Below the pieces are notes generated by a model, which saw only the letters and a list, made by a program, of their open reading frames with translations, had not been told where the DNA came from and did not search any database. Positions 1 through 64,000 of a stretch of DNA of 64,000 bases are shown one piece after another; the first letter of the stretch is position 1; every line of letters begins with the position of its first letter. Origin of the DNA: Owenia fusiformis (lineage: Eukaryota; Annelida; Polychaeta; Sabellida; Oweniidae); assembly GCA_903813345.2 (NCBI GenBank), contig CAIIXF020000004.1, positions 16,541,513 to 16,605,512 of the forward strand, in the 5' to 3' direction. The translations under genes and the position numbers were made by a program.

Positions 1-254
1 CCATTTTCTATTTTTAAACGTTACCTTTTGCTTAATAAAATAAAAACCTCGTACGAGCAAAATGATATGTGTCTAAGCTAGATGATGAAGTAAAGTATCT
101 TTTAAGATTTTTTAGAATTGGTTCCACTATTCTGGTCATTCTTGTCAGTAGGAGAAATATGTTACTGAGCAAACCTAGAATCTAACTAATTTAGTGAAGA
201 ATAGGGCTTTTTAAACAGGAGACTAAATTGGGGGCTCGTGCGATCTTGAATGTC

Positions 255-790
255 ATCCTTTCTATTTGACCTTCAAGATTTGACCTTCCGTGACTTTTTC
301 AAGGTCAAAAAAGGTCAAAAAGATCTTGTTTTCAACTTGCTTCAAATTGACCATTTTTTTCAAATCATGTACAAGTTATCAGAAGTTCAAATCTGACTTT
401 AGATTTGAGATTCGACCTTCATTGACGTTCTCAAGGTCAAAAGGTATTTTTTCAACTTGCTTCAAATTGACCAATTATTTTTTCAAAATCAACAGGAGTT
501 CTTAAAAGTTCAAATTCGGTTATAGATTTGACCTTCAATGACATTCTCAAGGTCATAAAATATTTGACCTTCTCAAGGTCAAAAATGTCATTTTTCAACT
601 TGCTTCAAATTGACCAATTCAGTGTTTCAAAATCAACTACAAGTTCAAATCTGACTTTGGATTTGATATTTCACCTTCAATGACCTTGTCAGGGTCAAAA
701 AAATTTTTTTTCAACTCGCTTCAAATTGACCAATTTTTATTCTTAAAATCATCTACAAGTTCTCAGAAATTCAAATTTGACTTAAGAGTG
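255..790. repeat. TCAAGGTCA-rich degenerate repeat, intron 2 of copy A
   Basis: About four diverged units of roughly 120-140 bases, each containing a TTTCAACTTGCTTCAAATTG-like core (about 330, 451, 593, 710) and several AAGGTCA or TGACCTT motifs. At 562-580 two half-sites face away from each other (TGACCTTCTCAAGGTCA). TCAAGGTCA is the extended half-site of ERR/SF-1-type nuclear receptors; regulatory use here is speculation. Confidence 0.7.
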
Positions 791-964
791 AACTCATAAC
801 ATTGTGAGCTACTAGATGGTGACATTTTGTCATGTTAATGCCTTGTTTTCGTCTCCACCCTCTGAATTTTCAGGGTCACCCCAGGTGTTGGTTTAGTTTA
901 ATGTTTTATATGTGGGCAGGGGAATGGGTTCGAGACCCCCCCCCCTTTACTAAAAGCTGGCTAC

Positions 965-1433
965 GGGCATATTGCTCATATTGCATGTGAAGTATTAAAC
1001 ATTGCAATGGATGCAATCATTTTCATTGGAATCGATATGAAAGTGTTCTGGCACTTAAAATGACTAAGATGTGCAAGCAACAATTATCATTTCTGGTGAA
1101 GGCCAAACATTCATCATAGGGAACGACAAACAGCATTTAAAATATAATATCATGAAAAAACACGCAGTGTGGGCAATGGGGGAATGAGAAACATCATTCA
1201 AAGTGGTATGGTTATGTGTCGGTCATGAAAATAAAAAGAAAGCATAGCATGTTGAATAGAACTGTAAAGGTTTCATGCATCGCTATTCCCACAAAGTTAT
1301 AACATGATCATATGTGAAACTGAGAGTGAAATATATTGTTTTTTGGTTTGGCAATGACTCATTCTTTGCTGTAATTTTAATACAAACATAAAAATACGAA
1401 TACAACTAACTTTTGATTGTACGTTTATATTGC
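965..1433. other. Segment present in block A only
   Basis: About 470 bases absent from block B, where gggcatattgc joins directly to acatgatttt near 32535. Both edges in A carry ATATTGC, so a microhomology-mediated deletion in B is the simplest reading. No gene seen in it. Confidence 0.75.
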
Positions 1434-2770
1434 ACATGATTTTAAAGTCATTTTGTATCCTCAAACACATACTTAATGAAGTTTTACAATGACAATTCAA
1501 ATAATTCAAAAGTTGAATAATGATGATCTAAACACTTTTATTAAGCACTTTCATTTCTCAAAATAATAATCTAAAAATATTTTTTCCCAAAGATGATATT
1601 TTAATGTTTGAAGGATACAAAATATTGGACAGCCTAATCTAGTCAACTTGAATTCACGACAGAAATACCTACACCCAATCATATATCTCCATTGTCTGCA
1701 ATCGAAGATGTGTTATCAAAATGTACCTTCTGGCGTAGCTTTCACCAAAATAATACATCAATAGTGTATATTAATATGGCCGATGTGTTGGAGGATACAA
1801 ATATTTGACAAATTGTATACATATAGTAAAACATACTTAATTTTGTGACCAAGACATATCAAACATCCCGTTTTCAAGAGCTGGTAGCACATACCTTTTA
1901 TTAGCATGCTCAAAAATATCAACGCAATCGATACATTTTAGGTTAAAGAATTCGAGTTTATATTTGCCGAAAAAATAAAATATTTCTTAATTGTCAAAAA
2001 ATCCATCATTAAAGTGATCTTTTTTTAAAAGATAAGCAATATTCCAAACAGGTACCTTGTGGTAATGATTGCTTAAAGTCTGGTCAACAAAACATAACAC
2101 ATTGCATGTCCATGAAATCAACATATATGTCGCAGTCTCTAGTACAACAACAGATATTTAAAATATCAATTATCGTAAATTGTCCCATATTTCATGCTAC
2201 ACATTTCTCTCGATTTTGGGAAGCAACGGTCGTCGATTAAATGTGACTGAAGCAATGAATAACAAAAGTTTCACTCTTAGTTTTACCAAGGACAATTTTA
2301 TGTGTTCATTAGTATCCATGAAGGTTCAGTGAACGACAAACCAAAGGGTTTTTGTGTACATTCGCACCCACATTTCAAGGGTAATTCAGAAAAAGATATC
2401 CAGGCTATGTTAAGGGGCATGCATGTAATTTTTCATGAGTCAACTTTCATAAGATGGAAGACAATGATTTTGAACACTTAATTGTGCCACTTCTTTTTCA
2501 ATAGCTACTGGTCATATGCACTGATTTTTGCAATCTCTAAAGCTTTGTACAGAGCGGACTTTGGCCTATTGTGCAAAAGTAATGATTATTCAGTGGTCCG
2601 TCGTCTCATATGAATAAATGACACATCATATTGGAAAGAAGAGACACTTGGCTCAAATGGTAAACTAAATGAAATTGATTTTGGGACCACTAATTTTATA
2701 TTTTACAATATTTTGCGACAGACTGTATACTGACTTGGGCTGGGATAAGAATTCAAATCTGTGATTGTTG
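1434..2770. other. Intron 2 remainder of copy A, no recognisable feature
   Basis: AT-rich sequence preserved in block B (about 32530-33868) with scattered substitutions. No convincing coding or repeat structure. Confidence 0.6.
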
Positions 2771-2776
2771 ATTTAG

Positions 2777-2828
2777 GTGGCCATTGGTGGCGTCGTCATG
2801 TATGCTCCTGCAATAGCTCTAGAGGCAG
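2777..2828 (+). CDS. Copy A exon 3
   Basis: 52 bases, phase 0 in and 1 out, donor gtaaga. Encodes VAIGGVVMYAPAIALEA, equivalent to the IYAPALALNQ helix of human SLC5A8. It is followed directly by the 75-bp minisatellite of intron 3. Confidence 0.88.
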
Positions 2829-5800
2829 GTAAGAGGGTAATCATTGTAATTTTGCTATTTTCCTATTACATTTCGATATATCACACTCTAGTAGACTAGT
2901 AGTAGTACTAGTAGTATATCTGCAGTATGTCACTCAACATTTCAGTAACTGGTTTATCACACTCTCTAGACTAGTAGTAGTACTAGTAGTATATCTGCAG
3001 TATGTCACTCAACATTTCAGTAACTGGTCTATCACACTCTCTAGACTAGTAGTAGTACTAGTAGTATATCTGCATTATGTCACTCAACATTACAGTAACT
3101 GGTCTATCACACTCTCTAGACTAGTAGTAGTACTAGTAGTTTATCTGCAGTATGTCACTCAACATTTCAGTAACTGGTCTTTCGACGTGGGTCTCTATTT
3201 TAATTATGGCAGCAGTAGCAACATTCTATACAACACTGGTATGTCAGGCTCTATTAAAGCACATATTATATCTTGCAATCTCGTTTCTGGTTGAACTATA
3301 TTGTATTCTATGTATAAAAATAATTTAAGCACACAAAGTAATGAATTGCAAGTGATTTAAGGGAATCCTGTCTTGTATGCGTTTTTCATGTATCCAGATA
3401 AAAAATTTAAGGTATAGCAATTACTAAAGACGAGCTGAGAGTATCTTTCTTAGAACACTATTGTTTTGCTCAAATATGTTTGATATGTGTCTATTTTCTA
3501 AAAGAGCAAAGTTCTGACTTTTTCTATTATATAGTAGCCCGGACAGAATTGTTCAAGGGTCACTTTTCTTTAGTAACTTTTTTAATTTTCAGTATTATCA
3601 ATATCTGATTGCATATTTGAAATCTAGAGTATAATTCTGACACAAAAAATATTTAATGAGAAACTTCTAATTTATTGACATTGCAGGCGTTTATAGTATA
3701 ACTGACGCTTTGATTAAACACAAGAGAGTGCTATGCTACGATGTTCCTGCTTGCCTTTTAACTCACTCAGTCAGTTTGTCATGTTGGCACCAACCTTTAC
3801 ATTCTTCGATGGTTTGAACACCACTATAGCCAGAGCGGTCGACCTTTAAGCGCTACCTGCTGTACGCACTACTCTGCCCTTGTTGGTAAAGGGATGGTGA
3901 ACAAACCCTCGGTCAATGTATTAGCAATTGTCAAATAAGTCATTGGTTAATGTTGTCTCCCCTGTGCCCATTTGTCATTTCTCCTCAGCCAGAGCCAGCG
4001 GGAGGCTTCATTTTCTGCAGATCCAACTGCTCTGTTCGCTCTCTTGAGTCATGAGGGTGGGAGTCCTACATTCTTGAACATTCGGTTGAGAGATGTTGAT
4101 GGAAATCCTCTACAACCTACTTCAACGGGATAGTAATGAACTTTCCACCCTTTGGCCTCTTTCTCCTCAACCAGATCTTGGTACTTTGCGATTTTGAGTT
4201 GGTGTGCTACCTCAATGCGATCTTCCCAAGGTACTGTCAGTTCTATCATGACAGCAATTCTTTTATCCTCTGAAAATAAAAGCATATCTGGTCTTTGGTT
4301 TGTTGTCGTGATACAGCTGGGAAATGTGAGTCTTTGGTGTAGATCTACTCTCAGCTCCCAGTCCTGTGCTTGTTGTAAGATGCCATATCTTCCTCGAGAG
4401 GTGTGCCTGCTACCGCTAGGCAAAACCTTCCCTTTGGGATTTGCGTTAGCACCCACAAAATGTTTCTCTAAGGGTTGCAGAGCTCAGAGCTCCACAGTGG
4501 ATACATGATGCATCTTCATTAAAACCCCAGGTAGTGAGATTGGCAGGAGATGGTAAAAGATCAGATATTGCTCTTAATAAGAAGCTAATCTTGCCCTGCT
4601 CCATATCCCATATGTCTTTCCATGAGAGCTGTCGATCGAGTGTAGACTCCCAGTGGGTCCATGCACCTTGTTTGACTAATTGTGCTAACCTCACCTGTCG
4701 ACCCTCTTCCTCTGATCGCCTTATCTCCTTTACTACAAGCTTCCTTCTTGTATCTTTCCACCTGGATGTGCCATAGTTTCCAAGGCCCATCCTACCTTTA
4801 CAAACGACACCTACTATGTCCTTATGACGGAGTTGGCTTTCAGCAATACCGATTGCCTGTTGAGGATTCCATCCCCTCCCATTCGATATTGTTTCTCCCG
4901 AGCTAGTAACTTTATTGTCCTTTGAAGAGCGTAGAGTGGTTACTGCTCTTACTTTGGCTGCTTTGTACTCTTCAAGTACTGAAGTTACCGGGAGGCTGAG
5001 CTTGGGAGATTTACTGAATAGAATACTGACGCAAATACATATTAATTCATCATCTTACTTCATATTTGTTCAAAACGGCGTAATATTTCGGTAAATTTGA
5101 ATGTTCAGTTGAACATTAATTTTTAAAGATTGGCATAAGCCTATAGGGTCATGCTGCCACCATTACAATCCTGATAGAATACACCAACTGACCAATCATA
5201 AAAAAACAAGAAGTCAAACTCACCCAAGGTTCATGAACTCAACTCTATTGAAATGTTTGGGTTGCGTTCAAGAGGATATGAAAAGGTGGCGCCCCAATGT
5301 GCGGGGTGTGATGAGAATAGGTCCAGTCTTTTCAAAAGGTCCAAACAGCCTTCTCAGAGGCCATTGAAACGCTGAAGAACAATTCACATGCATGCCATGG
5401 ATGGGTTAAAAGGCTTGTGACTGGGAAAGACATTAAACTGTGGCAAATATGACCCTATAGATGCAATGGTTAAACGAACTAGGGCTGCTAATCAAATATG
5501 GGTAACAATGGAATGGCCAAAAAAACTTTATGTCCTGCGACCTTACCAATAAACTGTACAAACAATGTGCAATACTTTTTTAAGTACCGGTATACATACA
5601 AGTCAATGTAAAACAAAAGGTTTAAATGCAGTCATTCCTCATTACCTCATACCAAAGCAGCAGTCTACACGAATCCATAGGCCCATGACGTTTTTTTTAA
5701 TATTAACGTTTAACTGAACATTCAAATTCATAAAACAAGCCACCATTTTGAACAAATATGAGACAAATGGTGAATTATGTATTTGCGTCTCTCATACTAG

Positions 5801-8800
5801 GAACGTCTATAGTGTCAGTAAGAGATGTTCCTTAAACATCCTTTGTATGTCAGAATTTTATTCTAGTTTAAAAAAATGTAATCAGATTTTGATAATACTG
5901 AAAATTAAAAAAGTTATTAAAGAAAAGGTGATCGTTGAACAATTCTGTCCGGGTTACTATGATTATGCAAGGAACTTTCTGCACGTAGGGAGTTCTCGAG
6001 ATTATTGTTGTTCTTTTGCGTAATATTTTATAACTGAATGTTTACATGTACGATTGCAGGGAGGTATTAAAGCCGTTATTTGGACAGACGTCTTCCAATT
6101 CTTGATCATAATGATAGGAATGATTATCGCATTAGCAATGGTAAATCACGTACTAGGCGTTTGCCTATCATTTTTTATATTAATTGCAATTACACTTTTC
6201 GAAATATGATGGTACATTTCGGATAATTTGAATTTCATGAAGCCGAAATCTTCATTTTGTCTTTTACATATTGATCATTAATCTGTCTATCAAGTTTGAA
6301 ATGAGGGAGTCTTGGGTTGTCGTTTTTTGACTACCATGAAGTAGTATCAAAAACAGCAATAATTGTTGACTCATTTTCATAAGTTTTGGTAAATTAATTA
6401 TAAGTTATTGTTGTTTCAAGGGTTGCAGTCGAGTTGGAGGCTTCGCAAATATGTGGGACCTGTGTCAGAGAGGTGGAAGAATCCAGCCAATAGAGTGATT
6501 GATTATAATTTATATAATGGACGCTGGTTGACAGACATTTTAATAAATTTGAACTTATGATATACCAAATTAAAGATGAATAAATTCCCTATCCATTGGT
6601 ATATAATATGACATATTATGATGTTTCCATCAAGAAAATCATAATTTATTTATGAAATACGAGTCTCCCATTTTTGGACCACCCTGCATGTATATACTGT
6701 ATGGATGTTTGAGTTTGTGTTCCAGCTTTGACTTGAACCCATTGACGAGACATACCTTCTGGGGCCTCACTATTGGTGTTGGGGTAATCTTTACAAATCC
6801 GTATGGAGTAAGCCAACCTGGAGTGCAGCGTTTTTCAGCAACACGATCACTCAAAGATGCCAGACTGTAAGCAGAATTTCTGAAAAATAATTTATGTACA
6901 TTAATATATATTACCTCGAGCATCCACAAAATAGCTAAGGCTAAACATAACACAATATCATACATTGTCATTTATTTCATTCGGGCATCCATAATATAGT
7001 TAAGGCTAAACCTAATACAATCTCGTTACATTGTCAATTATTCCATTGGGACATCCATAATATAACTTATGCTAAACCTAATACAACCTCGTTACATTGT
7101 CAATTATTCGATTCGGGCATACATACCATGGCTTATGTTTTACCTAATACAATCTCGTTACATTGTCAATTATTCCATCGGGCATCCATAATATAGCTTA
7201 TGTTTTACTAATACAATCTCGTTACATTGTCAATTATTCCATCGGGCATCCATAATATAGCGTATGTTTTACCTAATACAATCTAGTTACATTGTAAATT
7301 ATTCTATTCGGGCATTCACAATATAGTTTATGTTTGACCTAATGCAATCTCGTAACATTGTCAGTTATTCCATTCGGACATTAATAATATACCTGTTGCT
7401 AAATCTTAAACAGTCTCGTTACTTTGTAAATTTTTCCATTCGGACATCCATAATATAACTTATGCTAAACCTAATACAATCTCGTTACATTGTCAATTAT
7501 TCCATTCGGGCATACATACCATGGCTTATGTTTTACCTAATACAATCTCGTTACATTGTCAATTATTCCATCGGGCATCCATAATATAGCTTATGTTTTA
7601 CTAATACAATCTCGTTACATTGTCAATTATTCCATCGGGCATCCATAATATAGCTTATGTTTTACCTAATACAATCTAGTTACATTGTAAATTATTCTAT
7701 TCGGGCATTCACAATATAGTTTATGTTTGACCTAATGCAATCTCGTAACATTGTCAGTTATTCCATTCGGACATTAATAATATACCTGTTGCTTAATCTT
7801 AAACAGTCTCGTTACTTTGTAAATTTTTCCATTCGGACATCCATAATATAACTTATGCTAAACCTAATACAATCTCATGCATTGTCAATTATTCCATTCG
7901 GCCATTCATAAAATAGTTACCCTGAACCTAATACAATCTCGTTTCATTGTCAATTATTCCATTTGGGCAGCCATATATAGTTAAGGCTAAACCTAATACG
8001 ATCTCGTTTCATTGTCAATTTTTCCATTCGGACATCCATAATATAACTTATGCTAAACCTAATACAATCTCATGCATTGTCAATTATTCCATTCGGCCAT
8101 TCATAAAATAGTTACCCTGAACCTAATACAATCTCGTTCCATTGTCAATTATTCCATTTGGGCATCCATATATAGTTAAGGCTAAACCTAATACAATCTC
8201 GTTTCATTGTCAATTATTCCATTTGGGCATCCATATATAGTTAAGGCTAAACCTAATACGATCTCGTTTCATTGTCAATTATTCCATTTAGGCATCCATA
8301 ATATAACTTATGCTAAACCTAATACAATCTCATGCATTGTCAATTATTCCATTCGGGCATACATACCATGGTTTATGTTTTACCTAATACAATCTCGTTA
8401 CATTGTCAATTATTCCATCGGGCATCCATAATATAGCTTATGTTTTACCTAATACAATCTCGTTACATTGTCAATTATTCCATCGGGCATTCATAATGTA
8501 GCTCATGCTTAACCTAATACAATCTCGTTACATTGTACATTGTCTATTCGGGCATAACTTAATACAATCTCGTTACATTGTCAATTTTTCCATTCGGACA
8601 TCCATAATATAACTTATGCTAAAGCTTATACAATCTCGTTACATTGTCAATAATTCAATTTGGGCGTCCATAATATAGCTTATGTTTTACTAATACAATC
8701 TCGTTACATTGTCAATTATTCCATTGGGCATCCATAAAATAGCTTATGCTCAACCTAATACAATCTCGTTACATTGTACATTGTTCCATTCGGGCATCCA

Positions 8801-11800
8801 TAATGTACCTTATGCTTAACTCAATACAATCTCGTTACCTTGTCCATTGTTCCATTCGGCATCCATAATATAGCTTAATATAGCTTATGCTTAACCTAAT
8901 ACAATATATCAATGCAACCGACCGATCATTTGTTCTTACAGGACCATGCTAACAGTTATTCCCGCCGTTTGTGTGATTTATGCGCTGACAGCTCTTGTAG
9001 GGCTCACGGTGTATGCCTATTACTCTCACATTCAATGTGACCCTCTGGTTATTGGAGCTGTTACTAATATAAATCAGGTAGATTTACTGCAAGGACTCGA
9101 TGCGCTGAAATTTGGGGATTCATATCATTAAACTTTGTCATTAAAGCATGCATATTATGAAATATAGTTTCAATTTTTAGATATTCCCCTACTTTGTAAT
9201 GGATGTACTTGCGGTTCCAGGCATACCAGGGATATTTCTTGCAGCTATGTTTAGCGCCGCATTGAGGTGATTTTTAATATTTTAAAATCATTAGTAAAGA
9301 TCTTGAACTTTCGTGTCTGTGGAGTAAAGATAGGATTGACAATGTTGTAATTCTGGATGCTCTGTTCTTATTTCAATTCCTGGTCTTACGCTTTTGAAGA
9401 GATTTTATCGACAGATTTTTCGAGGTTCGTCATAATCATCTTTCTTCTGAAAATAAACCTGAAATATATTTATCAGGATATATTAACAATACGCCGTACG
9501 TTTTATAAAGACAAAAATCAATTCAGTGTTAAACTGCTATAAAGCAGACGCGTTGGCGCCACTGGGGGTCATCTAGCAACGAAGGCACGATGTCTTCGTT
9601 TCAGAATATTTTCCAAGCAATGATTTGGATCATTCTATATTCTTTGGCCTTCATCCTAGGTGATTCTCAATTTTCTCTATTTTTTCTCTATTTTGGACAC
9701 ATCCAGGGGACACATCGTGTTCGTGTCCAAAAACGTTCAAGTGCAATGTTTTGGGAACGAGTCTAGAATAAGATAAAAGCCCGTTTTGACTGTTTTTATT
9801 ACCCGAACTGTATTTCAGTACGATATCATCACTTGTTAATTCCCTTGCTGCAAATATCTGGGAGGACGTTCTTAGAGATCGCTTTCCTAACGCAAGCCTT
9901 GCTAGGGCGACGCATATTACAAAGGGATTGGGTACGTTATATATTTCTGAATCTCGCTTATTATGGAGTCATCACATTTAAGCCATGTGGGCTTACTGTT
10001 CGCTACCGTGTGGATACTTTGGTTGGGATAAGGCATTTATACACAGTGGGCAAAACAAATAGTTTTACAGCAATCTCCCATCACACCAAATAATTATTCA
10101 ATTAGTCAAGTAAAAAATTAATGCCCAAAATTAGCCAGCAGGCCACATTGTGGCGAACGGTGAGCCCGCACATCGAATGTGACAGCTACTTTAATTAAAA
10201 TATAACAGTGCAGTTAAGCTGTGTCTTATGGCTCATCCCAGGGTGAAGATATGCAGGGTTGTTATATTGTTTTAAACATATATTAAAATGATTCCAATTT
10301 TGTGTTATTTTAGTGATTGTATTTGGGATTTTGTCGACTGTGATGGCGTTTGTTGCTATGAAGATTCCTGGTCAAATCTTGCAGGTACACATCCAGAAAA
10401 TTTGTTTTGAGTTTCACCGTTACGTAACAATAGAAAATGCGTGTCGAATAGTTACACTATAAGGTAGATTTGCATATCTTTTAAGAAGCTAAGATCTTCA
10501 AAAGTTTTTCTCTAACATGTTCCACAAATTAGTTACTGTTCATTTTTGAACAGGCTGGATTATCACGCTTTCAAACCTAAGTAAAAAGTAACAAAATACT
10601 AAATTATATGGTCTGGTGTTTAGATATATAATTCAGTATCCTTACGTTGTAGTAAAATAGTAAGTGAAAATTATACAGTTTGGACTCTTCCACTCACAGG
10701 TCACCGTGGCATTGGGCGGAGCAGTTGGAGGGTCGGTTGTTGGGATGTATTGTCTTGGAGCCTTTACGACCAGCTGCAACTGGAAGGTAAACCAGGATGA
10801 AACATTAACAATCAAAAACAGAATAATGACAGAATAGCAAGTAAAATTTCCAAAAAGACGATACTTATATTTTTTTCTCCTAATAACCTGAATACTTAAC
10901 ATAACTAATAAATAAACGCTTATTGAATACGTCTGGGGTACAATATCACTGGTCCCCATCTGGTTATAAAGACGCTACTGCTTTATAACAAAATCGATGA
11001 ACTTCCGTCGAAGGAAAGTTTTCCTTTCATCATTTTCACCAACAATGCAAAGAGGTTGATTTGTACCTGGTGAATTTCGTAACGTCTTGGTTGAGTTGTG
11101 TAAACGTCCTGGTTGTTGACGTGAGGAATTCTTATTCGATTATTGGAGCTGCTGGATATATTTGCTCGTGACTGACTAGCTTTTCAGTAACATGATGCTA
11201 ATATTAACATATGGGTAAAACATTTGGATACAAATCCACCTTTTGTTGGTGAAAATGATGAAAATAAAAATTCCTCCGACTAGTATATAGTTTTCTTTCA
11301 TTTATATATTTACGGACTTTCTGCAAGTTTGTTATTTGATCGACCATATAAAAGTGGGAGACTATATTTATTCTGTTCATTTATTTTTTTCAGGGAGTAA
11401 CAGCTGGAGGATGGGTCGGTTTTGCTTTCTTATTGTGGATCGCTTTGGGGGCGTTCACGATCAAATCCACGAAACACATCCTTCCCCCGGCGTCAACTAA
11501 CGGATGCTATGTTAAAAACGTCAGCGAACTCTTTAATGAAACTAGTACAACGCCATATTCAACCAATGAATATCAGATTGGCTTCTCCAATTCAAGCACT
11601 GTTTCGCCTGTACCAGCGGTCGAGGAGTAAGACGCCACTTATATATATTATCTACGACTTATAATTACTAAATGGCTTTGGCCCAATTTGCTTGAATTAA
11701 TTCTTATTCTCCCAAAGTATAATCTTTATGTATGTAAAACGTATTCATTACATTCTTAGCCCTAATGTATGCAATTATCAATTTGAACGTGAATCGTAAA

Positions 11801-14163
11801 AATGTCGTTTCTAGAAAAGGATTACCTTTTGATTTATCTTTCATGCATGTACAATATTACATTTTCAAGGGGACACTTGGACAAGTTTTACTCAATTTCT
11901 TACACCTGGTATGGCTTGATAGGACTCATTGTGACGTTTACAGTAGGGATGCTCGTAAGCTTGGTGACAGGTATTACCAGTATTTCATTAAACAGATAAC
12001 AAAACTAGGCAACGGGTAATCAGTGTTTCAAACAGTCAAGGCAAAACGGGTAATACTAATGTTGGTATTATAAATAGTACCGTGGGTACTTGGCTCACAG
12101 GGTGTTGCTCAAAAGTGAATGATGGCTAAAATGGCTAAAAACGGATATGATTACTACTCTTTACAGTGACATGGCTTTTTGCAATGCAGGACACCTTAAA
12201 TTATTCTTAAGCTAGGAAAAGGGCCAACAATGAATTTCGCGAGACAAAAATGGTGACCATTTTGAAAATAGGCAAGCTTTTGAACCAGGAGTCACAGGGG
12301 ATTTTTCTGTACTGATGTTGAACAAAAATAACTTAAAACAGGACACCTATCGACAGAAGTTTTAAGGCAAATGGTCCAAAAGCGGATTTCGTGAGACAGA
12401 TGGACAAATCAATGTTAACTAAAATGGCTGTAAATGAAAAAAAAACGGATACAATTTTTGCCGATTTTTAGTAACAAAAATATTTCATACATGACATGGC
12501 TTTGTACAAAGTAGGACATCTGAAATTATTAGTAAAGCTAGGGAATGGGCTAAAAGTGAATTTCGCAAGACAAAAATGGCGACCATTTTGAAATTAGGCA
12601 GCTTTTAAACCAGGAGTCATAGGGGGGGGGGGGGGGGTCTAAATTGATTTTGAACAAAAATAACTCAAAACATATCCTATTGACAGAGGTTTTAAAACGG
12701 GCCAATTATTGACAGACGGACGCGGACGGACAGACAGACAGACAGACGCACAAGTGAGTGATTGCAATAGCTCATCACGTGAGCTAAAAATCGCATGTAT
12801 CTAGGATGAAGAATTAGAAAAGATTCATCCTCGGTAGTATCAGTGTTTCTTTTAAGTTCATTTTTTCTGTTTATTCGCCATGCTTTCTGATTTACAAATA
12901 AACTTTTGTCAAATCACTTTTCTAAACATGATATTATTCTACTTTATCTTTGTCAATAGATATTCGATGTCGTCAGTTTCCTGTCTCTCCTTTCATGGCT
13001 TGTCATATGCATATGTTTGTAGGTTTTAGTGATAAAGACGATGTTGATGAGGAGACATATATTAAATGGCCAGATTTGCTGTTCTGCTGTCTCCCCGAGT
13101 CGTACAGGGTGGGGTTATGGAGAAAAATTACAGTAAGCAGTACATACACTCTATCAATTAAAATGAATTCTTGCTTGTAGTCCATGATCTGATTTTTCTA
13201 AGAGCTCTATTTAAGGAGTTTGTTGTCCGGGTGTCCGCCACAAAAACCAACTACTGCATAATATTCCTATATATATATATTCTCTACACTGAGTTATGTT
13301 CCATTTTTCGTGTAAGTGTGGCATGGGAATATCATCATATTCCTAAGTCATCAAATATATTTATTTGGGTAACGTTTTTGACACCCTGTACCTTTTATAC
13401 ATGTCACATTACCTTCTTTGAAGCATTTGACAAGTGTTTTATTACTAAATGTATTCACACCAAAACACTGCGCCACGCAGATTTTTTATTACCATTGCAG
13501 ACATTTGCATCCTGTGAGAACCATCTTTTTGACATTTTCGAAATCCTATATTATCTTGTTAATCAAAAGTATTTACTTTTTATCAAAGTTATATCATACT
13601 TGAACTGCAGCTATGTGGTAAAAAGTCAAAAATACATTGTAAAAAGGCAACCTTGTGTGACCCCATTTTATAGGCAAAAGCCCCTGTTACAATCAAAACT
13701 AAATATGTTTTCTTAATAGGGAAGTCAATCTTTGAAACGGTATGTTCATTTTTTGTGGCGAAATTCCGGACAACAACTCTTAATTTTTCTTGGGGCAGGT
13801 TTGAGACTATTGGTACCTTAAGATAAAAGCTATATTGGCCTTTCCATATTTTAGTGGACTTTCCTATTAATAAAAGTGATTAATGCCCATTTTCTCAATA
13901 AATATGCAATATTAATAGGGTGGTTCAAAGAGACCACAAAGACATGATTTTATATTAACCAACCATCATGGTAAAGTGTCAACCGTGTATTATCTAATTA
14001 TAGTAGTCACTTTCCAAATTCGTCTCGCCCTCGTGTCACTTAAAATGTTCATGCTGCTTGTTAGGGCTCACGAAATCTTGATAACAAGGATGGAGATGCT
14101 AGGGAGAATGCAGAGCCTGTTGAAATGGAGAGTCTGATGGTAAAAAATGGAATGAAGACTTAG
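2777..14163 (+). CDS. SLC5A8/12-like sodium-coupled transporter, copy A (exons 3-16; 5' end off-window)
   Basis: Plasma-membrane sodium:solute symporter of the SLC5 (SSF) family, probably for monocarboxylates or similar small anions; substrate is inferred from family pattern only. Exons: 2777-2828, 3171-3238, 6060-6140, 6421-6494, 6726-6866, 8942-9077, 9181-9266, 9819-9931, 10314-10384, 10700-10786, 11394-11626, 11870-11970, 13023-13132, 14065-14163. Every junction has AG/GT and the reading phases chain without a break to TAG at 14161-14163. Family hallmarks include TFYTTLGGIKAVIWTDVFQ across exons 4-5, LTRHTFWGLTIG in exon 7, PGIPGIFLAAMFSAALRSTI across exons 9-10, and a sequon-rich loop in exon 13. 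The last four residues do not form the PDZ-binding end seen in human SLC5A8. Exons 1-2 should lie left of base 1, because copy B has them upstream of the duplicated block. Confidence 0.93.
2880..3180 (+). repeat. 75-bp minisatellite carrying the exon 4 splice acceptor (copy A)
   Basis: Four 75-base units, each with TAGTAGTAGTACTAGTAGTA, CTCAACATTTCAG and TAACTGGTC. The true exon 4 starts at TAACTGGTC (3171). Three upstream copies of the same acceptor end at 2945, 3020 and 3095. Use of the nearest decoy would add codons V-T-G-L-S-H-S-L-D and then TAG. Confidence 0.9.
3171..3238 (+). CDS. Copy A exon 4
   Basis: 68 bases, phase 1 in and 0 out, encoding VTGLSTWVSILIMAAVATFY and TTL. The true acceptor (AG ending at 3170) is the last of four near-identical acceptor copies spaced 75 bases apart. 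Confidence 0.88.
3532..5959. mobile_element. Foldback/long-TIR DNA element in intron 4 of copy A, interrupted
   Basis: The outer ends are inverted copies (TAGTAGCCCGGACAGAATTG at 3532 against CAATTCTGTCCGGGTTACTA ending at 5959), compatible with a TA target duplication. The right arm (about 5690-5959) pairs with a left arm that is split: 3532-3708 and 5019-5130. The split is caused by a 1.3-kb retroelement insertion. No transposase is visible, so it is non-autonomous. Confidence 0.8.
3709..5018 (-). pseudogene. R2-type (RLE-class) non-LTR retrotransposon 3' remnant, copy A
   Basis: Minus-strand coding in broken frames, read from about 5005 down to 3950. It opens with LSLPVTSVLEEYKAAKVRAV, then a zinc-finger-like CIHCGALSSATLRETFCGC, SRHTSRGRYGILQQAQ, then RPDMLLFSEDKRIAVMIELT followed by VPWEDRIEVAHQLK and VEVGCRGFPS. 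The RPD ... IELTVPWE arrangement fits the restriction-like endonuclease of R2-type elements. Flanking repeats TAGTATAACTGACGC (3694-3708) and TAGAATACTGACGC (5019-5032) look like its target-site duplication. Only the C-terminal part is present. Confidence 0.75.
6060..6140 (+). CDS. Copy A exon 5
   Basis: 81 bases, phase 0-0. Encodes GGIKAVIWTDVFQFLIIMIG and seven more residues; the GG-KAV-WTDVFQ segment is nearly invariant in SLC5A5/6/8/12-type proteins. It starts about 100 bases after the foldback element in intron 4. Confidence 0.92.
6421..6494 (+). CDS. Copy A exon 6
   Basis: 74 bases, phase 0 in and 2 out, donor gtgatt. Encodes GCSRVGGFANMWDLCQRGGR and IQPI, matching the family's VGG-xxN-W-x-GGR stretch before the next helix. 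Confidence 0.85.
6726..6866 (+). CDS. Copy A exon 7
   Basis: 141 bases, phase 2 in and 2 out, donor gtaagc. Encodes DFDLNPLTRHTFWGLTIGVG, then a YGVSQPGVQRF segment matching the family's YGVNQxQVQRY. Confidence 0.92.
6905..8908. repeat. 66-bp satellite array, intron 7 of copy A
   Basis: About 30 diverged units containing AATACAATCTCGTTACATTG and CCATAATATAGCTTATG. A block of about 393 bases (six units) is itself repeated, e.g. the ACATACCATGG marker at 7121 and 7514. The array ends about 35 bases before the exon 8 acceptor. Confidence 0.9.
8942..9077 (+). CDS. Copy A exon 8
   Basis: 136 bases, phase 2 in and 0 out. Encodes a long hydrophobic helix (TMLTVIPAVCVIYALTALVG) and then YYSHIQCDP, equivalent to the YSRYHDCDP loop of human SLC5A8. 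Confidence 0.9.
9181..9266 (+). CDS. Copy A exon 9
   Basis: 86 bases, phase 0 in and 2 out. Encodes IFPYFVMDVLAVPGIPGIFL and AAMFSAAL, the conserved helix with PG-PGLF and the start of the sodium-binding segment. Confidence 0.92.
9819..9931 (+). CDS. Copy A exon 10 (sodium-site STISS motif)
   Basis: 113 bases, phase 2 in and 1 out. Begins with STISSLVNSLAANIWEDV (about residues 351-368 in copy B numbering). The paired serines match the LSTVSSSINALA motif whose serines coordinate the conserved Na2 sodium in SSF transporters. This supports a working transporter rather than a decayed one. Confidence 0.92.
10314..10384 (+). CDS. Copy A exon 11
   Basis: 71 bases, phase 1 in and 0 out. Encodes VIVFGILSTVMAFVAMKIPG followed by QILQ, a membrane helix corresponding to VVYGALCIGMAALASLMGALLQ in human SLC5A8. 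Confidence 0.88.
10700..10786 (+). CDS. Copy A exon 12
   Basis: 87 bases, phase 0-0. Encodes VTVALGGAVGGSVVGMYCLG and AFTTSCNWK, the glycine-rich GGPLxGLF-type helix of the family. Confidence 0.88.
11394..11626 (+). CDS. Copy A exon 13 (extracellular sequon-rich loop)
   Basis: 233 bases, phase 0 in and 2 out. Begins with a GVTAGGWVGFAFLLWIALGA helix and continues into a loop with three N-glycosylation sequons (NVS, NET, NSS; residues 483, 489 and 507 in copy B numbering). The same loop of human SLC5A8 also carries sequons. Splicing at gtaaga (11627) avoids the TAA that would end the frame at 11628-11630. Confidence 0.9.
11870..11970 (+). CDS. Copy A exon 14
   Basis: 101 bases, phase 2 in and 1 out. 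Encodes GHLDKFYSISYTWYGLIGLI and then VTFTVGMLVSLVTG. The latter is the last membrane helix, matching LVTLLVGILVSLSTG of human SLC5A8. Confidence 0.92.
12090..12830. mobile_element. Dispersed-repeat-like element in intron 14 of copy A
   Basis: Two diverged halves about 325 bases apart (GACATGGCTTTTTGCAATGC near 12167 and a related stretch near 12493), each with AAAATGG(C/T)GACCATTTTGAA and ACCAGGAGTCA. It ends in GACAGACAGACAGACGCAC and AATAGCTCATCACGTGAGCT. Similar gacagacagac...aatagctca tails are, from memory, common in molluscan repeats. Element class unknown. Confidence 0.55.
13023..13132 (+). CDS. Copy A exon 15
   Basis: 110 bases, phase 1 in and 0 out. Encodes the cytoplasmic tail start FSDKDDVDEETYIKWPDLLF plus CCLPESYRVGLWRKIT. 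Acidic first half, hydrophobic/aromatic second half. Confidence 0.82.
14065..14163 (+). CDS. Copy A exon 16 (terminal)
   Basis: 99 bases including TAG. Encodes the charged tail GSRNLDNKDGDAREN through to SLMVKNGMKT. Preceded by acceptor cttgttag. The phase-0 join to exon 15 and the charged composition fit a cytosolic C-terminus. Confidence 0.78.
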   Translation, partial: GSRNLDNKDGDARENAEPVEMESLMVKNGMKT

Positions 14164-14194
14164 AACCAAGCAAAAGGAACTGAGCGAGCCTAAA

Positions 14195-14512
14195 GGACAT
14201 GGGGCACAAACATTTTGATACAATTTTTAAAGTAGACTCTGAAGTGTGATTAAGGACTGACAATAGATGACGAAGAACATGGGACACATACTTTTTGATA
14301 CAAGTTTTAAAGGAGACTCTGAAGTGTCATTAAGGGCTTACAATAGATGGCGAATAACATGGGACACATACAGTATGATATAATTTTGAAAGGAGACTCT
14401 ATTTAGAGTGTCATTAAGGGCTTACAATAGATGGCGAAGAACATGGGACACATACATTATGATACAATTTTGAAAGGAGACTCTATTTAGAGTGTCATTG
14501 TGGAGCAGTTGG
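14195..14512. repeat. 80-84-bp tandem repeat in the presumed 3' UTR of copy A
   Basis: Four units marked by ACATGGG(A/G)CACA (14198, 14277, 14357, 14441) and GGAGACTCT. Starts 35 bases after the stop codon, so it is probably transcribed. Ends in a poly-G run. Confidence 0.75.
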
Positions 14513-14595
14513 GGGGGGGGGGGCATTGTTGAAATGCATTGTCACGAGAATTTACAAGGAGCTGCAACTGGGAGGTAAACTAATCAAGATGAAAC

Positions 14596-14807
14596 ATAGG
14601 GAGGTTAGGTCACACGTTTATAAGAGAACATTCACGCAAGCGTGTAATTAATATTTTGACCCCAGAGTATACTGTTTATCTCTCAATTCATTAATCTCAG
14701 TCCCAGGGACCTATTTACAATTATTTTAGTAAACACTACAAATGGGAGAAATAATCCATAGAAGACCATAATTCTACACGTTCACGTACGTAACTTAACC
14801 TCCCTAT
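14596..14807. mobile_element. Small TIR element (MITE) downstream of copy A, seed of the 122-bp satellite
   Basis: Perfect 12-base inverted ends: ATAGGGAGGTTA at 14596-14607 and TAACCTCCCTAT at 14796-14807. The interior holds one partial unit of the sequence that forms the large satellite in block B: it runs AGTCCCAGGGACCTATTTAC ... ACACGTTCACGTACG but lacks about 28 internal bases. Confidence 0.7.
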
Positions 14808-14865
14808 TAACATTGAATGTCACAGCAGACAAAAAAGTTTGTTGGCAATTTTGAATGTTATAAAG

Positions 14866-16172
14866 GAGGAGGGACAGTATCGCAACAGATTTCGGACAGT
14901 CATATGTTGGAATTTAGCTATTTTCTGAGGATTTAAACAAGTGCATATGTTAGGTCAATGCATTACCTCAAGGAAAAGCACTCATAGAGATGATAAAATA
15001 ATTTCGACTTTGAGACGGGGAAGATGCAACCCACCACATGTTTTTTCTGAAGTGTTGTTCTGTTTTTCAACCTATTTCACCCCTGCTTTTTTAATTTTTC
15101 TTGCATCAATATGTTGCGTTTTGACACACAGTAGGCCCTTTTAAAGGCTTCCTAGTCAACTCGTACCCAAGACAACTCGTACCCAAGACAACTCGTACCC
15201 AAGACAACTCGTACCCAAGACAACTCGTACCCAAGCTTATTTTCAGTATTATGGGTGCATATTAGGAATGAAATTGTGTTTGTAATGCTTTCATGTTATA
15301 AGGTGAATCAAATAAGGCTCAATATTTTTTTGAATTTAGACAACATTTTTTCTCAATGGATCAGTAAAGCATTTTGTTTATTAAATAAAAGAAGTGCTTG
15401 AAGCGCTTGTTCTCAAAATTTTTTTGTCAAACATATATATAAATAAATATAATTACAACGTTAGATCTGACACTTGTTCCAAACACTCATAAACATACAA
15501 TATTTTGAAAAATGATTATAAACATATGTCTCTTCACTTGAACATCCTGAATCTGTGACCAATATAAAATAATAGTCAATATAAATTGACACTCAGCTCA
15601 AAATGTCATAAAATTAAATCAATTTCTTCCGAAAATTCTTCTTCAAACTTTAAACTATTCTGAACAGTATGTTACAATTATAATATGTATAGCTATTCAC
15701 ATTCCCAGTCCAATGCTTGATTCAAAACAAAATATATACTTGGGTACGAGTTGACCAGTTACCTTTTAAAGGAATAAGTGATTCCTTCGGGGGTTTTAAA
15801 GGTATCCATTATGGTTGACCAAAATTAGCTGAAAGCTGATCGCATGAGTTTCTGCAATGGGAAAATAATATGGGAAATATTGTTTTCCACTTTATCTAAA
15901 AGGGGTAACTGTGTGTCAAATCACAACATATTGTTGCAAGAAAAATTAAAAAAGCAGGGGTGAAAGGGGTTGAAAATCAGGAAAACATTTCAGACGAAAC
16001 ATGTGGGTGGGTTGTTTGCATCTTTCCTGTCTCAAAGTCGAAATTATATTATCATCTATAGGAGTGCTTTTCCTGTAGGTTATGCATTGGTCTTACATAT
16101 GCACCTGTTTAAATCCTCAGGAAATCCAACATTATGACTGTCCGAAATCTTGCGATACTTTCTCTCCTCCTA
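14866..16172. mobile_element. Long-inverted-repeat DNA element downstream of copy A
   Basis: The left arm (14866-15136, from GGAGGAGGGACAGTATCGCA) and right arm (about 15905-16172, ending TGCGATACTTTCTCTCCTCC) are inverted copies over some 270 bases with many substitutions. No transposase. Its ends match those of the 18584-22485 element (GGGAAAGTATCGCAACAGA), so they belong to one family. Confidence 0.8.
15148..15761. mobile_element. 614-bp TIR element (MULE-like MITE candidate) with target-site duplication
   Basis: Flanked by CCTTTTAAAGG at 15137-15147 and 15762-15772; block B has a single TTTTAAAGG at the empty site near 52655. Near the ends lie inverted copies of GTCAACTCGTACCCAAG. The left end continues as five 16-base units ACAACTCGTACCCAAG. 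A 9-11-base duplication would suit a Mutator-like element; class is inference. Confidence 0.85.
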
Positions 16173-16940
16173 TTACACATTGAATTACTTTCCTGTCATG
16201 TTACTGGTAGATGAGAAAAAGTCAATAAATTATCACTTCACTAACCTCATATATCTTAACTATATGTAAGGTTTATTCCCTTGGCTAGGGGGATTTCAGA
16301 TGTATCATGTTGAAATTGATTATATGTTCAATACGACCAAACCATGGTGGATATAATATGTTACTACATGCACTAGTTTTTCTTTGACATCTACTAAAAA
16401 TTTACTGAGAATTTTCAACAGGAAGTGTGAAGTTGTCTGGTTTAGATTATCACAAATACATTTCGGCAACCCGTTCAAAATTAGGTGCATGAAGATGAGC
16501 TTGCAAGAGAAGTCCAGACCTAATAAAGACGGTTAAAAGGAATTTCTAAATAACGAGGCATGGCATTTAGTTTTGAAGTTGATAAGATAGAAGCGGGGCT
16601 TCCACTACCTCTTACTATTATTTAAATCTTGAAATTGGCTGACCAATTGGTGAAAAGTTATTCCAAAGAGCAACTCCATTGAAAATTGTTGATTTCTTAG
16701 CCAAAGCACTTGTTTGGAGGGGAATCTTATAACCCCTGTGACTCCTTAATGATCGCACTTGAATGTCGTTCTCGAAAGATCTGACAAGATTACAAATGAA
16801 AGGAGGAAAGCTGTTACATCTTGCTATATATATTTTTATCTTACTGTTCTGTCAGATGATGCAAAATGTAGCACATATTTATTATTTATTCACTTACATG
16901 GTTGTGTTATGTGGGTGGAAGTAGCATCAGAGGAATGAAT
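16173..16940. other. 3' flank of block A without genes
   Basis: Unique-looking AT-rich DNA shared with block B (52823-53590). No open frame of note. Confidence 0.6.
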
Positions 16941-18480
16941 CAGAGGAACTTGATCAGAACATGTTCTGGTATCTATTAAATAGGAGCCGAAAGAATTGTA
17001 ATCCCAAATCTAATTTAATCAGAAACGATAATGGAGATATCCTCTCGGATCCAAGCGAAATATGCATGGAATGGAAAAGTTATTTTGAAGAGGAACTTGA
17101 TCAGAACATGTTCTGGTATCTATTAAATAGGAGCCGAAAGAATTGTAATCCCAAATCTAATTTAATCAGAAACGATAATGGAGATATCCTCTCGGATCCA
17201 AGAGAAATATGCATGGAATGGAAAAGTTATTTTGAAAAGTTAGCCACTCCGTCAAATCCTGGTAGTTATGATGACGATTTTTATCAACGAGTGAACAATG
17301 AAATATTAGAAATGAAAACAATTTCAAATTTACAAGAAAACGTGTTTTTAAACGACCCCATTACAAAGAGTGAAATTATTACAGCAATACATCAGTTAAA
17401 TCTAAATAAAGCTGCTGGAGATGACGGTATATCTGCTGAACATTTAAGGTACGGTGGCCCAGCCGTTATCGATTTTGTTCACCTAATTTTCCAACATATT
17501 GTCAGAAATGAATATACGCAATCTTTATTTCGTACTGGAATACTAATTCCACTTTTGAAAGGTGGCAAACGCGATCCTTTAGAAAAAGATGACCACCGTG
17601 GGATTACGCTTATGACGTCACTCAGAAAAACGTTTGATATCTTCTTGTTAAACAGAAGTAAGCCGGAAATTCTTAAACATATTCCCCAACTGCAGGGCGC
17701 ATCTCTGAAATCATGCTCCTCTGTCCACTCTTACAGGTTAGCACAAGAGGCAATAACCCATAACGTGGAATCAGGACGTAACGTCTACGTCACAACAATC
17801 GATATCCGTAAAGCTTTTGACGGTGTATGGATTAACGGGCTGTTCTTCAAGTTATATAACATTGGAATCTGTGGCAAATTATGGTGCATCCTTTTTGATT
17901 CCTACAATACATATAAATGCAAAGTACGTATAGGGGAACAGTTTTCTGATACTTTCGACGTTCGACGGGGGTCCACCAGGGCGGAATTTATAGTATGCTT
18001 CTCTACCAGCTTTACAGTGCTGACGTCATAGAGGAACTTAGTGGTATGCATATCGGTGCCAAGATTAATGATATTGATGTGACATGTCCGGCGTATGCAG
18101 ACGATATGACAATCATGGCCACATATATTAATAGTATGAATATTCTTTTAAACGCGGTATACAAGCATAGCCTCAAGTGGAGATATGATATACACCCTGG
18201 AAAATGCAAAACCCTGACATTTGGAAAGAAAAGAGGAAATCATACAAATGACGTCATGATCAATGATATTCCAGTACAAACAACAAATAGCACAATTTAC
18301 CTCGGCCTGCCAATTACAAATAATTCTACGTCGGTTCCCAATACGTTACTGATAGTATTAACAAGGGATTACGTATACTAGCTTTAACTCTCCAATTTTT
18401 GAAGTGACTGCTGTCCATCTCCCTTGATTAATACAAATGTAGACGAACTGTTGCAATTGAGCCATTATATTTTCCTGTGA
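16941..18480 (+). pseudogene. LINE (non-LTR) reverse-transcriptase fragment
   Basis: Open for 356 codons from 16961, then continuing in another frame from 17995. Reverse-transcriptase landmarks in order: NKAAGDDGISAEHLR, LIPLLKGGKRDPLEKDDHRG, VTTIDIRKAFDGVW (catalytic Asp), a GVHQGG motif reached only after a frameshift in the G run at about 17967-17971, PAYADDMTIMA (catalytic YADD), GKCKTLTFGKKRG and IYLGLP. A 147-base in-frame direct repeat (unit starts 16961 and 17108) duplicates MFWYLLNRSRKNCNPK onward. The endonuclease and C-terminal parts are missing. Confidence 0.9.
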
Positions 18481-20178
18481 AGTACAAAAAAGTATATTAA
18501 TGTATCTGCTAGTTGATGACCTAATCTGCTGAGTTTAATGCAAATAAGTGCGAAAATTCAGAATGGTCGCCAAAAGTAGAAAGGAGCAGGGAAAGTATCG
18601 CAACAGACTTTTGATAATTTTGACAGTTGATAATTTTTTTGTGAGTAGTTTCTGGCTGTAAAAAGTAAATGCTTGGGAAAGGCGAATCTATAATCTTCAA
18701 GAAAAGTTCAAAGAATAGTTTCCAGATCAATTGGATTATCTTATAATCCATGTTTAATCCACCCATCAACAAGCTTTTTCAAAATACATTCGTCATTTTC
18801 ACTATCGTCCCTCATTTTTTTTACAATTTTTCATGCAAAGTTACATTGTACTTGAACACATGTTTCATCAAGTAAAATATGCAAGGAACTCCATGAAGTT
18901 TGTTTTTGAGTTTTTTTTGAAAAAATGAACCTCTTAAAATGCATGTTTACAAAAATAATTTAGGAGTGATGTAAAAGATGGCAATGTTTTTCAATAATAA
19001 CATGCATAGGTGGGTGAATTACTCATGTGTGTTGTGTTTTAATCCTGCATTCACTGACTGAGTTAGCCTATTGAAAAATCGTAGAGATTAATAATACAAA
19101 CAGTAATACTATGAATACTTCTACTTCAAGCTCAAATAGCGCTTTCAGGGTCCTGTGTTGAAATACTAGATCACCTTATGTGCATGAATTTTCAAGAGAA
19201 ACCATCAGTGCAAGCAATTAAATGAAAGCATCATCCGAACATCACTTGAAAAGTACTAAAGTGGTGAAAAATTGCAGGATGTTGACAGAAAATGTGCCTA
19301 GGGGAGAGGGTCGTCTCTCAACCCCCCTCCACCCCCTCCCTGATCACGGGACTAATACATGTGATATGGCAAAGTCCAATTCATAGATTAAGTTTCCCTT
19401 GCAGTCTTGTTGGCATTTTTATTAGAGTTCATGTTTTGTTTATGTTAATGGGTGAGTGGAAGACCCTTGGGTGGGTATCAAATATAAAATGTTTTCTAAA
19501 ATATATATTTGAAATACTTTGTGTATGTACAGTCACAAACTCTAGGCAACATTAACTAGTAATGGGGCAACACCCCAACTCAACTGAGTGAATGTGTTAA
19601 CCATTTAAGGAACAAAAAACATTACATAAAACAAACTCAGCATGCAAACATGTAAAACTGACATGGCAAAACAATAGATAGTGAAACTGAATAATAAAAG
19701 CACATACGACTAGAAAACAAGGGATTAATGAACACTGGTGTAAAGTAATGAAGGGACCTGTTAAAATGACATGAATGGGGATTGGTCAATTTGAATAGTA
19801 GAAATATAAAAAATGTGAAAATTAGCCAGGTAGAGGGGGAGAGATAAAGGGAGCTGCTGCTCCCCCAAGAGATTCTTTCAAAATGATGCAGTTTCTCACC
19901 AATCTGAGCACTTCGCATGATTTTTTAGCCAAAACTGTCAAAAAGTTCATCCCTAGGCAAAAGGTTTGCCCTTGGTAAAACTGCTCCTACCCCTTGGTAA
20001 AAGCTGGCTACAGACTGTGTAAAACACTTGTGTGAGAACTTGAACATGAACGAGTACTGTTATGACCCCCAGTAATGTTGTCCATCTCTCAACTGGTTTA
20101 ACTGGGGACCATTACATCAATTGGCATTATATCAATCAGGCAACAAAAAGAGGCCAGTGATGTGAAAATAGTCAATAG

Positions 20179-20973
20179 CACGGTGTTATAGCATGACGGT
20201 TACGCCACTTTGAAAACGAGGTTGGACAGCTACGTTCACTAATTTATCCAATAAAATGGCCGCGATGGAAGAGAAAACTAAGGTTGGCGCATTATTTTCT
20301 ATTTCTGTGTATCAATGAAAGGATGAACGATTTATGTAAAAATCGCATTCGGTGATACTTTCAGTAATGTATATTTTGAACGTAGCCTTTGCAAATTGAT
20401 GCCCGGGGATAACATGAAATAAGAGAAAAACTGTCGAGTTTGAAATTCAAAACTACACAAAAATTTAGTAATTTGTTTATTTTTGTTTTTGTTGTTAAGG
20501 CATGGTCTACATTGCCTAAAAACCTTGTGGTATATAGATGTAACATACATACGATCATACAAAGCCAATTGAGCATTGGAAACCACCTATGTTCTACTCA
20601 AGCCATAATAATGTATTTTGAATTTGCAGTAGTTATACACAGTTTACTTATACTTACAGTTAATATTTTGAGTGGCTCATGTACTGAGACAACACGAGAA
20701 TGGACCAAATATTATAAACTTTGATATCTCAGTCGGTAGGTTTACAGATTATATTCTGTTTCTTGTAGACCACCTGGCAGATTTGACCCAGTCTTTATAA
20801 CCATCCATATATACGTCACCGAATGGAACTAGTTTAAAAGGAAATCTTATCTGTGAATATTTCCTGCAGGCGAGAAAGAGGACATGCTGCCTTTCCCATC
20901 CGCCATTTTTTGTTATCGTTACCGCAAAATTTTGCAAATCGCCTTGACGTAACCGTCATGCTATAACACCGTG
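20179..20973. mobile_element. Transib-like non-autonomous element with RSS-like ends
   Basis: Perfect 26-base terminal inverted repeats (20179-20204 and 20948-20973) starting CACGGTGTTATAGCATGACG, flanked by the 5-base direct repeat AATAG on both sides. Five-base duplications and ends beginning CAC-x-RTG are the signature of Transib/ProtoRAG elements. The fourth base here is G rather than A/T. No transposase or RAG-like frame within the 795 bases. Confidence 0.75.
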
Positions 20974-21226
20974 AATAGGGGACCATAAGTTTACACATTC
21001 CATGTGTACGTTCATCAAAATAGTGCGATCTTAACCTCCCTAATAACTGAAATTGTTGACTCAACCAATAGAATCATTCTATGTTTGTTTATATTTGTTC
21101 ACATTAATATGGAAGAAAATCGGACATTTTGCTAAAAAGATGTTATTGTAAATCTTAGAAATAATGATAAAGGTAGTATACACCACACACTCAATGGTAT
21201 TGATTGTGGTTTTCAGAGACTCTCAA

Positions 21227-21353
21227 TAGGGACTTTAAGCTTGCAATGTTTTTCACAACCTAAATGTGAATGGAAAATATTTAGCGATGCATTTGTATGG
21301 GCGATTGGTCATAGGTTGGCGTTTCGATTTTATATGCAAGCTTAATCTCCCTA
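21227..21353. mobile_element. 127-bp hairpin MITE
   Basis: Imperfect 19-base inverted ends: TAGGGACTTTAAGCTTGCA and TGCAAGCTTAATCTCCCTA (17 of 19 paired). A related right half (ATAGGTTGGCCTTTCGATTT to CCCCCTAATATT) recurs at 31310-31357 in intron 2 of copy B, so it is dispersed. Confidence 0.6.
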
Positions 21354-22499
21354 ATGTTAACATTAAGGTAAGAGTGTATGTTACTCATAACATTTTCTTA
21401 GGATAACATTTCTTGAATTGATGAATATGCAAAAATTATTCTTAGCATATCATCCTTCATTTCATTATTTGAATAATCAATCTGGAGATAAACTCAAATA
21501 AGGAAGTGTGTTATAAAACATCATCATATATGTTCAATGTTTTTTCAGAAGCTGGATCAAAATATTTGTCTTACTAAAATTATTGGCAAAGGTATGATGT
21601 ACTTAATTCTTGTACTGTATTTATGATTTTAATAGCACTGTACCTCGTGAATCATTACTGATAAACAAGATACAGAAAACCTGTTCAAAGTAAATGCTAT
21701 AATAAGGCATCATAGAAATTATCATAAAGAGAGGTATTTAGAATTTCTTAGCAACTTATAAATAATAAAAAAGAGACTTCTACAAACCATCAGTGTAAAA
21801 CTTACAAGTGATAGCACAGTGTGAAAAACAAGCACCAGAGACTAAACAAAGGTGGCATCAAAGCACCTAGTACAGATGGATATAAACAAACAAACAAAGC
21901 AACTTACACACACACACACAGGTTTAACTGCACTCAAACATTAAACAGTCAACTTGACAGGTATTTAGAATTTTTGGGGAAATGCTGCGGTTATGCTCCA
22001 TTGATTAAACAGGGGATCAAACAGCAGGGAACAAACAAGTCCAACCATTCATTTATGAAAACATTTTGAACTAACTTTATGGCACACTAATGACATCTTA
22101 TATGAGTGTGCTGTACTAAAAGCATAGCTTTTAGATCCCCATTGGATCCCCTTATATTGGATTATCATAATCCTAATCCACGAGGAGTTCCTTATATATT
22201 TTAAGTGATGAAACATGTGTTCAAGTACAATGTAACTTTGCATGAAAATTGTAAAAAAAAATGAGGGACGATGGTGAAAATGACGATTGTATTTTGAAAA
22301 AAGCTTGTTGATGGGTAGATTAAACATGGCTTATGAGATAATCCAATTGATCTTGAAACCATTCTTTGAATTTTTCTTAAAGATTATACATTGGCCTTTC
22401 ATATGCATTCATTTTTGTACAGCCAGAAACTACTAGAAAAAAATTATTTACTGTCAAAAATCTGTTGCGATACTTTCCCTCGCTCTTTGACATCTAGCA

Positions 22500-23271
22500 G
22501 TTTTGGCACGTGGACATCACAAAAAGGTTTTCCAGCCAGGTATATCGACTATACCGCAAACAACATCATGCATGTTGTGTGATAGAAATAACATGCAATC
22601 CATTTTTATGTATTTTTACGCTTCTTTTTACAGGTTTATAATTATTTGGAGAAGTAGTTTGTTAGCTGAACATTTTGTCATCTTTCATTTCAATATATTT
22701 GGTTGTTCATCGCATCACATTTGATTTAATTGTAATAATTTGGCAAGAGATCGTAATAACATAGAAATATGTATGTTAATATCAGTTGCTTGTTTTCTTT
22801 TGAACGGAAATGTAAAAAAACATTGACTTGAAGTGAATGCATCATAGCAGACACAAATAAAAAACATATAAAACATATTTTATATGTCTCCGTCATAGTA
22901 AATACTTTATGTTACAACGAGGTAAGTTGGAAATATTTTATTTTTCTATTTACAACCATCCATTCGTATCATCGGCACAATTGTATAGGTGCGGTGTAGG
23001 GTAAAGTTAAGTTAACTGGTTATGAATTGAATCTGGTATTATAAATAGTTAGTCAACTCTATACATTGAAATGGGTCCGAAGCCAGGATTTGCCAAGGGA
23101 GTCACTTTTTGAAAAATTCCAGATGGTTCACTTGTGACAATTTTGGTCCAAAAATAGCCAAAATCACTTAAAAAGTGCTCAGAATGGTGAAAACTGCATG
23201 ATATTGAGAGAATTTTTGGCCTGAATTGTAGTTTGAAGAAATTAGTTCGCATTTTGAAGAAGCAGTAAGAA
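22500..23271 (+). other. Upstream region of copy B, no clear promoter
   Basis: AT-rich flank between the long-TIR element and the first ATG. 23060-23250 resembles part of 19200-19340 (aaaagt...gaaaaattgcagga), suggesting a dispersed repeat in the promoter/5' UTR zone. I see no convincing TATA/initiator arrangement. Confidence 0.4.
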
Positions 23272-23616
23272 ATGAGAGAGATGGCGTCCACCTTCCACTG
23301 GGCGGATTATATCGTGTTTATTGCATTTATTGTAGTATCAATGGCCATAGGAGTATTCTATTCGTGTACCGGTGGAAAGCAAAATACAAATTCAGAATAT
23401 CTGTTAGCAGACAGAAAGCTTCACTTTTTCCCAACGTCAGTGTCGTTAATGGTGTCATTCGCATCATGCATAACAATATTGGGGTTGACGGCAGAGATGT
23501 ACACCGGAGGCTCTCAATTCTAGCTTTACTGTGTCGGTAACTCGTTGGCTGCTCTCATTGCTGAGAGGATATTTGTCCCGTTGATGTACCCCCTACATCT
23601 AACAAGCACATACGAA
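23272..23616 (+). CDS. Copy B exon 1: start codon, first membrane helices, in-frame TAG
   Basis: Encodes residues 1-115 in phase 0 and ends at donor GAA|gtaagt. ATG at 23272 gives the expected N-terminal length; a second ATG at 23281 is also possible. Residues about 10-32 (WADYIVFIAFIVVSMAIGVF) are the first hydrophobic helix. EYLLADRKL and then VSLMVSFASCITILG match the conserved second helix that contributes to the sodium site. TAG replaces codon 84, between GGSQF and LYCVG. The frame continues cleanly to AERIFVPLMYPLHLTSTYE after it, and the alignment to human SLC5A8 needs no gap across this point. A TGG (Trp) to TAG change would explain it. Confidence 0.88.
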
Positions 23617-26600
23617 GTAAGTAGTTTTTTGTTGATTCGCATACTAAGAGGCCATGTTCAATTGTATCAAATTCGGTTTAACACATCCTTTAAATTTATT
23701 GAATGTGAAATGATTCCTTTAAAGATCTTTTAAGCCAAACAATTAAACATTATACCTAATAGATAATTCGCATGTTTCTGTCATGTTATGTTTTCTACAG
23801 TCTCATGTAAAATTAGAATGCATCATTTTTATGGCTTTTCACATATATTCTTATCATTTTTATATTTGTTGAGACGAATGACATGTATATTTTATTTGAA
23901 TGCACCTTTCTTCATTTAAATGGTCTACCGAAACACCTGGCTTTAGCTATATTGTATCTTAAGCTATCTTTGAGAGTTAACATCAGCTGCCCCTAGTCAG
24001 ATCGTCGAGTTGGCCGAGAGGGCTTATGCGCCAGCACGTTCAGGCTAGGCGATTGGGCGCCGTAACCACGAGGTTGCGAGTTCGAGACGCGGTGTGCTCC
24101 GTGCGTTTATTCATTTATGTAAGCTTGATAAAATGAATCTTACAGTGAAGATGATACAAGTATACCGACGGCGACAATGTGTGTTATATAGTTAAAATAT
24201 ATGTGGCAAGGATGTAGATTCATGTAGAAGACATTTGGCTTTCAACCAGGTCAACCAGGTAAGTATATCGACTGCTTAGTCAAAAGGTAAATACGTTTGG
24301 TGCTCGGAGTGAGTCACTAGAGACCTTAAGTTATACGGACGACCTGTACGTGTACCTGTAAATACACGTACACGTACAGGTTTTTTTAAATGTTCCTTTT
24401 GTGCGCCTAAAACAAGTCCTTAGTCACTCGTCGACGGGTACGTGTACGAAACAAGGAATTAGTGGGTATCAGGTGATGAAAGTATGATATTTTAAATCGG
24501 CCTACACACATATCCATAGTGATTCTGTATGGGGGAAGTGTAATTTGCTTAAGGCATACAGATATACCAATGCGTGTTAGGTGTTTGGGTGAGGTAAAGA
24601 TTTATTTATTTATTTCCAATTGTTGCTATGTAGATATTTATCTCTTGATAATTGTCTCTTGATAATTTGAGGAGATTTGTTTGTGTGTTAATCTGCTTGA
24701 TTGCTTGTTTGTTTTATGTAGTGGTTCTTACTATAAAGCACGGTGGTCTGTCTACCTGCCAACATGTCGTTCAGCCTGTTAGCCTGTCGTTCTGACTGCC
24801 AGCCTATCGGTCTGCCAGCCTTTCCGTCTGTCACCCTGTCGGTCTGCCAGCCTGCTGGCATATCGTTCTGTCTGCCAGGCTGTTGCTCTGTCTGCCAGCC
24901 TGCCAACATTCCGGTCTGTCAGCCTGCCAGCATGTCGTTCTGTCTGCCAGTATGTCAGCCTGCCGGTCTGCCAACATGTCGGCCTGTAAAATTGCCGGTC
25001 TGCCAGCCTGCCGGCATTCCGGTCTGTCAGACTCCCAGCCTGTCGTTCTGTCTGCCAGCCTGTCGGACTGCCAGCCTGTCGGTCTGCCAACCTGCCGGTC
25101 TGTCTGTCTGTCTGTCCGTCCGTCCGTCCGTCCGTCCGTCCGTCCGTCCGTCCGTTCGTCCGTCTGTCCACCCGCCCGCCCGCCCGCCCGCCCGCCTGTC
25201 TGTCTACAGTAGTTCGGCCTACTTTTTTCGTTCATGAAGTATTATCTTTCTAAATCCTAAGTTTTGGGCTCAAACAATTTTGAAAAATTCAAAGATGAAA
25301 TAAATAGTACATAGTTATGTAATACTGATCTCACTCACAATCTTTCGCGTACAGGTTCACAACAAGACGACAAAAACGCCCGGCGCTATTGAATTTACAC
25401 GTCAACGGGATTATAAAACAAGTCAGACGTGTCGAATGGAGCATAAAGTTACATGATTTGTTGCGCGCGCATTATGTTTCACGTACAGGTACAGGTACAT
25501 GTTACTATTTGGTGCAATCTTAAGGTCTCTACTATTGCTATTCGCTGAACTTCAGTGGTGCAATAGTGAAGTCCATGTTCTAAGTTATATGATAGTTGAA
25601 GAAAGAATGTGAATAATATCGTTTTAAATTTTTAAATATTTGATATTTCATAGTACACGGTACATAGTTGCAAAAGTTGATCAATACAGGGTACAAGGAA
25701 TGTAAATTGTTCAATAGTACAGGGAGCGAGAAAGTAAGCTGATCATACAGACATACAGTGAAAGTAATGCTAAAAAGGCCGCCTGTTGATGCTTTGAGGT
25801 GTCATCAATTGTTATTTAATCCAAATAAAGTAAACATTATTTTGTAGATTTAGACAATGGCTTTCAGGTCGTATGCATTTTAGTCATTAAATTAACAAGA
25901 ACACTAGATTATACGTGTTACTAAGGTATCAAATTGAAATAAAATAACGAAATTAAATATTAACACGTTAATATAAATGACTATCCGCTATCAGTATTAA
26001 TGCCTATCCGCTACTCAGAATAATTAAAATTGCCTGAACTACATGTGAAGAATCTTTCTACATAACCCCTCGAATGGTCTAATTCACTACCGTCCTCAAA
26101 AACCGATCATTTAATATGTTTTGTTCAAATTCACAAAAATACAGTTGAATAACATACTAGAAAACGTATCCACCTATAACACGATGACACGCAGTTTAAA
26201 TAACTGTTAACTGTTTTTTTTGGTACCTATCAATGTAACATTTTCGAAGGGAAACTTACATGCTCCCTGTACGTTGATATATTTACTGAAATGTATCGTG
26301 TATTGCATTCGAGTTTTGCTTCACTGCGCCCACTATTATATATCTTTGCCTACAGTGGTTTTTTGCCAACAATATTCTACAAACTGCTTGATGAATCAAT
26401 TCTATGTCTGGTAGAACACTAGAAATAAATGTAAAATGTATTTTACGTTCAGAAATATGGGATTAAACCCACGTCCTCCATTTGCAACTTAGCTGTACCC
26501 TGTTTCCCTTTTAATCGTGGTCACGGGGTAGGGTAGTGTGAATTATAAATATTCATTAGATCAACTTGGGCGACCGTTTTATATATGACAGACACATGTG

Positions 26601-29600
26601 ATAAGTGATTATACAATACCTAAATCTTCATCACATGAAGGGTGTCTCAAAAAATGTACCCAAAAGTATATCAAGAGCACAGATAAACCAATCAATATTT
26701 TCAGACATTTTTTGCATGGTCATGTAGCCAAAACATGAAAGTTTTCTCCCCAATACACCATTTTTATTTTAGTCTCTTCTTTTTGATGCTTTAACCATTT
26801 GCCTTTTACAGCACATAATCGATGTAACCTCATATTTCGATGACAGCCTGTATCCGTACTGCTACATTGTTCATCACATTTGATAATAATTCCGGTGGAT
26901 ATGTTTTGGAATTCTCTTTGGATGTTGCCCTTAAGTTGTTCTCGGTCTTTTTGCTTGGAATGAGCATTAAAACACTCCTTCAAATAGCCACAGAGAAAGA
27001 TGTTTGAGGATGACGATGGCAGCTATCAATATGAATATTTATATAAAAAAGGCTATATACATCCAAGAGGATGTCAAGCCGAGATGTGTAAAGAATATGT
27101 AAATGTAAATTATAGATGAATAAAAAAAATATATATTGGCACGTTCGAAAACAAATTTTAAAGACTCATTTGCCATTGAACTGAATCTCCCAATGTTCGC
27201 GTTAGGTTTATGAGTTTTCTCTACAAGTTTGGATCGAGTTACTTCAATAGTATTACCGTAGGTTTAAAATGATGATATTGAACTGATGTTACGCCAGTTC
27301 CACGATTTTAAGTTCACGTGATCGCATCCTGCAATTTGATCGGAGATGATGCGAGAGATGACGTAATGGGGAATCCCCAAGTACGATAGAATATTAAAGA
27401 ATTGTGGGTGCTACTCACTTCTTCTGACCTCTACACTTCATGATTAAATAATGAGCCTCATAAGTGGCCAATACATCAATTCAGTGCTAAATATAGGTCA
27501 GCAAGATACTAGTGTGTATATAAATGTAATAATACAAGCAGTATACTCATTTTGAAAAATCAGATGAATTAATTTTTTTCATGGGGAGATCACAATGGCA
27601 AGCGCATTACTTCCTTTACACTTCTCTTCAAAAGATTGGCAACCTCAGGCACGGGTTGGGATTGTCTAATTCTTTTTTCAAATCTGTGCCCCTCCGTTTT
27701 GTTTTATTTCAAACAAAAAAAGTCTTGCTAAGTCCCCGGGGCTGATAAGTCCTCAAAAGCAAATATTAAATATTAGAAACATTTTGAAATGAGTTATTAT
27801 TGAAAGCATATGTATCATTTATAAACACAAGCATTTGATCTAATGGGTATTTATTATCCATCACTTTTAAAGGAAAAATAAATCCATTGCGAAAAAATCA
27901 GTTTTGTTTTTGCAGATGCACGTTCATCTCGGAGATCATTTTAAGATTAAATTGTTGCTGTTTCAGTGTTTTTAGTGTTTTCTCTATTTTCAAGAATATC
28001 AAACTTTAGTGGATCGTGTTAATGTCATTAATTATATATGTTTAGCAAATAAATGGATCAATGGAGGCAATTAGGTGAGTATGTCTCTGGTACTAGATAC
28101 AAGTGTAAGCTAAAAAGGTACACACATTACTTGCAGTGGAGAGTTCTGTCCAATAAAAAAGCCAGTTGCAGTCATCTTTTGCTGAGGAAAGCAAAGGCAT
28201 AAGGAGGATTATATCAAATAAGTCTAGATTTATTAAGTATTTCGAATGAGTATTTTTTTTACAGTTAGGGGGAAAAGTTCATCATAAAGAATATTATCAC
28301 GTGATGTACCAATATGCATTGCTTCCTGATAATCACTTTTTATTTTCTAAAAAAACTGATCCACTGATAATTGCCAACAGATTATCGAGATTTTTAAACT
28401 TCAAAGACCTAATTACAGATGGCCTGCGGTTGAATCTAATCTACTTATTAAATAAAGAGCCCATTGGTTCCTCTTGGTTTACATGGGAATGACGATTTTC
28501 AAAAATTCATCTTTAGAAGAAAGGGAAATTGGGAATATTTGGAGTCAAGTTACATTTTCATCAATATTATAAGTATTTTCTTCGCAGGATATGTAAATAA
28601 AAATTCAAATATAAAGAGGAAGCAGGGAGCTAAGGTTGCCAAACTTTTGGAGGGGAGTGTATTTGCCAGACAGACGAGAGGATTAGCCTACAACAAGTTT
28701 CAAATCGTGTGTCTAAAAAGGATTTGACAGCATTCTTTAATAAGATAATAAAATGTTCATTTCTCAAAAACAAATTAACTTTTATACATGTTATAATGAT
28801 TAACAAGTTCATCTAAAATGTTTTTATTTCTCAAAACGTTCATGATTCTCGTCATTAATGATAAAATCAGCGGAAAGGTGATAGAAAATGGAATGTTTTT
28901 AAGTTTTTAAGTTTTTATTTTCAATTCAAAGAAAGCACAACAAATAAGTTTTTCAGCATTAGTTGTTCTTTATTTGTTGCAAGGCATTGAAATTTAAAAG
29001 AGATGTTTAATGTTAGAGCCTACAGAGCACAGTGGATATTTTGTTATTTCAATTTGTTGGTTTTTTTAAATTTCAGCCTATGTTTCATTCCATTAATACA
29101 ATACTATTTGTCATCTGTCACTTCTATCGTCAGTACCAATTGAGAGTATTCGTGCAGCCATTACGACTTTTATTGTGCGCCATGATTAAATAAGTATTAC
29201 ATTCTTCAAAAATATTTGGTTTTGAATATACTAGTATTCAGAAACTAACTGTAAGTTCATGAGGTCATTATGAACTCCTCTATTATAAAATGAAATGGCA
29301 GATAAAATTATTTTGATTTGGATTCTTTTCAAAAATCATCTAAAAGTGTGGGAATAGCATGCCAGAATTTGACATATCTTTGAATGATGAATTGGGAATG
29401 ACGATTTTTCAATAGTAGCTCGTTAAAAAATATGTTCCTTAGGGATATGTTGTAATTTGCCCTTTACAAAAGTTGTCTCAATGTATGCTAACCCTTGATT
29501 TGGATTTCATTGAACAATTAAACAATTGTTATATAAAATGTATGATTTTGCTACCAGATTTCAATATCTTTCAGTAAAAGATTCACCAAAAACTATTTCA

Positions 29601-32600
29601 ATATAGAAAATCAAATTGTTGCCAAACTTTTGGAGGGGTGTAAATTGTATGTATGACAAATACAAAAAATGCTTTTATGTGAGGTACACCGATGAAGGGG
29701 GAGATTTGTGGATACATAAAAAATCGAACCCCTGGTCACCAATTGCTGGCTACGCCACTGTTAAGGCTTGATTGATTCAAAGGGGTCTCCTGGATGACAA
29801 ACTTATGGAAGGGAGTGTACTTATCCACGTGGCTCATGTTTTAGACTTCCCGCTACTCTCATTATAATTTTACTTATTTGATGTTTTTCGGATGGCGCTC
29901 TTGGCAGAAATATTCTGCAACTTATTATTAGGGGCGTAGTCAGTAATTTCCTTCAAAATTGAGCTAGAAGCTTCAAATAAAAAGCACTAAAAAGCTCTTT
30001 TCTTTCTCTATCTAATATTCTCATTCGTTTTGGGAGAGGGTGCGATCGCTACGCCTCTTGGCTACGCCTATGAATATTATGTACAATCTTGTTAAATTGC
30101 ACTGTGTGTTGTAATTGGAATGCTGTTAGCCTGAAATAAAAATTATTTATAAAAATTCTCAAGCATACTATCCATAAAACTTGTATAACTTCTACTGCAG
30201 TATCTGTACAGACGCTTCAAATCCCAAGTAGCCCGCCAGTCTTGTATGATCATCGGCAGTGTTGGATTAGTGAGTACTCGAGACACACATATAGTGTGAT
30301 ACAATGCCTAAACCAGAAAAAAATATTTAATATATAGTGGATCAATAAATATTTTTTGAATGGATTTTTAGAATTTATCCAGGGTTAATAAATGTCAATA
30401 ATCGACTTCGTTATCTCAGCAAGGGTCAATATTTACTAGGGATAGGGATATAAAGTGAGTATAACAGCCATCCAATTTATCTTAAAGTGCGTCTCAAAAG
30501 CAACATTTGTACTCTTTCCAATAATATCTCATTTGGTCATATGTGATCATGAATCACTGCCAGGATTATCTTTTTTTCGCACATGGAAGAAAGGGCTAAG
30601 TTAAAAACTTTCTTCAATCAACTGATCCTTATTGTGCAATCAGGTTTGTGTAATTTGGGTTGAGGATTAAATTCTGGTCACAACACCATAAAGCCTCGGT
30701 CACATTTGCTCTACGGCAGCTGTAGCTTCACAGAATCGGTATAGAATACCTAAGGTACCGCTTATCACTATATGGGTCAATTTACGATAATTGATATTTC
30801 AAAAAATACAAAATTCGAAAATTAAAATATTCATATGACTATCTTTTTTTCTTTAATTGTAGAGGAAACACATTATATTTTATAAATTCGTAAGCGGCAC
30901 CATTGGAACTAAATTGGCATTTCGTTACCTGAGCAATTGTCAAAGGAATAAAAAATTAACATATTTTCATTAATCGTTCAAAAAGTCTGGTTTAATTTCA
31001 AATAAGATATTATTTAACACATTTGTGTGTGTCAAACAAGCAATAAACATGTTTCCTTGGATATTAGTATTGAATTGCAAAAATTAAAATGTAAATAAGT
31101 CAACGTTATCGTTTGAAATTATTAGCCGCAAATTATTTTGAAAGACCCCTATGTCAAAACCGATAACTTAGAAATGGGCAAGATACGTTCATACAATTTT
31201 ACATATATACAGTTCCTCTCCGATGCCCTCACTATTTTTTTTAGTTCAAACTTCACAAACTATCAATGTAGTATATGGTATAATGCTCGGTTACGGTAAG
31301 GCACAACACATAGGTTGGCCTTTCGATTTTACATGGAAGCTTAAACCCCCTAATATTACTTCTCCTACGAAGAAATGTAAAAAAGAAGGATTGATAAGGA
31401 GAGCTATTTAGAAGTGTCTAGCTTTTTTTATTCTGTAAGTGATCATCATGGAATTTAGACACATTTTTTAGAATGAGGTGATTTTGACATCCTGAAATAT
31501 TGTATTTGTATTATCAAAAGTTCGTTTCTACAACGTTTTTTTTTGTGAAGCAATGAAATTCCATTTTCTATTTTTAACCGTTACCTTTTGCTTAATAAAA
31601 TAAAAACCTCGTACGAGCAAAATGATATGTGTCTAAGCTAGATGATGAAGTAAAGTATCTTTTAAGATTTTTTAGAATTGGTTCCACTATTCTGGTCATT
31701 CTTGTCAGTAGGAGAAATATGTTACTGCGCAAACCTAGAATCTAACTAATTTAGCGAAGAATAGGGCTTTTTAAACAGGAGACTAAATTGGGGGCTCGTG
31801 CGATCTTGAATGTCATCCTTTCTATTTGACCTTCAAGATTTGACCTTCCGTGACTTTTTCAAGGTCAAAAAAGGTCAAAAAGATCTTTTTTTCAACTTGC
31901 TTCAAATTTACCATTTTTTCAAATCATGTACAAGTTATCAGAAGTTCAAATCTGACTTTAGATTTGAGATTCGACCTTCATTGACGTTCTCAAGGTCAAA
32001 AGGTATTTTTTCAACTTGCTTCAAATTGACCAATTATTTTTTCAAAATCAACAGGAGTTCTCAAAAGTTCAAATTCGGTTATAGATTTGACCTTCAATGA
32101 CATTCTCAAGGTCATAAAATATTTGACCTTCTCAAGGTCAAAAATGTCATTTTTCAACTTGCTTCAAATTGACCAATTCAGTGTTTCAAAATCAACTACA
32201 AGTTCAAATCTGACTTTGGATTTGATATTTCACCTTCAATGACCTTGTCAGGGTCAAAAAATTTTTTTTCAACTCGCTTCAAATTGACCAATTTTTATTC
32301 TTAAAATCATCTACAAGTTCTCAGAAATTCAAATTTGACTTAAGAGTGAACTCATAACATTGTGAGCTACTAGATGGTGACATTTTGTCATGTTAATGCC
32401 TTGTTTTCGTCTCCACCCTCTGAATTTTCAGGGTCATCCCAGGTGTTGGTTTAGTTTAATGTTTTATATGTTGGCAGGGGAATGGGTTCGAGCCCCCCCC
32501 CTTTACTAAAAGCTGGCTATGGGCATATTGCACATGATTTTAAAGTCATTTTGTATCCTCCAACATATACTTAATGAAGTTTTACAATGACAATTCAAAT

Positions 32601-35600
32601 AATTCAAAAGTTGAATAATGATGATCTAAACACTTTTATTAAGCACTTTCATTTCTCAAAATAATAATCTAAAAATATTTTTTCCCAAAGATGATATTTT
32701 AATGTTTGAAGGATACAAAATATTGGACAGCCTAATCTAGTCAACTTGAATTCACGACAGAAATACCTACACTCAATCATATATCTCCATTGTCTGCAAT
32801 CGAAGATGTGTTATCAAAATGTACCTTCTGGCGTAGCTTTCACCAAAATAATACATCAATAGTGTATATTAATATGGCCGATATGTTGGAGGATACAAAT
32901 ATTTGACAAATTGTATACATATAGTATAACATACTTAATTTTGTGACCAAGACATATCAAACATCCCGTTTTCAAGAGCTGGTAGCACATACCTTTTATT
33001 AGCATGCTCAAAAATATCAACGCAATCGATACATTTTAGGTTAAGGAATTCGAGTTTATATTTGCCGAAAAAATAAAATATTTCTTAATTGTCAAAAAAT
33101 CCATCATTAAAGTGATCTTTTTTTAAAAGAAAAGCAATATTCCAAACAGGTACCTTGTGGTAATGATTGCTTAAAGTCTGGTCAACAAAACATAACACAT
33201 TGCATGTCCATGAAATCAACATATATGTCGCAGTCTCTAGTACAACAACAGATTTTTAAAATATCAATTATCGTAAATTGTCCCATATTTCATGCTACAC
33301 ATTTCTCTCGATTTTGGGAAGCAACGGTCGTCGATTAAATGTGACTGAAGCAATGAATAACAAAAGTTTCACACTTAGTTTTACCAAGGACAATTTTATG
33401 TGTTCATTAGTATCCATGAAGGTTCAGTGAACGACAAACCAAAGGGTTTTTGTGTACATTCGCACCCACATTTCAAGGGTAATTCAGAAAAAGATATCCA
33501 GGCTATGTTAAGGGGCATGCATGTAATTTTTCATGAGTCAACTTTCATAAGATGGAAGACAATGATTTTGAACACTTAATTGTGCCACTTCTTTTTCAAT
33601 AGCTACTGGTCATATGCACTGATTTTTGCAATCTCTAAAGCTTTGTACAGAGCGGACTTTGGCCTATTGTGGAAAAGTAATGATTATTCAGTGGTCCGTC
33701 GTCTCATATGAATAAATGACACATCATATTGGAAAGAAGAGACACTTGGCTCAAATGGTAAACTAAATGAAATTGATTTTGGGACCACTAATTTTATATT
33801 TTACAATATTTTGCGACACACTGTATACTGACTTGGGCTGGGATAAGAATTCAAATCTGTGATTGTTGATTTAGGTGGCCATTGCTGGCGTCGTCATGTA
33901 TGCTCCTGCAATAGCTCTAGAGGCAGGTAAGAGGGTTATCATTGTAATTTTGCTATTTTCCTATTACATTTCGATATATCACACTCTAGTAGACTAGTAG
34001 TAGTACTAGTAGTATATCTGCAGTATGTCACTCAACATTTCAGTAACTGATTTATCACACTCTCTAGACTAGTAGTAGTACTAGTAGTATATCTGCAGTA
34101 TGTCACTCAACATTTCAGTAACTGGTCTATCACACTCTCTAGACTAGTAGTAGTACTAGTAGTATATCTGCAGTATGTCACTCAACATTTCAGTAACTGG
34201 TCTATCACACTCTCTAGACTAGTAGTAGTACTAGTAGTTTATCTGCAGTATGTCACTCAACATTTCAGTAACTGGTCTTCCGACGTGGGTCTCTATTTTA
34301 ATTATGGCAGCAGTAGCAACATTCTATACAACACTGGTATGTCAGGCTCTATTAAAGCACATATTATATCTTGCAATCTCGTTTCTGGTTGAACTATATT
34401 GTATTCTATGTATAAAAATAATTTAAGCACACAAAGTAATGAATTGCAAGTGATTTAAGGGAATCCTGTCTTGTATGCGTTTTTCATGTATCCAGATAAA
34501 AAATTTAAGGTATAGCAATTACTAAAGACGAGCTGAGAGTATCTTTCTTAGAAAATTATTGTTTTGCTCAAATATGTTTGATATGTCTCTATTTTCTAAA
34601 AGAGCAAAGTTCTGACTTTTTCTATTATATAGTAGCCCGGACAGAATTGTTCAAGGGTCACCTTTCTTTAGTAACTTTTTTAATTTTCAGTATTATCAAT
34701 ATCTGATTGCATATTTGAAATCTAGAGTATAATTCTGACACAAAAAAATATTTAATGAGAAACTTCTAATTTATTGACATTGCAGGCGTTTATAGTATAA
34801 CTGACGCTTTGATTAAACACAAGAGAGTGCTATGCTACGATGTTCCTGCTTGCCTTTTAACTCACTCGGTCAGTTAGTCATGTTGGTACCAACCTTTACA
34901 TTCTTCGATGGTTTGAACACCACTATAGCCAGAGCGGTCGACCTTTAAGCGCTACCTGCTGTACGCACTACTCTGCCCTTGTTGGTAAAGGGATGGTGAA
35001 CAAACCCTCGGTGAATGTATTAGCAATTGTCAAATAAGTCATTGGTTAATGTTGTCTCCCCTGTGCCCATTTGTCATTTCTCCTCAGCCAGAGCCAGCGG
35101 GAGGCTTCATTTTCTGCAGATCCAACTGCTCTGTTCGCTCTCCTGAGCCATGAGGGTGGGAGTCCTACATTCTTGAACATTCGGTTGAGAGATGTTGATG
35201 GAAATCCTCTACAACCTACTTCAACGGGATAGTAATGAACTTTCCACCCTTTGGCCTCTATCTCCTCAACCAGATCTTGGTACTTTGCGCTTTTGAGTTG
35301 GTGTGCTACCTCAATGCGATCTTCCCAAGGTACTGTCAGTTCTATCATGACAGCAATTCTTTTACCCTCTGAGAATAAAAGCATATCTGGTCTTTGGTTT
35401 GTTGTCGTGATACAGCTGGGAAATGTGAGTCTTTGGAGCTCCCAGTCCTGTGCTTGTTGTAAGATGCCATATCTTCCTCGAGAGGTGTGCCTGCTACCGC
35501 TAGGCAAAACCTTCCCTTTAGGATTTGCGTTAGCACCCACCAAATGTTTCTCTAAGGGTTGCAGAGCTCAGAGCTCCACAGTGGATACATGATGCATCTT

Positions 35601-38600
35601 CATTAAAACCCCAGGTAGTGAGATGGTAAAAGATCAGATATTGCTCTTAATAAGAAGCTAATCTTGCCCTGCTCCATATCCCATATGTCTTTCCATGAGA
35701 GCTGTCGATCGAGTGTAGACTCCCAGTGGGTCCATGCACCTTGTTTGACTAATTGTGCTAACTTCACCTGTCTACCCTTTTCCTCTGATTGCCTTATCTC
35801 CTTTACTACAAGCTTCCTTCTTGTCTCTGTGTTGGCATCTTTCCACCTGGATGTGCCATAGTTTCCAAGGCCCATCCTACCTTTACAAACGACACCTACT
35901 ATGTCTTTATGACGGAGTTGGCTTTCAGCAATACCGATTGCCTGTTGAGGATTCCATCCCCTCCCATTCGATATTGTTTCTCCCGAGCTAGTAACTTTAT
36001 TGTCCTTTGAAGAGCGTAGAGTGGTTACTGCTCTTACTTTGGCTGCTTTGTACTCTTCAAGTACTGAAGTTACCGGGAGGCTGAGCTTGGGAGATTTACT
36101 GAATAGAATACTGACGCAAATACATAATTCATCATCTTACTTCATATTTGTTCAAAACGGCGTAATATTTCGTTAAATTGGAATGTTCAGTTGAACGTTA
36201 ATTTTTAAAGATTGGCATAAGCCTATAGGGTCATGCTGCCACCATTACAATCCTGATAGAATACAGCAACTGACCAATCATAAAAAACAAGAAGTCAAAC
36301 TCACCCAAGGTTCATGAACTCAACTCTATTGAAATGTTTGGGTTGCGTTCAAGAGGATATGAAAAGGTGGCGCCCCAATGTGCGGGGTGTGATGAGAATA
36401 GGTCCAGTCTTTTCAAAAGGTCCAAACAGCCTTCTCAGAGGCCATTGAAACGCTGAAGAACAATTCACATGCATGCCATGGATGGGTTAAAAGGCTTGTG
36501 ACTGGGAAAGACATTAAACTGTGGCAAATATGACCCTATAGATGCAATGGTTAAACGAACTAGGGCTGCTAATCAAATATGGGTAACAATGGAATGGCCA
36601 AAAAACTTTATGTCCTGCGACCTTACCAATAAACTGTACAAACAATGTGCAATACTTTTTTTAAGTACCGGTATACATACAAGTCAATGTAAAACAAAAG
36701 GTTTAAATGCAGTCATTCCTCATTACCTCATACCAAAGCAGCAGTCTACACGAATCCATAGGCCCATGACGTTTTTTTAAATATTAACGTTTAACTGAAC
36801 ATTCAAATTCATAAAACAAGCCACCATTTTGAACAAATATGAGACAAATGGTGAATTATGTATTTGCGTCTCTCATACTATGAACGTCTATAATGTCAGT
36901 AAGAGATGTTCCTTAAATATCCTTTGTATGTCAGAATTTTATTCTAGTTTAAAAAATGTAATCAGATTTTGATAATACTGAAAATTAAAAAAGTTATTAA
37001 AGAAAAGGTGATCGTTGAACAATTCTGTCCGGGTTACTATGATTATGCAAGGAACTTTCTGCACGTAGGGAGTTCTCGAGATTATTGTTGTTCTTTCGCG
37101 TAATATTTTATAACTGAATGTTTACATGTACGATTGCAGGGAGGTATTAAAGCCGTTATTTGGACAGACGTCTTCCAATTCTTGATTATAATGATAGGAA
37201 TGATTATCGCATTAGCAATGGTAAATCACGTACTAGGCGTTTGCCTATCATTTTTTATATTAATTGCAATTACACTTTTCGAAATATGATGGTACATTTC
37301 AGATAATTTGAATTTCATGAAGCCGAAATCTTCATTTTGTCTTTTACATATTGATCATTAATCTGTCTATCAAGTTTGAAATGAGGGAGTCTTGGGTTGT
37401 CGTTTTTTGACTACCATGAAGTAGTATCAAAACAGCAATAATTGTTGACTCATTTTCATAAGTTTTGGTAAATTAATTGTAAGTTATTGTTGTTTCAAGG
37501 GTTGCAGTCGAGTTGGAGGCTTCGCAAATATGTGGGACCTGTGTCAGAGAGGTGGAAGAATCCAGCCAATAGAGTGATTGATTATAATTTATATAATGGA
37601 CGCTGGTTGACAGACATTTTAATAAATTTGAACTTATGATATACCAAATTAAAGATGAATAAATTCCCTATCCATTGGTATATAATATGACATATTATGA
37701 TGTTTCCATCAAGAAAATCATAATTTATTTATGAAATACGAGTGTCCCATTTTTGGACCACCCTGCATGTATATACTGTATGGATGTTTGAGTTTGTGTT
37801 CCAGCTTTGACTTGAACCCATTGACGAGACATACCTTCTGGGGCCTCACTATTGGTGTTGGGGTAATCTATACACATCCGTATGGAGTAAGCCAACCTGG
37901 AGTGCAGCGTTTTTCAGCAACACGATCACTCAAAGATGCCAGACTGTAAGCAGAATTTCTGAAAAATAATTTATGTACATTAATATATATTACCTCGAGC
38001 ATCCACAAAATTGCTAAGGCTAAACATAACACAATATCATACATTGTCATTTATTTCATTCGGGCATCCATAATATAGTTAAGGCTAAACCTAATACAAT
38101 CTCGTTACATTGTCAATTATTCCATTGGGACATCCATAATATAACTTATGCTAAACCTAATACAATCTCGTTACATTGTCAATTATTCCATTCGGGCATA
38201 CATACCATGGCTTATGTTTTACCTAAAACAATCTCGTTACATTGTCAATTATTCCATCGGGCATCCATAATATAACTTATGCTAAACCTAATACAATCTC
38301 GTTACATTGTCAATTATTCCATCGGGCATACATACCATGGCTTATGTTTTACTAATACAATCTCGTTACATTGTCAATTATTCCATCGGGCATCCATAAT
38401 ATAGCTTATGTTTTACCTAATACAATCTAGTTACATTGTAAATTATTCTATTCGGGCATTCACAATATAGTTTATGTTTGACCTAATGCAATCTCGTAAC
38501 ATTGTCAGTTATTCCATTCGGACATTAATAATATACCTGTTGCTTAATCTTAGACAGTCTCGTTACTTTGTCAATTTTTCCATTCGGACATCCATAATAT

Positions 38601-41600
38601 AACTTATGCTAAACCTAATACAATCTCATGCATTATCAATTATTCCATTCGGCCATTCATAAAATAGTTACCCTGAACCTAATACAATCTCGTTTCATTG
38701 TCAATTATTCCATTTGGACATCCATATATAGTTAAGGCTAAACCTAATACGATCTCGTTTCATTGTCCATTATTCCATTTAGGCATCCATAATATAACTT
38801 ATGCTAAACCTAATACAATCTCATGCATTGTCAATTATTCCATTCGGGCATACATACCATGGTTTATGTTTTACCTAATACAATCTCGTTACATTGTCAA
38901 TTATTCCATCGGGCATCCATAATATAGCTTATGTTTTACCTAATACAATCTCGTTACATTGTCAATTATTCAATCGGGCATTCATAATGTAGCTCATGCT
39001 TAACCTAATACAATCTCGTTACATTGTACATTGTTCCATTCGGGCATAACTTAATACAATATTCTCGTTACATTGTCAATTTTTCCATTCGGACATCCAT
39101 AATATAACTTATGCTTAAGCTTATACAATCTCGTTACATTGTCAATAATTCAATTTGGGCGTCCATAATATAGCTTATGTTTTACTAATACAATCTCGTT
39201 ACATTGTCAATTATTCCATCGGGCATCCATAAAATAGCTTATGCTCAACCTAATACAATCTCGTTACATTGTACATTGTTCCATTCGGGCATCCATAATG
39301 TGCCTTATGCTTAACTCAATACAATCTCGTTACCTTGTCCATTGTTCCATTCGGCATCCATAATATAGCTTATGCTTAACCTAATACAATATATCAATGC
39401 AACCGACCGATCATTTGTTCTTACAGGACCATGCTAACAGTTATTCCCGCCGTTTGTGTGATTTATGCGCTGACAGCTCTTGTAGGGCTCACGGTGTATG
39501 CCTATTACTCTCACATTCAATGTGACCCTATGGTTATTGGAGCTGTTACTAATATTAATCAGGTAGATTTACTGCAAGGACTCGATGCGCTGAAATTTGG
39601 GGATTCATATCATTAAACTTTGTCATTAAAGCATGCATATTATGAAATATAGTTTCAATTTTTAGATATTCCCCTACTTTGTAATGGACGTACTTGCGGT
39701 TCCAGGCATACCAGGGATATTTCTTGCAGCTATGTTTAGCGCCGCATTGAGGTGATTTTTAATATTTTAAAATCATTAGTAAAGATCTTGAACTTTCGTG
39801 TCTGTGGAGTAAAGATAGGATTGACAATGTTGTAATTCTGGATGCTCTGTTCTTATTTCAATTCCTGGTCTTACGCTTTTGAAGAGATTTTATCGACATA
39901 TTTTTCGAGGTTCGTCATAATCATGTTTCTTCTGAAAATAAACCTGAAATATATTTATCAGGATATATTAACAATACGCCGTACGTTTTATAAAGACAAA
40001 AATTAATTCAGTGTTAAACTGCTATAAAGCAGACGCGTTGGCGCCACTGGGGGTCATCTAGCAACGAAGGCACGATGTCTTCGTTTTAGAATATTTTCCA
40101 AGCAATGATTTGGATCATTCTATATTCTTTGGCCTTCATCCGAGGTGATTCTCAAGAATTCAACAAGAAATTTACGACCAGTACTTTGGACACATCCAGG
40201 GGACACATCGTGTTCGTGTCTAAAAACGTTCAAGTGCAATGTTTTGGGAACGAGTCTAGAATAAGATAAAAGCCCGTTTTGACTGCTTTTATTACCCGAA
40301 CTGTATTTCAGTACGATATCATCACTTGTTAATTCCCTTGCTGCAAATATCTGGGAAGACGTTCTTAGAGATCGCTTTCCTAACGCAAGCCTTGCTAGGG
40401 CGACGCATATTACAAAGGGATTGGGTACGTTATATATTTCTGAATCTCGCTTATTATGGAGTCATCACATTTAAGCCATGTGGGCTTACTGTTCGCTACC
40501 GTGTGGATACTTTGGTTGGGATAAGGCATTTATACACAGTGGGCAAAACAAATAGTTTTACAGCAATCTCCCATCACACCAAATAATTATTCAATTAGTC
40601 AAGTAAAAAATTAATGCCCAAAATTAGCCAGCAGGCCACATTGTGGCGAACGGTGAGCCCGCACATCGAATGTGACAGCTACTTTAATTAAAATATAACA
40701 GTGCAGTTAAGCTGTGTTTTATGGCTCATCCCAGGGTGAAGATATGCAGATTAAAATGATTACAATTTTGCGTTATTTTAGTGATTGTATTTGGGATTTT
40801 GTCGACCGTGATGGCGTTTGTTGCTATGAAGATTCCTGGTCAAATCTTGCAGGTACACATCCAGAAAATTTGTTTTGAGTTTCACCGTTACGTAACAATA
40901 GAAAATGCTTGTCGAATAGTTATACTATAAGGTAGATTTGCATATCTTTTAAGAAGCTAAGATCTTCAAAAGTTTTTCTCTAACATATTCCACAAATTAG
41001 TTACTGTTCATTTTTGAACAGGCTGGATTGTCACGCTTTCAAACCTAAGTAAAAAGTAACAAAATACTAAATTATATGGTCTGGTGTTTAGATATATAAT
41101 TCAGTATCCTTACGTTGTAGTAAAATAGTAAGTGAAAATTATACAGTTTGGACTCTTCCACTCACAGGTCACCGTGGCATTGGGCGGAGCAGTTGGAGGG
41201 TCGGTTGTTGGGATGTATTGTCTTGGAGCCTTTACGACCAGCTGCAACTGGAAGGTAAACCAGGATGAAACATTAACAATCAAAAACAGAATAATGACAG
41301 AATAGCAAGTAAAATTTCCAAAAAGACGATACTTATATTTTATTATTTTAAACGAATTTTTTCTCTTAATAACCTGAATACTTAACATAACTAATAAATA
41401 AACGCTTATTGAATACGTCTGGGGTACAATATCACTGGTCCCCATCTGGTTATAAAGACGCTACTGCTTTATAACAAAATCGATGAACTTCCGTCGAAGG
41501 AAAGTTTTCCTTTCATCATTTTCACCAACAATGCAAAGAGGTTGATTTGTACCTGGTGAATTTCGTAACGTCTTGGTTGAGTTGTGTAAACGTCCTGGTT

Positions 41601-44600
41601 GTTGACGTGAGGATTTCTTATTCGATTATTGGAGCTCGTGACTGACCAGCTAATAGCTTTCAGTAACCTGATGCTAATATTAACATATGGGTAAAACATT
41701 TGGATACAAATCCACCTTTTGTTGGTGAAAATGATGAAAATAAAAATTCCGAATAGTATTTAGTTTTCTTTCATTTATATATTTACGGACTTTCTGCAAG
41801 TTTGTTATTTGATCGACCATATAAAAGTGGGAGACTATATTTATTCTGTTCATTTATTTTTTCAGGGAGTAACAGCTGGAGGATGGGTCGGTTTTGCTTT
41901 CTTATTGTGGATCGCTTTGGGGGCATTCACGATCAAATCCACGAAACACATCCTTCCCCCGGCGTCAACTAACGGATGCTATGTTAAAAACGTCAGCGAA
42001 CTCTTTAATGAAACAAGTACAACGCCATATTCAACCAATGAATATCAGATTGGCTTCTCCAATTCAAGCACTGTTTCGCCTGTACCAGCGGTCGAGGAGT
42101 AAGACGCCACTTATATATATATTATCCACGACTTATAATTACTAAATGGCTTTGGCCCAATTTGCTTGAATTAATTCTTATTCTCCCAAAGTATAATCTT
42201 TATGTATGTAAAACGTATTCATTACATTCTTAGCCCTAATGTATGCAATTATCAATTTGAACGTGAATCGTAAAAATGTCGTTTCTAGAAAAGGATTACC
42301 TTTTGATTTATCTTTCATGCATGTACAATATTACATTTTCAAGGGGACACTTAGACAAGTTTTACTCAATTTCTTACACCTGGTATGGCTTGATAGGAAT
42401 CATTGTGACGTTTACAGTAGGAATGCTCGTAAGCTTGGTGACAGGTATTACCAGTATTTCATTAAACAGATAACAAAACTAGGCAACGGGTAATCAGTGT
42501 TTCAAACAGTCAAGGCAAAACGGTAATACTAATGTTGGTATTATAAATAGTACCGTGGGTACTTGGCTCACATGGTGTTGCTCAAAAGTGAATGATGGCT
42601 AAAATGGCTAAAAACGGATATGATTACTACTCTTTACAGTGACATGGCTTTTTGCAATGCAGGACACCTTAAATTATTTTTAAGCTAGGAAAAGGGCCAA
42701 CAGTGAATTTCGCGAGACAAAAATGGTGACCATTTTGAAAATAGGCAAGCTTTTGAACCAGGAGTCACAGGGGATTTTTCTGTACTGATGTTGAACAAAA
42801 ATAACTTAAAACAGGACACCTATCGACAGAAGTTTTAAGGCAAATGGCCCAAAAGCGGATTTCGCGAGACAGATGGACAAATCAATGTTAACTAAAATGG
42901 CTGTAAATGAAAAAAAACGGATAAAATTTTTTGCCGATTTTTAGTAACAAAAATATTTCATACATGACATGGCTTTGTACAAAGTAGGACATCTGAAATT
43001 ATTAGTAAAGCGAGAGAATGGGCTAAAAGTGAATTTCGCAAGACAAAAATGGCGACCATTTTGAAATTAGACAGCTTTTAAACCAGGAGTCATAGGGGGG
43101 GGGGGGGGGTCTAAATTGATTTTGAACAAAAATAACTCAAAACGGGAATCCTATTGACAGAGGTTTTAAAACGGGCCAATTGTTGACAGACGGACGCGGA
43201 CGGACAGACAGACAGACAGACGCACAAGTGAGTGATTGCAATAGCTCACCACGTGAGCTAAAAATCACATGTATCTAGGATGAAGAATTAGAAAAGATTC
43301 ATCCTCGGTAGTATCAGTGTTTCTTTTAAGTTTATTTTTTCTGTTTATTCGCCATGCTTTCTGATTTACAAATAAACTTTTGTCAAATCACTTTTCTAAA
43401 CATGATATTATTCTACTTTATCTTTGTCAATAGATATTCGATGTCGTCAGTTTCCTGTCTCTCCTTTCATGGCTTGTCATATGCATATGTTTGTAGGTTT
43501 TAGTGATAAAGACGATGTTGATGAGGAGACATATATTAAATGGCCAGATTTGCTGTTCTGCTGTCTCCCTGAGTCGTACAGGGTGGGGTTATGGAGAAAA
43601 ATTACAGTAAGCAGTACATACACTCTATCAATTAAAATGAATTCTTGCTTGTAGTCCATGATCTGATTTTTCTAAGAGCTCTATTTAAGGAGTTTGTTTT
43701 CCGGGTGTCCGCCACAAAAACCAACTACTGCATAATATTCCTATATATATTCTCTACACTGAGTTATGTTCCATTTTTCGTGTAAGTGTGGCATGGGAAT
43801 ATCATCATATTCCTAAGTCATCAAATATATTTATTTGGGTAACGTTTTTGACACCCTGTACCTTTTATACATGTCACATTACCTTCTTTGAAGCATTTGA
43901 CAAGTGTTTTATTACTAAATGTATTCACACCAAAACACTGCGCCACGCAGATTTTTTACCATTGCAGACAGCATCCTGTGAGAACCATCTTTTTGACATT
44001 TTCGAAATCCTATATTATCTTGTTAATCAAAAGTATTTACTTTTTATCAAAGTTATATCATACTTGAACTGCAGTTATGTGGTAAAAAGTCAAAAATACA
44101 TTGTAAAAAGGGAATCTTGTGCGACCCCATTTTATAGGCAAAAGCCCCTGTTACAATCAAAACTAAATATGTTTTCTTAATAGGGAAGTCAAACTTTGAA
44201 ACGGTATGTTCATTTTTTGTGGCGAAATTCCGGACAACGACTCTTAATTTTTCTTGGGGCAGGTTTGAGACTATTGGTACCTTAAGATAAAAGCTATATT
44301 GGCCTTTCCATATTTTAGTGGACTTTCCTATTAATAAAAGTGATTAATGCCCATTTTCTCAATAAATATGCAATATTAATAGGGTGGTTCAAAGAGACCA
44401 CAAAGACAGGATTTTATATTAACCAACCATCATGGTAAAGTGTCAACCGTGTATTATCTAATTATAGTAGGCACTTTCCAAATTCGTCTCGCCTTCGTGT
44501 CACTTAAAATGTTCATGCTGCTTGTTAGGGCTCACGAAATCTTGATAACAAGGATGGAGATGCTAGGGAGAATGCAGAGCCTGTTGAAATGGAGAGTCTG

Positions 44601-44627
44601 ATGGTAAAAAATGGAATGAAGACTTAG
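23272..44627 (+). CDS. SLC5A8/12-like sodium-coupled transporter, copy B (16 exons, nonsense codon in exon 1)
   Basis: Full-length paralogue of copy A. Exons: 23272-23616, 30201-30269, 33875-33926, 34269-34336, 37140-37220, 37500-37573, 37805-37945, 39427-39562, 39666-39751, 40312-40424, 40782-40852, 41168-41254, 41866-42098, 42344-42444, 43497-43606, 44529-44627. They total 1866 bases (621 residues plus stop), against about 610 residues for human SLC5A8. All splice phases agree. The only defect is TAG at 23521-23523 (codon 84), where the family continues uninterrupted. Against copy A the shared exons show 6 replacement changes (G to A in exon 3, S to P in exon 4, F to Y and N to H in exon 7, L to M in exon 8, L to I in exon 14) and 10 silent ones. 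Either this allele is null, or the stop is a sequencing or assembly error, or another first exon is used. Confidence 0.9.
24001..24110 (+). mobile_element. tRNA-like SINE head candidate in intron 1
   Basis: Contains an A-box-like TTGGCCGAGAGGGC and a B-box-like GCGAGTTCGAGACGC about 65 bases apart, as in Ser/Leu tRNAs. The acceptor and T stems do not pair well, so it is not a functional tRNA. A tRNA-derived SINE is the likely origin. Confidence 0.45.
24318..25531. mobile_element. TIR element carrying a TCTG/CCGT minisatellite
   Basis: Perfect 13-base inverted ends: TAGAGACCTTAAG (24318-24330) and CTTAAGGTCTCTA (25519-25531), compatible with TA duplication. Just inside the left end, 24343-24380 forms a hairpin with 17-base arms (CCTGTACGTGTACCTGT). 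A related CACGTACAGGTACAGG lies near the right end. No transposase. Confidence 0.65.
24745..25205. repeat. Minisatellite: CTGCCAGCCTGTCGGT-type, then TCTG/CCGT/CCGC tetranucleotides
   Basis: Irregular 8-16-base units built from GTCTGCCAGCCTG, then (TCTG)n, (TCCG)n and (CCGC)n. The low stop-codon density gives long open frames on both strands that are not genes. Confidence 0.92.
26600..27010 (-). pseudogene. mariner/Tc3-like transposase C-terminal remnant
   Basis: Minus strand, read from about 27005. NIFLCGYLKECFNAHSKQK resembles the DFFLWGYLK-xx-VY segment after the last catalytic region of Tc3/mariner-like transposases. It is followed by REQLKGNIQREFQNIST (compare ELK-NI-xEI-xIP) and a decayed tail to 26720. 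GGTGTCTCAAAAAATGTACC at 26641 could be the adjoining terminal repeat. The catalytic part is absent. Confidence 0.6.
27011..30200. other. Rest of intron 1 of copy B, nothing assigned
   Basis: AT-rich, with short frames that look random. The phrase CCAAACTTTTGGAGGGG recurs at about 28640 and 29620, and GGCTACGCC-type phrases at 29750 and 30050, hinting at small transposon fragments. Confidence 0.5.
30201..30269 (+). CDS. Copy B exon 2
   Basis: A 69-base phase 0-0 exon between acceptor tctactgcag and donor gtgagt. It encodes YLYRRFKSQVARQSCMIIG and four further residues, matching the family segment that follows TSTYE (YLE-R-F in human SLC5A8). It is separated from exon 1 by a 6.6-kb intron and from exon 3 by 3.6 kb. 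Confidence 0.88.
30270..31560. other. Intron 2 of copy B, left part, nothing assigned
   Basis: No gene. Contains the half hairpin repeat at 31310-31357. Its partner in block A would be off-window. Confidence 0.5.
31815..32350. repeat. TCAAGGTCA-rich degenerate repeat, intron 2 of copy B
   Basis: Near-identical counterpart of 255-790, with one-base length changes in T runs. Confidence 0.7.
33875..33926 (+). CDS. Copy B exon 3
   Basis: Same boundaries and phases as copy A exon 3. One replacement: GGT to GCT (Gly to Ala, VAIAGVV). Confidence 0.88.
33978..34278 (+). repeat. 75-bp minisatellite carrying the exon 4 splice acceptor (copy B)
   Basis: Same four-unit array. Decoy acceptors end at 34043, 34118 and 34193; the true one ends at 34268. 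Confidence 0.9.
34269..34336 (+). CDS. Copy B exon 4
   Basis: Same structure as copy A exon 4, with TCG to CCG (Ser to Pro) at the fifth codon. Its acceptor is again the last of a four-member 75-base series. Confidence 0.88.
34630..37039. mobile_element. Foldback/long-TIR DNA element in intron 4 of copy B, interrupted
   Basis: Same nested structure as 3532-5959, so both insertions predate the gene duplication. Confidence 0.8.
34800..36105 (-). pseudogene. R2-type (RLE-class) non-LTR retrotransposon 3' remnant, copy B
   Basis: Paralogue of 3709-5018. The endonuclease part is open from 35543 to 35046 and ends WLRRANRAVGSAENEASRWL. It lacks a 15-base stretch present in copy A and has a 10-base deletion near 35620, so the remnants have drifted independently since duplication. 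Confidence 0.75.
37140..37220 (+). CDS. Copy B exon 5
   Basis: Identical protein to copy A exon 5; one silent change (ATC to ATT). Confidence 0.92.
37500..37573 (+). CDS. Copy B exon 6
   Basis: Identical in sequence to copy A exon 6, including the GTGATT donor. Confidence 0.85.
37805..37945 (+). CDS. Copy B exon 7
   Basis: As copy A exon 7 but with two replacement changes just before YGV: Phe to Tyr and Asn to His. Confidence 0.92.
37985..39395. repeat. 66-bp satellite array, intron 7 of copy B
   Basis: Same satellite with about 21 units; roughly 590 bases (nine units) shorter than in copy A. Confidence 0.9.
39427..39562 (+). CDS. Copy B exon 8
   Basis: As copy A exon 8, with CTG to ATG (Leu to Met after CDP) and one silent ATA to ATT. 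Confidence 0.9.
39666..39751 (+). CDS. Copy B exon 9
   Basis: Identical protein to copy A exon 9; one silent GAT to GAC. Confidence 0.92.
40312..40424 (+). CDS. Copy B exon 10
   Basis: Identical protein to copy A exon 10, with the STISS motif kept; one silent GAG to GAA. Confidence 0.92.
40782..40852 (+). CDS. Copy B exon 11
   Basis: Identical protein to copy A exon 11; one silent ACT to ACC. Confidence 0.88.
41168..41254 (+). CDS. Copy B exon 12
   Basis: No base differences from copy A exon 12. Confidence 0.88.
41866..42098 (+). CDS. Copy B exon 13
   Basis: Identical protein to copy A exon 13, all three sequons kept; two silent changes. Confidence 0.9.
42344..42444 (+). CDS. Copy B exon 14
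   Basis: As copy A exon 14, with one Leu to Ile change in the last helix and two silent changes. Confidence 0.92.
42560..43310. mobile_element. Dispersed-repeat-like element in intron 14 of copy B
   Basis: Counterpart of 12090-12830 with the same two-half structure, poly-G run and GACA tail. Confidence 0.55.
43497..43606 (+). CDS. Copy B exon 15
   Basis: Identical protein to copy A exon 15; one silent CCC to CCT. Confidence 0.82.
44529..44627 (+). CDS. Copy B exon 16 (terminal)
   Basis: No base differences from copy A exon 16, which supports it being coding. Confidence 0.78.
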   Translation, partial: GSRNLDNKDGDARENAEPVEMESLMVKNGMKT

Positions 44628-44653
44628 AACCAAAAGGAACTGAGCGAGCCTAA

Positions 44654-44890
44654 AGGACATGGGGCACAAACATTTTGATACAATTTTTAAAGGAGACTCT
44701 GAAGTGTCATTTAGGGCTTACAATAGATGGCGAATAACATGGGACACATACATTATGATATAATTTTGAAAGGAGACTCTATTTAGAGTGTCATTAAGGA
44801 CTTACAATAGATGGCGAAGGACATGGGACACAAGCATTATGATATAATTTTGAAAGGAGACTCTATTTAGAGTGTCATTTAGGAGCAGTG
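44654..44890. repeat. 80-84-bp tandem repeat in the presumed 3' UTR of copy B
   Basis: Three units (44657, 44737, 44821), one fewer than copy A. Confidence 0.75.
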
Positions 44891-45049
44891 GGGGGGGGGC
44901 ATTGTTGGAATGCATTGTCACGAAAATTTACAAGCAGCTGCAACTGGGAGGTAAACTAATCAAGATGAAATGTAGGGCGGTTAAGCGAGCGTGTAATTAA
45001 TATTTTGACCCCGGAGTTAACTGTTTATCTCTCAATTCAATTCATCATC

Positions 45050-46988
45050 TAAGTCCCAGGGACCTATTTACAATTATTTTCCGTATACCTTTATACTCAA
45101 TCAGCCAAGTAAACACTACAAATGGGAGAACTAATCCATAGAAGACCATAATTCTACACGTTCACGTACAGGTTTTTCTCTGGGACTTATTACAATTATT
45201 TCCCGTATACCTTTATACTCAATCGGCCAAGTAAACACTATAAATGGGAGAACTTATCCATAGAAGACCATAATTCTACACGTTCACGTACAGGTTTTTC
45301 TCTGGGACTTATTACAATTATTTTCCGTATACCTTTATACTCAATCAGCCAAGTAAACACTACAAATGGGAGAACTAATCCATAGAAGACCATAATTCTA
45401 CACGTTCACGTACTAGTTTTTCTCTGGGACTTATTACAATTATTTTCCGTATACCTTTATACTCAATCAGCCAAGTAAACACTACAAATGGGAGAACTAA
45501 TCCATAGAAGACCATAATTCTACACGTTCACGTACAAGTTTTTCTCTGGGACTTATTACAATTATTTTCCGTATACCTTTATACTCAATCAGCCAAGTAA
45601 ACACTACAAATGGGAGAACTAATCCATAGAAGACCATAATTCTACACGTTCACGTACAGGTTTTTCTCTGGGACTTATTACAATTATTTTCTGTATACCT
45701 TTATACTCAATCAGCCAAGTAAACACTACAAATGGGAGAACTAATCCATAGAAGACCATAATTCTACACGTTCACGTACAAGTTTTTCTGACTTATTACA
45801 ATTATTTTCCGTATACCTTTATACTCAATCGGCCAAGTAAACACTACAAATGGGAGAACTAATCCATAGAAGACCATAATTCTACACGTTCACGTACAGG
45901 TTTTTCTCTTGGACTTATTACAATTATTTTCCGTATACCTTTATACTCAATCAGCCAAGTAAAGACTACAAATGGGAGAACTAATCCATAGAAGACCATA
46001 ATTCTACACGTTCATGTACAGGTTTTTCTCTGGGACTTATTACAATTATTTTCCGTATACCTTTATACTCAATCAGCCAAGTAAACACTACAAATGGGAG
46101 AAATAATCCATAGAAGACCATAATTCTACACGTTCATGTACAGGTTTTTCTCTGGGACTTATTACAATTATTTTCCGTATACCTTTATACTCAATCAGCC
46201 AAGTAAACACTACAAATGGGAGAACTAATCCATAGACGACCATAATTCTACACGTTCACGTACAGGTTTTTCTCTGGGATTTATTACAATTATTTTCCGT
46301 ATACCTTTATACTCAATCAGCCAAGTAAACACTACAAATGGGAGAACTAATCCATAGAAGACCATAATTCTACACGTTCACGTACAGGTTTTTCTCTGGG
46401 ACTTATTACAATTATTTTCCGTATACCTTTATACTCAATCGGCCAAGTAAACACTACGTATGCGAGAACTAATCCATAGAGGACCATAATTCTACACGTT
46501 CACGTACAGGTTTTTCTCTGGGACTTATTACAATTATTTTCCGTATACCTTTATACTCAACCAGCCAAGTAAACACTACAAATGGGAGAACTAATCCATA
46601 GAAGACCATAATTCTACACGTTCATGTACAGGTTTTTCTCTGGGATTTATTACAATTATTTTCCGTATACCTTTATACTCAATCAGCCAAGTAAACACTA
46701 CAAATGGGAGAACTAATCCATAGACGACCATAATTCTACACGTTCACGTACAGGTTTTCCTCTGGGATTTATTACAATTATATTCCGTATACCTTTATAC
46801 TCAATCAGTCAAGTAAACACTACAAATGGGAGAACTAATCCATAGAAGACCATAATTCTACACGTTCATGTACAGGTTTTTCTCTGGGACTTATTACAAT
46901 TATTTTCCGTATACCTTTATACTCAATCAGCCAAGTAAACACTACAAATGGGAGAACTAATCAATAAAAGACCATAATTCTACACGTT
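45050..46988. repeat. 122-bp satellite array, part 1
   Basis: About 16 tandem units of 122 bases beginning CTCTGGGACTTATTACAATT, including ACTCAATCAGCCAAGTAAAC and GACCATAATTCTACACGTTC. Units differ by a few substitutions. Runs into the first N gap. No gene. Confidence 0.96.
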
Positions 46989-47488
46989 NNNNNNNNNNNN
47001 NNNNNNNNNNNNNNNNNNNNNNNNNNNNNNNNNNNNNNNNNNNNNNNNNNNNNNNNNNNNNNNNNNNNNNNNNNNNNNNNNNNNNNNNNNNNNNNNNNNN
47101 NNNNNNNNNNNNNNNNNNNNNNNNNNNNNNNNNNNNNNNNNNNNNNNNNNNNNNNNNNNNNNNNNNNNNNNNNNNNNNNNNNNNNNNNNNNNNNNNNNNN
47201 NNNNNNNNNNNNNNNNNNNNNNNNNNNNNNNNNNNNNNNNNNNNNNNNNNNNNNNNNNNNNNNNNNNNNNNNNNNNNNNNNNNNNNNNNNNNNNNNNNNN
47301 NNNNNNNNNNNNNNNNNNNNNNNNNNNNNNNNNNNNNNNNNNNNNNNNNNNNNNNNNNNNNNNNNNNNNNNNNNNNNNNNNNNNNNNNNNNNNNNNNNNN
47401 NNNNNNNNNNNNNNNNNNNNNNNNNNNNNNNNNNNNNNNNNNNNNNNNNNNNNNNNNNNNNNNNNNNNNNNNNNNNNNNNNNNNNNNN
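46989..47488. other. Assembly gap (500 N) inside the satellite
   Basis: Exactly 500 Ns, a placeholder length, so the true satellite size is unknown. Confidence 0.99.
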
Positions 47489-50400
47489 CCCGGAGTTAAC
47501 TGTTTATCTCTCAATTCAATTCATCATTTAAGTCCCAGGGACCTATTTACAATTATTTTCCATATACCTTTATACTCAATCAGCCAAGTAAACACTACAA
47601 ATGGGAGAACTAATCCATAGAAGACCATAATTCTACACGTTCACGTACAGGTTTTTCTCTGGGACTTATTACAATTATTTTCCGTATACCGTTATACTCA
47701 ATCAGCCAAGTAAACACTACAAATGGGAGAACTAATCCATAGAAGACCATAATTCTACACGTTCACGTACAGATTTTTCTCTGGGACTTATTACAATTAT
47801 TTTCCGTATACCTTTATACTCAATCAGCCAAGTAAACACTGCAAATGGGAGAACTAATCCATAGAAGACCATAATTCTACACGTTTACGTACAGGTTTTT
47901 CTCTGGGACTTATTACAATTATTTTCCGTATGCCTTTATACTCAATCAGCCAAGTAAACACTACAAATGGGAGAACTCATCCATAGAAGACCATAATTCT
48001 ACACGTTCACGTGCAGGTTTTTCTCTGGGACTTATTACAATTATTTTCCGTATACCTTTATACTCAATCAGCCAAGTAAACACTACAAATGGGAGAACTA
48101 ATCCATAGAAGACCATAATTCTACACGTTCACGTACAAGTTTTTCTCTGGGACTTATTACAATTATTTTCCGTATACATTTATACTCAATCAGCCAAGTA
48201 AACACTACAAATGGGAGAACTAATCCATAGAAGACCATAATTCTACACGTTCACGAACAAGTTTTTCTCTGGGACTTATTACAATTATTTTCCGTATACC
48301 TTTATACTCAATCAGCCAAGTAAACACTACAAATGGGAGAACTTATCCATAGAAGACCATTATTCTACACGTTCACGAACAAGTTTTTCTCTGGGACTTA
48401 TTACAATTATTTTCCGTATACCTTTATACTCAATCGGCCAAGTAAACACTACAAATGGGAGAACTATTCCATAGAAGACCATAATTCTACACGTTCACGT
48501 ACAGGTTTTTCTCTGGGACTTATTACAATTATTTTCCGTATACCTTTATACTCAATCAGCCAAGTAAACACTACAAATGGGAGAACTAATCCATAGAATA
48601 CCATAATTCTACACGTTCACGTACAATTTTTCTCTGGGACTTATTACAATTATTTTCCGTATACCTTTATACTCAATCAGCCAAGTAAACACTACAAATG
48701 GGAGAACTAATCCATAGAAGACCATAATTCTACACGTTCACGTACAAGTTTTTCTCTGGGACTTATTACAATTATTTTCCGCATACCTTTATACTCAATC
48801 AGCCAAGTAAACACTACAAATGGGAGAACTAATCCATAGAAGACCATAATTCTACACGTTCACGTACAGGTTTTTCTCTGGGACTTATTACAATTATTTT
48901 ACGTATACCTTTATACTCAATCAGCCAAGTAAACACTACAAATGGGATAACTAATCCATAGAAGACCATAATTCTACACGTTCACGTACAAGTTTTTCTC
49001 TGGGACTTATTACAATTATTTTCCGTATACATTTATACTCAATCAGCCAAGTAAACACTACAAATGGGAGAACTAATCCATAGAAGACCATAATTCTACA
49101 CGTTCACGTACAAGTTTTTCTCTGGGACTTATTACAATTATTTTCCGTATACCTTTATACTCAATCGGTCAAGTAAACACTACAAATGGGAGAACTAATC
49201 CATAGAAGACCATAATTCTACACGTTCACGTACAGGTTTTTCTCTGGGACTTATTACAATTATTTTCCGTATACCTTTATACTCAATCAGCCAATTAAAC
49301 ACTGCAAATGGGAGAACTAATCCATAGAAGACCCTAATTTTACACGTTCACGTACAGGTTTTTCTCTGGGACTTATTACAATTATTTTCTGTATACCTTT
49401 ATACTCAATCAGCCAAGTAAACACTACAAATGGGAGAACTAATCCATAGAAGACCATAATTCTACACGTTCACGTACAGGTTTTTCTCTGGGACTTATTA
49501 CAATTATTTTCCGTATACCTTTATACTCAATAAGCCAAGTAAACACTACAAATGGGAGAACTAATCCATAGAAGACCATAATTCTACACGTTCACGTACA
49601 AGTTTTTCTCTGGGACTTATTACAATTATTTTCCGTATACATTTATACTCAATCAGCCAAGTAAACACTACAAATGGGAGAACTAATCCATAGAAGACCA
49701 TAATTCTACACGTTCACGTACAGGTTTTTCTCTGGGTCTTATTACAATTATTTTCCGTATACCTTTATACTCAATCAGCCAAGTAAACACTACAAATGGG
49801 AGAACTAATCCATAGAATACCATAATTCTACACGTTCACGTACAGTTTTTCTCTGGGACTTATTACAATTATTTTCCGTATACCTTTATACTCAATCAGC
49901 CAAGTAAACACTACAAATGGGAGAACTAATCCATAGAAGACCATAATTCTACACGTTCACGTACAAGTTTTTCTCTGGGACTTATTACAATTATTTTCCG
50001 CATACCTTTATACTCAATCAGCCAAGTAAACACTACAAATGGGAGAACTAATCCATAGAAGACCATAATTCTACACGTTCACGTACAGGTTTTTCTCTGG
50101 GACTTATTACAATTATTTTCCGTATACCTTTATACTCAATCAGCCAAGTAAACACTACAAATGGGAGAACTAATCCATAGAAGACCATAATTCTACACGT
50201 TCACGTACAAGTTTTTCTCTGGGATTTTATTACAATTATTTTCCGTATACATTTATACTCAATCAGCCAAGTAAACACTACAAATGGGAGAACTAATCCA
50301 TAGAATACCATAATTCTACACGTTCACGTACAAGTTTTTCTCTGGGACTTATTACAATTATTTTCCGTATACCCTTATACTCAATCGGTCAAGTAAACAC

Positions 50401-52285
50401 TACAAATGGGAGAACTAATCCATAGAAGACCATAATTCTACACGTTCACGTACAGGTTTTTCTCTGGGACTTATTACAATTATTTTCCGTATACCTTTAT
50501 ACTCAATCAGCCAATTAAACACTGCAAATGGGAGAACTAATCCATAGAAGACCCTAATTCTACACGTTCACGTACAGGTTTTTCTCTGGGACTTATTACA
50601 ATTATTTTCCGTATACCTTTATACTCAATCAGCCAAGTAAACACTACAACTGGGAGAACTAATCCATAGAAGACCATAATTCTACACGTTCACGTACAGG
50701 TTTTTCTCTGGGACTTATTACAATTATTTTCCGTATACCTTTATACTCAATCAGCCAAGTAAACACTACAAATGGGAGAACTAATCCATAGAAGACCATA
50801 ATTCTACACGTTCACGTACAAGTTTTTCTCTGGGACTTATTACAATTATTTTCCGTATACATTTATACTCAATCAGCCAAGTAAACACTACAAATGGGAG
50901 AACTAATCCATAGAAGACCATAATTCTACACGTTCACGTACAGGTTTTTCTCTGGGACTTATTACAATTATTTTCCGTATACCTTTATACTCAATCAGCC
51001 AAGTAAACACTACAAATGGGAGAACTTATCCATAGAAGACCATAATTCTACACGTTCACGAACAAGTTTTTCTCTGGGACTTATTACAATTATTTTCCGT
51101 ATACCTTTATACTCAATCAGCCAAGTAAACACTACAAATGGGAGAACTAATCCATAGAAGACCATAATTCTACACGTTCACGTACAGGTTTTTCTCTGGG
51201 ACTTATTACAATTATTTCCCGTATACCTTAATACTCAATCGGCCAAGTAAACACTACAAATGGGAGAACTAATCCATAGAAGACCATAATTCTACACGTT
51301 CACGTACAAGTTTTTCTCGGGGACTTATTACAATTATTTTCCGTATACCTTTATACTCAATCGGCCAAGTAAACACTACAAATGGGAGAACTAATCCATA
51401 GAAGACCATAATTCTACACGTTCACGTACAGGTTTTTCTCTGGGACTTATTACAATTATTTTCCGTATACCGTTATACTCAATCAGCCAAGTAAACACTA
51501 CAAATGGGAGAACTAATCCATAGAAGACCATAATTCTACACGTTCACGTACAAGTTTTTCTCTGGGACTTATTACAATTATTTTCCGTATACATTTATAC
51601 TCAATCAGCCAAGTAAACACTACAAATGGGAGAACTAATCCATAGAAGACCATAATTCTTCACGTTCACGTACAGGTTTTTCTCTGGGACTTATTACAAT
51701 TATTTTCCGTATACCTTTATACTCAATCAGCCAAGTAAACACTACAAATGGGAGAACTTATCCATAGAAGACCATAATTCTACACGTTCACGAACAAGTT
51801 TTTCTCTGGGACTTATTACAATTATTTTCCGTATACCTTTATACTCAATCGGCCAAGTAAACACTACAAATGGGAGAACTAATCCATAGAAGACCATAAT
51901 TCTACACGTTCACGTACAGGTTTTTCTCTGGGACTTATTACAATTATTTTCCGTATACCTTTATACTCAATCAGCCAAGTAAACACTACAAATGGTAGAA
52001 CTAATCCATAGACGACCATAATTCTACACGTTCACGTACAGGTTTTTCTCTGGGACTTATTACAATTATTTTCCGTATACCTTTATACTCAATCAGCCAA
52101 GTAAACACTACAAATGGGAGAACTAATTCATAGAAGACCATAATTCTACACGTTCACGTACAGGTTTTTCTCTGGGACTTATTACAGTTATTTTCCGTAT
52201 ACCTTTATACTCAATCGGCCAAGTAAACACTACGTATGCGAGAACTAATCCACAGAGGACCATAATTCTACACGTTCACGTACGT
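47489..52285. repeat. 122-bp satellite array, part 2
   Basis: About 39 further units. It begins with a second copy of the array's left flank (CCCGGAGTTAACTGTTTATC ... AGTCCCAGGGACC). It shows a higher-order pattern: variant units recur about 1219 bases (10 units) apart between 48.5 and 50.9 kb. It ends at CACGTTCACGTACGTAACTT, the right end of the small TIR element. Confidence 0.96.
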
Positions 52286-52371
52286 AACTTAACCTTTCTA
52301 TTTACATTGAATGTCACAGCAGACAAAAAAGTTTGTTGGCAATTTTGAATGAAATATATAGGAATGTTATA

Positions 52372-52822
52372 AAGGGGGAGGGAAAGTATCGCAACAGATT
52401 TCGGACAGTCATATGTTGGAATTTGGCTATTTTCTGAGGATTTAAACAGGTGCATATGTTAGGTCAATGCATTACCTCCAGGAAAAGCACTCATAGAGAT
52501 GATTAAATAATTTCGACTTTGAGACAGGGAAGATGCAAACAACCCACCCACATGTTTTTTCTGAAATGTTGTTCTGATTTTCAACCCCTTCCAACCCTGC
52601 TTTTTTAATTTTTCTTGCATCAATATGTTGCGTTTTGACACACAGTAGGCCCTTTTAAAGGAATAATTGATTCCTTCGGGGGTTTTAAAGATATCCATTA
52701 TGGGTGACCAAAACTAGCTGAAAGCAATGGATCGCACCCAGTTTCCCATAAGGGAAAATAATATGGGAAATATTGTTTTCCACTTTATCTAAATCTGTTG
52801 CGATACTTTCCCTCCTCCTTTT
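52372..52822. mobile_element. Long-inverted-repeat element downstream of copy B, right arm mostly deleted
   Basis: Left arm intact (GGGGGAGGGAAAGTATCGCA). On the right, CCACTTTATCTAAA joins directly to TCTGTTGCGATACTTTCCCT, removing about 250 bases present in block A (about 15900-16150). It lacks the MITE found at 15148-15761. Confidence 0.78.
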
Positions 52823-53989
52823 ACACATTGAATTATTTTCCTGTCATGTTACTGGTAGATGAGAAAAAGTCAATAAATTATCACTTTACTAACCTCATAT
52901 ATCTTAACTATATGTAAGGTTTATTCCCTTGGCCAGAGTGATTTCAGATGTTTCATGCTGAAATTGATTACATTTTCAACAGGTCTAAACCATGGTTGAT
53001 ATAATATGCTACTACATACATTAGTTTTTCTTTGACATCTACTAAGAATTTACTGAGAATCTTTAACAGGAAGTGTGAAGTTGTCTGGTTTAGATTATCA
53101 CAAATACATTTCGGCAACCCGTTCAAAATTAGGTGCATGAAGATGAGCTTGCAAGAGAAGTCGAGACCTAATAAAGACGGTTAAAAGGAATTTCTAAATA
53201 ACGAGGCATGGCATTTAGTTTTGAAGTTGATAAGATATAAGCGGGGCTTCCATCACCTTTTACTATTATTTAAATCTTGAAATTGGCTGACCAATTTTAT
53301 GATCTGGTGAAAGGTTTTTCGAAAGAGCAACTCCATTGAAAATTGTTGATTTCTTAGCCAAAGCACTTGTTTGGAGGGGAATCTTATAATCCCTGTGACT
53401 CCTTAGTAATGATCGCACTTGAATGTCGTTCTCGAAAGATCTGACAAGATTACAAATGAAAGGAGGAAAGCTGTGACATCTTGATGTATATATTATATCT
53501 TACTGTACCGTCAGATGATGCAAGATCGATGTAGCACATATTAATTATTTATTCACTTACATGGTTGTATTATGTGGGTGGAAGTAGCATCAGATGGAAC
53601 TGCAAGATCTTAAATATTTGCTATTGTCTATATCATCATATAGAGAAACGGCGTCGTTTTAATCTTACATATTGTTGTATTATGTGAGAAGTGTTTCTCT
53701 CTGAGCTAGAGTACATATGATTGCCGTACCAAACAATGGTTATATCTGCAAAATCAAACATTGATGCTTGATATGTAATAAGAGAGCATTTGAATATTTC
53801 TGCTGAGAAAGAAGATCACATTATTCTGGATAATATAATTTTCAAGTTAGTGCATCCTCCAACCCTTCCCGAACGCCAAAACATCTCCGTCGAATTATGT
53901 CGTATTTAGACTTTAAAAATGTTATTTAAAACCAGAAGGCTGTATTTATTTCTACCTAAGATTCAGAGCTTCACCTTCCGTTTCAATAT

Positions 53990-55750
53990 CAGATTAAGCT
54001 TTCTTTCATTTATGTATTCACGGACTTTCCGCAAGTTTGTCATTTGAGCGACCATATGCAGAGTAAGCCAAAAAGGTAACTTCGTCTTCCATAATGAATT
54101 TTAACTCATATTTAGCACAATTAAACCTTGTGCAATGTTCCTTCATTTTACTAAGTTTCGTATGTCTACGATGTGTGGTCACGATTTTATGGCTATTTTA
54201 AAAACATGCTCAAAATGCGGAAAATCACCGATATGAATCCCTTAACTTTTATATTTGGAGCCATTTCATAGATACTGTCTACATTTACAACACTATGGGC
54301 ATGGGCATAGTGAGAGTGGGTTTGTGGGCCTCGTGCAAACTCCCATTCTCCTTGAGCCCCCTAACACTCCCTTGTTATCCCTTGTCAACAAACTAAAGGC
54401 CGGGAACGAACCCCACTTTCAGAAAGGTGACTATTTTCGCGCGAACAATGCATCACATATCTACACTAACTATTTGATGAACTTTGAAACCTTTAAAAAA
54501 CATCCCCTATACAACGTCATATTCAACCAATGGACATCAGCTTGGCTTCTTCAGCACCCGCACCATTTCACCTTCACCAGTGGTCGAGGAGTAAGACACT
54601 ATTTTTATTTATATTATCCAAATCTTATAATTACTAATGACTTCAGTGCAATTTGCTTGAATTGATTATTATTCTGCCTGGACATGATCACTTTATATGC
54701 ACAACGTATTCATTACATTCTTAACCCTAATGGCTGCAAGCTTTTAATAACCTTTTTAAGTCACAAGGGGGGGGGGGTCACTCGGACACATGAAAATTGT
54801 TAATTTTCTTTCAAAATACTGTTTGGTGCCCAAAATGCTATATTTTCTAAAAAATAATCTATTATCTTTCAAATAAACTAAAAGCCAAGGCAATGGCTTT
54901 TCGAGAACTGAAGTTAATGTGCACCTTCAAATATAGCAGGTATAGCGAAAACCAAATGACATCAAATGTACTTAGGTGGTTCAAAAAGTTTTGCAGTTGA
55001 TGCCATAACTTCAAGGAAAATAGGACTTTTACAATGAAACTTGGTACACATATGTGTTATTTTGATTGGTTCTTGAGATATGGTTGCTATGGTAACCAGA
55101 GTGGTGGGTACCATGTTCAACCCGAAATTACGTTTTTCCAAATAGTTGCTTGAATAAACTCTTTGTAAAGTGGCAATTACCAGGTGTAATATAAGTGTCT
55201 TTGGGTGGCTATTTTTCTTCAAATTCTTCAATTTTTCTAATTGTCTCTATGATATCACAATAGACAAGTGGCACGATAAGTTCCTTTGTAATGTATACTG
55301 TCCAAAACCCAGTTGAAAAATTGAGATGGAAAAGTGAGGAAATTTTGAATTTTTTTCCCAAAATTTTCAAAATGGCAGATGTTTCCACACCAACCAAATT
55401 GATGAAATGGAAGCATAGAAATATGATACAGTGCATGATTCAAAATGGCAAGACTTTGCAAGAGACTTATGAACTGGTTCAGGGAGCAATAAAATGTAAT
55501 TGAATAATCAACAATTTCAAGCTTGCCTTTGTTTTTGTCTTTGACATTCATATTTAAAGATGACAAACAACCATCATTGATTTATGCAGAGTAATGAAGA
55601 CGTTTACAGTAGGGATGTCCGTACTCCGGAAGCTTGGTTACAGGTATTACCAGTATTTCAATAAACAGATATCAAAACTAAGCAACGGATAATCAGTGTT
55701 TCAAACAGTTAAGGCAAAATGGGTAATGTCAATGCTGGTTTTAAGAAGTA
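53990..55750 (+). pseudogene. Decayed third SLC5A-like copy (exon 13-14 relic)
   Basis: Collinear fragments of the transporter gene. 53990-54060 resembles intron 12 (copy A 11290-11350). 54510-54600 resembles the 3' part of exon 13 up to its GTCGAGGA|gtaaga donor. 54600-54740 resembles intron 13. 55597-55750 resembles the end of exon 14 and the start of intron 14, including the GTTACAG|gtattacc donor. Exon 14 carries an internal 4-base insertion, and upstream exon 13 sequence is replaced by unrelated DNA. About 0.85 kb of foreign sequence (54750-55590) splits the two parts. Not expressible as a transporter. Confidence 0.75.
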
Positions 55751-56330
55751 TCAGTGTTGAACGTGGAAATATATAGTCATCATTTTTCCTATACGTTCTT
55801 ACATTTATTAGAATATAATAAAAGATTAGAGAAATTGGAGAGTTGTTATGATAACTTTATGCAAACGCCTCGTATAAATATATAATGGATTCTGATTTCC
55901 AATTAAGGATTGGGGATTACCAATATAACAAGCAAGATTATCTGTATCAAATATGGGCTCTTGGGCCATCCTAGAACATAGCTAAAATTAAACACGTAAT
56001 GAGCGACGTGTAATCGCTCATCTACACGTAAAAACCGATAACTTTCACGCTAACCCCCTGACGCTTACCTGTAGAAAGAAGACTTATCTGACGTCATTTT
56101 CCTGCGCGCGCATAGACATAGAAGTTCACATTCATGCTTTATTGAATCAAGGGCGAACGTAATACGGCGGAACGTTCGCAAAGTGGCGTTCGTTTTTTAC
56201 CGCATCCGATTTGAATTAGCCAATAAACATGATAGGGGTGTGAGAACTTTGAAATTTTTTCTAACGATGCGTCTTACCTCCCTTTGAACATAAGTCCAGA
56301 GCTGAATATGTCAGCACATGTTGATGATTG
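55751..56330. other. Intergenic, nothing assigned
   Basis: 56080-56160 (TGACGTCATTTTCCTGCGCGCG) resembles 58300-58360 (CGACGTCATTTCATCTGCGCGC), so a small dispersed repeat is likely. No coding evidence. Confidence 0.45.
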
Positions 56331-56334
56331 GTAA

Positions 56335-57033
56335 GTGAATTTACAAACTTCATCGAACGTACTCGAACGGGTCGGTTAGAACATGCTCAAAATGTTCTCG
56401 TGGTCGTCACGTTCTACAATTAGAACGAGTGACAACGTACTAACGACGAGCTGGACGTACTACGAACGGAACCGTCGTACTTCAATCCTACTAGGGACGT
56501 TTTTACAACGAGTTGAACTATCCGAGGACGTATTGAGAACGAGGTAGAACTAATTGCAAACGGGTTTAAACTGACTAAGAGCGTATTAAAGACTGCTTAT
56601 GAACGAGTTAGCAAAGCTATAGCTATCACACCAAACAAGTTGCCACTGCGTTCTTCAAAACTGGTTTTAAACTGTGTGCGAACGGAATGAACGTAGCTGC
56701 AACTTTCTAAGGTCTATTTACGAACTTCATGAACGTTCTCAGACGGGAAGGTGATTTCAGAAGTTTGGATCGATTCAAAATCCGATGGCGACCATACCGG
56801 TCTGTAATCAGGTCATGATGACCTTCTAGACTAAGGGACGCTTTATACGACGTTGCACACCGACGTGGTGCGACCTGGACGAACTGCGAGTGAGATGGAC
56901 GTATTGAATACTGTTTATGAACGAAGTAACTAATTATTTTAGACAAAATTCCCGACCACAGCCAGATTGAGCCCGTTTTACAACGTTTTCGTAGGACTGG
57001 CAAGAACGGGTAAGAACTAGTTTGGTGTGATAG
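56335..57033. mobile_element. AACG-rich quasi-repeat with a TIR element
   Basis: Inverted ends CTATCACACCAAACAAGTT (from 56613) and AACTAGTTTGGTGTGATAG (57015-57033) bound a MITE of about 420 bases. Inside it and in the 280 bases to its left, phrases such as GAACGAGTT, AACGGG and ACAAACTTCATCGAACGT recur in degenerate form. Confidence 0.55.
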
Positions 57034-57108
57034 GTGGATTACGTAACATATTTTCTATAGTTTAGTGAATTACGGTCACGAACCGTTCGGAAACAACTAG
57101 CCTTTCCC

Positions 57109-57132
57109 AATGGCCATGATATCATGGCCATT
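57109..57132. repeat. 24-base perfect palindrome
   Basis: The centre reads TGGCCATGATATCATGGCCA, extended by AA on the left and TT on the right. Too short and isolated to assign to an element. Confidence 0.9.
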
Positions 57133-58439
57133 ACGCATACCTTTATTTATAATGACGCAGCAGCAAACTGCGATAAACTATGCACCCTATCTTTATATGC
57201 TCCGAAATCACTCTGCTACGTTTTTAGTGAAGTAATTTGGTATTTCATGAGTAATTAGGAGATTTGTGTCAAGAATTTGGAACAAATTTTGAAAATTAAT
57301 ATCCTCCTTATGCGCATGCGCGGTAACGCATGTCAAACTTTTAACAAATCGAAATCATTATATCAATACTAGTTTAATAACATAAACGGACAATTAATTT
57401 AAAACGTTTAATCAACACTGTAATAGGACACGGTCCACTTTAAAACATGTCAAGTAAAACACGTTTAGCTTTAGCGAAACCTTATTATAATAATTTCGTT
57501 TCTTGGTGTTCATATAGATTTGCATATCGACCAGAGGAACAGGTTCAACGAAGTTGAAATTGCTTGGACATTATACTTATAGAACGAAGGATTTACGATA
57601 ATTAAGAACTCAAGAATTACAATTTCAACTGTATAAATGAGACAGGAAAGAAGTGGGCTGGTCAAATAAAGGGCAGGTCTCCAACTAACATCATAATTTT
57701 AACATTTATGAGTGCCGAATTCTGCGACAATCTATTCTATGGTATGCGAGATGTCCCTAGTAGGACTAGGGATATCTTGAAGTCTAGAAACAACAGTTAA
57801 AACTAAGATTGTCCGCGTCCGTTTTGATTGCGCTGACGAGAAACCAACGGGGTCTTCTCATATGCATAATTAGGTCATCTTATACTCCGCTATAGAGCTG
57901 GGTAAGGGGGGTAACACTGACTGACAGAAAACACAATCTCCACTTCAAGTACATTTCCCTGTTTGTTCGTATTAACCCTTATTTATATATGCATATTTAA
58001 GTTAATCAGTGATGTAGCTAATGATGTGAACGGATTGCAATGCCATAGAGTAAAATAACCGCAAAACGGTACAGAAAAAGGTACCTAGGTCTGAGAAAAA
58101 CTACCCCCCCCCCCTATACACCATTGTCTAATGAAGACCAAACAAAGTCCCGGATGTCGTGTCGTTTCTCGTTTCGTTTGGTACGCAACTAAGCCCCGGA
58201 TATTAAATAAGCCCTTGGTTGAATACGCGTCTGTAAATTGCACCAATATGATAATCTCATGTAAAAACCTGTAAACTCCACGCTGGCCCACAGAAAATAA
58301 ACAAATCCGACGTCATTTCATCTGCGCGCCCATTGAAGTTCAGGTTCAAGTTTTGTTAAATGCGTGTAGATTTCCCTCTCTACTGATTGAAATGTAAATT
58401 GACTTCATTTCCTATGCCTCCAATTTTTTCCTCAATTAC
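57133..58439. other. Intergenic, nothing assigned
   Basis: No gene; short poly-C run at about 58106; see the small repeat noted for 58300-58360. Confidence 0.5.
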
Positions 58440-59035
58440 AGTAGGTTGAAAATTGATGATAAATGGGAAATGGTAGGTTTGCCGCAAGACATACTCATCC
58501 ATCTTAGTTCTTGTAATAATTCCAAGGTAGGTAGTCAATTGGATAATTTCTCTTTCATTAACGATCCATTTTGTGACTGTGGAGCTCGAGAGACAGCACA
58601 ACATAAATTCCTGTCCTGCCCTCTGAGAGAAACAAATGCGCAAGCGGTGGTCAAACATGAACTAAACTTAGATGTAACTAAATACAAAACATTAAGAAAT
58701 AAGACAAATTTCCTACTTTTTGGCGACAAGGATCTGGCAAATGAAAACAATTCCAAAATCTTTAGGCAGTTTTAAATTTCATTAAACACAATCAATCAAT
58801 CGATAACAGTAATTCAAATTCAGGGCACCAACGGGGGTACAGACAGGTAGAAAAACAGATTGTATCTAAGTTCTATATTTCTTATACTAACTATGACTAT
58901 GTAATTATATTGTAATTTAAATTCACTCAAAGCGGCAGTAAAAATGCCCATTCTGGGCGATTACGTCCTGAATAACAATGTAAAATTTATGATTTTGAGA
59001 AATAAAGAGTATTTATTATTTAAAAAATCACGATA
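58440..59035 (+). pseudogene. LINE 3' end fragment (zinc-knuckle C-terminus and 3' UTR)
   Basis: Open for 109 codons to 58775. Contains FCDCGARETAQHKFLSCPLR, the CxC ... E ... H ... C motif near the C-terminus of many non-LTR retrotransposons, then NFLLFGDKDLANENNSKIFR, also typical of that tail. AATAAAGAG lies near 59001. The RT domain is absent. Confidence 0.75.
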
Positions 59036-59059
59036 CCCCCCAGTGACCTTTGTAAGTCG

Positions 59060-59976
59060 GTAAACACAATCCTTTAGAAAAAGATGACCACCATGGGATT
59101 ATGCTTATGACATCACTCAGAATAACGTTTGATATCTTCTAGTTAAACAGAAGTAAAAACAAGCCACACGTTAAAAACATATTCCCCAACTGCAGGGCGC
59201 ATCCATACTCGTTTCCCAGTTTGATTTTCAATCAATGAAAACATCATACCTTGAAAATCCAAGATGGGGAGCATCTCTGAAATCATACTCCTCTGTCCAC
59301 TCGTACATGTTAGCACAAGAGGCAATAACCCATAACGTAGAATCAGGCCGTAACTTCTACGTCACAGCAATCGATATTCGTAGAGCTTTTGACGATGTGG
59401 ATTAACGGGCTGTTCTAGAAGTTATATAACATTGGAATCTGTGGCAAATTATGGCGCATCCTTTTCGATTCCTACAATACATATGCAAAGTACGTATAGG
59501 GGGGTCCACCAGGGCTTCTCTACCAGCTGTACAGTGCTGACGTTATAGAAGAACTTAGTGGTATACATAGGTGCAAAGATTAATATGATATTGATGTGAC
59601 ATCCGGCGTATACTGACGATATGACAACCATTGCCACAGATATTAATAGTATGAATATTCCTTTATACGCGGTATACAATCATAGCCTCAAGTGGAGATA
59701 TGAAATACATCCTGGAAAATGCAAAACCCTGACATTTGGAAAGAAAAGAGGAAATCATACAAATGACGTCATGATCAATGATATTCCAGTACAAACAACA
59801 AATAGCACTATTCATCTCGGCCTGCCCCTTACAAATAATTCTACGTCGGGTCCCAATACGTTGCTGATATTATTAACAAGGGATTACGTTCCAATTTTTG
59901 AAGTGACTGCTGTCCATCTCCCTTGATTAATACAAATGTAGACGAACTGTTGCAGTTGAGCCATTATATTTTCCTG
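59060..59976 (+). pseudogene. LINE reverse-transcriptase fragment, second degraded copy
   Basis: Same element as 16941-18480, beginning DPLEKDDHHGIMLMTSL, with many frameshifts, deletions around motif B, YADD changed to YTDD, and a 72-base insertion bounded by GCATC (about 59201-59270). The tail GKCKTLTFGKKRG is preserved. It ends in the same sequence as the first copy (CCATTATATTTTCCTG) before the N gap. Confidence 0.85.
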
Positions 59977-60476
59977 NNNNNNNNNNNNNNNNNNNNNNNN
60001 NNNNNNNNNNNNNNNNNNNNNNNNNNNNNNNNNNNNNNNNNNNNNNNNNNNNNNNNNNNNNNNNNNNNNNNNNNNNNNNNNNNNNNNNNNNNNNNNNNNN
60101 NNNNNNNNNNNNNNNNNNNNNNNNNNNNNNNNNNNNNNNNNNNNNNNNNNNNNNNNNNNNNNNNNNNNNNNNNNNNNNNNNNNNNNNNNNNNNNNNNNNN
60201 NNNNNNNNNNNNNNNNNNNNNNNNNNNNNNNNNNNNNNNNNNNNNNNNNNNNNNNNNNNNNNNNNNNNNNNNNNNNNNNNNNNNNNNNNNNNNNNNNNNN
60301 NNNNNNNNNNNNNNNNNNNNNNNNNNNNNNNNNNNNNNNNNNNNNNNNNNNNNNNNNNNNNNNNNNNNNNNNNNNNNNNNNNNNNNNNNNNNNNNNNNNN
60401 NNNNNNNNNNNNNNNNNNNNNNNNNNNNNNNNNNNNNNNNNNNNNNNNNNNNNNNNNNNNNNNNNNNNNNNNNNNN
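59977..60476. other. Assembly gap (500 N)
   Basis: Exactly 500 Ns of placeholder. It cuts the sequence right at the shared end of the second LINE fragment. Confidence 0.99.
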
Positions 60477-62145
60477 CTATGTCCCTGTATACCCCTACTT
60501 AAAAACATGTATGTTATTTGTCATTTTTCATTATGAATCAACCATAAATGTATTTTTTCTTGTTTACATACAGAATGAACTTTTTGTTTTCAAATATTGA
60601 AAGATGGTACTGCATTTATTTTTTCATGACATGGAGGAAACAAATGCGTGTCAATTTACACTGTAATATCCCACACACTTATATTTCAAGGGTAGTTTTG
60701 AAGAATAATCAAGAAAATCCATGTTTTCAAATGAATTCATCCTTGTCAAAGAACGTAAATGAGGATATGCGGTTTAAAAAACGAACAACATGTTTTAAGT
60801 TCTTACAATTCTTGTTTAAAACAAACATTTCGAAAGTTGTGATTTCGAATGTAATATCCAACTCAATGAAATTTGTTGATATTTGTGAATTTTTTCTTTC
60901 GGAATGCACATTGCTGGATCACAGAACCTTGCCTTGTTCGAGATGCACAAAAGGGTATTGTTAATACTTGACGTCGTTCGGATATTCGGATTTGACTGAC
61001 GTTTTCGTTAATCTCCAACCACTGTAACTTCCAACTTAATTTTTGAAAGCCAAATATGATAGTCATGAATCGATATTTAAGTCACACGTGGATGCATACA
61101 TCATGTGTCTACATTACCTGTCGAATACATGCCGACTTTCATTTATTTAAATATACACAGTTAACTCAAATCATCAATTCTCGAAACGGTTTATCATATA
61201 ACCTGACCTGAGTTTAATGTTTCATTTTAATTTATAATTATGGTATCGGATTTGAGTATGATTTTAGTCGAGGCTTAAAAAAAGCAATAAAACTGCGTGA
61301 AACCTTTTGTGAAAATTCGAACGATTTTTCAAGAATCCTCCTTCAAAGTGTTACCCCAGTGCTCCCTGGGAGTGGAAATTTCGTCTTGTGTAATCAAAAT
61401 AATAGCGGGTGGTTTGAATTTTTGTTTGAGTTTAGAGCTCAGCATCTATAAATTTAAAAATGTGTCGCCTCATTGAGAGGTACATGCAGATTTTGGCGAT
61501 CTATCTTTATAAAAGGCTAAATTTTGTGCAAAAACAGGAGTTGACACGCTTACATTTGGAATTGAAATGTCCTACATAATTGTCGACTCGTGTTTAAAAG
61601 TCATGAAAACAAGGTTGAACACAAAATAATAACTTAGTAACTGTCTATTTAGCATGGGATCACTGAGGGAAATATTATTAATGACTTAAATCGTTAACAG
61701 TTAAGTTGTATTCCAAGAAACTTATCAATTTAGAAATTCAAAATGTTCAATTTTGTTTTTCAATTGTAAAAATGGCACCTGTAGAGAACAACGTTTTACA
61801 AAATTATTTAAAAAGGAGATATTAACTGATGTAACATTCGTTGGCACGTGTCAGGGAGTAAATAAGAAGAATATGCATTTGATTCTATATCTTGTTCCCA
61901 AAGGAGTTTGTTAAGGAGCGGTATATCTTAACGTACTTTTATCATCCCGAACTCAAATATTTCGAATCCTTATTTAGACAAAGCTTTGTTGAGAATGGAT
62001 TAAAGATGTACTCAAAATTAATACGTTAAAAGATGTATTATCATCTTAATAACCACCTCACAAATCATTTTGGAAATCAAAGATGTACGATTTTTGAGAT
62101 TTTTATTTTCGAATGTTGACTTAGTTACTTGGCTTGACTGTTGTA
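60477..62145. other. Unassigned AT-rich sequence
   Basis: Longest frame is 138 codons (60548-60964). Its translation is rich in F, I, N and K with no recognisable motif. No exon 1-like sequence was seen, although the repeat that follows sits in intron 1 in copy B. Confidence 0.5.
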
Positions 62146-64000
62146 AGTATATCGACTGCTTAGTCAAAAGGTAAATAAGTTTGGTGCTCGGAGTGAGTCA
62201 CTAAAGACCGTAAGATATACGGACGACCTGTACGTGTACCTGTAAATACACGTACAGGTTTTCTTTAATGTTCCTTTTGTGCGCCTAAAACAAGTCCTTA
62301 GTCACTCGTCGACGTGTGCGTGTACGGAACAAGGAATTAGTGGGTATCTGGTGATGAAAGTATGATATTTTAAATCGGCCTACACACATATCCATAGTGA
62401 TTTTGTATGGGGGAAGTGTAATTTGCTTAATGCATACAGATATACCAATGGGTGTTAGGTGTTTGGGTGAGGTAAAGATTTATTTATTTATTTCCAATTG
62501 TTGCTATGTAGATATTTATCTCTTGATAATTGTCTCTTGATAATTTGAAGAGATTTGTTTGTGTGTTAATCTGCTTGATTGCTTGTTTGTTTTATGTAGT
62601 GGTTCTTACTATAAAGCACGGTGGTCTGTCTGCCTGCCAACATGTCGTTCAGCCTGTTAGCCTGTCGTTCTGACTGCCAGCCTATCGGTCTACCAGCCTG
62701 TCCGTCTGTCACCCTGTCGGTCTGCCAGCCTGCTGGTATATCGTTCTGTCTGCCAGGCTGTCGTTCTGTCTGCCAGCCTGCCAACATTCCGGTCTGTCAG
62801 CCTGCCAGCATGTCGTTCTGTCTGCCAGTATGTCAGCCTGCCGGTCTGCCAACATGTCGGCCTGTAAAATTGCCGGCCTGCCAGCCTGCCGGCATTCCGG
62901 TCTGTCAGACTCCCAGCCTGTCGTTCTGTCTGCCAACCTGTCGGACTGCCAGCCTGTCGGTCTGCCAACCTGCCGGTCTGTCATGATCAGACCGTCTGTC
63001 TGTCCGTCCGTCCGTCCGTTCGTCCGTCTGTCCGCCCGCCCGCCCGCCTGTCTGTCTACAGTAGTTCGGCCTACTTTTTTCGTTCATGAAGTATTATCTT
63101 TCTAAATCCTAAGTTTTGGGCGCAAACAATTTTGAAAAATTCAAAGATGAAATAAATAGTACATAGTTATGTAATAGTGATCTCACTCACAATCTTTCGC
63201 GTACGGGTTCACAACAAGACGACAAAAACGCCAGGCGCTATTGAATTTACACGTCAACGGGATTATAAAACAAGTCAGACGTGTCGAATGGAGCATAAAG
63301 TTACATGATTTGTTGCGCGCGCATTATGTTTCACGTACAGGTACAGGTACAGGTTACTATTTGGTGCAATCTTAAGGTCTCTACTATTGCTATTCGCTGA
63401 ACTTCAGTGGTGCAATAGTGAAGTCCATGTTCTAAGTTATATGATAGTTGAAGAAAGAATGTGAATAATATCGTTTTAAATTTTTAAATATTTGACATTT
63501 CATAGTACACGGTACATAGTTGCAAAAGTTGATCAATACAGGGTACAAGGAATGTAAATTGTTCAATAGTACAGGGAGCGAGAAAGTAAGCTGATCATAC
63601 AGACATACAGTGAAAGTAATGCTAAAAAGGCCGCCTGTTGATGCTTTGAGGTGTCATCAATTGTTATTTAATCCAAATAAGGTAAACATTATTTTGTAGA
63701 TTTAGACAATGGCTTTCAGGTCGTATGCATTTTAGTCATTAAATTAACAAGAACACTAGATTATACGTGTTACTAAGGTATCAAATTGAAATAAAATAAC
63801 GAAATTAAATATTAACACGTTAATATAAATAACTATCCGCTATCAGTATTAATACCTATCCGCTACTCAGAATAATCAAAATTGCCTGAACTACATGTGA
63901 AGAATCTTTCTACATAACCCCTCGAATGGTCTAATTCACTACCGTCCTCAAAAACCGATCATTTAATATGTTTTGTTCAAATTCACAAAAATACAGTTGA
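62146..64000. repeat. Dispersed 1.9-kb repeat, second copy, running off the window
   Basis: Matches 24260-26149, including the TIR element (ends at about 62202 and 63383) and a shorter minisatellite (62625-63058). The left TIR is mutated (TAAAGACCGTAAG). Flanking DNA before 62146 is unrelated to that before 24260. Confidence 0.9.

Follow-up and report, generated by a model that had tools for sequence, protein, structure and literature searches.

The question raised by this 64,000-nucleotide stretch of Owenia fusiformis DNA (the window) is whether a 122-bp satellite was born inside a small TIR element and then expanded in one of two paralogous copies, as a sequence-only reading had proposed. 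The window carries a tandem duplication, with block A at 1-26148 and block B at 31561-64000; it is low in GC and contains many minisatellites and a reverse-transcriptase-like frame, features that point to a eukaryote. An Rfam search gave no match at gathering score and, among the four of 21 listed ORF stretches compared with Pfam, three had no family and one matched RVT_1 with 25.1 bits, under the cut-off of 29.6. A 147-bp direct duplication (2.0 copies) was observed in block A, at 16942-17236, within the reverse-transcriptase-like frame. Furthermore, a 65-bp minisatellite shows 30.3 copies in one block (6916-8877) and 21.6 in the other (37995-39390), so that a change in array length is not special to the TIR element.

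One element in two duplicated blocks

As had been claimed from the sequence, block A holds a small TIR element with a single partial satellite unit, which lies at 14706-14789 (Table 1). The inverted ends of this copy, ATAGGGAGGTTA and TAACCTCCCTAT, are perfect over 12 bp and their 18-nt arms are 89% complementary. When aligned, they reach a score of 28, whereas the highest of 300 shuffles was 24; each of 10 Markov controls of the whole window, however, contained 0-5 perfect 12-mer inverted pairs whose arms were 60-300 apart, so that a single pair of this kind is not unusual in 64 kb. No microsatellite is visible by eye at the left end of copy A, and the ends of this copy, to which the folding analysis was restricted, fold no better than shuffles (z of -0.41 and -0.11, with 62 and 94 of 200 shuffles as good). 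Of dispersed copies, the window shows only a similar right end at 20975-21046, with a score of 55.5 against 35 for the best of 1342 control tiles, and arrays of the unit are found in the window only inside the element. Neither a transposase nor a complete further copy of the element was found in the window, so we infer its mobility, which is probable. In addition, the stretch 21224-21356 shows an inverted-repeat pair of 22 nt, 86% complementary, whose AGGGA/TCCCT ends resemble those of the element.

Table 1. Positions in the window of the element, its satellite units and the related flanking sequences.
Feature	Position	Strand	Basis or remark
Left-flank paralogue that lacks the element	10737-10805	+	76.7% identity over 73 columns; empty-site alignment
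Copy A of the small TIR element, holding a single shortened unit	14596-14807	+	12-bp perfect inverted ends
Left TIR of copy A, ATAGGGAGGTTA	14596-14607	+	
Single unit of copy A, 84 bp	14706-14789	+	Alignment, BLAST
Right TIR of copy A	14796-14807	-	
Second copy of the left-flank paralogue, block B	41205-41273		
Copy B of the element, left end ahead of the gap	44973-45058	+	TIR degenerate
Array P, 16 units of 122 bp	45059-46988	+	Right end lost in the gap
Assembly gap of 500 N	46989-47488	.	Between arrays P and Q
Left interior of the element, second occurrence, start of the post-gap sequence	47489-47537	+	48/49 bases identical to 45010-45058
Array Q, 39 units of 122 bp	47538-52283	+	Both junctions present
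Right end of element copy B	52284-52300	+	Degenerate TIR

In block B, the best local alignment of the element ends scores only 15 and lies off the ends, with a mean of 14 and a best of 21 in 300 shuffles. Its left end lacks 27 bp near the left TIR in relation to copy A, a different segment from the 27 bp missing in the unit of copy A. TRF gave 15.8 copies for array P and 38.9 for array Q, and its scores of 3585 and 8879 place both far above chance. The unit of copy A and the arrays of copy B begin at one and the same junction, CCCAGGGACCTATTTACAATTATTTT, and also have their right junction, TTCACGTACGTAACTTAACC, in common; the left one is found in A, P and Q and the right one in A and Q (the right end of P is not visible). 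The statement that both states lie between the same flanks was correct for the position and for both junctions, but flank identity is uneven: 98.8% over the 5 kb upstream of the element, 92.0% over the left flank together with the element's left interior, 95.6% and 94.9% in two stretches to its right, and 98.0% past the second gap. Several-kb insertions also distinguish the blocks, such as 53599-59046, which has no counterpart at 16935-17551. The fall in identity from about 98.8% to 92-97% is located at 14100-14600, close to an 80-bp tandem repeat on the left side of the element, and is perhaps the boundary of a recent exchange between the blocks.

Since the left interior of the element restarts after the gap, block B shows two arrays, one cut by the gap (P) and one complete (Q). 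The single array of about 55 units described previously is thus the sum of 16 and 39 units, each series with its own left junction, and the presence of the left interior on both sides makes unit counts across the gap unreliable. The two arrays are most likely alleles, or two copies of one locus, juxtaposed by scaffolding; two real neighbouring arrays are also possible. Eleven of the 20 variants of P occur among the 39 variants of Q, and unit P_12 has five in common with Q_39, the last unit, which indicates that the arrays are related. Any unit order common to P and Q is weak: 50 of 1000 shuffles do as well by variants, and 265 of 1000 when plain distance is used. Nor does P simply overlap Q, as the best offset still leaves a mean difference of 2.5% over 11 units.

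The left flank of the element has a paralogue without the element, which is present in both blocks and reads GATGAAACAT followed by TAACA where copy A has the element. Its homology is clear on the left side only; to the right of the junction five bases match, then one of the next two, and a gap follows. With the flanks of copy A joined and AT counted once, the comparison is compatible with a 2-bp AT duplication or with an insertion between two Ts without duplication (CAT joined to TAAC), and is suggestive only. Before the paralogue, the stretch 10700-10790 appears by eye to be exon-like and then to show a splice donor; if these are an exon and its donor, the element would lie in an intron of a paralogous copy.

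The satellite unit, its linker and array growth

In relation to the 122-bp unit, the unit of copy A lacks 27 internal bp, which are present in 55 of 55 array units, and the 12-bp linker found between units. Of the 62 bases that form the common right part, 61 agree with the unit consensus. Without these 27 bp and the linker, copy A as it stands is not the source of the arrays and, as copies A and B each lack a different 27 bp, neither is an unaltered forerunner of the other. As the array is placed inside the element and its junctions are common to A and B, one ancestral element consisted of the left end, one or more units and the right end. Of the proposal that the monomer derives from the element and expanded in one paralogue, the location inside the element and the common junctions hold; a birth of the satellite here, or an expansion in B alone, does not follow, since copy A lacks the 27 bp and the linker.

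The best match of the linker in the left interior of the element covers 9 of 10 bases, a level also reached by 51 of 2000 shuffles and by 21 of 484 window tiles, and a copy of the element's GTTTATCTCT as linker source was left as a weak candidate. The 23 bp made up of the unit end and the linker recur at 24363-24385 with 22 identities and a score of 41 against 33 for the best of 20 order-2 Markov controls, and this match sits within a palindromic stretch. The linker may consequently originate outside the element, which weakens the derivation of the monomer from the element. The wider region 24342-25194 begins with this palindrome, after which come CTGCC-rich repeats and, at 25098-25194, a (GTCC)n run that resembles the left-end microsatellites reported for oyster HINE elements. 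Exact unit patterns had no match in viral contigs (31 bases) nor in bacterial and archaeal genomes (22 bases). A search of the literature on 122-bp satellite DNA in molluscs gave no paper, a result of little weight.

Comparison of array Q with itself revealed an ordered self-similarity, with a best path of 43.4 over 16 unit pairs; none of 300 shuffles of the unit order came up to this value, the best of them reaching 31.4. Part of the path pairs units 9-18 with units 19-28, which lie 10 units (1.2 kb) further on; the pair 12/22 is skipped in it, and this pair stands at 1.8% difference in the plain-distance comparison. This order supports growth by multi-unit duplication. In array P, the internal unit order is weak, with 12 of 300 shuffles as good by variants and 26 of 300 by distance.

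Age of the arrays and competing histories

On average, the units of P differ from the consensus by 1.9% (15 units, 95% interval 1.4-2.6%) and those of Q by 1.8% (37 units, 95% interval 1.5-2.2%), in counts that omit P_1, Q_1, Q_23 and the first 12 alignment columns and keep Q_22, although the boundary between Q_22 and Q_23 is misplaced. These distances correspond to a between-unit divergence of 3.6-3.9%, about 3.7%, and direct pairwise means are 3.6% in P and 3.2% in Q. Divergence between blocks A and B is 1.16% upstream (58/5006 sites), 7.9% in the adjoining left flank and left interior (13/164), 5.0% in the right flank (92/1836) and 2.0% past the second gap (37/1857). The step near 14.2-14.5 kb suggests a later exchange between the blocks upstream of it. 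By the clock of the right flank, the last homogenisation or growth of the arrays postdates the split of A and B, and by that of the upstream sequence it predates the split; with unit divergence between the two values, the timing is ambiguous. Furthermore, homogenisation can give an old array a young look, and therefore these figures do not date the origin of the arrays.

The history that we consider probable is one in which unequal exchange causes copy-number drift in the internal array of a non-autonomous TIR element, with block B represented by two arrays that meet at the gap. A MITE-like, non-autonomous TIR element with at least one internal 122-bp unit would have been at this site before the block duplication; shared ancestry is based on the same position and the same junctions in both blocks, and the insertion before duplication is presumed, as is mobility. 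The element ends would stay fixed and the internal unit number would shift by unequal exchange or slippage, to which multi-unit duplication, the putative mechanism behind the order observed in Q, would contribute. The outcome would be a copy A with one shortened unit and a block B with long arrays, the two arrays of B being presumably versions of one locus, either alleles or a further copy, set together across the 500-N gap.

A sub-case compatible with this drift is that of a one-unit ancestor, tandemly duplicated in the B lineage after the block duplication, which we regard as a serious candidate that falls somewhat short of being probable. The unit divergence (twice 1.8-1.9%) is lower than the 5.0% of the right flank, array Q shows multi-unit duplication, and copy A agrees with the unit consensus at all but one of the 62 bases of the common right part. 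However, copy A lacks the 27 bp and the linker and could at best descend, with changes, from a single-unit state, the apparent youth of the arrays may be due to homogenisation, and the element offers no convincing source for the linker, whereas the unit end with its linker is found at 24363-24385. The unit divergence is also higher than the 1.16% upstream, and this agrees with the other sub-case, a contraction: an ancestral array would have disappeared from copy A through unequal exchange, with one hybrid unit left behind that later lost 27 bp. The form of copy A, with both junctions and no linker, is that expected from an exchange between first and last units followed by one deletion, and the presence of the unit end with its linker elsewhere in the window fits this contraction too. 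Nevertheless, five variants of Q_39 (alignment columns 74, 75, 79, 93 and 97) are missing from copy A, in a comparison based on the right part of its unit, from column 63, because the alignment misplaces the left part around the 27-bp gap, so that the exchange point would be near the unit end or the variants would be later; the blocks also differ by 7.9% near the element and 5.0% to its right, and the 1.16% need not date the split of the element. We hold such a contraction as possible, with some doubt.

Alternatively, A and B could be haplotypes of one locus placed in tandem by the assembly, as might be suspected from the 500-N gaps at 46989-47488 and 59977-60476, both within block B, and from an identity of 98-99% between the blocks across long stretches. 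This is unlikely, given that 1-46988, which comprises block A and the first half of block B, is gap-free, that identity between the blocks is uneven and that insertions of several kb separate them. Even more doubtful is the reading that the region, with one single-unit state and two array states of one inserted element, records the growth of a satellite inside a transposon, by multi-unit duplication and later than a block duplication that can be dated, its linker being captured from the unrelated palindrome at 24342-24385 and not made from the element. We return, then, to a drifting copy number inside a small TIR element: the variation is real and fairly ordinary, and the previous claims on array length and on the birth of the satellite were overstated. 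The locus is useful for studying array growth inside transposons, as it shows the single-unit and array states of one insertion with measurable flank divergence, and the two arrays joined at a gap matter for measuring array size from assemblies.

Comparison with known systems

The process has already been described in frogs, flies and bivalves, in which non-autonomous elements contain arrays of variable length, single-monomer copies included, and the present locus behaves like these cases. In Drosophila virilis, Tetris and TIR-220 contain element-internal repeat arrays of tens of units, with up to 66 copies in Tetris (PMC4079207); according to this description its units are about 94% similar, compared with 96% at the present locus. 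The Tetris repeats are reported to lie in long foldback TIRs with TSDs of 8-10 bp (PMC4079207), whereas here the array is central and the TIRs are short, and a foldback of the Tetris type was discarded for this reason.

As regards target site, the empty-site paralogue allows the 2-bp AT duplication described for ISL2EU transposons, whose TIRs usually start with GG (PMC4482050). With AT taken as the duplication, however, the TIR starts here with AGGG, and the A that is conserved before AT in the ISL2EU account is replaced by C. ISL2EU elements are described with a transposase carrying DDE and THAP domains and with a YqaJ partner; no transposase was seen here.

Cg_HINE elements of Crassostrea gigas and Pearl elements are described as conserved ends flanking a central array (PMC7492417, PMC8268682), an arrangement like the one found here. 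For most of the satellites inspected in C. gigas, single monomers are given as the commonest class, with longest arrays of 9 to 48 monomers (PMC8268682), and the longest HINE/Pearl arrays are put at 29 and 48 units in the two papers (PMC7492417, PMC8268682). Cg_HINE is reported to insert between two Ts without duplication, which the empty-site paralogue also allows. It differs from the present element in its inverted repeats, subterminal in Cg_HINE and apparently terminal here, and the end structures of Helentron-related HINE elements, a microsatellite at the left end and a 3' palindrome that forms a stem-loop, were rejected for copy A, which shows neither a left microsatellite nor a significant end hairpin.

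The short TIRs of a MITE are recognizable in copy A (score of 28 against 24 in shuffles) and not in the degenerate copy B (15 against 21). Among MITEs, miDNA4 of Xenopus carries, in the model of Scalvenzi and Pollet as presented in reviews (PMC12628747, PMC9659126), an internal satellite that may consist of one monomer or of an array with a varying number of copies. miDNA4 is related to Tc1/mariner, and its likeness to the present element is one of architecture: the same ends surround one or many monomers, as in copy A and in arrays P and Q.
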